DNA of 35,529 nucleotides from a virus. The DNA lies in the IMG/VR virus record IMGVR_UViG_3300025030_000289, positions 1 to 35,529 of that record; one strand, written 5' to 3'. A program made the translations under genes and the position numbers. Positions within the stretch are counted from its first letter, which is position 1; each line of letters begins with the position of its first letter. Of the stretch, positions 1 through 35,529 are shown one piece after another. The notes below the pieces were generated by a model. That model saw only the letters and a list, made by a program, of their open reading frames with translations. It made no database searches and was not told where the DNA came from.

Positions 1-103
1 GAAAGAACATTTTAAAGCAATTGGCAGAACAGAAGGTTACACACCTGAAGAAATAGAAGAATACGGCGCTTATATTGATTTGTTTTGCAAGATAGGTAAG
101 TAA
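1..103 (+). CDS. 3' end of an unknown protein (truncated by window edge)
   Basis: The frame is open from base 2 to a TAA at 101-103 and encodes the last 33 residues of a protein. The tail is acidic and helical-looking (TPEEIEEYGAYIDLF) and ends in GK. The start lies outside the window, so no family can be named. It is followed directly by the CTTAACTG repeat typical of this cluster, which supports it as a real upstream member of the same unit. Confidence 0.55.
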   Translation, partial: KEHFKAIGRTEGYTPEEIEEYGAYIDLFCKIGK

Positions 104-118
104 CTTAACTGTTAACTG
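104..118. repeat. CTTAACTG element, two copies back to back
   Basis: CTTAACTG at 104-111 is followed at once by TTAACTG at 112-118, right after the stop codon of the upstream gene and about 15 bp before the ribosome site of the next. It belongs to the family of intergenic elements found only in the first 4.9 kb. Confidence 0.7.
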
Positions 119-149
119 TTGCCGATTGGCTAACTAAAGGAGATAAATC

Positions 150-350
150 ATGAGCGCAAACTATTTGCCTTTCAGAGATGATGTAAAACACGTAATTGCA
201 CATAGAAAGCCTACTTCTAGCGAAATTCGTTTTGGTGAAGGAGCTACACATTATAAAGAATTTCCTGTTGAAATGTGGAAAGATAAAAACGGCAAGCCTA
301 AAGTATGGATCAAATGCCCTGAAGACGGCTTACGTTACTATCGCCGTTAA
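150..350 (+). CDS. Unknown small protein, 66 aa
   Basis: The ATG lies 8 bp behind an AAAGGAG ribosome site. The product is short and basic with a WKDKNGKPKVWIKCPEDG stretch that looks like a beta-hairpin, and ends in YYRR. No signal peptide, membrane segment or catalytic motif is visible, and I do not recognise the family. It sits in the left cluster of small accessory genes, whose products are probably early host-takeover or accessory proteins (inference from position only). Confidence 0.7.
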   Translation: MSANYLPFRDDVKHVIAHRKPTSSEIRFGEGATHYKEFPVEMWKDKNGKPKVWIKCPEDGLRYYRR

Positions 351-359
351 CTGGTTAGT

Positions 360-371
360 TTGCCCACAATA
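360..371. repeat. TTGCCCACAATA copy of the dispersed quasi-palindrome, next to a ribosome site
   Basis: The word TTGCCCACAAT lies immediately 5' of the AAGGAG ribosome site of the next gene. The same placement recurs at 3351, 18091 and 20781. Its arms (TTG and CAA) are inverted around CCCA. Confidence 0.6.
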
Positions 372-383
372 AGGAGATATGCC

Positions 384-650
384 ATGTATGCACTCTTCAA
401 TCGCTTTGAAATAGAAATGACACTAGCACAAGCTCAATCAGCCTCACAGCCTGGAAAGGATGCTAGCGACGATGTAAACGCATTGCTTCAGTTACCTAAG
501 ATCAAGCGTCAACTTGCTAAGATCAGCGACGATGATCTAGCCGCTGAACTGCGCGAATATGGCGCTTGGGACGATGAAGAATTGCAGGATAGGCAAGCTA
601 ACGAGCAAAGAATCATCTGGCTTGCGGCGGGTAATATCGTTGACCGTTAG
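384..650 (+). CDS. Conserved small phage protein, 88 aa
   Basis: The start is placed at ATG 384 because an AAGGAG lies 8 bp upstream; an upstream in-frame TTG at 360 lacks a site. The C-terminal half has the pattern DDLAAELREYGAWDDEEL followed by DRQANEQRIIWLAAGNI, resembling short phage proteins whose tail reads R-x-LW-x-AAG-x-I. Function is unknown. It is acidic and predicted to be mostly helical. It ends with TAG and is followed by a paired CTTAACTG element. Confidence 0.8.
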   Translation: MYALFNRFEIEMTLAQAQSASQPGKDASDDVNALLQLPKIKRQLAKISDDDLAAELREYGAWDDEELQDRQANEQRIIWLAAGNIVDR

Positions 651-653
651 CGT

Positions 654-682
654 CTTAACTGTTAATCTTTGGCTCTTAACTG
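654..682. repeat. CTTAACTG pair, 21-bp spacing
   Basis: Exact copies start at 654 and 675, 21 bp apart, in the gap between two genes. A TTTGACTAAAGGAG segment follows, as after most other pairs. Confidence 0.75.
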
Positions 683-709
683 CTAACCTTTGACTAAAGG
701 AGAAACACA

Positions 710-1003
710 ATGAAAAAGACAACTGTATACGTAGTAAGTTGGGATTGTGGAACTAGCGGCGGCTTTGACTGGTATTACAAAGAAGATTTAGCCAAATCTG
801 CATTTGAGAAAGAAAAGACTGACATGTCAGCCGATAAACTTGTTTCTGACAAAGAAGCTGTTTATTACTTTGAGCATGAAACGGATAATATTGATGATGC
901 TGAAGCTGTAACAGAAGAGATTGACGCAAAGCTATTCTTTTATGAGGATGAAAGCGCCGATACTATAAAATGGAATAAAGTTGAGCATTTATGCAATCTT
1001 TAA
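710..1003 (+). CDS. Unknown acidic small protein, 97 aa
   Basis: The ATG sits 7 bp behind AAAGGAG. The protein begins MKKTTVYVVSWDCGTSGGFDWYY, suggesting a beta-strand start, and becomes strongly acidic in the second half (EHETDNIDDAEAVTEEID). Small acidic phage proteins can mimic DNA or inhibit host factors, but nothing here proves that role. No known family recognised. Confidence 0.7.
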   Translation: MKKTTVYVVSWDCGTSGGFDWYYKEDLAKSAFEKEKTDMSADKLVSDKEAVYYFEHETDNIDDAEAVTEEIDAKLFFYEDESADTIKWNKVEHLCNL

Positions 1004-1013
1004 GGAGCCTAAA

Positions 1014-1352
1014 ATGCGAATGTGGATGCAAAACCCTAAAATTATGTGCAAGAAACATCTAATTGGAGAGCACGGCGAAACGCACAAATTCCCGCATAAC
1101 TGGCAAAAGAAACACTCCATAACAGGACGCATAGCGGTTAACTCAATTGAGCCTGGATCATACAAAGCTAGGCATGATGTATTAGCCAATGAAATGCTAG
1201 CTAGAGGTTATAATCATATGTCACCGCTTGAACAACCTGACTTTAGTTATCTGCCAGCTGAACAGCAAGCGGCTAAAGTTGATCAAGAGTTATCACTTGA
1301 ACTGTTGATTGAACGTTGTCCTGAATGTGCTCAATTGTGGGCAAATAGCTAG
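1014..1352 (+). CDS. Pyrimidine-dimer DNA glycosylase family (T4 DenV-like), 112 aa
   Basis: The N-terminus MRMWMQNPKIMCKKHLIGEH matches the Pyr_excise family related to T4 endonuclease V, which excises UV-induced pyrimidine dimers and nicks the abasic site. The family acid is in the GEHGE segment (about residues 19-23), followed by RHDVLANEMLARGYNHMSPL and a CPEC pair near the end. Start ATG 1014 has TAAGGAG 7 bp upstream. T4 DenV uses the amino group of Thr2; here residue 2 is Arg, so the same chemistry cannot be assumed. The 3' end holds one copy of the dispersed TGTGGGCA word (1336). Confidence 0.75.
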   Translation: MRMWMQNPKIMCKKHLIGEHGETHKFPHNWQKKHSITGRIAVNSIEPGSYKARHDVLANEMLARGYNHMSPLEQPDFSYLPAEQQAAKVDQELSLELLIERCPECAQLWANS

Positions 1353-1369
1353 TTAAGGAGAGTTAAGCC

Positions 1370-1540
1370 ATGAAAACGAAACGATACCTTTTCAACATTG
1401 AAGAAGTGATTGCAATTAGAGAAGCTTTAATTGAATACCGGCAAATGCTAAGACAAGCTAAGGTTGATAACGAGCATAAAAGGCACGTTGACGCTTTAGC
1501 GGATCAATTCAAGCAAGATGCTATTTTGTGGCGTTCTTAA
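1370..1540 (+). CDS. Unknown small protein, 56 aa
   Basis: ATG 1370 follows AAGGAGAGTTAAGCC. The product (MKTKRYLFNIEEVIAIREAL to FKQDAILWRS) looks all-helical, with charged residues spaced as in a coiled coil. The stop codon TAA is part of a CTTAACTG repeat. Family unknown. Confidence 0.65.
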   Translation: MKTKRYLFNIEEVIAIREALIEYRQMLRQAKVDNEHKRHVDALADQFKQDAILWRS

Positions 1541-1564
1541 CTGCTCTCACTTTCTACTTAACTG
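1536..1564. repeat. CTTAACTG pair, 21-bp spacing
   Basis: Exact copies start at 1536 and 1557. The first copy supplies the TAA stop of the upstream 56-aa gene. An ACTGATTGACTAAACAGGAGG segment leads into the next ribosome site. Confidence 0.75.
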
Positions 1565-1593
1565 CAACTGATTGACTAAACAGGAGGTAACAA

Positions 1594-1863
1594 ATGAAAC
1601 TCTTAATTGCAGATAAAACTTTTGTTTACGAATTAAACGCGAAAGGTGAAAACCGGCTTTACTTCAAAATTTACCCTGGGTGCGATAATGATAATAACAG
1701 AACTTCTGAGGAAGAACTTGCTAAAGCTGCTAACTTGTTTGCCGCTGCTCCTGAACTTTTGGAAGCATTAGAATACTTCTTAACAGTTGAAACTTTACTA
1801 TCTCACGGTGATGATAGAGTTACGAAAGCTAAAGAAGCTATCGCTAAAGCGAAAGGAGAATAA
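1594..1863 (+). CDS. Conserved small phage protein with AAAPELLEAL motif, 89 aa
   Basis: ATG 1594 follows AGGAGGTAACAA. The centre carries LAKAANLFAAAPELLEALEYF, a motif recurring in short phage proteins of unknown role, followed by a Lys/Ala-rich helical tail. The N-terminal part looks like beta-strands (KLLIADKTFVYEL). No enzymatic residues are evident. The gene ends 2 bp before the ATG of the next. Confidence 0.8.
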   Translation: MKLLIADKTFVYELNAKGENRLYFKIYPGCDNDNNRTSEEELAKAANLFAAAPELLEALEYFLTVETLLSHGDDRVTKAKEAIAKAKGE

Positions 1864-1865
1864 AA

Positions 1866-2021
1866 ATGGATAAATACAAAGGAACTAAATTAGAACGTTA
1901 CTTTGAATATTACAAGCTTGGCTGGATTGAAAGATATGGTAGTCTTGACAACAAGAACCAATGGAATGAAACGTTTGAAGAGTTTGTTTTGTCTTTTGTA
2001 CCTGAAAGATTGTTAGCTTAA
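1866..2021 (+). CDS. Unknown small protein, 51 aa
   Basis: ATG 1866 follows AAAGGAGAATAAAA. The product (MDKYKGTKLERYFEYYKLGW to FVPERLLA) is rich in aromatic and charged residues and looks helical. Its TAA stop is inside a CTTAACTG repeat. Not recognised. Confidence 0.65.
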   Translation: MDKYKGTKLERYFEYYKLGWIERYGSLDNKNQWNETFEEFVLSFVPERLLA

Positions 2022-2045
2022 CTGTCCCTCTTTACCACTTAACTG
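2017..2045. repeat. CTTAACTG pair, 21-bp spacing
   Basis: Exact copies start at 2017 and 2038. The first provides the upstream stop codon; the second is followed by TCACCGATTTCAAGGAGG. Confidence 0.75.
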
Positions 2046-2070
2046 TCACCGATTTCAAGGAGGAAACACA

Positions 2071-2262
2071 ATGAACGCGACACTTAAGCAATTCGCGAAA
2101 CTGGCTAAACGTTGCAAAACCAATAAGCAAGTCACAAGGCTTTGGAATTATGCCGATCATCAAACTAATTGTTGTGAAGCCATGTTTGAAATTTTGCTTA
2201 ACTGTTGTTCGTTTGCATTCAGAGATAAGCGGTACGCTAACTCTATTAACTTCACCTACTAA
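2071..2262 (+). CDS. Unknown cysteine-containing small protein, 63 aa
   Basis: ATG 2071 follows CAAGGAGGAAACACA. The N-terminal half (MNATLKQFAKLAKRCKTNKQ) is basic. The second half contains NCCEAMFEILLNCC and may not be a true protein segment: a CTTAACTG copy at 2197 lies inside the frame, whereas in neighbouring genes it forms the stop. The tail may therefore be a frameshifted extension of a shorter gene. Confidence 0.5.
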   Translation: MNATLKQFAKLAKRCKTNKQVTRLWNYADHQTNCCEAMFEILLNCCSFAFRDKRYANSINFTY

Positions 2263-2279
2263 CTGTCACCACTTAACTA
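2258..2279. repeat. Diverged CTTAACTG pair (spacing 14)
   Basis: ACTAACTG at 2258 and CTTAACTA at 2272 are one-base variants and are closer together than the 21 bp of the standard pairs. They occupy the same position between stop codon and ribosome site. Confidence 0.5.
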
Positions 2280-2293
2280 AAGGAGAACTTAAA

Positions 2294-2470
2294 ATGAAAG
2301 CTGAAATCAAAGGTAACAATCTTGTAATCACTATCGAACTGCAAAAGCCTACGCTCTCAACATCCGGCAAAACTAAGGTTGTTGCCAGCACTCATGGTAA
2401 TAAGGTTACGGACGTTATCATTGAGGGTAAACCTGTTACTATCGGTGTCAACTGCTATATCGCTAAGTAA
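2294..2470 (+). CDS. Conserved small phage protein, 58 aa
   Basis: Start ATG 2294 is chosen because AAAGGAGAACTTAAA precedes it; the frame stays open upstream but without a site. The sequence reads ITIELQKPTLSTSGKTKVV then THGNKVTDVIIEGKPV, a pattern seen in many short phage proteins (hydrophobic strands around S-GKT-x-VVAST). Probably a small beta-sheet fold. The SGKT is not a P-loop: the preceding glycine pattern is missing. Role unknown. Confidence 0.8.
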   Translation: MKAEIKGNNLVITIELQKPTLSTSGKTKVVASTHGNKVTDVIIEGKPVTIGVNCYIAK

Positions 2471-2485
2471 AGGAGGTCTGAAGTT

Positions 2486-2668
2486 ATGAAAGCATTATTC
2501 GGTCTAAGAATAGGTGCTGAAGATTGGCAAGAAGAGTTGATAACTGAAGTTGAAGAACGCTTTGAAGCGGCTAAACAATGGGCAATTGAAAACGGTTTTG
2601 ATCCTAAGAAGTTTAGAGTTGTTACCGTTGACGGATTACCTAACTTTGCTAAAACCATAAGGAGGTAG
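2486..2668 (+). CDS. Unknown small protein, 60 aa
   Basis: ATG 2486 follows AAAGGAGGTCTGAAGTT. The product is acidic and helical in the middle (EDWQEELITEVEERFEAAKQ) and has a possible strand FRVVTVDG near the end. No family recognised. It ends with its own stop 4 bp before the next ATG, consistent with coupled translation. Confidence 0.7.
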   Translation: MKALFGLRIGAEDWQEELITEVEERFEAAKQWAIENGFDPKKFRVVTVDGLPNFAKTIRR

Positions 2669-2672
2669 CCAA

Positions 2673-3083
2673 ATGCAAACCCTAGACACGCTTCAAAACC
2701 GCCTCACAGCGGTCATCAAAGCTCGCTTCCCTGACTCGTACCTACACTTCAAGGTAAGTACCCTAGGAAACGAAAATAGGCCGTCCCTGATCGTATCTTT
2801 CGCGCTAGGTTCCGGTCCTGACAGCTGGCCGAACCACATCATTCACAACGATCCAGGTCATACTATATTCTTGATTCATTCGGTCAAGAATATGGACGGT
2901 AGCATTAGCGACCTTACATTAGACGGCTCTATTGCTGGCTACTGGACCGGCAACAAGAGGGAGAAATTGAATTGGCGCGATATCAAGCAACCGAGCAATG
3001 AGGATAAGGTTGTTAGGCAAGTTACACGCTATTTCGATTCTATGTTGGCGGCGATTTTAGCTTCAACGGGGAGATTATCATGA
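2673..3083 (+). CDS. Unknown phage protein, 136 aa
   Basis: ATG 2673 follows AAGGAGGTAGCCAA. It is a mixed alpha/beta protein with GSGPDSWPNHIIHNDPGHT in the middle and a helical tail (DKVVRQVTRYFDSMLAAILA). No recognised catalytic motif. The 5' half uses many C-ending codons while the 3' half uses T-ending ones. It overlaps the next ATG by 4 bp (ATGA). Confidence 0.75.
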   Translation: MQTLDTLQNRLTAVIKARFPDSYLHFKVSTLGNENRPSLIVSFALGSGPDSWPNHIIHNDPGHTIFLIHSVKNMDGSISDLTLDGSIAGYWTGNKREKLNWRDIKQPSNEDKVVRQVTRYFDSMLAAILASTGRLS

Positions 3084-3319
3084 ACTGGACAAGCGTCAAA
3101 GACAAGTTACCTGAAGTTACGCAAGAGAATGAATACAGCGAGTTTACAAGCGGTCCTGTTTTAGTTTACCATGCTAAATGGGGAACAATGTGCGTTGCTG
3201 CATATCGAGCATGGGATATAGATGAACCTGTATTTGTGTGGAATACTTGCGATAGCGAAGGTTGGGATATTACCGATGAAGTTACCCATTGGATGCCGCT
3301 ACCTAGTTCACCCGCTTAA
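3080..3319 (+). CDS. DUF551-family protein, 79 aa
   Basis: It begins MNWTSVKDKLPE, carries GPVLVYHAKWG, and ends VTHWMPLPSSPA, the order W-x-S-V-x-D-x-LP ... VLV ... THWMPLP that defines the DUF551 family common in phages and prophages. Biochemical role unknown. ATG 3080 follows GGGGAGATTATC and overlaps the upstream stop. Its TAA stop lies within a CTTAACTG repeat. Confidence 0.85.
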   Translation: MNWTSVKDKLPEVTQENEYSEFTSGPVLVYHAKWGTMCVAAYRAWDIDEPVFVWNTCDSEGWDITDEVTHWMPLPSSPA

Positions 3320-3343
3320 CTGCAACCAATTACTACTTAACTG
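3315..3343. repeat. CTTAACTG pair, 21-bp spacing
   Basis: Exact copies start at 3315 and 3336, the first covering the DUF551 stop codon. This gap also holds a TTGCCCACAA copy. Confidence 0.75.
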
Positions 3344-3348
3344 CTTTA

Positions 3349-3362
3349 AATTGCCCACAATT
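3349..3362. repeat. AATTGCCCACAATT copy of the dispersed quasi-palindrome
   Basis: The most symmetric copy in the window: AATTG and CAATT are inverted 5-bp arms around CCCA. It lies a few bases 5' of the AAGGAG of the gene at 3376. Confidence 0.65.
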
Positions 3363-3375
3363 ATAAGGAGAAGTT

Positions 3376-3645
3376 ATGAAGACTGTCTACAAATACGAAT
3401 TACAATTAACTGATTACCAACGTATAACCGTTCCGTGTGCTGGCCTTTCCGATATACTTCAAGTAGGGCTTGACCCAAAAGGTCAGCTTTGCATTTGGTG
3501 CTTAGTTCAGACTCACGCGACACTGACTGAAACTTACGATATCTTTATTGTGGGTACAGGTAATCCAGTTCCAAATGAAGCTAAAATACACCTAGGAAGC
3601 GTTGTTCAAGGTCCGTTTGTTTGGCATGTGTTTACGGGAGCTTAA
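3376..3645 (+). CDS. DUF7352-like conserved phage protein, 89 aa
   Basis: It starts MKTVYKYELQLTDYQRITVP, continues with VGLDPKGQLCIWCLV and GTGNPVP, and ends VQGPFVWHVFTGA. This order (YKYEL, LC-x-W-x-LV, GTG, FVWHVF) is widespread in phage genomes, usually as DUF7352. It is probably a small beta protein. ATG 3376 follows AAGGAGAAGTT. No function is established. Confidence 0.85.
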   Translation: MKTVYKYELQLTDYQRITVPCAGLSDILQVGLDPKGQLCIWCLVQTHATLTETYDIFIVGTGNPVPNEAKIHLGSVVQGPFVWHVFTGA

Positions 3646-3648
3646 ACA

Positions 3649-3873
3649 ATGACCAGAACCTTTAAAGTATCACTGTATCACGGCAACAGCAATAAGCAGA
3701 AAACAGAACTAATTGTCACAGCCGGATCAATGCACGCCGCGCTTAAGAAGTTTATGATAGCTAAGTTTCCAGACGATGTGACGTATTACGGTAGAACAGA
3801 AAGCCCTGGTGCTATGTCATTCGGTACATCGGCAAGCGGTCAACGAATTTGGGTTAGGGAGGTGTTGGAGTGA
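3649..3873 (+). CDS. Unknown small protein, 74 aa
   Basis: The ATG is only 3 bp after the previous stop, so translation is likely coupled; the site GGGAGCTTAAACA overlaps that stop. The start TFKVSLYHGNSNKQKTELIV looks like a beta-hairpin, followed by a helix with AALKKFMIAKFPDDVTYYGR. No family recognised. Stop TGA overlaps a GTG start. Confidence 0.65.
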   Translation: MTRTFKVSLYHGNSNKQKTELIVTAGSMHAALKKFMIAKFPDDVTYYGRTESPGAMSFGTSASGQRIWVREVLE

Positions 3874-4007
3874 CAATTGAATACGTAGCAACCGCAAATT
3901 GCATAATTGTTTACTACGAAGTTAAGCTTGAATTTATGTTCAGCGAAACGATCATTACACCATGCATCATTAGCTTTGAGGAATGGATTAATCAAGGAGG
4001 TGAGTAG
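3870..4007 (+). CDS. Unknown small protein, 45 aa, GTG start
   Basis: GTG 3870 overlaps the upstream TGA and lies behind AGGGAGGTGTTGGA. The product has two hydrophobic stretches (NCIIVYYEV and ETIITPCIISF) and a charged end (FEEWINQGGE). Too short to classify; the strong site and tight overlap support it. Confidence 0.6.
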   Translation: MTIEYVATANCIIVYYEVKLEFMFSETIITPCIISFEEWINQGGE

Positions 4008-4009
4008 CC

Positions 4010-4038
4010 CTTAACTGCCGTCGCTTAACCCTTAACTG
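4010..4038. repeat. CTTAACTG pair, 21-bp spacing
   Basis: Exact copies start at 4010 and 4031 with a third partial CTTAACC between them at about 4024. Followed by CCGCCAATTGCTCACTTAAA and a ribosome site. Confidence 0.75.
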
Positions 4039-4075
4039 CCGCCAATTGCTCACTTAAATGAAATAGGAGAGTTTA

Positions 4076-4156
4076 ATGCTGAAATTAAAATGTAGCCAAA
4101 CACTTGAACTTTTGGCTGAATATGGTATTATGCTGACACGCTGTAGGAGTTCTTAA
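4076..4156 (+). CDS. Possible microprotein, 26 aa
   Basis: ATG 4076 follows TAGGAGAGTTTA and the frame runs 26 codons to a TAA that is again part of a CTTAACTG repeat (4152). The sequence has two cysteines (LKCSQ and LTRCRSS) and nothing recognisable. The ribosome site and the stop-repeat pattern, shared with real neighbours, are the support. Confidence 0.45.
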   Translation: MLKLKCSQTLELLAEYGIMLTRCRSS

Positions 4157-4159
4157 CTG
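4152..4159. repeat. Single CTTAACTG copy
   Basis: One exact copy covers the stop of the 26-aa frame; no second copy is found 21 bp downstream, where CGGTTAATTGCCGCC occurs instead. Confidence 0.6.
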
Positions 4160-4189
4160 CGGTTAATTGCCGCCTGAAAGGAGTAAGAA

Positions 4190-4501
4190 ATGAAAAAGCT
4201 GCTTGAGCGTTTCGAGGCGTATTTCCTGGCAATGGGTTATAAGAAAATGCCTTACAAGAACACGAATTACAGGTTGTTTGCTCTAACGTTTGTAACGGAT
4301 AGCGTTGTTCATGTCAGATATGTATTTCTAGGTAGCAACGGCGCTGTGCGAGTTAATATTGACAACAAATCTGCTGCCGGTAGCTTTTCCAAAACCGAGC
4401 AATACCGCAAGATTTTAGATAAATGGGAAGCTAGTAAGTTGACTAAATCTGCGCCTAAGAGAGCTAATGATGGTAAAGGCTGTGTTGGGGCTAGGTGTTA
4501 A
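4190..4501 (+). CDS. Unknown basic protein, 103 aa
   Basis: ATG 4190 follows AAAGGAGTAAGAA. A helical start (KKLLERFEAYFLAMGYKKMP) leads to beta-like segments (YRLFALTFV, VVHVRYVFLG) and a basic, unstructured tail ending GKGCVGARC. A small alpha/beta fold is likely. No family recognised. Confidence 0.7.
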   Translation: MKKLLERFEAYFLAMGYKKMPYKNTNYRLFALTFVTDSVVHVRYVFLGSNGAVRVNIDNKSAAGSFSKTEQYRKILDKWEASKLTKSAPKRANDGKGCVGARC

Positions 4502-4519
4502 TTACTTTAAGGAGATTGC

Positions 4520-4684
4520 ATGACAGGTAAGTTTAAATGGCATAAATGCATTAAATCCGGTGTTAGCTATGCGCCAAGATCAATGGATGTTTTAGTTATA
4601 TTGGATAGACAGGTTGGAACGAGTGATTATTTCTATTTCCCGCGCAAGGAATGGGAGAATCAAGGAGGCGAAGGAGATGTTTGA
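4520..4684 (+). CDS. Unknown small protein, 54 aa
   Basis: ATG 4520 follows TAAGGAGATTGC. It begins MTGKFKWHKCIKSG and has a hydrophobic strand SMDVLVILDRQ. Not recognised. The 3' end contains AAGGAGGCGAAGGAG, the ribosome site of the next gene, which overlaps it by 8 bp. Confidence 0.6.
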   Translation: MTGKFKWHKCIKSGVSYAPRSMDVLVILDRQVGTSDYFYFPRKEWENQGGEGDV

Positions 4685-4835
4685 ATACAGATTCGAAGAA
4701 GCATGGAAAGCTTACGCTGACGGTCTGACCATTTATTCACGACTTCAATTTTGTGATCATTTTAGTTTAAAATTAGCAGCTAACGTTGATTCATTTTATG
4801 TAAAACATTGGCGTAAAGTTTGTGAGGAATATTGA
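4677..4835 (+). CDS. Unknown small protein, 52 aa
   Basis: Start ATG 4677 is preferred over earlier in-frame alternatives because AAGGAGGCGAAGGAG sits just before it. The product (MFEYRFEEAWKAYADGLTIY to WRKVCEEY) is rich in aromatics and helical. Last gene of the left cluster; it stops 48 bp before the convergent terminator. Confidence 0.65.
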   Translation: MFEYRFEEAWKAYADGLTIYSRLQFCDHFSLKLAANVDSFYVKHWRKVCEEY

Positions 4836-4837
4836 CC

Positions 4838-4866
4838 TTTAACTGTACTTACTTGACGCTTAACTG
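4838..4866. repeat. CTTAACTG pair (first copy one base off), 21-bp spacing
   Basis: TTTAACTG at 4838 and CTTAACTG at 4859 keep the 21-bp period. This copy is followed by the terminator rather than a ribosome site, so the element is not tied to translation of a downstream gene. Confidence 0.7.
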
Positions 4867-4883
4867 CCATCAGTTGACAAACT

Positions 4884-4916
4884 AAAGCCCTCCTAGAGTG
4901 ATTCAAGGAGGGCTTT
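4884..4916. terminator. Strong bidirectional terminator between convergent units
   Basis: Arms 4884-4894 (AAAGCCCTCCT) and 4906-4916 (AGGAGGGCTTT) are exact inverse complements, 11 bp, with an 11-nt loop. The A-run and T-run flank the stem, so it can act in both directions. It separates the plus-strand small genes from the minus-strand primase-helicase unit. Confidence 0.9.
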
Positions 4917-4923
4917 GTTGTAT

Positions 4924-7488
4924 CTACATTCCCATAAAGTTAACAATCATGTACATTTTAGCCGCGCCACTCAATCCCTTTGCCCTTTTATCAATTGGCG
5001 ACAACTCAACTATATCCCCACATTCTAGCATTGACTTAATCACCATATTCAGCGCCGGTATTGGGCCTAGGCGGTCAGTTTTAAACGGGGTCTTGGTTCT
5101 GCATATAGCTGATACGTAGCTGTGCGGAATGATCCTTTGATTCCAGGTAGACAACGTAGCGCCTGAATAGCTCTGAACCTGATTCCATTCCTTTGTAACA
5201 TAACTCTTCAATGCTTTCTTCACTTCAACTATCTGCTCGTTCTGCACGTTTATTGCGCCTACTTCGCCTGTCTCGAACTTGGACAGAATGTTTTCGATAT
5301 CTTTCCGAACTAGAGTAATAGCCCAATTGGTACATTCAATATCAATGATAGGATTGATGTAATTAACACCTACAGCCAGAAGCGCAGCAAGCTTCAATGC
5401 TTTGATATGCGCTCTGTTCCAAAGTTCTCTGAACGCTCCAATCTCAGTGTTAATTTTCCAGTCACACAACTTGTCGAACTTATCAAATTCAATTTCAGCT
5501 TCAATAGAGAACTGCACATTTAATACCTGATCGCCGTTGTTAAGCTGATCGCAATAAGCGCAAATAGAACTAAAGTAATCAACAAGCTGATTAGATGGTT
5601 TGACGCTCTTGTGAGCCTTGTTCAGCGGCGGTCTATCGCCATGATATTCAATAATGTTAAAGCGCGGCAACAAGCCCTCAAGGATCATTTCTTTACTCAA
5701 ATGTTCGTAAAACTTATCGTTAGTTGATTCACCAATAACAGAGAACGCAGGGGCTGTTATAACCTCAGTGCTTTTATCTTTGTCAGAATAGATCAAACTA
5801 CCTAAAACGTTACCATGCCCGGATTTATTGAACAAGTCAAGCATATCAATACGTAAGTCTTGTTTGTTAGTATCCTTGCTACCATTTGACATCTTTTTCA
5901 ACGTATCGGCAAACTCACCCATGATTGAAACGAAACTTTTAGAGTTTTTGGTAATGTATTTCATCAACGCAGGAGAAGATGCAATCTTAGCAGGACCAAT
6001 AAAACGCTTAGCGTTCGGCACAGTCTTATATACAGAGTTCATAAGAGTTGAGATACCGGAACTAATAGCTTCTTTTCCTCTACCGGTTTGCGCCAACAGG
6101 AATATGTATTGATTCAATCCTGTACCTGAAACGTTATAAGCTCTACCACAAACACCTGCCATTAGTCCTAACGCAGCAACGATAGCAATCTCAGGCACAG
6201 GGCGCGGTGCTGCATCGTGAATGAAGCGTGCAATTTCACCGATGATACCAGGAGGGACCGTAACGGAACTAGATGTATTCAAAGTTTCAGATATAACGTT
6301 TTCTATATGTGTCTGAGGAACAGAAATAGGAGCCTGAACCGGCTGAACGGGAGCAACGAGGACAGGCACGATAGGGCAGAAAACGGCTTCCAAATTTGCC
6401 CTAGAAAGGCCGTTCTCAGTCGCACCCTGGCTAGGGTATGGGCAAAAAGGCGCGAGGTTGCCGGTGCTAGGAGCTTGGACGGATGGCGCGGGGTTTGGTG
6501 TCTCAACTTGCCCACATTCTGTAGCAGGTTGAGCTTCGATTGTAGTTGCTACAGCGCGAGTTGAAGCAAGCTGATCCTCAAGGTTGTTACGAAGTGTATC
6601 AATGTTTAATGTGGGTAAAGTCTGGTCAAATGCTTTAGGCAAGCAAAACTTGTAAAGATAATCGTGACGATGTGCTTTAGGGCGCTTACCGAGAGCCGAA
6701 GTATGAAACATACGAACAATTTGCTCAGTATTTTGAGTGTAGAATACGAGCATATTCAACAATGCAATGTCAGCGTCTGATTGATTACCTGCGTAATTGA
6801 ACTGCTCCCAACGTCCTTCCCAAAGTTCAATGAACTTAGCTCCGTTACTAGCTGTACTAGCAATACGGTATATTTCAGCATCTTCAAGAGTTTGAGGTTT
6901 TATTAGTCCAGTCATGTCAGTAGGCTGAACTTGTTCTTTACCCATTTGTAACCATAATTGTTGAATATTGAAACTATGATTCACAATAGGGTCATTACTA
7001 AATACATTGCCGGTCATTACGAAATATCTTCCCGTACAATAGATTTCAGCTGATTCACGCCGTCTGCCTGTTTCAACATAAGCTTTAACGATTCCGTGCA
7101 GTCCTTTACCTGATTGAGAAATTTCCCAATAACCTGGAAAAGTTACTACTATGAATTGGTTTCTGTTAGCAATTGCTTCAGGATTAGCGTATTTAAATGT
7201 ACCGTCAGACAACTTTTCGTAAGGATCATCCAGATCAATCCCACAATAACCGCATTCCTTGGTAAAAATAAATCCAATGCCAGAACAGTAAGGCGCAGCA
7301 GCAATAGCTTCTTCAAACGTAGACCATGTAGAAGAATTGCTAACTGAAGCTAGTTTTCCTGTTCTCGAATTAATAGGCTGTTTAGCCGGTTTATCCGATC
7401 CCGCATCAACTAACTTCCAATTGCACCATTGATTCAATTTACGCAGTTCTTCAGGTATGTTATAATAAATAGAAACATCAGGATTCAT
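4924..7488 (-). CDS. Primase-helicase: PrimPol N-terminus plus DUF3987-like ATPase, 854 aa
   Basis: This likely primes and unwinds the phage replication fork. The N-terminal PrimPol/AEP-type motifs are visible: YCGIDLDDP (metal-binding acids, about 82-90), SQSGKGLHGIV (about 125-134) and GRYFVMTGN (about 153-161). A Pro/Ala-rich linker (about 330-410) precedes a P-loop-like LLAQTGRGKEA in the DUF3987-like helicase half; the usual Ser/Thr after the lysine is Glu, which I recall as common in this family. ATG at 7488 has AAGGGG upstream and is preferred to a codon 21 bp earlier inside the neighbouring gene. It overlaps the GIY-YIG gene by 11 bp. The gene is head-on to the other replication genes. 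Confidence 0.85.
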   Translation of the reverse strand: MNPDVSIYYNIPEELRKLNQWCNWKLVDAGSDKPAKQPINSRTGKLASVSNSSTWSTFEEAIAAAPYCSGIGFIFTKECGYCGIDLDDPYEKLSDGTFKYANPEAIANRNQFIVVTFPGYWEISQSGKGLHGIVKAYVETGRRRESAEIYCTGRYFVMTGNVFSNDPIVNHSFNIQQLWLQMGKEQVQPTDMTGLIKPQTLEDAEIYRIASTASNGAKFIELWEGRWEQFNYAGNQSDADIALLNMLVFYTQNTEQIVRMFHTSALGKRPKAHRHDYLYKFCLPKAFDQTLPTLNIDTLRNNLEDQLASTRAVATTIEAQPATECGQVETPNPAPSVQAPSTGNLAPFCPYPSQGATENGLSRANLEAVFCPIVPVLVAPVQPVQAPISVPQTHIENVISETLNTSSSVTVPPGIIGEIARFIHDAAPRPVPEIAIVAALGLMAGVCGRAYNVSGTGLNQYIFLLAQTGRGKEAISSGISTLMNSVYKTVPNAKRFIGPAKIASSPALMKYITKNSKSFVSIMGEFADTLKKMSNGSKDTNKQDLRIDMLDLFNKSGHGNVLGSLIYSDKDKSTEVITAPAFSVIGESTNDKFYEHLSKEMILEGLLPRFNIIEYHGDRPPLNKAHKSVKPSNQLVDYFSSICAYCDQLNNGDQVLNVQFSIEAEIEFDKFDKLCDWKINTEIGAFRELWNRAHIKALKLAALLAVGVNYINPIIDIECTNWAITLVRKDIENILSKFETGEVGAINVQNEQIVEVKKALKSYVTKEWNQVQSYSGATLSTWNQRIIPHSYVSAICRTKTPFKTDRLGPIPALNMVIKSMLECGDIVELSPIDKRAKGLSGAAKMYMIVNFMGM

Positions 7489-8425
7489 TAGGACGCCCCT
7501 TTTCAGCACGTCTTTTGACCCATGCTAACTTCAGATTAGCCTTATGTTCTTCAGACTTAGGTTTTCTCATTTTAGCCACAGTTGCTTCTGACTTAGGCTT
7601 TCCTTTTGTAGCTAAACTTATCTTAGCTTTAGTTTCTTCTGAGATTGGCTTATCTTTTTTACTTGCTGAAATTTTAGCGCAAGTTTCGGTACTTTTAGGT
7701 GGTAATGCTTTGGCGGAAGCACTCATTTTAGCGCGAGTTTCATCAGTTCTTTTACCACCTGTAAGAGCTTTAGTAATTTTAGCACTGGTTATAGCTTTTT
7801 CTTCTTCAGTTCTATTTCTAACGGTTTCCTTTTGTTTCTCTATTGATTCATTTGAACGCTTATGCCCCAATTGACTTTCGCACATTTTACGCAAACGTTC
7901 TTCTGTAAACACAACACCTGTGTTAGCTAATGCAATTTTAAGTTTTCCTTCCTCTGTATGTTTTCTCAACTTACCTGCTTCACTTAACTTAGCTCTAGTT
8001 TCTTCGGTAACTTCGTGATTTAAAAGATGCTGATTTCCCATTAAGGACGCACTTATTTTAGCTTTGCTGTCGGCTCTATGCTCTAAGCCTAAATTACCTT
8101 CGCCGCCATTGCTATGATTACATAATCTCGCTCCCAAGCCCTTCATGTAAGCAATCCAAAACTGTTCTGCTTCAACCCAATCGCCGCCAGGAGGAACTAT
8201 TTCAAGAATAGCAAGTTCAGGTTTTAATGGTTTAAGCGACCTCGCCCAACAAGAAACTTTAGTTTTATACTTTGTGTATTTATGATCCCCGTATCGTTTT
8301 TCCAAGTTAATAGTTTTACCTACATATCTACATTCTGACGTTGTAGGGTCAACTAAAGCATAAATAAATGTCGGTTTACATGAGCGAGCTTTATCCGATG
8401 AATTAATGATTGGAAACTTAGGCAT
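7478..8425 (-). CDS. GIY-YIG homing endonuclease with NUMOD3 repeats, 315 aa
   Basis: The nuclease domain is at the N-terminus: FIYALVDP, then CRYVGKTINLEKRYGDH with the conserved Arg and His, then VEAEQFWIAYMK with the metal-binding Glu. The C-terminal two thirds are repeated NUMOD3-type DNA-binding motifs (NGGEGNLG; TRAKMSASAK; TKAKISLATKGKPKSE). It is free-standing; I see no intron around it. Its last bases contain the ribosome site of the primase-helicase gene, so insertion left downstream translation intact. Start ATG at 8425 has GAGGA nearby. Confidence 0.92.
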   Translation of the reverse strand: MPKFPIINSSDKARSCKPTFIYALVDPTTSECRYVGKTINLEKRYGDHKYTKYKTKVSCWARSLKPLKPELAILEIVPPGGDWVEAEQFWIAYMKGLGARLCNHSNGGEGNLGLEHRADSKAKISASLMGNQHLLNHEVTEETRAKLSEAGKLRKHTEEGKLKIALANTGVVFTEERLRKMCESQLGHKRSNESIEKQKETVRNRTEEEKAITSAKITKALTGGKRTDETRAKMSASAKALPPKSTETCAKISASKKDKPISEETKAKISLATKGKPKSEATVAKMRKPKSEEHKANLKLAWVKRRAEKGRPNES

Positions 8426-8453
8426 GAATCCTCTTTGACAGGAAGAATTAGAT

Positions 8454-8813
8454 TTAAAAAGTATTTCTTATACGCCAAAGCTCCGTAGCTTGGCACATAT
8501 GATTCTTTTGACCAAAGCGGTCACTCAGCCCCGAAGCAGCTTTCAGCACTTCAAGCAAATGAGGATTTTCCCAAATGTAATAATCCCAAAGGTGAGCGTA
8601 ATAAAGATTACACCAATCCTGATTGATAGCTTTCAAACCTTTCGCCTGACGCCAATCCAATCCGGTTACTCCACCAGCAAAGAGCTTAGAGCCTTGATAA
8701 AGGTCTTCTATAGTTTTGTTACCATAGAACTTAACGCGAGCATAAAACGCTGAGAAGCGTTTGTCTCCCTTACTACTGCATTCCATAAAAGGCGCTGTGC
8801 CGTGTTGGATCAT
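8454..8813 (-). CDS. Conserved unknown protein, 119 aa
   Basis: Distinctive features: SKGDKRFSAFYARVKFYG, TIEDLYQGSKLF, LDWRQAKGLKAIN, a Trp/Tyr-rich LWDYYIWENP, and GLSDRFGQKNHMCQATELWRIR. The density of conserved-looking polar and aromatic residues suggests an enzyme. A loose resemblance in FSAFY ... YQ ... K to NADAR-type glycosidases is too weak for assignment. Its ATG overlaps the stop of the HD-domain gene by 4 bp, so the two are translationally coupled and may act together. Confidence 0.75.
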   Translation of the reverse strand: MIQHGTAPFMECSSKGDKRFSAFYARVKFYGNKTIEDLYQGSKLFAGGVTGLDWRQAKGLKAINQDWCNLYYAHLWDYYIWENPHLLEVLKAASGLSDRFGQKNHMCQATELWRIRNTF

Positions 8814-9310
8814 TTCTCATTCACCCGATCCAAGTAAAATTTATGAGTAGAAGTGTAATCACCCGACTCAATGCTTTGCTTAACAGCAGCTTTGAACTTG
8901 ATTATTGCATCCATATTACTAGAGCAATTAATAGCAAGCTTCGGCTCAACGGTGTTATTCCAGTACAAGAACCAAATAGGCGCAATGTACCAAGAATACT
9001 TATCGGCTTTATACAATTCACTTAACTCATGACCAGAGTGGCTACAGTGACCGGCAAGCAGTTTGTAAGCTTTCTCGCCAAACAAAGCACGACCAATACA
9101 AGCGCCTAGCTCATAGTGAACTTTCTTCTGTCCGTAATCATCAAGGTAATCTAAGCCGATATGACCTATATCGTGAATGAAGATACAAGCTATTTGCCAA
9201 AGCTTAGGATATTTGCCGTAAAGTATCTTCCATGAGCGAAGAACTAAGAATGAGTGTATTGGGCTATGACATCCTATTAGCCAGCTTATTGTGCCTTGTT
9301 TGAGTTTCAT
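8810..9310 (-). CDS. HD-domain putative phosphohydrolase, 166 aa
   Basis: The metal-binding pattern of HD hydrolases is visible: His15/His19 (CHSPIHSF), the HD dyad at 46-47 in FIHDIGH, and further histidines at 65 (VHYELGA) and 88-94 (GHCSHSG). Family members hydrolyse nucleotides or cyclic nucleotides; the substrate here cannot be read from sequence. ATG 9310 follows AAGGAATCTTA, which belongs to the 3' end of the HNH gene. Possible roles are nucleotide-pool control or removal of a signalling nucleotide (inference). Confidence 0.75.
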   Translation of the reverse strand: MKLKQGTISWLIGCHSPIHSFLVLRSWKILYGKYPKLWQIACIFIHDIGHIGLDYLDDYGQKKVHYELGACIGRALFGEKAYKLLAGHCSHSGHELSELYKADKYSWYIAPIWFLYWNNTVEPKLAINCSSNMDAIIKFKAAVKQSIESGDYTSTHKFYLDRVNEK

Positions 9311-10168
9311 TTAAGATTCCTTAAAATGACCATATTGGTTCCATTGATCTTCTAAAATTCTATAAGCTTTAGCTGCTTCTTCCGCATCATCAAAATATTT
9401 AGTAATTTTAATACCTTTGCGCATTATTTGCATATGCCACTTTTGCAAACGGTTGTGCCAACTAACACCTTTCATACCTGAAGTATTACATTTTGAAATT
9501 TTATTATAAACAGGATTTATGTAATCAGTCGAATTTACTTTAGCCAAAAGTGCTTCAATGTCATTTAATTTGGCAAATTCACCGTGATATAATAAAGCAG
9601 ATTCATTGTAAGCTTGTGCTGCGCTAACAACATCTTTATAATATCCAATTTGTTTTCTAACACCCTCTTTACAAATATAAGCAAGAAAGACGTTACTCCT
9701 TTTAAGGTAACAAACACCTTTAGCTCCTGAAGTGTTATCAACGCGAGTTCTTCTATTTTGAGCATTCTCAAATTTGTTGCATTCTCTTAAATTAATTTTA
9801 CGATTATCCAAAGGATTTATGTTTCTATGATCATAAAGTTTACTTCCGTCATTATTCATGATGAAATTATGTAATCCTTGTTGCAACTCAGCTGAGTATA
9901 AATAACCATCGTTAACTAAAGACCATCTATATTTATTAATTTTATCAACATCTTCAATATCAATTTTAGCACAATTGATAACGTTAAACTCTTTATCATA
10001 AACACAAATCAAAGCATAGTCAGGTGTCATTATGATTTCATTAGGGTCTCGTATAGTTCGTCTGATTGTTCCTGATTCAAACCATCTACGATAATGCTTA
10101 TTGCACATACCTTTCCGCATTTGACCAACGAATCCACAACCTTCTATTTTACAAGTACCTATTTTCAT
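9311..10168 (-). CDS. HNH homing endonuclease with two AP2-type DNA-binding modules, 285 aa
   Basis: The N-terminus has a Cys/His cluster (CKIEGCGFVGQMRKGMCNKHY). The HNH core is LHNFIMNN ... YDHRNINPLDNRKINLREC, with the DH and paired N residues expected. Two AP2-like repeats follow: NTSGAKGVCYLKRS with QIGYYKDVVSAAQAYNE (about 143-190) and NTSGMKGVSWHNRL with KYFDDAEEAAKAYR (about 228-272). Many phage HNH proteins have only one AP2 module. The gene is wedged between the phosphoesterase (4-bp overlap) and the HD gene, as expected for a recently inserted mobile gene. Confidence 0.92.
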   Translation of the reverse strand: MKIGTCKIEGCGFVGQMRKGMCNKHYRRWFESGTIRRTIRDPNEIIMTPDYALICVYDKEFNVINCAKIDIEDVDKINKYRWSLVNDGYLYSAELQQGLHNFIMNNDGSKLYDHRNINPLDNRKINLRECNKFENAQNRRTRVDNTSGAKGVCYLKRSNVFLAYICKEGVRKQIGYYKDVVSAAQAYNESALLYHGEFAKLNDIEALLAKVNSTDYINPVYNKISKCNTSGMKGVSWHNRLQKWHMQIMRKGIKITKYFDDAEEAAKAYRILEDQWNQYGHFKES

Positions 10169-11442
10169 AGTCCCTCTTTACTTGCATATGTATTGAAGTA
10201 TGCGATAAAACCTTGAAATTCACTCCATAAATAAGCTTCTGCTGACTTATTTCCACCAATATAGCCGTGTTTATAATGATAAGCATCAGTACCACACAGC
10301 GAAGGTAATATACGCACTATCACAGGACCAAAGCTATCACCAGCAACATATTTAGTTTCTCGCTTCATGTGCAAATGACCAGTGTGAAATTCAAAGTGCT
10401 TAACGTCCTGGATCATATCTCTGCATTCGCTGAGCATGATAAGCGGTAACGAATCACGCTTTTCATCACAGCCGTGACTGAAGCCGAGCAGGTTGACACC
10501 ATACTTGATATACTTTCTACTTGTGGGTACAGCATTAATACTTACACGTTCACAGTTGCGATACCAAGCCTGAAGATACTTAACCAAGTAATAGCTAGTA
10601 GTGTAGTCGTGATTACCAGGAACATAGATAACTTCAACTTCAGCAACCTGTGAACAATAATCAATAGCATCAATTACTGCATTACAGCCCACTTCGAAGA
10701 TTTTAGCTAAGCGACCATCTGAATCTTGAGCAGTACCGCCTGTAGTAGTGTTCGCGTTGTTATCAATGTTAAAGAAGTCCTGGCCTACGGGAAAGAGTAT
10801 CTTGCCTATGTTGTAACCTTTAGCGCGAGCTAACAAGTCTCTGACAGCAGCTTGATAGATTCGCTGAGCTATTTTAAGATCGTAATCGTCACCAGTTTCG
10901 CCTCTCCAAGCTAGCTTACCGAAGTGATGATCCATTAGAGAAATTTCTAACATATGAGGATCGACTAATTCGGGTAGAGGTGCATGATCCCTGGCGCAAG
11001 CAGGACGCGATTCGACTTGTTCAATCAGTCTGCTAAAAGCGGTAATCGCAGGATGCAAACGCTTAAGCCAAACCTTAACTTGATGGTTCGTTGCTTGCTC
11101 AGGTCCGTCATCACCTTTAATAGTGACCTCCCAAGCGTTCACAACGTACCTATCAACTTCCCATAGAGCCAAATCAACTTTAGATACTCGTAAAGCATCG
11201 TCAAGGGATATTACACGTAATGAGTTAACCGTAACTTCTGCTGCGTCTTTGTTGAATGAGGTGTTCACTTCATCTTTGTGTTCAGTTTTAGGTTTAGCTT
11301 TAGTTTTAGGCTTAATTCCTCGTTTCTTCTCCAAGAACCTCTGAGCTGGACCGAGGCTGCATTTAGCAGCTTTAGCTAGTAGTTTGCGGCCAATAGAAGG
11401 GTTTTCACGGTAAGCAGCTTCTAAGCGTTCTTGAGTATTCAA
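10165..11442 (-). CDS. Calcineurin-like metallophosphoesterase with N-terminal HTH-like region, 425 aa
   Basis: Metallophosphoesterase motifs in order: SLMDHHFGK, PVGQDFFNID, VPGNHDY, GFSHG and TGHLH. The second motif has GQD where GD is usual. The first about 45 residues (RKLLAKAAKCSLGPAQRFLEK) look like a winged-helix DNA-binding unit, followed by a Lys-rich linker, so the enzyme may act on DNA ends (SbcD/Mre11-like role, inference). The start is TTG at 11442, preceded by an ideal AGGAGG 6 bp away. The stop overlaps the HNH gene start. Confidence 0.85.
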   Translation of the reverse strand: MNTQERLEAAYRENPSIGRKLLAKAAKCSLGPAQRFLEKKRGIKPKTKAKPKTEHKDEVNTSFNKDAAEVTVNSLRVISLDDALRVSKVDLALWEVDRYVVNAWEVTIKGDDGPEQATNHQVKVWLKRLHPAITAFSRLIEQVESRPACARDHAPLPELVDPHMLEISLMDHHFGKLAWRGETGDDYDLKIAQRIYQAAVRDLLARAKGYNIGKILFPVGQDFFNIDNNANTTTGGTAQDSDGRLAKIFEVGCNAVIDAIDYCSQVAEVEVIYVPGNHDYTTSYYLVKYLQAWYRNCERVSINAVPTSRKYIKYGVNLLGFSHGCDEKRDSLPLIMLSECRDMIQDVKHFEFHTGHLHMKRETKYVAGDSFGPVIVRILPSLCGTDAYHYKHGYIGGNKSAEAYLWSEFQGFIAYFNTYASKEGL

Positions 11443-11480
11443 ATTATGCCTCCTGTTTGGCTGATAATTTGGTTAAGTGT

Positions 11481-11873
11481 TTACTTTGTAACAGCAGTAA
11501 CCATCTGCGCCCAATCCAAGTCTTCTTTAGTAGGTCTTTGAAAGCCGTGAGTGGACATGTAAAATACAAAAGCATCCTTGGCCTTTTCTTCATCTCGAAG
11601 ATTAAAATATCGACTTAAAGCTTCTTCAAATGCTTTAAATTGAAATTCTACATCTTTCTTTGTTTCCTCTACTTGTAAAGTAGTCTTTGCTAAATACTCA
11701 TAAAGAGTCTCAACCTTATTAACGGAGCTTTCCAGGTCTTTACCTTTAGTCCTAAAGCATTCCAGCCAAGTAACCGGAATCTTAGTATCTTCCGAAATCT
11801 TGGCTAAAGTTAATGTTCTAGGGCGGCTTTTCAGCAATTCAATTGTCCTGTCTCTGAGTTTGCTTTGATACAC
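11481..11873 (-). CDS. Putative helix-turn-helix protein, 130 aa, GTG start
   Basis: Start is GTG at 11873, 7 bp after AGGAGG; an in-frame ATG 39 bp upstream has no site. The N-terminal region RDRTIELLKSRPRTLTLAKI followed by SEDTKIPVTWLECFRTKG resembles a HTH in which TLAKISEDTKIPVTWL is the turn and recognition helix. The rest is helical and charged. It is the first gene of the minus-strand unit and could regulate the adjacent intergenic region, or act as a DNA-metabolism accessory. No specific family recognised. Confidence 0.7.
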   Translation of the reverse strand: MYQSKLRDRTIELLKSRPRTLTLAKISEDTKIPVTWLECFRTKGKDLESSVNKVETLYEYLAKTTLQVEETKKDVEFQFKAFEEALSRYFNLRDEEKAKDAFVFYMSTHGFQRPTKEDLDWAQMVTAVTK

Positions 11874-11965
11874 TAATTTACCTCCTGTTTCAAGCTGGCG
11901 GCACATTAACATAAATTCAAGCCAACTTGCAAGGAAAAAAAGTTAGCGCGAACTGAAAAAATTCC

Positions 11966-11994
11966 TTGACTTCCGAAAAGCTTTGTAATATGTT
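11966..11994 (+). promoter_or_regulatory. Sigma70-like promoter for the 12-20 kb unit
   Basis: TTGACT at 11966-11971, a 17-bp spacer and TATGTT at 11989-11994. It is in the intergenic region about 60 bp before the first plus-strand gene. The CCTTGACT context recurs at 14593 and 25515. The 182-bp gap (11,874-12,055) otherwise shows an A-rich run and no gene. A minus-strand promoter must also lie here or nearby, but I see only weak candidates. Confidence 0.7.
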
Positions 11995-12055
11995 CCCGGC
12001 TACGTCGAATCGAACCAGCAAAATTAACTCATACTAACATTAAAGGAGGGCTGTT

Positions 12056-12229
12056 GTGAGAGTTGCGAATCCTTTTTACGATGGCAACACCGGCCTATTG
12101 AGCTGTGAAGATTGCCCTTTGCTTGAAATTCCTCTTAAGCATTGCTTCGATTTTAATAATGGAAACTGTCCTACCTCTGATAACTACGAATTAGCTGTTA
12201 AGCTCGCTGAAGAGGTGACTAATGGCTAA
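12056..12229 (+). CDS. Cysteine-rich microprotein, 57 aa, GTG start
   Basis: GTG 12056 lies behind AAAGGAGGGCTGTT. The product reads V-x-VANPF...LSCEDCPLLEIP, then KHCFDF, GNCPTSDNYELAVKLAEE. It carries C-x2-C-P-L, a single C and C-P-T, likely a small zinc-binding fold. It is a recognisable paralogue of the 63-aa protein at 20612 (shared NP, C-x2-CPL, CPT, Y-x2-A-x3-AE). First gene of its operon. It overlaps the next ATG by 8 bp. Confidence 0.8.
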   Translation: MRVANPFYDGNTGLLSCEDCPLLEIPLKHCFDFNNGNCPTSDNYELAVKLAEEVTNG

Positions 12230-12413
12230 TATTCTTACAATAAATGAAATCGCTCTTGAATTAATCAAATCATGGCGCAATAAATCTTATTATAACGAAG
12301 GCCAAGCCGATGCAGCTTTGCAATGTGCAATTATCGACGCTCTCAAGCAGCGCGACAGTAAAGTTATCGCTAGCGTTACTGATGCATTAAGCAAGGTGCT
12401 GTATGAGCGTTGA
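12222..12413 (+). CDS. Unknown small helical protein, 63 aa
   Basis: ATG 12222 overlaps the upstream stop; GAAGAGGTGACTA serves as ribosome site. The sequence is helical (ILTINEIALELIKSWRNKSY; DAALQCAIIDALKQRD). No family recognised. Confidence 0.65.
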   Translation: MANILTINEIALELIKSWRNKSYYNEGQADAALQCAIIDALKQRDSKVIASVTDALSKVLYER

Positions 12414-12627
12414 TAATACCGTTCTGCGATGGAACTTTACTATGGCCATGATGAAAGAAGCTAACGCAACCTATCACAACTTAACCAACAAAGAGAAAGT
12501 CGATCTTCTACTTGAGCAATTTGAAGCTGTTGAAACTGCCGCTGAAAAGAAGAACATTGCTCAAATGAAGCGGGAACTTATTACTTTGGCGGCTAAGTGC
12601 TTTGTTGTTTGGAGGGGATTGCGCTAA
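12403..12627 (+). CDS. Unknown small helical protein, 74 aa
   Basis: ATG 12403 overlaps the previous gene by 11 bp with only a weak AAGG site, suggesting coupled translation. The product is helical: FTMAMMKEANATYHNLTNKE and LLLEQFEAVETAAEKKN. It stops in TAATG, sharing the A of its stop with the next start. Not recognised. Confidence 0.65.
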   Translation: MSVDNTVLRWNFTMAMMKEANATYHNLTNKEKVDLLLEQFEAVETAAEKKNIAQMKRELITLAAKCFVVWRGLR

Positions 12628-12704
12628 TGGATAGACAACTTGCGTCTGCAATATTCATATTTGGAATGATAACCGGAATGCTACTAACCTTAATAATATT
12701 TTAA
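12627..12704 (+). CDS. Single-pass membrane microprotein, 25 aa
   Basis: ATG 12627 overlaps the upstream TAA and follows GGAGGGGATTGCGCTA. After MDRQ the rest is one hydrophobic helix of about 20 residues (ASAIFIFGMITGMLLTLIIF), long enough to span the inner membrane. It could be a real tiny membrane protein as found in other phage early operons; length prevents family assignment. Confidence 0.55.
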   Translation: MDRQLASAIFIFGMITGMLLTLIIF

Positions 12705-12719
12705 AAGGAGAACTAAATA

Positions 12720-13016
12720 ATGAAGTGCTATACCAAGATGCTCGAAACAATCAAGCTTCTAGTTGAAATTGCCGAATTCAATGACGATGATTACTTTGAG
12801 ATATGCAAAGCAATTGCGATAATTTTACCTTGTAACTTAAAAGAACAACTGAAGCAACTAATTGCTAATCCGGTTTGGGACGGAGATGTTATTAGCAAAA
12901 CTGCGCGAGACGCCTTGCTTGATCTTAATTTGGCAGTCAAGGTATGTGCTAAAGGCGAACAAGGCTATACCGCTGCTAAACCTATTGCTTACACTATACT
13001 GAAAAAGGAGAACTAA
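12720..13016 (+). CDS. Conserved phage protein of unknown function, 98 aa
   Basis: ATG 12720 follows AAAGGAGAACTAAATA. The C-terminal part, DGDVISKTARDALLDLNLAV then KGEQGYTAA, matches a pattern I associate with a conserved phage family (DGD-x2-SK-x-ARD-x-L-x-D-x-GL-x-V ... KGEQG-x-x-AA). It looks like a winged-helix unit: the helical pair SKTARDALLDLNLAVKV could be the HTH. DNA binding is plausible but unproven. Confidence 0.75.
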   Translation: MKCYTKMLETIKLLVEIAEFNDDDYFEICKAIAIILPCNLKEQLKQLIANPVWDGDVISKTARDALLDLNLAVKVCAKGEQGYTAAKPIAYTILKKEN

Positions 13017-13019
13017 ACT

Positions 13020-13934
13020 TTGGAACAGATTACTTCAGAAAACTACGTTGAACACGCAATGACTACCGATTGCAAATACGACGCTGAGCTTTACGCTAGA
13101 ATGATTAAGTGCGCTAGACTTCAACATGCTGCGATGGGCCTTGCTACCGAAGCTGGCGAATTCGTCGATATGATCAAAAAACACATCTACTACGGAAAAG
13201 CTCTTGATGTAGTTAATGCGAAAGAAGAACTGAGCGATTGCTCGTGGTATATCGCTCTTGCATTAAATGAACTCAACACCACAATGAACGAAGTCTTAAC
13301 CCTCAACATCAACAAGCTGAAGCTGCGCTATCCTGCCAAGTTTAGCTCTGAGGATGCTATTAATCGTGATGTTGTTGCTGAGAGGGAGTTATTGGAGCGG
13401 AAGGTTGAATGGCTTACAGGCGATGGTGTTGACTTTAAACCAGGAATCTTTCTCAGCGCGAATGAGTCAGGTGAACCTTCCTTTCCGCAAACCGCTAACG
13501 AAATCGGGCTTAAACTTGCCGACGATATTATTGATGCTGCTAAAGATAGCAAGCGAGTATTGCCCACAAGTAATCGACAGTACAAAGGTATTCGCACAGC
13601 CGAATGGCTTGAATTTGCTTATAAGGTAGCTGATCATATTGAAAACTATACGATCCCTCAGTACGGAGATAAGGGTAAAGACCAAGCTACTGATTGGAGT
13701 ATTGACCATTGTATTGAGCAAACTAAGAAGTACGCTAACCGCTTCGGCAAGAATCAGCGCCCTGGACAAGAAATGTTGGACTTTATGAAAGGGTGTCACT
13801 ATCTTCAGTTGGCGGCTACTAAGTTTGTTGAGGCGCAAGAAAGCATTTGTAATAGTTGTGTTACAGCTTGTCCTATTGACAATACTGGTAAATATTTAGA
13901 CAAATGTGTTAGCTATCAAGGAGCGATGAAATGA
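13020..13934 (+). CDS. MazG-like pyrophosphohydrolase domain fused to a conserved phage domain, 304 aa
   Basis: Residues about 25-110 carry the all-alpha NTP-pyrophosphohydrolase signature: LATEAGEFVDMIKKHIYYGK (E-x2-E, D) followed by NAKEELSDCSWYIALALNEL (EE-x2-D). Such enzymes hydrolyse nucleoside triphosphates and can lower alarmone or modify nucleotide pools. The C-terminal half (TAEWLEFAYKVADHIENYTI; DQATDWSIDHCIEQTKKYAN; RPGQEMLDFMKGCHYLQLAA) resembles another conserved phage domain of unknown role. The start is TTG at 13020 after AAGGAGAACTAAAC; the previous stop leaves no earlier option. It overlaps thyX by 4 bp, supporting a nucleotide-metabolism role. Confidence 0.82.
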   Translation: MEQITSENYVEHAMTTDCKYDAELYARMIKCARLQHAAMGLATEAGEFVDMIKKHIYYGKALDVVNAKEELSDCSWYIALALNELNTTMNEVLTLNINKLKLRYPAKFSSEDAINRDVVAERELLERKVEWLTGDGVDFKPGIFLSANESGEPSFPQTANEIGLKLADDIIDAAKDSKRVLPTSNRQYKGIRTAEWLEFAYKVADHIENYTIPQYGDKGKDQATDWSIDHCIEQTKKYANRFGKNQRPGQEMLDFMKGCHYLQLAATKFVEAQESICNSCVTACPIDNTGKYLDKCVSYQGAMK

Positions 13935-14572
13935 AACTAATCAAGCCGTCTGCTGAAATCCTTCACATTAACACCGAAGCACTTGCTCTTATCGAAAAAG
14001 CGGGAAGGGTGTGTTACAAGTCAGAAGATAAGATTACTGAAGACTCAGCACCGAAGTTTGCTGAAATGATCCTGAAGCGCGGTCATGAATCAGTTATTGA
14101 GCACGTATCTGCAACGGTAAAGTTTATTTGTGATCGTGGTGTTAGTCATGAAATAGTTCGCCATAGGATTGCGTCTTACTCTCAGGAAAGCACAAGGTAC
14201 TGCGATTATGAAGGAGGTCATGTTTGCTTCATAATTCCATTGTGGGTAGACATAGAAGAAGGTATTTATGATTATAAGAGTAATCCTGCAACTGACGTAG
14301 GTTCAGGTCAATGGTTTCAATCTATGATTAATTCGGAACTCAGATACAAAGCTCTTCGTGAACGTGCTTGGCGTCCTGAACAAGCTCGCTCTGTGCTCCC
14401 GAACTCGCTCAAAACGGAAATTGTTATGACGGCAAACTTACGCGAGTTTAGGCATTTCTTCAAGCTACGCACAGCTTCTGCGGCTCACCCTCAAATGGTA
14501 GAAGTTGCTAAACCCTTGCTTGCTGAATTCAAGAACCACATTCCTATTCTGTTTGACGACATCAACCCTTAA
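13931..14572 (+). CDS. thyX: FAD-dependent thymidylate synthase ThyX, 213 aa
   Basis: The ThyX signature RHR-x3-S-x4-S-x-R is exact at about residues 77-89 (RHRIASYSQESTR), preceded by HESVIEHVSATVKFICDRG and followed by the RSVLPNSLKTEIVMTANLRE and FRHFFKLRTA segments. ThyX methylates dUMP to dTMP using methylene-tetrahydrofolate and NADPH through FAD, and forms tetramers. Length is normal for the family. ATG 13931 follows CAAGGAGCGATGAA, overlapping the MazG-like gene. Confidence 0.97.
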   Translation: MKLIKPSAEILHINTEALALIEKAGRVCYKSEDKITEDSAPKFAEMILKRGHESVIEHVSATVKFICDRGVSHEIVRHRIASYSQESTRYCDYEGGHVCFIIPLWVDIEEGIYDYKSNPATDVGSGQWFQSMINSELRYKALRERAWRPEQARSVLPNSLKTEIVMTANLREFRHFFKLRTASAAHPQMVEVAKPLLAEFKNHIPILFDDINP

Positions 14573-14594
14573 GTAAAAGTAATGTGCAAATCCC

Positions 14595-14623
14595 TTGACT
14601 CTCTGAATTAACTTCTGTATAAG
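14595..14623 (+). promoter_or_regulatory. Sigma70-like promoter ahead of the ligase genes
   Basis: TTGACT at 14595-14600, a 17-bp spacer and TATAAG at 14618-14623, 37 bp before the RNA ligase ATG. It shares the CCTTGACT context of other promoters in the window. Its -35 box is one arm of an inverted repeat (TTGACTC 14595-14601, GAGTCAA 14626-14632). Confidence 0.8.
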
Positions 14624-14632
14624 GTGAGTCAA
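14595..14632. repeat. Inverted repeat TTGACTC/GAGTCAA embracing the promoter
   Basis: Two exact 7-bp arms, 31 bp apart start to start, enclose the spacer and -10 box. Since one arm is the -35 element, this is more likely a DNA-binding (operator) arrangement than an RNA hairpin. Confidence 0.45.
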
Positions 14633-14660
14633 CCTAACTAAACAAAGGAGGTAAAGATAA

Positions 14661-15563
14661 ATGCTGCGTGCTTTCCCGAAGATATTTGCAATCGGAACTG
14701 ACTACATAAGGGATATTTTTAACGAAGAGGTTGAAGTAACTGAAAAGGTAGACGGTTCGCAATTTGCGTTCGGCAAGGTTAACGGTGAACTTTTTCTTCG
14801 CTCCAAAGGTGCTCAGCTTTACGTCGATAATCCTGAAAAGATGTTTCGTGAAGGAATTGACTATGTTTGTTCCATTCAAGACGAACTGCCTGACAATGTT
14901 TGCTTTTATGGCGAATACCTGAAATCTCCTAAGCATAACACTTTGAAATATAACCGCATTCCTAAGAACCATATTATTCTGTTTGGTGCGTCTTCTCCTG
15001 CTGGTGATTTGTTTGATCCTCAGTTCTATAACTACGCTGAAAAACTGAATCTTGAAGTAGTTCCACGTAAAACAATCAAAATTAATTCTCCTGACGAATT
15101 ACGCGAACTTCTTAACCAGGAATCTGTTTTGGGCGGCTGTCATGTTGAAGGTGTTGTAGTCAAGAATTACACGCGCCAATTTCTGCTAGGCGGTCAACCT
15201 ATGCCGCTTATGGCGGGTAAGTTTGTCTCTGAAGCGTTCAAGGAAGTTCATCGCAACCGTTGGGGAACAGAAGAGAAAGGTAGCAGTAAATGGGCTACGT
15301 TCTGTATGTCATTTAAAACGGAAGCTCGTTGGCACAAAGCAGTGCAACATTTGGCTGAAACTGGTGAGCTGGATAATTCACCTAAAGATATTGGTAAACT
15401 ATTGAAAGAAATTAACATTGATATTGAAACTGAAGAAAAGGAAGCTATTAAAGAGTTCCTTTGGAATCAGCACAAGCGCGATATCATGTCTTTGGCTACG
15501 AACGGTTTTCCTGAATGGTATAAGCAGCAGTTGTTGGAACGCAGCTTTGCGGAGGAAGTTTAA
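14661..15563 (+). CDS. RNA ligase (Rnl2/PF09414-type), 300 aa
   Basis: Nucleotidyltransferase motif I is VTEKVDGSQFAFG with the catalytic Lys at about 29; motif III-like FYGEYL and motif IV HVEGVVVKNY follow, and motif V is MAGKFVSEAFKE. Such ligases join RNA ends via an adenylated lysine. In T4, RNA ligase repairs tRNA cut by host anticodon nucleases; a similar defence-counter role is possible here. ATG 14661 follows AAAGGAGGTAAAGATAA. The DNA ligase gene follows with no gap, so both ligases are co-expressed from the promoter at 14595. Confidence 0.88.
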   Translation: MLRAFPKIFAIGTDYIRDIFNEEVEVTEKVDGSQFAFGKVNGELFLRSKGAQLYVDNPEKMFREGIDYVCSIQDELPDNVCFYGEYLKSPKHNTLKYNRIPKNHIILFGASSPAGDLFDPQFYNYAEKLNLEVVPRKTIKINSPDELRELLNQESVLGGCHVEGVVVKNYTRQFLLGGQPMPLMAGKFVSEAFKEVHRNRWGTEEKGSSKWATFCMSFKTEARWHKAVQHLAETGELDNSPKDIGKLLKEINIDIETEEKEAIKEFLWNQHKRDIMSLATNGFPEWYKQQLLERSFAEEV

Positions 15564-16712
15564 ATGACTGCTCCTGGCCAAGCTCAACTTCCCCAACACA
15601 AACCCGCAAGAGCTAAAAAGAAGCTTGACGATCCGGCAAACGTTCCCGATGGTCTTAATTGGGAAAACAAGATTGATGGTGAGCGGTTTAAGATTCATAC
15701 CTATCAGCCGTCGCAAGTGAGTTACGCTGGTTCGCTCTATCCTTTGCTTCATCGTTGTGACTCGCGCTGTATCAGTAAAGCAACTGATGCTTTCACCGAG
15801 AAATCAGACCGCATACCTCACCTTATGATCGCTGAAGGATTGCCTGAGAACAGCATTATTGATTGTGAGTTTGTGTCAACTGGCGATGAAATACGTGTTG
15901 AAGTTCCTGGTGTGTTCTATGACAAGCTCGCTGATCAACATCATCCCCATACAGCGTGGTTCAAACAGAATTATCAAGGTACTGTGCCGGTCTATCCTCA
16001 TGTAGCAATGACTTGCTCTGTTCTTGGCTCGCTTGCTGATGAAGCTATTCGCAAGCAGCAAGAAGCTAACGCTTGGGTTAAGGCTTATGCGTTTGATATG
16101 ATTCAGGAGTACGGTACTAGCATTAAGATGTACTCCCAAGATATTAGGCGCGAAGCATTAGCTAAGGCACTGCATGTAGTTGATCCGCGCTTAATTATGC
16201 TAATGCCACAATGGGAGAACCTAACCCCTGTTGAAGTTGAGCAACTTTTTTATCTGCTGACTGACGCCGAAGGTGAAGGGCTTATTGGCAAAGTAATGAG
16301 TGCTAAGTATGATGCAGCAACGAACTGGTACAAGCTGAAACGTTATTATCCGGTAGATTGCGTAATCACCGGAGATTACAAAGTAGGCGAAGAGGGCAAG
16401 ACCGGCAAGATGCTTGGAAAAGTTTCATCAATTTCTGTTGGTGTTTATGACAAAGGTGTGCTACACCACATCGGCTGGATGTCGGCAATCATGGACGGTG
16501 AGGACAACCTGATGACCCCTGAAGCGTTCTTGGCTTCCGGCTGGGTAGGTAGACCTGTAGAGGTCTTACATAACGGCGTGCAGAGCAAGCCTGACGCTCT
16601 CATAGGGTATTCTTTGCGGCATCCTAGGTTCCGGCGCTGGCGTGATGACAAGACGGCTACCGATTGCACCCTGGCTGCGCTGCTGGCTGAAATTAAGAAA
16701 GGTCAGGCATGA
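15564..16712 (+). CDS. ATP-dependent DNA ligase, 382 aa
   Basis: The adenylation motif is ENKIDGERF (catalytic Lys at 36), then IDCEFV, YAFDMIQEYG, EGEGLIGKV and WYKLKRYYPVD, in the standard order for ATP ligases. The C-terminal third (GDYKVGEEGKTGKMLGKVSS and following) resembles an OB-fold. It seals nicks in phage DNA, probably at Okazaki fragments. ATG 15564 comes directly after the RNA ligase stop with GGAGGAAGTTTAA as site. The stop overlaps the next ATG (ATGA-type). Confidence 0.93.
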   Translation: MTAPGQAQLPQHKPARAKKKLDDPANVPDGLNWENKIDGERFKIHTYQPSQVSYAGSLYPLLHRCDSRCISKATDAFTEKSDRIPHLMIAEGLPENSIIDCEFVSTGDEIRVEVPGVFYDKLADQHHPHTAWFKQNYQGTVPVYPHVAMTCSVLGSLADEAIRKQQEANAWVKAYAFDMIQEYGTSIKMYSQDIRREALAKALHVVDPRLIMLMPQWENLTPVEVEQLFYLLTDAEGEGLIGKVMSAKYDAATNWYKLKRYYPVDCVITGDYKVGEEGKTGKMLGKVSSISVGVYDKGVLHHIGWMSAIMDGEDNLMTPEAFLASGWVGRPVEVLHNGVQSKPDALIGYSLRHPRFRRWRDDKTATDCTLAALLAEIKKGQA

Positions 16713-16924
16713 AAGGTGAATGCGACATTTGCGGCAAAACCGATGTTTGGCTTGAGCCACTTACTGAAGCTTATCGAACAGAAGAAATTAAGGATGTTTG
16801 CGATTCCTGCTTGATGGAAGCAAACCGACATTTGAGCAAGCTTCAGGAAATGACAGCAAAGATGAACAAGACTTGGATGAAGCGATTCATGGAGTCTATG
16901 AAAGCTAAGTTCAAAGGAGCTTGA
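16709..16924 (+). CDS. Zinc-ribbon small protein, 71 aa
   Basis: Four cysteines in two C-x2-C knuckles: CDICGKTDVW near the start and VCDSCLMEA about 25 residues later, followed by a Lys/Met-rich amphipathic helix (MTAKMNKTWMKRFMESMKAK). The layout suggests one zinc ribbon plus a helical arm, possibly for protein or nucleic-acid binding. ATG 16709 overlaps the ligase stop. Confidence 0.75.
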   Translation: MKGECDICGKTDVWLEPLTEAYRTEEIKDVCDSCLMEANRHLSKLQEMTAKMNKTWMKRFMESMKAKFKGA

Positions 16925-16926
16925 CA

Positions 16927-17166
16927 ATGGAAGAACGAATTAAGCAACTTGAAGAGAATGTTAAACAACTTGTAACTAATCAGGAACTTCTTGTCGAAGC
17001 AATAAGAAGAACTATTGTTGACACAAACGAAGCGTTTAAACAGCTTATCAACAAGCTAGTTGAATGCAACGTAATAGCTCTAAAAGACGAAGGTCGTTAC
17101 GATGAAATGCTCAAGCTGTTTAATACCGATGAACCAAGTACCGAACACCAAGCAGACGATAGGTAG
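16927..17166 (+). CDS. Coiled-coil small protein, 79 aa
   Basis: ATG 16927 lies 8 bp behind AAGGAG and is preferred over a TTG at 16921, which would sit only 2 bp from it. The first 50 residues have heptad-like spacing (MEERIKQLEENVKQLVTNQE) typical of a coiled coil, then an acidic, unstructured tail (NTDEPSTEHQADDR). Role unknown. Confidence 0.7.
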   Translation: MEERIKQLEENVKQLVTNQELLVEAIRRTIVDTNEAFKQLINKLVECNVIALKDEGRYDEMLKLFNTDEPSTEHQADDR

Positions 17167-17248
17167 GATTATTACAGTTAAGGTTCAATGTCCTCGCTGT
17201 TTAAGGATTCGAACGGATTCCTGGTTTAAGCTCAAGGAGTATAAATGA
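17129..17248 (+). CDS. Possible CxxC microprotein, 39 aa
   Basis: A 39-codon frame beginning at ATG 17129 inside the previous gene ends in TGA overlapping the next ATG (ATGA). It contains VKVQCPRCLRIRTDSW, a lone zinc-knuckle half. It fills the gap 17,167-17,244 exactly and ends in the overlap style usual here, but its start has no good ribosome site. Confidence 0.45.
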   Translation: MNQVPNTKQTIGRIITVKVQCPRCLRIRTDSWFKLKEYK

Positions 17249-18087
17249 GTAACTTTCTAAGTCAAGTAACGCATACAACTGACGTGCAAACCGGTATGCG
17301 TATTGTGATTACAGGTCAAGAGGGCGTAGGCAAGTCAACCTTGGCTTGTAATGCACCAGGAGCTTTGCTTATTCCGCTCGAAACTGGATTTAGCGGTATA
17401 TCGGCAAACAAGATACCGATGCTGAAAAGCTATGATGATGTAATGGCTTTCTTGGCTGAAATACCAATTGCTGTTCAAAAGAAAACGTTTGGCTCTAAGA
17501 CGCTTGTTTTTGACAGTGCTACGGCGCTTGAGCGGTTGATTCACGATAAGACTTTGCAATCTGATCCAGGTTGGAAAGCAGGAAATCCAAAAGGGATTAC
17601 GATGGAATCAGCTCTAGGCGGTTATGGTAAAGCTTATGAGCGAGCAAATGAACTATGCGCTGCGTTTTTAATGGCTTGTGATGATATTGCCAACTACGGT
17701 TGCATTAACATTGTGCTAACTTGCCATGCATTTGCAAGTAAGGTTCTTGATCCTAGTGCCGGTGAATATAACACCTGGGATTTACTGTTGCATTCACCTA
17801 AGAATAACAAAACCTACGGAAAGCGCGAGATGGTGACCCAATGGGCTGATATTGTGGCGTTCCTTCATGAGCCATTGTTTGTGACAAAGAATAGTGAAAC
17901 ATTCAGTCAGGGTATTTCTGCAAACAAAGGTCGTATTCTTGGCCTTGAAAGAACTCCTGCTTATGTAGCTAAAAATAGGTTTGGAATTAAAGGTGAAATT
18001 CCGGTTGCTAAAGAGCAATGTTGGAATTACTTAGCGCAAGCAATTTACGCTAGTTCAGGTAGAGATATATTCAATCGGGAAGCATAA
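17245..18087 (+). CDS. Sak4-like RecA-fold ATPase (single-strand annealing/recombination), 280 aa
   Basis: The Walker A motif GQEGVGKST (24-32) follows a short N-terminal strand, and the hydrophobic strand TLVFDSAT (about 86-93) fits Walker B. The core length of about 280 residues and co-occurrence with a DUF669 ssDNA-binding type gene in the same operon match phage Sak4-type ATPases that assist annealing during recombination-dependent replication. ATG 17245 follows CAAGGAGTATAA. Confidence 0.82.
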   Translation: MSNFLSQVTHTTDVQTGMRIVITGQEGVGKSTLACNAPGALLIPLETGFSGISANKIPMLKSYDDVMAFLAEIPIAVQKKTFGSKTLVFDSATALERLIHDKTLQSDPGWKAGNPKGITMESALGGYGKAYERANELCAAFLMACDDIANYGCINIVLTCHAFASKVLDPSAGEYNTWDLLLHSPKNNKTYGKREMVTQWADIVAFLHEPLFVTKNSETFSQGISANKGRILGLERTPAYVAKNRFGIKGEIPVAKEQCWNYLAQAIYASSGRDIFNREA

Positions 18088-18090
18088 CTT

Positions 18091-18100
18091 TTACCCACAT
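18091..18100. repeat. TTACCCACAT copy of the dispersed word beside a ribosome site
   Basis: Located in the 29-bp gap after the Sak4-like gene, immediately 5' of TAAAGGAGG. Same placement as the copies at 360, 3351 and 20781. Confidence 0.5.
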
Positions 18101-18116
18101 TAAAGGAGGATTAAGG

Positions 18117-18320
18117 ATGAACACAGAATTTCGACTTGGTAGTATCGGCGCATTCTTCAAAGAGCTTATCGCACGCGGCGTAAATGAAAGATCGGCTAGA
18201 GCAATTGCTTTTAGCACCAAACGTATCAGAACCTCAAAGTATTCGCCGCACCAAAGCTTTAAGGAAATAGGTCGTAGAGCTAACCAGATTGCTAAAGGAA
18301 TGATTACAACAACCCATTAA
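18117..18320 (+). CDS. Unknown basic small protein, 67 aa
   Basis: ATG 18117 follows AAAGGAGGATTAAGG. The protein is strongly basic: FFKELIARGVNERSARAIAF, then TKRIRTSKYSPHQSFKEIGR. The first part could form a helix-turn-helix-like pair, so nucleic-acid binding is plausible. No family recognised. Confidence 0.7.
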   Translation: MNTEFRLGSIGAFFKELIARGVNERSARAIAFSTKRIRTSKYSPHQSFKEIGRRANQIAKGMITTTH

Positions 18321-18334
18321 CAAAGGAGAAATAA

Positions 18335-18493
18335 ATGGACGAAATTATCATTATAATTACAGGTAAACCTGGAAGCGGTAAGTCTTTGGCTCTTAGCTAT
18401 ATCACACTCGCTTTAATAGATAGCGGTAAGTTTGAAAATATAAACGTTGTTGAAGAACCTGACCACGTTCTTACTGCTAAGCTGAAAGTTTAA
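18335..18493 (+). CDS. Minimal P-loop microprotein, 52 aa
   Basis: ATG 18335 follows AAAGGAGAAATAA. It starts MDEIIIIITGKPGSGKSLAL, a textbook strand plus Walker A (G-x4-GKS), then one helix (LSYITLALIDSG) and a second strand (KFENINVVEEPD). It then stops at 52 aa, much shorter than any complete P-loop ATPase I know. Either it is a remnant of a larger NTPase or a true mini-NTP-binding protein. The stop is followed directly by the structured non-coding stretch. Confidence 0.7.
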   Translation: MDEIIIIITGKPGSGKSLALSYITLALIDSGKFENINVVEEPDHVLTAKLKV

Positions 18494-18494
18494 A

Positions 18495-18642
18495 CCCGCT
18501 AGAACACCTCCGTATAGAAAGGGTTAGAGTCTGAAACGTTCGCTGCGTTTTAGCGGGGCGCGTGATTTCCCTCCGCGCATTTTCCATCGGGCGGCGACGT
18601 GACGGATTGAACGCTTTGGGCCTGTACTTCGGTATCGAAGGC
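18495..18642 (+). ncRNA. Candidate structured RNA element in a gene-free stretch
   Basis: No start-to-stop gene fits 18,494-18,664, and this stretch is clearly richer in G+C than its surroundings. Paired elements: CCCGCTA 18495-18501 with TAGCGGG 18551-18557; inside it AAACG 18534-18538 with CGTTT 18546-18550; GCGCG 18558-18562 with CGCGC 18574-18578, stacked directly on the first closing stem; CTTCG 18627-18631 with CGAAG 18636-18640 around GTAT. The element ends just before the AAGGAG of the next gene, so it could be a small RNA, a 5' regulatory leader or a processed spacer. It does not match tRNA, and I recognise no known class. Confidence 0.45.
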
Positions 18643-18664
18643 TCTACTTTACAAGGAGAAGCAA

Positions 18665-18883
18665 ATGGAATTCGAAGAAATCAAGTTCATTGACGGTCAA
18701 ATCCTTTCGCTAAAGCCTGATGATATTGTTGTGCTTAGGATAAAAGGTCATTTGCGCGATGAACAGTATGAACGAATGAAAGAGAGTGTTAAAGCGGTTA
18801 TGTCCAACAAAGTGATGATTCTCGAAGATGATATGCAAATCTCAGTTCTTAGGATTGAGGAACTACTAAAGGAGGAAGGATGA
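18665..18883 (+). CDS. Conserved small phage protein, 72 aa
   Basis: ATG 18665 follows CAAGGAGAAGCAA. The core reads LKPDDIVVLRIKGHLRDEQY then KVMILEDDMQISVL, an alternating strand-helix-strand pattern also seen in other phage small proteins with LKPGD-x-VVL. Probably a compact beta-alpha-beta fold with unknown role. Stop TGA overlaps the next ATG. Confidence 0.75.
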   Translation: MEFEEIKFIDGQILSLKPDDIVVLRIKGHLRDEQYERMKESVKAVMSNKVMILEDDMQISVLRIEELLKEEG

Positions 18884-19023
18884 CAACCAAGCTGTTAGTT
18901 GCAAATCTAGTTTCTACTGTTGCGCTGTTGGGCGGCATTTACCTTGCGGCTACAGGCAAAGAAGGTTGGGGTTGGTGCTTTCTTATTGCTGTTATATGTC
19001 ACTGTTCACCATCGTCTAAATAA
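18880..19023 (+). CDS. Two-span membrane microprotein, 47 aa
   Basis: ATG 18880 follows AAAGGAGGAAGG and overlaps the preceding TGA. Two hydrophobic stretches, about 5-24 ([20 protein letters not shown]) and about 30-41 ([12 protein letters not shown]), are joined by TGKEG, giving a hairpin in the inner membrane. It directly precedes the acyl carrier protein gene. Function unknown. Confidence 0.6.
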
Positions 19024-19036
19024 AGGAGGAAACAAA

Positions 19037-19258
19037 ATGAGTATCGCAGAAAAAGTAAAGGAAATCATTTCAGATTGCATTGGCGTTGAAGAAGTAAAGA
19101 ACGATCAGACCTTTGAAGAACTTGGCGCTGATTCTTTGGACACAGTGGAACTAATTATGGAGATAGAGGAAGAGTTTGAAATTGATATTCCTGATGAAGA
19201 AGCTGAGAAGATCACTACTGTTCAGGACGCGATTGATTACGTTGTAGAGCACACCTAA
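19037..19258 (+). CDS. Acyl carrier protein, 73 aa
   Basis: It matches bacterial AcpP in length and pattern: helix 1 [15 protein letters not shown], the phosphopantetheine site [11 protein letters not shown] with Ser at 33, then [18 protein letters not shown] and VQDAIDYV. The serine would carry 4'-phosphopantetheine added by a host transferase, letting the protein hold acyl chains. ATG 19037 follows AAAGGAGGAAACAAA; longer upstream extensions lack a site. It is an uncommon phage cargo sitting between a membrane microprotein and the ssDNA-binding gene. Confidence 0.93.
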
Positions 19259-19299
19259 CCACAAGCAGTATTACACCAAACAACAAGGAGTAATGAAAC

Positions 19300-19992
19300 A
19301 TGGCTCAACTACCGCAGAATTTTAACGCAGCACAGATTGCACCGCAGGGTAACAGTCAGCAGTTTCCCGTATCGCCGCCTGAAGGTTGGCCTGTAGTTAT
19401 TGTTGCTTCTGAAATGAAGCCTGTTAAAGATAAGCCGAATTGCGGCTATCTTGATCTTACCCTTCAGATCATCGAAGGTGAGCACACCGGCCAGCAGGGA
19501 CCGTATAGGCTTAACCTGTTCTCTGATAATGAGAAAGCTGTTGAAATTGCTTATCGTCAGCTTTCCGCTATTGCCCATGTAACCGGAGTAATGAACGCTG
19601 TTGACTCCGCACAGTATCATAACATTCCTTTTAGGGCTGTTGTTGGTCTTCAAAAGAAGAAAACGGCTGATGATCCGGATTATACTCAGGTTAATGGGGT
19701 TAAACATATTGACGGAAATGAACCGGGAAAAGGTTCTGCTTCGTCTAACGCAGCCCCCGCACCTCCCGCCCCGCCGCAGCAAGCGCCCCAGGCTCCCGTA
19801 CAGCCTGCCGCGCCTCAACAGGCGGCTCCTGCATGGGGTGGCGCTCCCGCAGCGGCTCAGGCGGCTCCTGCCGCTCCTGCTTGGGGTGGCGCTCCTGCCG
19901 CCGCAGCACCGGCACAGGCTCAACCGGCTTGGGCGGCACCGCAACCTGCCGCTGCCGCTGGTGCTCAGAATCCTCCTTGGGGCGCTAAGTAA
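19300..19992 (+). CDS. DUF669-type putative ssDNA-binding protein with Ala/Pro/Trp-rich tail, 230 aa
   Basis: Residues about 1-145 match phage DUF669 proteins: PPEGWPVVIVASEMKPVKDK, YLDLTLQIIEGEHTG, FSDNEKAVEIAYRQLSAIAH and FRAVVGLQKK. The family is usually encoded beside Sak4-like ATPases and is thought to bind ssDNA. The C-terminal third is low complexity, with near-repeats of the type PAWGGAPAA (about residues 176-205), and ends NPPWGAK. Such a tail may recruit partners, as the C-termini of SSBs do, though an acidic tip is missing. ATG 19300 follows AAGGAGTAATGAAAC. A terminator follows at once. Confidence 0.8.
   Translation: MAQLPQNFNAAQIAPQGNSQQFPVSPPEGWPVVIVASEMKPVKDKPNCGYLDLTLQIIEGEHTGQQGPYRLNLFSDNEKAVEIAYRQLSAIAHVTGVMNAVDSAQYHNIPFRAVVGLQKKKTADDPDYTQVNGVKHIDGNEPGKGSASSNAAPAPPAPPQQAPQAPVQPAAPQQAAPAWGGAPAAAQAAPAAPAWGGAPAAAAPAQAQPAWAAPQPAAAAGAQNPPWGAK
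19825..19935 (+). repeat. G+C-rich Ala/Pro/Trp coding repeats
   Basis: Imperfect in-frame repeats coding CxxTGGGGTGGCGCTCC-type units (PAWGGAPAA) occur about three times. Base composition is far richer in G+C than the rest of the window, a consequence of GCN and CCN codons. It is expected to be prone to slippage. Confidence 0.6.
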
Positions 19993-20008
19993 GGCTAGTA
20001 AAATCGGT

Positions 20009-20032
20009 AGCGTGAGGTTTCGGCCTCACGCT
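20009..20032 (+). terminator. Rho-independent terminator after the ssDNA-binding gene
   Basis: Arms AGCGTGAGG (20009-20017) and CCTCACGCT (20024-20032) pair over 9 bp with a 6-nt loop (TTTCGG), followed by GCTTCTTTGTT. It ends the 12-20 kb unit. Confidence 0.85.
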
Positions 20033-20070
20033 GCTTCTTTGTTAGCTTTATTTAATACACCGCTGAACTT

Positions 20071-20083
20071 AATTGTGGGCAAA
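20071..20083. repeat. Dispersed word in the 19,993-20,231 intergenic gap
   Basis: AATTGTGGGCAAA (reverse of TTTGCCCACAATT) lies between the terminator and the next promoter. This is one of the few copies in a true non-coding region. Confidence 0.55.
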
Positions 20084-20139
20084 CTCTAATCTCCCTCTAA
20101 GCATTAACGAATTATAACATCTTTCCTTCAAATTATTGC

Positions 20140-20168
20140 TTGAAATGAACAAATTGATGAAGTATAAA
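20140..20168 (+). promoter_or_regulatory. Strong sigma70-like promoter for the 20-35 kb unit
   Basis: TTGAAA at 20140-20145, a 17-bp spacer and TATAAA at 20163-20168. Upstream, ATAACATCTTTCCTT (20114-20128) closely resembles the block before the promoter at 25517 (ATAACATATCTTTCCTT). The first gene starts 64 bp downstream. Confidence 0.8.
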
Positions 20169-20170
20169 TA

Positions 20171-20189
20171 AACTCGCTGTTAACGAGTT
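20171..20189. repeat. Inverted repeat just after the -10 box
   Basis: AACTCG (20171-20176) and CGAGTT (20184-20189) are inverse complements with a 7-bp centre, CTGTTAA. The position around the expected transcription start suits an operator or a 5'-end RNA hairpin. Confidence 0.5.
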
Positions 20190-20231
20190 GCCGCCGAACA
20201 TTCAATGACATTCATTTAAGGAGGGCTTTGC

Positions 20232-20615
20232 ATGAGTTTGCTCCAAACGATCCGCGAAGGTGTTTCCCCTGCATTAACTCACTCCCGCCGTATGCCTGAT
20301 CCTGGTAAAGTTTGCGAAGCCCCTAGTTGCTGCATTAGATTTTACCGAAAATCCAAAGAAAGCTTAACTGATTATAAAGTTCGAATAACCTGTTGTAAAA
20401 CCTGCGAACGTGAACTATTAGTATTAAACTCACCTCCCAAAGAACGCGAAGAAACTTATAAGCAAATTGATCCTACGCAGCTTAGTTGCGGTAATTGTCA
20501 TTACATGCGAGAAGATAGTGAGCTTGGTGAACATTGCGGTCCTTGTACTGAGGGACAGAAGTTTAAGATGAAAGAGCGGCGGTCTAACTCTAACCTTAAA
20601 GGAGAAACCGAATGA
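20232..20615 (+). CDS. Multi-cysteine zinc-ribbon-type protein, 127 aa
   Basis: At least nine cysteines are arranged as CEAPSCC, TCCKTCEREL, LSCGNCHYMRED and EHCGPCTEG, suggesting two zinc-binding units joined by a linker rich in charged residues. It ends in a basic tail (KFKMKERRSNSNLK). First gene after the promoter at 20140; ATG follows AAGGAGGGCTTTGC. Possibly a nucleic-acid or protein binder; family not recognised. Confidence 0.72.
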   Translation: MSLLQTIREGVSPALTHSRRMPDPGKVCEAPSCCIRFYRKSKESLTDYKVRITCCKTCERELLVLNSPPKEREETYKQIDPTQLSCGNCHYMREDSELGEHCGPCTEGQKFKMKERRSNSNLKGETE

Positions 20616-20803
20616 AAGTTAAGAATCCTGTATTTGAATCTGCTGGTGAAGTTGGCTGTAATGATTGCCCTTTACAGAACGCTTTAGATGGTCTTTGTGT
20701 ACTTTGGATGGATGACCATAACACTGCTTGCCCTACTGCTGAAACTTATCAGGAAGCTTGTGAGTTTGCTGAGCGGTTTGATGCCCACAATAAGGAGAAC
20801 TAA
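20612..20803 (+). CDS. Cysteine-rich microprotein, paralogue of the 12,056 gene, 63 aa
   Basis: KVKNPVFESAGEVGCNDCPL, then GLCVLWMDD, TACPTAETYQEACEFAE. The C-x2-CPL ... C ... CPT ... Y-x2-A-x3-AE pattern is shared with the 57-aa protein at 12056, at the head of the previous operon. Likely zinc-binding. ATG 20612 overlaps the upstream stop; AAAGGAGAAACCGA is the site. Its end contains a dispersed TGCCCACAA copy. Confidence 0.78.
   Translation: MKVKNPVFESAGEVGCNDCPLQNALDGLCVLWMDDHNTACPTAETYQEACEFAERFDAHNKEN
20781..20791. repeat. ATGCCCACAAT copy beside a ribosome site
   Basis: It overlaps the last codons of the 63-aa gene and abuts the AAGGAG of the next gene, matching the layout GCCCACAATAAGGAG also seen at 360. 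Confidence 0.5.
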
Positions 20804-20804
20804 A

Positions 20805-21008
20805 ATGATAGTTCCTGTCCAAGTGAGCAGTTGCCGCGCTTGCCCGTATTCAGATAATAGTGCAATGAGACACGACGATCCGTTCACAAGCACTCCTGCT
20901 AACAATACATGGTTTTGCAATCATCCTGAACGAAATAAGTATTACGATATCATTGAGAATGAAAACATTATCGACAAGCGTTGCCCTATTAATAAGGAGG
21001 TAGTGTAA
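20805..21008 (+). CDS. Cysteine-rich small protein, 67 aa
   Basis: ATG 20805 follows AAGGAGAACTAAA; earlier in-frame starts lie inside the upstream gene and lack sites. The cysteines are SSCRACPYSD, WFCNHPE and DKRCPIN, again C-x2-CP ... C ... CP as in the two preceding microproteins, so a diverged relative is likely. It shares the A of its TAA with the next ATG. Confidence 0.7.
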   Translation: MIVPVQVSSCRACPYSDNSAMRHDDPFTSTPANNTWFCNHPERNKYYDIIENENIIDKRCPINKEVV

Positions 21009-21214
21009 TGAACACTGAAACCATACTTCTCCTTGAGAAAGCTAATCGAGCTATCTTTGAAGCCGAGCAAGCTATTCGTAAAGAAGAAAAGGCTCAAGTT
21101 AACAAGCCGATGTATCGAATGAGGATTAACCTTAATGAAATCATTCAGCATTATAAAAACGGCGGCGAAGTTTGTGATTTCGTTACGCCGTTGGAAATGG
21201 CAGGCAGATTATGA
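21008..21214 (+). CDS. Unknown small helical protein, 68 aa
   Basis: ATG 21008 overlaps the upstream TAA behind AAGGAGGTAGTG. A long charged helix (ILLLEKANRAIFEAEQAIRK) leads to a shorter segment RMRINLNEIIQHYKNGGEVC. No family recognised. Confidence 0.65.
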   Translation: MNTETILLLEKANRAIFEAEQAIRKEEKAQVNKPMYRMRINLNEIIQHYKNGGEVCDFVTPLEMAGRL

Positions 21215-21390
21215 AGATTAACAAAGTTAAAATATCCGAGTTAGGCGATGTACGCTTAGTTGAAGCTCGAAACTCTTTCTTGCCTGATGGCGCAGCAAGC
21301 AAAGCTGGAAGATTTAGCGTTGAATACTGTGCTGAAATGGTTAAGGTGTTTGAAGCTGAAATGCTCAAGCGAGGTTTAATAGCTAATTAA
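21211..21390 (+). CDS. Unknown small protein, 59 aa
   Basis: ATG 21211 overlaps the previous TGA (ATGA), so translation is coupled. The product (MKINKVKISELGDVRLVEAR to EAEMLKRGLIAN) is a mixed alpha/beta small protein with one Cys. Not recognised. Confidence 0.6.
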   Translation: MKINKVKISELGDVRLVEARNSFLPDGAASKAGRFSVEYCAEMVKVFEAEMLKRGLIAN

Positions 21391-21403
21391 AGGAGGAACA
21401 AAA

Positions 21404-22306
21404 ATGTACTACCTGATGAAAGAAAGCGCACCAACCGCCAACTTTTCAATAATCTTGCCTGGACCTTGCAACGCTGCTTGCTCGTTCTGCTTCTGGAAAC
21501 GAAGCAACGCTGAGCCACCAATGTTCGTTCAGACGCTGGTTTGGTATCTTCAAGCTCTCAAAGGTAAAGTAACACAGATTTCTATAACAGGTGGCGAGCC
21601 GACAATATCACCTGTATTTGACGATGTGATTAACGCTCTGCGTCAGTTTACCGATATAAAGATTGTGCTTACAACTAACGGCGCTAACTTGATGGAAAAG
21701 ATTAATGTAATCAACGGCGTTGTGAAGCATGTTAACATTTCGCGCCATGCTGTGAATGATGAAACGAACCGAGAAGTGTTTAAGACTAGATCAGTTCCGA
21801 CAACAACGCAGTTATCTCAGTTGTGTAATGTGCTTAATTCCTGCAATATTGACGTAACGTTAAACAAAGTTATTACTCATGATTACAACGATAAGTATGA
21901 GTTGGATGAATACATAGCATACGTTAAAGAAGTTGGCGCGTCGGCTTTGGCACTTCGTAAAGACTATTCAGTTAACTCTTTGGATAGCGTGCCACTAGAA
22001 GCTAAGCTTGGTCGTGTAGGAACTGTTAAAAGCTGTCCTGTTTGCAGCACTAACAGTTACCTTTACAAAGGTGTGCCGGTTCACTTCAAAATGAGTCTTG
22101 AAGAACCTAGTGAAGTTTTGCCTTACATTTACGAGTTTGTATATCACCCTAACAGCTTGCTTTCTGAGGATTGGGCGGGTAAGAAGCCTATTGAATTGCA
22201 AATGCGAGCGCCGGTTGTTCAGCAACCTAAACCGTCATGGGGTACACCGAACTTTTCTTACGGCGGCGGTTGCGGTCAAGTAACCTTTAGAGGTTGCGGC
22301 CAATGA
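21404..22306 (+). CDS. Radical SAM enzyme, 300 aa
   Basis: The [4Fe-4S] motif C-x3-C-x2-C is in LPGPCNAACSFCFWKRS (about residues 21-34), and SITGGEPTISPVFDDV is the SAM-binding GGE motif. TTNGANLM and HVNISRHAVND follow, as in MoaA/NifB-like barrels. A CPVC pair lies at about residues 206-209, and the C-terminus is glycine/cysteine-rich (YGGGCGQVTFRGCGQ), perhaps binding an auxiliary cluster. The substrate cannot be read. ATG 21404 follows AAAGGAGGAACAAAA. Its stop overlaps the next ATG. Confidence 0.9.
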   Translation: MYYLMKESAPTANFSIILPGPCNAACSFCFWKRSNAEPPMFVQTLVWYLQALKGKVTQISITGGEPTISPVFDDVINALRQFTDIKIVLTTNGANLMEKINVINGVVKHVNISRHAVNDETNREVFKTRSVPTTTQLSQLCNVLNSCNIDVTLNKVITHDYNDKYELDEYIAYVKEVGASALALRKDYSVNSLDSVPLEAKLGRVGTVKSCPVCSTNSYLYKGVPVHFKMSLEEPSEVLPYIYEFVYHPNSLLSEDWAGKKPIELQMRAPVVQQPKPSWGTPNFSYGGGCGQVTFRGCGQ

Positions 22307-22515
22307 CCATCGAACTCTTCTACCTAGGCCCGAAATACTACCAAGAAAGCGGCTCGCGTATCGGTGAATTCTACGATACGAAAGGCGGTAGGCGAGATTG
22401 GCAATTCATCAGACATGCTATTAACAACGGCGAAACTGTTCTGATTCGTCAAGCTAACAAGGCTGAGGTTAAGATTGCTGAGACTGAGTTGGCTAAACTT
22501 TTGAAGGAGGGTTAA
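22303..22515 (+). CDS. Unknown small protein, 70 aa
   Basis: ATG 22303 overlaps the radical SAM stop; an in-frame TTG 9 bp earlier is less likely. The sequence FYLGPKYYQESGSRIGEFYD, then DWQFIRHAINNGETVLIRQA, with a helical C-terminus, suggests a small alpha/beta protein. Its tight coupling to the radical SAM gene makes it a candidate partner (inference). Confidence 0.7.
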   Translation: MTIELFYLGPKYYQESGSRIGEFYDTKGGRRDWQFIRHAINNGETVLIRQANKAEVKIAETELAKLLKEG

Positions 22516-22686
22516 ATGATAAAAGATAAAGATCAACCTCAGTTCATAAAAGACGGTATTGTGAGATGGAATAACAACCTTCTTAACGGTTTAATCGGTT
22601 TGATTGAAAATGGGGATATTAACGGAGAAAGCACTGTAGCGGAAGTTGTCGAGTTGCTTAACAATAATATCAAGGAGTTGCAATGA
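22516..22686 (+). CDS. Unknown small acidic protein, 56 aa
   Basis: The ATG directly follows the previous TAA with AAGGAGGGTTAA as site. The product IKDKDQPQFIKDGIVRWNNN, then LLNGLIGLIENGDING, ends in a Leu-rich helix. Stop TGA overlaps the next start. Not recognised. Confidence 0.6.
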   Translation: MIKDKDQPQFIKDGIVRWNNNLLNGLIGLIENGDINGESTVAEVVELLNNNIKELQ

Positions 22687-22880
22687 TTAACGTCAAAGGT
22701 AAAGAATTAGCTCTCGATATTTACAAATGCAAAGATTCCAATCTAATTTGTGTTGCTTTGTACGACACGAATACTAATGAACGCATGAATTCAGGCTACG
22801 CTGCTAACATAATAGCAGCCTTACGTCAATTGGCTAACAACATGGAGAACGGAGAATGTAAATGCAAAACCAAATCCTAA
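22683..22880 (+). CDS. Unknown small protein, 65 aa
   Basis: ATG 22683 overlaps the previous stop and has AAGGAGTTGCA before it. Alternating hydrophobic residues (ELALDIYKCKDSNLICVALY) suggest a beta-sheet start; a helix AANIIAALRQLANNM follows, with two cysteines near the end (ECKCKTKS). Family unknown. Confidence 0.65.
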   Translation: MINVKGKELALDIYKCKDSNLICVALYDTNTNERMNSGYAANIIAALRQLANNMENGECKCKTKS

Positions 22881-23026
22881 TGCTTAAAGGCGCTATTTCA
22901 ATGATGTCTCCTGAAGATCAAGCCGCTATTAACGAATGCGTTACTAAGCTGAATGAGCTTGTTGATAGCTACGAGAACGGTCCAATTGTGCTTGCTTTGG
23001 TTGGGCTGGAAAGGAGTTGGAGATGA
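22862..23026 (+). CDS. Conserved small phage protein, 54 aa
   Basis: ATG 22862 follows GGAGAATGTAA and overlaps the upstream gene by 19 bp in another frame. It reads LMLKGAISMMSPEDQAAINE, then KLNELVDSYENG and PIVLALVGLERSW, resembling short phage proteins with S-x-EDQ ... ALVGLEL. Helical, possibly dimeric; function unknown. Confidence 0.65.
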   Translation: MQNQILMLKGAISMMSPEDQAAINECVTKLNELVDSYENGPIVLALVGLERSWR

Positions 23027-23199
23027 AAAACAAGAACTTGATGGTATTTCAAGCAATAGTGATGCTGTTGACACTTACACTTGTTAACTACGGTTTCCAA
23101 TATTTCAACGAAGCGGATTACGTAAGAGCTTTTGAACGCTCCTTCTTTCAAGCAATGTCGCTGTTTGCTTTTGTGCTTAGCTGTTGGATTTGCGAATGA
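23023..23199 (+). CDS. Two-span membrane protein, 58 aa
   Basis: ATG 23023 is chosen for AAAGGAGTTGGAG just upstream. Two hydrophobic helices, about 7-25 (MVFQAIVMLLTLTLVNYGF) and about 45-57 (FQAMSLFAFVLSC), are separated by a charged loop (NEADYVRAFERS). It is similar in plan to the membrane microproteins at 18880 and 24220. Confidence 0.65.
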   Translation: MKNKNLMVFQAIVMLLTLTLVNYGFQYFNEADYVRAFERSFFQAMSLFAFVLSCWICE

Positions 23200-24209
23200 T
23201 CAACCTCGAATCCCCAGGCGCATTACCGGCACTAGCACGCCGCATTAAGTCTGACATTGATGATTATTGTGTTAAACGCTACAACGAAGGACCACGCTCG
23301 CACCTTGGAGCTAGCTTAATTGGTCATGACTGCTGCCGCCATTTATGGTACAGCTTTCGCTGGATCAAACACACTGTTCATGACGGTAGGCAGTACAGGC
23401 TGTTTCAGCGCGGCCACTTTGAAGAACCTCGCTTTGTGAGCTACCTTGAGGGGATTGGTTGCAAGGTAACAATGTTTGATAAGGTGCTGCTCTATCACCC
23501 TGAGAGTGATGAATACTTTTATGGTAACATGAGCAAAGATAACTTTGACGGTCATGTTTGCGAAGTTGAAGGTATTGCTGTTCACGAAGTTGAAGCAGAA
23601 AAGCGCGGAGTTATCCTAGACAAAGGAAAACGTCAAATTCGTATATCAGCTTGTCAAGGTCACTTCGGCGGCTCAATTGACGGAATGTGTACGTTGCCCA
23701 CAAGTTATGGCATCAGTGAAGATGTAATCTTTCTTACTGAGTACAAAACTAACGGAGTTGGCAAGAAAGGTAAGAACTTTGATGAACTTGTAGCTAAGGG
23801 AATGCAAGTAAAGAAAGCTCAGCACTATCGACAAATGTGCATTTACGGGTTTAAGCTGAACCTAAATTACGGTATTTACATGGCTGTGAACAAGAACGAT
23901 GATGAATTACACATAGAAGTGCTTAAGCTGGATCATGCGCTAGGCGAAGCCCTGGAACGCAAAGCGGGGATGATTATCTTCTCTCAAACGCCGCCTAGTG
24001 GTATTAGCATGAGTCCTGCGTTCTTTGACTGTACTTATTGCGATCACCGCAATCCTTGTTTCTTCAACGAACCTGCTGATGTGAATTGCCGTAGTTGTGT
24101 CAAATGTAGACCTGTTGAAGATGCTAATTGGTTCTGTGAACAATGGAATGCTGTAGTACCTAAAGAAGCTATACCTAATGCTTGTAGTATGTGGGAATCT
24201 ATAATTTAA
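23196..24209 (+). CDS. PD-(D/E)XK nuclease (RecB/Cas4-like) with C-terminal Cys cluster, 337 aa
   Basis: Nuclease core motifs: GHFGGSIDGMC (metal-binding Asp), FLTEYKTN (E-x-K) and KKAQHYRQMCIYG (motif with Gln/Tyr), in the order of RecB-type exonucleases. An N-terminal region SHLGASLIGHDCCRHLWYSF supplies a first cysteine pair. A C-terminal cluster (CTYCDHRNPC, CRSCVKC, C and W) could hold zinc or an iron-sulphur cluster, as in Cas4 and AddB. It probably processes DNA ends for recombination or degrades host DNA. ATG 23196 overlaps the upstream stop with only a weak site. Confidence 0.85.
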   Translation: MINLESPGALPALARRIKSDIDDYCVKRYNEGPRSHLGASLIGHDCCRHLWYSFRWIKHTVHDGRQYRLFQRGHFEEPRFVSYLEGIGCKVTMFDKVLLYHPESDEYFYGNMSKDNFDGHVCEVEGIAVHEVEAEKRGVILDKGKRQIRISACQGHFGGSIDGMCTLPTSYGISEDVIFLTEYKTNGVGKKGKNFDELVAKGMQVKKAQHYRQMCIYGFKLNLNYGIYMAVNKNDDELHIEVLKLDHALGEALERKAGMIIFSQTPPSGISMSPAFFDCTYCDHRNPCFFNEPADVNCRSCVKCRPVEDANWFCEQWNAVVPKEAIPNACSMWESII

Positions 24210-24219
24210 AGGAGGTTGT

Positions 24220-24393
24220 ATGAACGCTTTTGGTAAAGTAACACAACAATTGATTTCTATAGTTTTAATTCTTTGGTGGTTGACAGGTATTGTAATTGCT
24301 CAAGGATTTTGGCAAACAGTGTTTGCGTTGTTTCCTCTTTATTCTTACTATTTGGTTGTTGAACACTTTCTTACTAAGTTCAACTTGTTGTAA
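24220..24393 (+). CDS. Two-span membrane microprotein, 57 aa
   Basis: ATG 24220 follows AAAGGAGGTTGT. Hydrophobic stretches at about 11-28 (LISIVLILWWLTGIVIAQ) and about 34-49 (VFALFPLYSYYLVVEH) suggest two membrane helices with a short basic end. Function unknown; third such protein in this unit's half of the window. Confidence 0.65.
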   Translation: MNAFGKVTQQLISIVLILWWLTGIVIAQGFWQTVFALFPLYSYYLVVEHFLTKFNLL

Positions 24394-24405
24394 GGAGCCA
24401 AACCC

Positions 24406-24534
24406 ATGACCCGCGCCGAAATATACGAAGAACTGAAAGCTATCGAACAGACCATTGCTAAAGGTGAAGATGCGCCTGAAACGTTTAAGCGGCTAATTGA
24501 GTTGGATAACCTTATGTCTGAGGTGAAGGAATGA
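24406..24534 (+). CDS. Unknown helical microprotein, 42 aa
   Basis: ATG 24406 follows AAGGAGCCAAACCC. A single charged amphipathic region (EIYEELKAIEQTIAKGEDAP then FKRLIELDNLMSEV). Stop TGA overlaps the next start. Confidence 0.6.
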   Translation: MTRAEIYEELKAIEQTIAKGEDAPETFKRLIELDNLMSEVKE

Positions 24535-24719
24535 ACGAAAAGCTCAACCGAATGCTTGTTGAGGTTGTTGAATTTCTCAATAGCCCTTTAGGTGAAAGAA
24601 GCCTTAAAGCTTCCAAGGGTGAACTTTCTGTTGAGGAACTTAGTCTTATGAGCGAAGACGAAATGCGAATAGCATTACTGCTTGTTAGTTTTGGTAAATA
24701 CATTATAAAGGAGAATTGA
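24531..24719 (+). CDS. Unknown small acidic helical protein, 62 aa
   Basis: ATG 24531 overlaps the upstream stop; GAGGTGAAGGA is the site. Helical, with LNRMLVEVVEFLNSPLGER and LMSEDEMRIALLLVSFGKY. No family recognised. Confidence 0.65.
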   Translation: MNEKLNRMLVEVVEFLNSPLGERSLKASKGELSVEELSLMSEDEMRIALLLVSFGKYIIKEN

Positions 24720-24720
24720 G

Positions 24721-24927
24721 ATGCTGAAACCATTTTGTGATATTTGTGGTTCTGAGATAACCGTTGACAACGAAGGATTGAGTGATGACAAAGTTGTTAG
24801 AAACTTAGGTGTAAAATTGTTATTGCAAGTAGTTTTGAAGAGCGAAAACGTTCACATTTGCAAGTATTGTATTTGTAGTGAAATAAGCAAAGCTTTAGAT
24901 GATAGACTTAAAGCGGAAGTGAGGTGA
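24721..24927 (+). CDS. Zinc-ribbon small protein, 68 aa
   Basis: CDICGSEITVDNEG and HICKYCICSEI provide two C-x2-C knuckles separated by about 40 residues with a hydrophobic helix between. It is similar in layout to the 71-aa protein at 16709. ATG 24721 follows AAAGGAGAATTGAG. Confidence 0.72.
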   Translation: MLKPFCDICGSEITVDNEGLSDDKVVRNLGVKLLLQVVLKSENVHICKYCICSEISKALDDRLKAEVR

Positions 24928-24931
24928 TAAC

Positions 24932-25162
24932 ATGCTACGAGGTGGATCACGCGGCAATGCTCCAGGTAACGTAACAGCCTTAGACGGCGGCAACAAGCCG
25001 AACGTAATGAAAGAAACCATTCGTAATATGACAGAGAACTTACCTTTGTTGATCGAACACGCTGCTTTAATGGCGAAGCTTCATAGAGCAAAGTTCCTTG
25101 CGCTCAAAGCTGAGGGTTTCAGTGACCAAGAAGCCCTTGAGCTTTGTAAGGTGGTGTTCTAA
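24932..25162 (+). CDS. Conserved small phage protein, 76 aa
   Basis: A Gly/Asn-rich disordered start (MLRGGSRGNAPGNVTALDGG) is followed by two helices (LPLLIEHAALMAKLHRAKFL; GFSDQEALELC). The end motif EGFSDQEALELC recurs in phage small proteins and as GEFSEQDAVELC in the 69-aa gene at 28596. The stop shares its last base with the next ATG. Confidence 0.7.
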   Translation: MLRGGSRGNAPGNVTALDGGNKPNVMKETIRNMTENLPLLIEHAALMAKLHRAKFLALKAEGFSDQEALELCKVVF

Positions 25163-25491
25163 TGGAAAACGACTACCTGAAATATCGCGGCAAGTGCAAA
25201 GAGATGTCAGAAGCAGCCGTAGCCGCCGATCCTACGCTTACTTTGGTTCGCGGTCACTATCACTGTCCTCTTTGGGGCGAGCAGCCGCATTGGTGGACTG
25301 TGCGCCAGGACGGTACTATTTACGACCCGACTAAGAACCAGTTTCCCTCTAAAGGTATAGGCGAATACGTTCCTTTCAACGGAACTGTTAGTTGTGAGCA
25401 ATGTGGTAAAGAAGTTCACGAAGATGACGCTGTATTGTACGGCAATTATGCGTTTTGTTCTGGTGAGTGCGTTTGTCGGTGCTGCCTATGA
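25162..25491 (+). CDS. Conserved phage protein with C-terminal zinc ribbon, 109 aa
   Basis: The middle reads RGHYHCPLWGEQPHWWTVRQ, then DGTIYDPTKNQFPSKGIGEY, a pattern (HY-x-C-P-x-W ... HWW-x-V ... DGTI-x-DPT-x-x-QFPS) conserved in phage proteins of unknown function. The C-terminus has CEQCGKEV and YAFCSGECVCRCC, a treble-clef-like cysteine set. Possibly an enzyme with Cys/His catalysis, unproven. ATG 25162 shares a base with the previous stop. Confidence 0.8.
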   Translation: MENDYLKYRGKCKEMSEAAVAADPTLTLVRGHYHCPLWGEQPHWWTVRQDGTIYDPTKNQFPSKGIGEYVPFNGTVSCEQCGKEVHEDDAVLYGNYAFCSGECVCRCCL

Positions 25492-25516
25492 TTAGAAAAT
25501 AATAACATATCTTTCC

Positions 25517-25546
25517 TTGACTTGAAATAGCCAACGATGGTAGTAT
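25517..25546 (+). promoter_or_regulatory. Sigma70-like internal promoter
   Basis: TTGACT at 25517-25522, an 18-bp spacer and TAGTAT at 25541-25546, in the 95-bp gap before the gene at 25587. The upstream block ATAACATATCTTTCCTT matches that of the promoter at 20140. A short stem (TTGAA 25560-25564 with TTCAA 25574-25578) lies just before the ribosome site. Confidence 0.7.
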
Positions 25547-25586
25547 CCCGCGCATGTAGTTGAATTTTGTTAGTTCAAGGAAAGAT

Positions 25587-25757
25587 ATGCCTACCTTTAA
25601 ATGCCCACATTGTAATCAGCCTGTAAATGCAGCTTCAGTTATGGGTAAGATTGTCACTTCTGCTAAGATAGCTTCCAACACCGAAAATGCAAAGAAACCT
25701 CGCCCAGGCGCTAAGGGTAAAGCCAAGCCTCGTAAAGCTAAGGAGGTTTCTGAATGA
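25587..25757 (+). CDS. Zinc-knuckle small protein with basic tail, 56 aa
   Basis: ATG 25587 follows CAAGGAAAGAT; an earlier in-frame TTG at 25560 precedes the site. It starts MPTFKCPHCNQPVN (C-x2-C) and ends in a Lys/Arg/Pro-rich tail (KKPRPGAKGKAKPRKAKE), suggesting nucleic-acid binding. Only one cysteine pair, so it may dimerise to bind metal. Confidence 0.7.
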   Translation: MPTFKCPHCNQPVNAASVMGKIVTSAKIASNTENAKKPRPGAKGKAKPRKAKEVSE

Positions 25758-26620
25758 TAACGGCTTGTAACTATGCTGCTGAAGCTGAACACGCTTTAGA
25801 TGAATTTAAAGCAGCTTTGCTTAAAGCTAAAAAGTTTGAAGACTACGAAGCTGTTTGTTCTTATCAATCTCGAATTAAGAACTGTCAGCATTTCGCAATA
25901 CCTGATACCGGCAAGTTCTTAGATGATGACGCAAGAGGTTTGTTAGATTCAAAGATAAAGTTGCCTTATCCTGTTATAACTATTGAATACTTTTGCAAGG
26001 ATTTATCTAACTCTGGAATAGATGTTATCGACAGTTCTGTTTACAAGAATGATAAAACTGTAATATTGGCAACGGAAAAAGATAACGGTTTTAACATGGT
26101 CATCATGTCTCAGTCTAGCGGGAAATGGGCTATTCATCCAACAGGCATGTTTATCTCTTACGATTCTTTTTGTAAAGGATTCAATAGTGATAATTTTTAC
26201 ACAACGTCAAGTTTACCTAATTGGGCTCATGAAAATTATCACAAAATGAGCGAAGCTCAAATAGCTTCCAATACAGCAGGTATGATAGAACAAGCTGTAT
26301 TTCCGATAGTTGAACTCCTAGAAGCTCTTTCCTGCAAAAATGTTTATACTGAATCACTCGGTAACTTTAATCACAAAAAGAAAAATGACCGCTTGATTAA
26401 AGCAGGAAAGTTGCCACTTTACGAAACTAAAATTCTTGTCGTCGATTCAGCGCCTAAAACTGTTGATAAAACCGATTTGGGCGGCACTCACGCTTCACCG
26501 CGTCAACACTTGAGGCGCGGTCATATCAGGCGGTACGCTACTTACAGTATTTGGATCAACAATACCATTGTTGGCAAAGCTTCGACTGGTAAGATTGATA
26601 AGTCTTACGAGGTGAAATAA
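25754..26620 (+). CDS. Conserved phage protein of unknown function, 288 aa
   Basis: ATG 25754 follows AAGGAGGTTTCTGA. The most conserved-looking part is the C-terminus: LIKAGKLPLYETKILVV, then GTHASPRQHLRRGHIRRYAT and YSIWINNTIVGKASTGKI. I associate this GTHASPR-x-HLRRGHIRR pattern with a phage family without assigned function. The cluster of His and Arg resembles a nucleic-acid active site. It is directly upstream of the SF2 helicase with no gap, so joint action on DNA is plausible. Confidence 0.78.
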   Translation: MITACNYAAEAEHALDEFKAALLKAKKFEDYEAVCSYQSRIKNCQHFAIPDTGKFLDDDARGLLDSKIKLPYPVITIEYFCKDLSNSGIDVIDSSVYKNDKTVILATEKDNGFNMVIMSQSSGKWAIHPTGMFISYDSFCKGFNSDNFYTTSSLPNWAHENYHKMSEAQIASNTAGMIEQAVFPIVELLEALSCKNVYTESLGNFNHKKKNDRLIKAGKLPLYETKILVVDSAPKTVDKTDLGGTHASPRQHLRRGHIRRYATYSIWINNTIVGKASTGKIDKSYEVK

Positions 26621-28315
26621 ATGAGTGATGTTATAAAGTTTCTTAGTACAAAACTTTACGATTATCAACTTGAGGCGCTGTTAGCAATAATAACTTATTT
26701 ACAAGAAAACAACGGCAATCCCTTGATATGCTTACCGACCGCTACGGGCAAGTCGTTTGTCAATGCGTCTATAGGTTTGTATGTAGTTGCGACTTATCCG
26801 AATAGGCGTGTTTTATATCTAACTCACGTTAAAAACTTAATTGAGCAAAACCTTGAGAAGTTATTGAAACTTTGGCCTAACGCGCCTTATTCAGTATTTT
26901 CAGCAGGTTTAAATCAAAAAAATGCAGCGGCTTCGCTTGTGTTTGGTGGTATAGCTTCCGTAGTAAAAAATCTGGAATTGTTCGGATGGTTTGATTTAGT
27001 CGTTATAGACGAAGCACATCTTGTTTCTTTAAATGAAAACTCAATGTATCAATTAGTAATAAGTCATCTTCTTTCTATAAACCCCAATCTTATAACAATA
27101 GGATTAACAGCAACCCCATTCAGAGTCGGCCAAGGTAGATTGATTGAAGGTAATAAAAATGTTAAACCTTTATTTACAGATGTTCCTTTTGATTTAACCG
27201 GACCTGCTCCGTTTTGTAGATTTATTGTTGAAAACAAACTATCCCCTCTTGTTCCAAGAATGACTAAGATTGAAATCGACACAAGCGACATTAAAATAGT
27301 AAATGGGGATTTTGCTAAAAATCAACTAGATTCGGCTACAGATAAGTTGCTATTTGATATTATTAGTGAATCCATTCCGACTATTTTTGATCGCAACTCA
27401 GGAGTAGTATTCTGCTCAGGTATAAAAACAAGTGAAAATGCAGCTGAAATGTTAAATAGTTTCGGTGTAGCAGCAGCGGCTATACATTCTAAATTGTCTG
27501 ACGAAGAATGTGATAAACGTTTTGCGGCCTTTAAGAAAGGTGAGCTAAAAGCGATTGTGGGTAATAATAAATTTACAACAGGATTCGATTTCCCACCAAT
27601 TGATTTTATTATAATGATACGACCTACAATGTCACCTGGATTATGGGTTCAGATGCTTGGACGCGGAACTAGAGTTTATGATTGCAGAAACCCTTCTCAA
27701 TACATAAAAGGTTTTGATTATGTAAAACGTAACTGCGTTGTGCTTGACTTTGCGGCTAACTGCCGTCGCCTTGGGCCTATAAATGACCCAATTTTGCCAA
27801 AAAAGAAAGGGGAGAAGGTAGGAGAAGCACCTATCAAAATATGTGAAGCAATTCACGATGGAGTTAAATGCGGCATTTACAACCATTCCAGTGCCAGGTT
27901 TTGTGGAGGCAAGCCACACCCTAGTGATGAAGGTTGTGGTGCTGAGTTTACATTCAAAACCAAACTATTACGTACTGCCGGAACAGATGAACTAATAGTA
28001 GGTGAAATATCAACCGAAGAAATCAAAGAAGTAACAAGGGTTATCTACCACAAGCACACTAAGATTGGCTCTGAGCCTAGTATCAAAGTTTCGTATTACT
28101 CAGGGCTGCAAAAGTTTACCGAATGGGTATGTTTACAGCATAAGGGTTTTGCTCTTACGCGTGCGAAAAACTGGTGGCGTCAACGTCATGCTTCAGAACC
28201 GCCTACTAGCACTGATGAAGCATTACTTTACGTATCTCAGTTGCGTGTGCCTAAGCGAATCAAGGTAATGAAAACTGGTCAGTATTATGAAGTTACTGGT
28301 GTTGAGTGGAATTAA
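26621..28315 (+). CDS. SF2 DNA/RNA helicase with zinc-finger insert, 564 aa
   Basis: Motif I PTATGKS (39-45), motif II DEAH (130-133), motif III TATPF (163-167) and motif VI QMLGRGTRVY (about 346-355) define a superfamily 2 helicase of the type III restriction/UvsW-like group. After the helicase core a four-cysteine segment (ICEAIHDGVKCGIYNHSSAR then FCGGKPHPSDEGCGAEF) is probably a zinc finger, and the C-terminal region is unassigned. It may remodel forks or R-loops and drive recombination-dependent replication as UvsW does in T4. ATG 26621 follows CGAGGTGAAATAA. Confidence 0.9.
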   Translation: MSDVIKFLSTKLYDYQLEALLAIITYLQENNGNPLICLPTATGKSFVNASIGLYVVATYPNRRVLYLTHVKNLIEQNLEKLLKLWPNAPYSVFSAGLNQKNAAASLVFGGIASVVKNLELFGWFDLVVIDEAHLVSLNENSMYQLVISHLLSINPNLITIGLTATPFRVGQGRLIEGNKNVKPLFTDVPFDLTGPAPFCRFIVENKLSPLVPRMTKIEIDTSDIKIVNGDFAKNQLDSATDKLLFDIISESIPTIFDRNSGVVFCSGIKTSENAAEMLNSFGVAAAAIHSKLSDEECDKRFAAFKKGELKAIVGNNKFTTGFDFPPIDFIIMIRPTMSPGLWVQMLGRGTRVYDCRNPSQYIKGFDYVKRNCVVLDFAANCRRLGPINDPILPKKKGEKVGEAPIKICEAIHDGVKCGIYNHSSARFCGGKPHPSDEGCGAEFTFKTKLLRTAGTDELIVGEISTEEIKEVTRVIYHKHTKIGSEPSIKVSYYSGLQKFTEWVCLQHKGFALTRAKNWWRQRHASEPPTSTDEALLYVSQLRVPKRIKVMKTGQYYEVTGVEWN

Positions 28316-28329
28316 ATTGTGGGTATATT

Positions 28330-28599
28330 ATGATCATTCACTTCAAAGACAAACTGCTATTCGAATTGCAACAAGGTGTTTGCTTCTATTGTGATTCACG
28401 CTTAAGCAAGAAGTCTTACACCAAAGATCATTTCTATCCCAAGAGCAAAGGTTATCACCTAACAGGCAACAAAGTTCTGTGCTGCAAATGGTGCAATGAA
28501 TCGAAAAGCGACAAATGGCCTAGTCACGAACATGTTATGAAGTTCAAACAGCTTTACTGCGAAGGCGCTGTTGTTATGAGGCGCAGGAGACGCAAATGA
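28330..28599 (+). CDS. Small HNH endonuclease-like protein, 89 aa
   Basis: Compact HNH with structural zinc: VCFYCDSRLSKKSYTKDHFY, then PKSKGYHLTGNKVLCCKWCN and ESKSDKWPS, i.e. C-x2-C ... DH ... N-x2-LCC-x2-CN-x3-SD. ATG 28330 is chosen; an in-frame GTG at 28306 inside the helicase gene is an alternative, and neither has a strong ribosome site. The tail is basic (MRRRRRK). It could be a nicking or restriction-like nuclease, or a small mobile-type HNH. Confidence 0.82.
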   Translation: MIIHFKDKLLFELQQGVCFYCDSRLSKKSYTKDHFYPKSKGYHLTGNKVLCCKWCNESKSDKWPSHEHVMKFKQLYCEGAVVMRRRRRK

Positions 28600-28805
28600 G
28601 TGAGCTTATTGAGTACAAGTACCTTAACATGAACACTGAACAGCTTGCTAAGAATCAGATACTACTGTTCGAGCAGTTGAGAGGTTGCGATGCTTCAATT
28701 AAGTCTGTTTGCGTCGGTTCTATGACGTTAGTTGCTGCTGGTTCGGGTGAGTTTAGCGAGCAGGATGCTGTTGAGTTGTGTGAGAGGTTGAGTAAGGAGG
28801 TTTAA
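28596..28805 (+). CDS. Unknown small protein, 69 aa
   Basis: ATG 28596 overlaps the HNH stop behind AGGAGACGCAA. Helical, with LAKNQILLFEQLRGCDASIK and a C-terminal GEFSEQDAVELCERL resembling the end of the 76-aa protein at 24932. Function unknown. Confidence 0.7.
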   Translation: MSELIEYKYLNMNTEQLAKNQILLFEQLRGCDASIKSVCVGSMTLVAAGSGEFSEQDAVELCERLSKEV

Positions 28806-29060
28806 ATGAAACGCAAGCTTCAAAAGTGCAAAGTTTGCAACGAATGGTTCAATACAACTTCTGCTATAATGATTGAGCATTATAAACTAAAGCACGAACC
28901 GCAATTTGCTAAGTCGTTAGCTTTAACTGAATTTACTGTTAAACTTGCAATGTTTCAACGTCAAGCTGAACTAGCACCTTGGCCTTTGTCAATGGGATAT
29001 CAATTATCGGCGGTTATGACTGCTCAGCAAATAAATGTTGTCTTAGGTGCTAAAGCATGA
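28806..29060 (+). CDS. C2H2-type zinc-finger protein, 84 aa
   Basis: KCKVCNEWFNTTSAIMIEHYKLKH gives C-x2-C-x13-H-x4-H, a classical-looking C2H2 finger at residues about 8-31, followed by a helical domain (FTVKLAMFQRQAELAPW). It could bind DNA as a small regulator. ATG 28806 comes immediately after the previous stop; the site AAGGAGGTTTAA overlaps it. Confidence 0.72.
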   Translation: MKRKLQKCKVCNEWFNTTSAIMIEHYKLKHEPQFAKSLALTEFTVKLAMFQRQAELAPWPLSMGYQLSAVMTAQQINVVLGAKA

Positions 29061-29506
29061 TCGTCTACCACAACGAAGACCTTCTAGCCAGCGACTGCAC
29101 GGTGATCGCTCACCAAGTCAATTGTCAATCGAAAATGGGCGCTGGAATTGCCCTCAGAATCAGCAAACTCTTCCCAAGGGCATGTCTACCCTACTTCGAA
29201 GACAAAAGGCCCGTAAACGAGCGCCTGGGAACGTGCTTGATAGGTCATGAGCCAGGGAACAAGAAGGTCGCTCACCTCTACGGCCAATTACGCTACGGTA
29301 GGGATAAACGCTATACAGATTACGATGCACTTCACAATGCTTTGCATTCCTTAGCGGAGCAATTGCAGCAACCTTTCAAGCTCGGCTTGCCGCTAGGAAT
29401 GGGCTGTAATAATGCTGGCGGTGATTGGAACATTGTTTTACAGATTCTCGAACATGTTAGTAACGAGCATCAGATTAATATTCATGTTTATAACTATGGG
29501 AGGTAA
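29057..29506 (+). CDS. Macro-domain (ADP-ribose-binding/hydrolase) protein, 149 aa
   Basis: Macro-fold signature: VIAHQVNCQSKMGAGIALRI (about 16-35) and LGLPLGMGCNNAGGDW (about 109-124), with an N-terminal strand MIVYHNEDLL. The MGAGIA and GMG...GGDW loops bind ADP-ribose; relatives (ALC1/TARG1/DarG-like) remove ADP-ribose from proteins or nucleic acids. In phages this may undo host DarT-type DNA ADP-ribosylation or NAD-based defences (inference). The first about 230 bases use mostly C-ending codons, unlike the rest of the gene. ATG overlaps the upstream stop. Confidence 0.9.
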   Translation: MIVYHNEDLLASDCTVIAHQVNCQSKMGAGIALRISKLFPRACLPYFEDKRPVNERLGTCLIGHEPGNKKVAHLYGQLRYGRDKRYTDYDALHNALHSLAEQLQQPFKLGLPLGMGCNNAGGDWNIVLQILEHVSNEHQINIHVYNYGR

Positions 29507-29507
29507 A

Positions 29508-29684
29508 ATGAAACTCAAGGTAACGTACAAAGTTAATACATTATACAACCAAACTGAATTTGATGAACGAACTGAGATTATATTTGTACCGGAAGCTATA
29601 ACGATGTCACAAATCGAAAGAATCATTAAGAATAAACACAGCTACTGTTTTTATAAAGACATCGAAGTTACGGAGGTAGTATAA
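29508..29684 (+). CDS. Unknown small protein, 58 aa
   Basis: ATG 29508 follows GGGAGGTAAA; upstream in-frame starts have no site. Beta-rich start MKLKVTYKVNTLYNQTEFDE then TEIIFVPEAITMSQIERIIK. Shares a base with the next start (TAATG). Not recognised. Confidence 0.65.
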   Translation: MKLKVTYKVNTLYNQTEFDERTEIIFVPEAITMSQIERIIKNKHSYCFYKDIEVTEVV

Positions 29685-29845
29685 TGTCCAGGCGCGATGA
29701 AGCTTTAATTGAAACCTACGAAGACGCAAATGATTGGCTGATAGCTTACAAGCACACGATAACCGATGAAGCTGTATTGCGGGTTATTGAGGTGTTGGAA
29801 GGCAGAGTTCAAAAGTTTATTAGGTTAAAAGGGGATTTTGAATGA
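29684..29845 (+). CDS. Unknown small helical protein, 53 aa
   Basis: ATG 29684 lies behind CGGAGGTAGTATA. Charged helices: SRRDEALIETYEDANDWLIA and EAVLRVIEVLEGRVQKFIRL. Stop TGA overlaps the next ATG. Confidence 0.6.
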   Translation: MSRRDEALIETYEDANDWLIAYKHTITDEAVLRVIEVLEGRVQKFIRLKGDFE

Positions 29846-29997
29846 AACTACTCTGCATAGGCGGTCCACTTGACAATCAAGAAGTTGAATTCAGTTCTGA
29901 AATAAGCTCGTTTACCTCTTCTATTGATTCTCGTACTTATACCTACATCCTTGACAAAGAACTGAACAAGTTTGTTATGCGAGGTTTGGCAATATGA
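29842..29997 (+). CDS. Conserved small phage protein, 51 aa
   Basis: ATG 29842 overlaps the upstream stop behind AAAGGGGATTTTGA. The start MKLLCIGGPLDNQEVEF and the later YTYILDKELNKFVMRGLA resemble a phage small-protein pattern (CIGGP-x-DG ... Y). Role unknown. Confidence 0.65.
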   Translation: MKLLCIGGPLDNQEVEFSSEISSFTSSIDSRTYTYILDKELNKFVMRGLAI

Positions 29998-30170
29998 AAG
30001 AAGGTATTGAATATTCTAAGAGCAAGAAACTTAGAATCAGGAAGATCAGAGGTATGTACTACGTTGAGCAAGCTATTGGAAAAGCTTGGATACCTTGCCC
30101 TAACGGGCCTTGGGATTTCTTGAATAACGCTCGTTCTGATATGGAGCGATTGGAGAGGATATTATGTTGA
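29994..30170 (+). CDS. Unknown small basic protein, 58 aa
   Basis: ATG 29994 overlaps the previous stop. The product is basic with KEGIEYSKSKKLRIRKIRGM and a tail AWIPCPNGPWDFLNNARSD. It ends in Cys then TGA; the last 7 bases contain the start of the next gene. Confidence 0.55.
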   Translation: MKEGIEYSKSKKLRIRKIRGMYYVEQAIGKAWIPCPNGPWDFLNNARSDMERLERILC

Positions 30171-30304
30171 AAATGAACTACGTAGAATCGTTTTCAGCAG
30201 CACTAGCCGCTATTTCATGTTTTTGGATAGGTGAAATTTACGGTTGGCAAACCGGCTTTTGCGCTTTGTTATACTGGGTATCGTTACCGGCAAGGAGAGA
30301 TTAA
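30164..30304 (+). CDS. Membrane microprotein, 46 aa
   Basis: ATG 30164 lies behind GGAGAGGATATT. Two hydrophobic stretches (FSAALAAISCFWIGEIY and GFCALLYWVSLPA) with a short turn WQT suggest a membrane hairpin and a basic end RRD. Similar in plan to the other membrane microproteins here. Confidence 0.55.
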   Translation: MLKMNYVESFSAALAAISCFWIGEIYGWQTGFCALLYWVSLPARRD

Positions 30305-30307
30305 ACT

Positions 30308-30568
30308 ATGAGCGAAGGAATGACAGCAACCGAAATGCATGACCGTTCCCACAATACATACGTATCAAGACAAGAAGCAATTAATAAGCTAGCTAATCAA
30401 TTATGCATTCAAGTGATAGATATCCTTGACAAGAACATGCGTTCGTGCTTAAATTGCGAGAAGTTTGATGAACAAGCTGAATTATGTAAAGCTTTTAATG
30501 CTAGACCACCTGTTAGGATAATGGTTAAGGCTTGTGGTGATTGGAGTTATGCAGAATGTCCCTTCTAG
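30308..30568 (+). CDS. Cysteine-rich phage protein, 86 aa
   Basis: The helical N-terminus (RQEAINKLANQLCIQVIDIL) leads to a C-x2-C-x2-F ... C ... C-x-DW motif (SCLNCEKFDEQAELC, RIMVKACGDWSYAECPF) that recurs in phage proteins and probably binds zinc. ATG 30308 follows AAGGAGAGATTAAACT. Function unknown. Confidence 0.75.
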   Translation: MSEGMTATEMHDRSHNTYVSRQEAINKLANQLCIQVIDILDKNMRSCLNCEKFDEQAELCKAFNARPPVRIMVKACGDWSYAECPF

Positions 30569-30578
30569 GAGGCTGGTT

Positions 30579-31004
30579 ATGAAAGTTTGTTTTAAGTGCA
30601 AAAGGTTGTTGCCTCTTTCCGAATTCTATAAACATCCTCAAATGGGAGACGGCCATCTCAATAAGTGTAAAGATTGTACTAAGAAAGATGTTAGAGTTCA
30701 CCGTATAAACAATGATAGTGTTAGAGAATACGACACTAGACGTTATCGAGAAGACCCTAAACGCAAAGAGAACAAGACTGAGAGAACCGCTGACTGGCGC
30801 AAACGTAATCCTGAAAAGCATGAAGCCCATAAAGCCGTTCAATATGCCGTCAAAACAGGTAAATTAATCAAACTACCTTGTGAAATTTGTGGAGCCATGC
30901 CTGTACTCGCTCACCACGAAGATTACAGCAAACCTCTTGAGGTTAAGTGGTATTGTGCATTGCATCATGCAAGGGATCACTCCGAATACTTGTTTCTAAT
31001 TTAA
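30579..31004 (+). CDS. HNH-like zinc-binding phage protein, 141 aa
   Basis: ATG 30579 is chosen for TAGGAGGCTGGTT just upstream. N-terminal CFKCKRLLPLSEFYKHPQMG with KCKDCTKKD forms one zinc knuckle pair. The C-terminal CEICGAMPVLAHHEDYSKPL followed by VKWYCALHHARDH is the C-x2-C ... HH-x-DYS-PL ... C-x2-HH pattern of HNH-related phage proteins. The catalytic HNH may be incomplete: no asparagine is seen between the two halves. Could be a nuclease or DNA-binding protein. Confidence 0.78.
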   Translation: MKVCFKCKRLLPLSEFYKHPQMGDGHLNKCKDCTKKDVRVHRINNDSVREYDTRRYREDPKRKENKTERTADWRKRNPEKHEAHKAVQYAVKTGKLIKLPCEICGAMPVLAHHEDYSKPLEVKWYCALHHARDHSEYLFLI

Positions 31005-31031
31005 CCGATACCCTTTTAGCGGAGAAATGAA

Positions 31032-31334
31032 ATGATTAAGTATACAGCTTTCTATGGAATATTTAAGTTTGAAATTCTTAAGAGCAATCCCAGTAACACT
31101 CAAAAGGAAATTAAAGGCTTTTATAAAGACTTCAACACCTGGACCGAAGCGCACGCTTTCCTGAAAACTGAAGCTCAGACCGCTTACAACCTCGCTAAAG
31201 CCAAATACGAAGCAGCTGCCGCTGAGCTTAACAAGGTTGTTGAAATGGTCGATCCTGAGTTGAAAGTCAATCCTCTGGATAGGTGTGATACTGATAACAG
31301 AGTTTGTGACCTTTGCGGAGGATGTTTAGAATGA
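31032..31334 (+). CDS. Unknown phage protein, 100 aa
   Basis: ATG 31032 follows GCGGAGAAATGAA. The start MIKYTAFYGIFKFEILKS is beta-like; a long helix (TEAHAFLKTEAQTAYNLAKA) with Ala/Glu/Lys repeats follows; the end has CDTDNRVCDLCGGC, a cysteine cluster. Not recognised. Stop overlaps the next ATG. Confidence 0.65.
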   Translation: MIKYTAFYGIFKFEILKSNPSNTQKEIKGFYKDFNTWTEAHAFLKTEAQTAYNLAKAKYEAAAAELNKVVEMVDPELKVNPLDRCDTDNRVCDLCGGCLE

Positions 31335-31495
31335 ACTGTACTAATTGTGGGCAATATCTTGCTGAGCAATGCATGGATTGTGAACTCGGTCCAATAATTC
31401 CTAAATGGGTAGTAAGCGACAGCTTGTATAAGATTTATAAGCATAAGCTTGCTAATGGCGAAGATGTGTCTGATAGGCCGAAGGAGGTGTTGTAA
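31331..31495 (+). CDS. Zinc-ribbon microprotein, 54 aa
   Basis: ATG 31331 overlaps the upstream TGA behind CGGAGGATGTTTAGA. MNCTNCGQYLAEQCMDCELG carries two adjacent C-x2-C pairs, a likely compact zinc site. It contains a TGTGGGCA copy at 31346. Role unknown. Confidence 0.7.
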   Translation: MNCTNCGQYLAEQCMDCELGPIIPKWVVSDSLYKIYKHKLANGEDVSDRPKEVL

Positions 31496-31677
31496 TGCGT
31501 TTATCCGATAAAGTTGTTGAACTAAATGACATTATAACCGAATACAAAGCTGCTTTAGAACGCATAGCAGAATATAATTGCGTTTGTAACAGCCTTGGCA
31601 TAAGCAGCGAAGGCTGTGATTGCCCTTGTTGTATTGCTAACAAAGCTCTTGGTATGGAGCACATATTGCAATTGTAA
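31495..31677 (+). CDS. Cysteine-rich small protein, 60 aa
   Basis: ATG 31495 lies behind AAGGAGGTGTTGTA. A helical part (VVELNDIITEYKAALERIAE) is followed by NCVCNSLGISSEGCDCPCC, an unusually dense cysteine cluster. It ends in TAA, but the same reading frame continues open for 86 more codons (see next entry). Confidence 0.7.
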   Translation: MRLSDKVVELNDIITEYKAALERIAEYNCVCNSLGISSEGCDCPCCIANKALGMEHILQL

Positions 31678-31938
31678 ACTATCGTTGAAAGTAGATTTAA
31701 ATGGAATAACGAAGAACTTCTTGAACTTGTCATTTCAGCACTTCCTTACCCTGAACAAATTAAAGCTATTTCTATAAGTGAACCTGACGCTATTCGATTT
31801 ACTTGGAGAGGTGACAGATTCAGAGTCAGCGCAACGCAACATGTCGAACAAGTTGATCGTGGTTGTTTGTGCGGAAGTAATATTGCAATTGTAATGCGAG
31901 AACTACTCCACAAAACCGATTTGTTACGCAACCTGTGA
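31678..31938 (+). pseudogene. 86-codon coding-like frame with no start codon, in phase with the upstream gene
   Basis: Directly after the TAA at 31675 the same frame stays open to a TGA at 31936-31938. Its content looks genuinely protein-like: WNNEELLELVISALPYPEQI, then SEPDAIRFTWRGDRFRVSAT, HVEQVDRGCLC and IAIVMRELLHK. No ATG, GTG or TTG occurs until near the end, and no ribosome site lies near the beginning. It could be the broken second half of a fused gene (31495-31938), a readthrough product, or a gene using a rare start such as ATC at 31681. The next gene follows 8 bp later. Confidence 0.5.
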
Positions 31939-31946
31939 GGTATTAA

Positions 31947-32978
31947 ATGCCAGCTAGAGTAATCTCCAAATCAATTAAGCAGCCTAAGCCAGATAAGCCA
32001 ACTAAAACTCAAAAGCCGAAAGCTAACCGCTCTGTGAAGCTATTTGAGGAACTTGAATTTATCTCGGTTGTCTTCGAGAAAACAGGTACGCCGCAACAGC
32101 AGCATTGTTGCTTCAATAACGGACGCCTGACAGCTTCTAACAACATCATCTCAGCAGGTATTAGAACTGATGTTGATTTGAACTCAAGGCCGCATATCAT
32201 GCATCTGCTTGAGGCTATTCGCAACTGTCCTACCGAGTTTGCTATGACTCAGGTTGATGCTGGTAAACTCACGGTCAAAGCCGACAAGTTCTCAGCCACA
32301 ATCCCCTGTCTGCCGGAAGAGTCACCGGGATTCGCACCGGATGCGCCCTGTGCTGCCGTTTCTGACGCGATAAAGGTTGGTCTTGATGTCGTAGCACCCT
32401 TCAGTAAAGAAGACGCCAAGAAAGTCATCCTCGGCTCTGGATTTCTGAAAGCTAACACGGTAATCAGCACGGACGGCGCTGTTATCCTTGAACACTGGCA
32501 CGGCTTTAATCTTCCTTCATTAATAATTCCTAAAGCTTGCATTTCAGCCGTTCTTGACATTAAAAAACCTTTAGCCAAGTTAGGTTTTTCTAACACTTCA
32601 GTTACGTTCTTCTTTGATGATGATAGTTGGATCAAAGGTCAATTGTATAATGAAAACTGGCCTGACACCGATAAAATCTTGAACGTGAAATCAAACCCAC
32701 AGCCGTTACCTGTAGGTTTTTATAAAGCTCTTGTTTCAATTGAGCCGTTTTCTAAATCAGGTAATGTTTACTTTGGTGAGAATTGCTTGCAGTCGCACAG
32801 GGATAAAGGTGAAGGTGCTGTATTCGATGTACCAGGAATACACTTTGGCCCTTGCTTCAACATCAAGCAATTAAAGCGCATAGAGCAGCACATGCAATTG
32901 GTTGATTTTTATTCCCACAATTATGCTATCTTTTACGGCGATAAGACTAGAGGCGTTTTAGGAGGCGTTTGTAAATAA
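31947..32978 (+). CDS. DNA polymerase sliding clamp (DnaN-like), 343 aa
   Basis: A basic, disordered start (about 1-35, PKPDKPTKTQKPKANR) precedes three clamp-like repeats. Recognisable are LKANTVISTDGAVILEHWHG with LPSLIIPKACISAV, and LGFSNTSVTFFFDDDSWIKG with YNENWPDTD, the pattern of phage beta-clamp homologues. The clamp would ring DNA and tether the polymerase encoded directly downstream, whose ATG overlaps this stop. ATG 31947 follows GTGAGGTATTAA. Confidence 0.82.
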   Translation: MPARVISKSIKQPKPDKPTKTQKPKANRSVKLFEELEFISVVFEKTGTPQQQHCCFNNGRLTASNNIISAGIRTDVDLNSRPHIMHLLEAIRNCPTEFAMTQVDAGKLTVKADKFSATIPCLPEESPGFAPDAPCAAVSDAIKVGLDVVAPFSKEDAKKVILGSGFLKANTVISTDGAVILEHWHGFNLPSLIIPKACISAVLDIKKPLAKLGFSNTSVTFFFDDDSWIKGQLYNENWPDTDKILNVKSNPQPLPVGFYKALVSIEPFSKSGNVYFGENCLQSHRDKGEGAVFDVPGIHFGPCFNIKQLKRIEQHMQLVDFYSHNYAIFYGDKTRGVLGGVCK

Positions 32979-35041
32979 TGCGTCAAGCTAACGATCTGAT
33001 ATTTTTTGATGATTCAGAACTTATCCCTGTCAACAAGCGTAAAGACTACAGCAGCCTCATACAACCGCATAGACCTCAATTCGAATTTGATTACTTTGAC
33101 GATGCTTCATTATTCGCTTCAAAAGGGAATCCGTTTCTATTTGACCTCGAAGTCTATCCCAACTACTTCTTAGCAGCATTTCAATGCTATATTACTAAAA
33201 AGATAATTTACTTTGAGCAATATGAAGGCGTCACGCTAGACGTTCCGAAACTCCTATGGGTTATGCATCAGCATTGCCTCATAGGATTTAACAATAAGAA
33301 CTTCGACGAACCCATTCTATGGCTCGCTTTAACAGGAGTGTCTAACGAAACGCTCAAAAACGTAACCGATTTTATAATCAAAGGAAACTGGCGTCCACAA
33401 GATGTTGAAAAAGCTTATAATTTTCGCATGGGGAATATCAATAGCATCGACCTCATAGAACCGTCTCCTTTACGTAATTCACTTAAAGGTTACATGGCTC
33501 GTTTATTCTATAAGCGCCTTCAGGAACTGGTGTATCCTCCTGAAACAATACTTACACCCGCTAAGCGCGAGAATGTTAAATTTTACTGCTTTAACGACTT
33601 AGAGGGTACGGGTGCTTTGTTAACTGATCTATGTCCTCAATTGGAATTACGCGCTCAAATTTCACAAACATACGGTCTTGACGTAAGGAGTAAGAGCGAC
33701 CCGCAAATAGCAGAGGCTGTTATTGTACATGAAGTTACTGACAAGTTAGGCTATCGGCCAAAGAAGCCGAAAATAGAACCTGGGACCGCTTATACATACA
33801 ACATCCCTCATTACATTAAATATCAAACTCCGCTGCTCCAAAACATGCTAGAAATAGTTCGTAGTGCGGAATTTGTTATTGACAATAACGGCTCGCCTAT
33901 TGAACCTGAAGGTTTTAAACAACTGAAAGAACTTCAAGTTGGCTTTTCGACCTACCGCATGGGGATCGGCGGCTTACATTCTACAGAAGAATGCATTCAG
34001 CACGTAGCTGCTGATGATGTTTGTCTTTCGGAATTCGATGTCGGGAGCTATTACCCTTGGCTGATTTTGACGCTAGGGTTGTACCCCACACACTTAACCC
34101 CTGCGTTCTTGGATGTGTATCGCACCATTGTAACGGAGCGTATGTACGCTAAAAAGCGCGTCGGTGAATTGAAAGATGAAATCGCTGAATTGAAACTTAC
34201 AGAAGGAAATGAAGATAAGATTAAAGAACTCCAAGCTATAATGAAGCATTATGAAACAGAAATGAACTCTAAAAAATTGACATGTAACGGCTCTTTCGGT
34301 AAATTCGGGTCGAAATATTCAATGTTGTATTCACCTGATCTTATGATTCAGGTAACAGTGTCAGGGCAAATAGCTCTACTGATGCTTATTGAAACTTTAG
34401 AATTGGATGGAATCAGTGTTGTCAGTGGTAATACTGACGGTATAGTGTTGAAATATGACAAATCACGATACGATGACGTACTTGCCCACATTAAGCATTG
34501 GGAAAACGTTACCGGGTTAACTATGGAAGAATCACGCATTAAAGCGATGTATTCAATGAACGTTAACAACTATATCGAGATTAAGGACTTGAAGGGTAAG
34601 ATTCCTGCTAAGTTTGAAGATAACTACAAAGCGAAAGGATGTTTCAGCAAACCAGGGCTTTCTAAGAACCCCACTAACATCATTTGTGTTGAAGCAGCTA
34701 CAGCTTTAATTGTGGGTAATATTCCTATTGAGAAAACAATACGTGAATGCAGAGATATAAACAAGTTTCTTACTGTTAGGACAGTAAAAGGAGGCGCGGA
34801 AAAAGATAACGTTTATCTAGGAAAGATTGTTCGATGGTATATGGCTAAGAATGAAATTGGCCACATTGCATACATCATGAACAGCAAAAAAGTTGCAAAG
34901 TCAGATGGAGCAAAACCTTTAATGGATATTCCTAGCGAATTCCCTGGCGATATAGATTATGATCGTTATATCGAAGAAACCCAAGAAGTGTTGAGGGATA
35001 TTGCGTACTATAAAACTGAGAAACAGATTAAATTTTTCTAA
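32978..35041 (+). CDS. Family B DNA polymerase with 3'-5' exonuclease, 687 aa
   Basis: Exonuclease motifs: FDLEVYPN (55-62), GFNNKNFDE (103-111) and YCFNDLEGT (203-211). Polymerase motif A is FDVGSYYPWLI (353-363), motif B LTCNGSFGKFG (434-444) and motif C GNTDGIV (484-490), where the usual DTD is NTD. A long charged helix (VGELKDEIAELKLTEGNEDK, about 395-414) lies between A and B. It is the replicative enzyme, working with the adjacent clamp. Its start codon shares one base with the clamp stop, behind GGAGGCGTTTGTAAATA. Confidence 0.93.
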   Translation: MRQANDLIFFDDSELIPVNKRKDYSSLIQPHRPQFEFDYFDDASLFASKGNPFLFDLEVYPNYFLAAFQCYITKKIIYFEQYEGVTLDVPKLLWVMHQHCLIGFNNKNFDEPILWLALTGVSNETLKNVTDFIIKGNWRPQDVEKAYNFRMGNINSIDLIEPSPLRNSLKGYMARLFYKRLQELVYPPETILTPAKRENVKFYCFNDLEGTGALLTDLCPQLELRAQISQTYGLDVRSKSDPQIAEAVIVHEVTDKLGYRPKKPKIEPGTAYTYNIPHYIKYQTPLLQNMLEIVRSAEFVIDNNGSPIEPEGFKQLKELQVGFSTYRMGIGGLHSTEECIQHVAADDVCLSEFDVGSYYPWLILTLGLYPTHLTPAFLDVYRTIVTERMYAKKRVGELKDEIAELKLTEGNEDKIKELQAIMKHYETEMNSKKLTCNGSFGKFGSKYSMLYSPDLMIQVTVSGQIALLMLIETLELDGISVVSGNTDGIVLKYDKSRYDDVLAHIKHWENVTGLTMEESRIKAMYSMNVNNYIEIKDLKGKIPAKFEDNYKAKGCFSKPGLSKNPTNIICVEAATALIVGNIPIEKTIRECRDINKFLTVRTVKGGAEKDNVYLGKIVRWYMAKNEIGHIAYIMNSKKVAKSDGAKPLMDIPSEFPGDIDYDRYIEETQEVLRDIAYYKTEKQIKFF

Positions 35042-35052
35042 GTAAATATGAT

Positions 35053-35082
35053 TTGACATTCTACATGTTTTAAGGTTATTCT
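35053..35082 (+). promoter_or_regulatory. Sigma70-like promoter ahead of the HNH gene
   Basis: TTGACA at 35053-35058, an 18-bp spacer and TATTCT at 35077-35082 in the gap after the polymerase gene. The following gene starts about 41 bp downstream. Confidence 0.6.
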
Positions 35083-35122
35083 GTAGCCAGAAAATTAAAT
35101 CTCGTATCAAAGGAATGCCGTC

Positions 35123-35529
35123 TTGACCTTTATAAAATGCAGAAAGCCTTACTGTAACAACGAAGCAGAAGTTGGGATTAAAGTATGCGCGTCATGCAAA
35201 CAACGTCAAAAAGAAATTTCAAAGAAGTGTTATGATAACAAAATCGCTAACGGTCAGTGTATAGCCTGTAAAGACAAAGCAGTCATAGCAGGTAGATGTC
35301 AAAAATGTTACGATAAGTTACAAGGCTATGCTGAAAAATACAAAAATGCTGAAACTCAAATATCCGTTTTGGAAGATTTAAAAAACATTTTAGATTATGA
35401 TCGCAACACAGGTATCTTTAAATGGAAGATAAAAATACCTGGATATAAAATAGGCGACGAGGCCGGTACGCTTAATGGTAAATATTTAAACATTTGTTTG
35501 AAAGGTAAGCGATACGCCGCACACAGGCT
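35123..35529 (+). CDS. HNH homing endonuclease-like protein with N-terminal Cys pairs (truncated at window end)
   Basis: The start is taken as TTG 35123, 8 bp behind AAGGA; an ATG at 35115 runs into a stop after three codons. The visible 135 residues begin with a zinc-binding region (CRKPYCNNEA, VCASCKQRQ, QCIACKDKA, RCQKCYDK), a helix, and then LDYDRNTGIFKWK with GDEAGTLNGKYLNICLKGKR and YAAHR. That is the first half of a phage HNH endonuclease (L-x-YD-x-x-TG-x-F-x-W ... AG ... G-Y-x-x-I ... AHR). The HNH catalytic end lies beyond the window. Confidence 0.85.
   Translation, partial: MTFIKCRKPYCNNEAEVGIKVCASCKQRQKEISKKCYDNKIANGQCIACKDKAVIAGRCQKCYDKLQGYAEKYKNAETQISVLEDLKNILDYDRNTGIFKWKIKIPGYKIGDEAGTLNGKYLNICLKGKRYAAHR

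Follow-up and report, generated by a model that had tools for sequence, protein, structure and literature searches.

Escherichia phage TLS and the T1-like phages contain about 18 bipartite, directional 21-nt intergenic repeats, the function of which was stated to be open (PMC11447400), and the cluster K mycobacteriophages contain asymmetric short repeats, SAS and ESAS, with a function also stated to be open (PMC3203893). The stoperators of L5/cluster A are likewise asymmetric, are found in short intergenic spaces, and are oriented with transcription (PMC9283540). Here we analyzed a complete virus record of 35,529 bases (the window), and observe that it carries tandem repeat units built on the heptamer TTAACTG which share these stoperator features. 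As with the TLS repeats, these units occur in gene gaps, run in the direction of transcription, and often overlap the upstream stop codon; as with SAS/ESAS, they are mostly in one orientation, precede genes, and are kept beside different gene families.

Repeat units in the left gene cluster

The unit has the consensus (C)TTAACTG-YY-N5-TTRCY, in which TTAACTG is an invariant core and all copies face the same direction. Using a 20-column matrix derived from 90 units found across the lineage, and a cut score of at least 15, we identified 17 units (CTTAACTG-YY-N5-TTRCY) in the window; every one is on the + strand and within 104-4866, with matrix hits at 105-4860, and the rest of the window has zero units at this score. 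At a lower cut of 11, shuffles yield approximately 1.3 hits. A motif-free k-mer search of the gap sequences also returned TTAACTG as both the commonest and the most enriched 7-mer (55 observed against an expectation of 1.1), alongside the ribosome site. Additional gap copies with one or two mismatches are present at 111, 346, 2258 and 2272. A covariance-model search of the window with Rfam 15 returned zero matches, and RNA folding of the arrays gave no consistently stable structure (z scores of -1.97 to 1.45).

The gene block containing these units is probably early and probably a single transcription unit, and a nucleotide search of the cluster against 50,697 phage records gave zero matches. 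The phage also encodes Sak4, SSB and a Cas4 exonuclease. A scan for exact pairs identified a relative, contig IMGVR_UViG_3300025030_000062 (94.9 kb; G001), with a primase 80% identical to that of the window over the alignment. The features of the window, with comparison to G001, are as follows.

104..118, +: CTTAACTG (104) and GTTAACTG (111) as overlapping units, followed by GCCGATTGGC and by AAAGGAG, the ribosome site of gene 150-350
150..4835, +: cluster of small genes, probably early, nearly all with products without assigned function
346..353, +: lone degenerate unit GTTAACTG, with a TAA (348-350) that terminates gene 150-350
654..682, +: 21-bp tandem pair in gap 651-709; second unit the same in G001
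1014-1352: pyrimidine-dimer glycosylase gene, within the small-gene cluster
1536..1564, +: 21-bp tandem pair, first copy giving the stop at 1538-1540; 97% identical to G001 despite a different upstream gene there
2017..2045, +: 21-bp tandem pair, first copy giving the stop at 2019-2021
2197..2204, +: exact copy within ORF 2071-2262, not a gap copy, of uncertain status
2258..2279, +: degenerate units ACTAACTG and CTTAACTA at gap 2263-2293; TAA at 2260-2262 is the stop
3315..3343, +: 21-bp tandem pair with the stop at 3317-3319; retained in G001 though both neighboring genes differ
4010..4038, +: 21-bp tandem pair in the gap preceding the small ORF 4077-4156
4152..4159, +: single unit with the stop at 4154-4156; same in G001
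4838..4866, +: 21-bp pair with one mismatch (TTTAACTG), 3' of the last gene and 5' of the terminator; no downstream gene on the same strand
4884..4916, no strand assigned: bidirectional intrinsic terminator AAAGCCCTCC...GGAGGGCTTT, separating the cluster from the convergent primase gene
4924..7509, -: primase/helicase with a match to the NrS-1 polymerase-like HBD; its linker is without the element in the window

On recount, all fourteen CTTAACTG positions listed in an earlier note on this DNA were confirmed, as were its five exact 21-bp pairs and its sixth pair (4838/4859), in which the mismatched copy is TTTAACTG; the four stop codons it had assigned to unit copies (1540, 2021, 3319 and 4156) are all correct. 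Its placement of the copies in gaps fails for 2197, which is inside an ORF, and the RYCRATTG-like piece it had described after the second copy is better written as YY-N5-TTRCY. The one exact copy it had reported outside the cluster, at 20364, does exist, with a true start at 20363, and there is a further exact copy on the - strand at 17175. In G001 the region of this - strand copy is coding, which accounts for its conservation, and we rejected it as a genuine element and take it to be chance. The restriction to the left cluster was borne out, with 17 of 17 units there and other regions not equal in density. The motif scan of the rest of the genome and of relatives that the note had proposed upheld this restriction, also in G001, where 18 CTTAACTG copies are on one strand at 80.2-89.3 kb and three are in the remainder of the contig.

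Lineage, spacing and conservation

Our search of 2.9 million viral contigs was motif-based, not protein-based, and recovered members of one lineage, with primases 41-52% identical and with the array adjoining the primase. A scan with the bipartite motif added the records G003-G008; of these, G003, G004, G005, G007 and G008 have in common with the window a primase, Sak4, SSB, Cas4 exonuclease and helicase, at approximately 40-70% identity. Searching with a primase profile recovered this set again and added L071 (41%, with units), L171 (36%) and L172 (33%). The units are absent from the outgroups L171 and L172, and the array is absent from the cultured relatives Guyu, IMEAB3, PSV3, MiCath and Kharn, i.e., from seven outgroups in all; no lineage members were found among bacterial genome contigs. 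The exact-pair pattern was rejected as a sufficient marker, since by itself it occurs in 117 viral-contig stretches, most of which, among those inspected, were unrelated coding repeats, and only those with N7-TTRCY belong. On the evidence of these sequences, the array marks a whole lineage of uncultured phages.

Forward units are present in 39 of 65 gaps of at least 30 nt (23/33 of those with 30-99 nt and 16/32 of the longer ones), counted from simple gene calls in which some long gaps contain uncalled small genes. No units occur in the 50 gaps shorter than 30 nt, and reverse-strand units occur in none of 115 gaps, so that none opposes transcription. In 24 of 41 groups the upstream gene ends on the TAA of the first heptamer, and in 31 of 51 groups a ribosome site starts 13-21 nt past the final heptamer, with a modal distance of 17 nt. 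Several orthologous arrays are retained where one or both of the neighboring genes differ.

The spacing of the units is also constrained. In 200,000 random placements of 18 copies over 4.9 kb, adjacent 21-bp pairs never exceeded three, vs. the six observed. Across the lineage, distinct adjacent pairs are spaced at 19 bp (n = 17), 21 bp (n = 19), 18 bp (n = 3) or 23 bp (n = 2), and zero at 20 or 22 bp. For example, the spacing of one equivalent array is 21 bp in G003 and G004 (TTAAGCATTGCTACTTAACTG) and 19 bp in G007 (TTAAGCATTGCCTTAACTG), while the aligned pairs of the window and G001 retain the 21-bp spacing. The earlier note had read 21 bp as two DNA turns presenting the sites on the same face. 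The period stands in the window; since 19 bp is as common as 21 bp in the relatives, the same-face argument fails as stated. The spacing is still not free in relatives, where 19 and 21 are favored and 20 and 22 never occur.

Comparison of the window with G001 demonstrated that 1 of 91 heptamer positions has changed, in alignments from BLAST, where conserved words may be favored in the shortest matches and where most matches span whole genes. Over the same pair of genomes, changes are present at 14 of 91 positions of the N7 spacer (p=0.0006 vs. the heptamer), 8 of 66 positions of TTRCY, and 102 of 564 third codon positions (18%; p=1.5e-6 vs. the heptamer). Since heptamer changes are far rarer than those in N7 and at third codon positions, this alignment-based comparison indicates that the heptamer is kept by purifying selection. 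The elements, which the earlier note had placed in the gaps of the left gene cluster only, are specific to that cluster, directional and under purifying selection.

Evidence on mechanism

Two exceptions to the placement in front of genes bear on function. Both in G005 and in the window (4838-4866), a unit lies between the last gene and a terminator, without a downstream gene, and in G005 one copy is located inside the terminator loop; a downstream start codon is thus not needed. In G003, G004 and G008, three copies each are present in the primase interdomain linker, antisense to the primase and on the strand of the cluster (in G008, the cluster itself lies past the contig end). Translation of CAGTTAA in these linkers gives AVK or TVK in some copies and, in another frame, QL in others, which indicates that the nucleotides are kept, not the peptide. 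A strong terminator separates cluster and primase in G000, G001 and G005, all without linker copies; our search for one in G003, G004 and G007 found none, with linker copies present in G003 and G004 and not in G007. In this small sample of six genomes, of which G007 has neither, linker copies may be tied to a missing terminator. Together, the copies after the last gene and the antisense linker copies argue against a purely translational role.

The array probably controls transcription of the gene block. Our leading explanation, to which we give a probability of about 0.45, is that it acts in cis and strand-specifically within a single long transcription unit, probably an early one, and that it controls elongation. 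Tandem TTAACTG-YY-N5-TTRCY units in the untranslated gaps of the operon would serve as binding units, a host or phage factor would recognize the heptamer while RNA polymerase passes, and the bound factor would govern read-through of the gaps. Recognition could take place in nascent, unstructured RNA, with a nut- or boxA-like logic, or on DNA, in the manner of a stoperator; the factor, the stage at which it acts and the RNA or DNA reading are all inferred, with a slight preference for an RNA-level or antitermination signal. A narrower proposal, possible though doubtful, is that the array represents a new class of phage elongation-control element, in which a linear heptamer in a 19/21-nt register in the untranslated gaps would be recognized at the RNA level by a factor of the host or the phage that suppresses polarity; the heptamer could also colonize coding DNA in antisense, as in the primase linker, where a terminator is missing. 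A small HTH-like protein encoded near the primase was considered as the factor because it seemed exclusive to the lineage, and was rejected when a better query found copies in Guyu, Kharn and L171; its presence in element-free outgroups means that it is not lineage-specific.

An overlapping explanation, DNA-only and repressive, is that the units are stoperator-like operators, where a phage or host protein on tandem asymmetric sites blocks elongation through the operon until released. Against this, L5 stoperator sites are not known to form tandem arrays, spacings of 19 and 21 without 20 fit helical phasing oddly, and among the families scanned, a non-exhaustive set, we recognized neither a repressor nor an integrase nor any other temperate gene. 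Tandem units with quantized spacing would suit an oligomer, and the L5 sites are themselves asymmetric 13-mers in short intergenic spaces, with an orientation that tracks transcription (PMC9283540); on balance we hold this reading to be unlikely, while still a real contender. The use of the first heptamer as a stop and the register of the ribosome site (24/41 and 31/51 groups, as above) could instead indicate translation, and so count against control of elongation. The array would then be a translation or mRNA-stability element, i.e., an intercistronic linker supplying stop, spacer and ribosome site and bound by a ribosome-associated or RNA-protecting factor. In the T7 gene 10 leader, a similar TTAACTTTA precedes the ribosome site. 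This we consider unlikely, since the copies after the last gene (window and G005) and the antisense linker copies serve no start codon, and the ribosome-site register may simply come from duplication of the unit.

Recombination is a further candidate, with the units as short border homologies at which gene cassettes are shuffled by the Sak4/Cas4 system of the phage, on the model of the T4 PeSLs, which have reportedly been proposed as gene-shuffling recombination sites. The phage has Sak4, SSB and the Cas4 exonuclease, gene 2071-2262 is missing in G001 where its two flanking elements look fused, and families retain their elements while neighbors change. Gene-content breakpoints relative to G001 fall at elements in 6 of 12 cases, however, with 8 of 19 gaps containing elements, i.e., there is no enrichment, and selection on the heptamer alone would be left unexplained; we rejected the idea of a recombination hot spot and regard this explanation as improbable. 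Promoter or activator sites, one for each sub-operon, would account for directional sites ahead of genes and for the resemblance of the unit's TTGAC to a -35 box. No -10 hexamer is found at a fixed distance, the observed lineage peak being reached by 28 of 200 shuffles, whereas the same test, as a control, found the hexamer behind 15 of 15 TLS repeats (0 of 200 shuffles). A promoter role is therefore rejected as very improbable and initiation at each array is unlikely, which leaves the promoter-acting version of the cluster-specific transcription factor suggested in the earlier note unsupported. In phage tf, nicks are marked by short words present on one strand only (PMC3517423), and the one-strand words of this array, adjoining replication genes, could by analogy be strand-specific nick, packaging or iteron-like replication sites. 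The sites keep to the gaps of a single gene block and to its direction of transcription, and neither origins nor known nick sites resemble tandem arrays spread across 5-9 kb; we give this explanation hardly any weight.

Comparison with described systems

The boxA/nut antitermination sites are linear, unstructured, directional RNA elements. GCTCTTAACTG of the array bears a slight resemblance to boxA, whereas the core of the array is TTAACTG, not CTCTTTAACA, and the best match of the arrays to the boxA core GCTCTTTAACA is only 9-10/12. T4-type PeSLs, reportedly described by Arbiol in 2010 and Comeau in 2014, are said to be promoter-terminator cassettes, with an early promoter and a stem-loop, that are linked to gene shuffling. 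They are alike in being repeated regulatory cassettes between small genes, but each has a promoter and a stem-loop terminator, neither of which was found in the TTAACTG arrays. The TLS repeats differ in their unrelated sequence (ATAGCACnnnTTGnTAAAA), in being single where the units here are tandem, and in having a -10-like hexamer at a fixed distance after each of the 15 copies tested, which the TTAACTG arrays lack. SAS (GGGATAGGAGCCC) is found directly upstream of the start, whereas TTAACTG units are further upstream (modally 17 nt from the ribosome site), and ESAS are 17-bp inverted repeats, in contrast to these tandem direct repeats. The stoperators are genome-wide 13-mers with a known immunity repressor; among the proteins scanned here, a non-exhaustive set, no repressor or integrase was recognized. 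None of the TLS repeats, SAS/ESAS or stoperators is matched on all its defining features.

The array is an independent family of directional repeats, traceable across the lineage to approximately 41% primase identity, and its motif identifies lineage members in metagenomes without the use of proteins. The measured selection signal, the rule of 19 and 21 but not 20, and the two exceptions narrow the functional options, and the question is open to testing with a short reporter construct. In kind, the TTAACTG array resembles the stoperators, SAS and the TLS repeats; what is new is that its units are tandem, are quantized in their spacing, and can sit antisense in coding DNA.

Putative promoters outside the cluster

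Reading by eye, we find putative sigma-70-like promoters, with TTGACT and TAATAT, TATAAG or TAGTAT, in three gaps of the window outside the small-gene cluster, and none in the gaps of the cluster itself.
11912-12056, gap with a sigma-70-like promoter
14572-14661, gap with a sigma-70-like promoter
25491-25560, gap with a sigma-70-like promoter

Genes of the window and repeats in other contigs

Further genes of the window are as follows.
18920-19258, acyl carrier protein gene (ACP-like part 19037-19258)
7478-8425 and 9311-10168, homing-endonuclease-like genes (GIY-YIG-like, AP2/HNH-like; by eye)
21404-22306, radical SAM protein gene (Pfam match)
The acyl carrier protein gene, uncommon in a phage replication module, is present in 7 of 7 members of the array-bearing lineage tested versus 0 of 5 array-less outgroups. 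The homing-endonuclease-like genes lie close to replication genes, with homologues at other places in the related 94.9 kb contig G001, and the radical SAM protein gene has no match among the relatives compared. A long, in-frame Ala/Gly/Val simple-repeat tract precedes the Sak4 gene in G002 and G004 (L085 456-1532), and the palindrome AAGCATGCTT occurs at least 10 times in 4000-14000 of L172, a relative without arrays.

The repeats of Escherichia phage TLS

The 21-nt repeats of phage TLS (L201, NC_009540; e.g., at 1523, 4061, 5136, 30222 and 45830) were described as being of unknown function (PMC11447400). All 15 tested have a -10-like hexamer approximately 37-39 nt from the repeat start, a peak equalled by none of 200 shuffles, which suggests that the TLS repeats are part of promoters.
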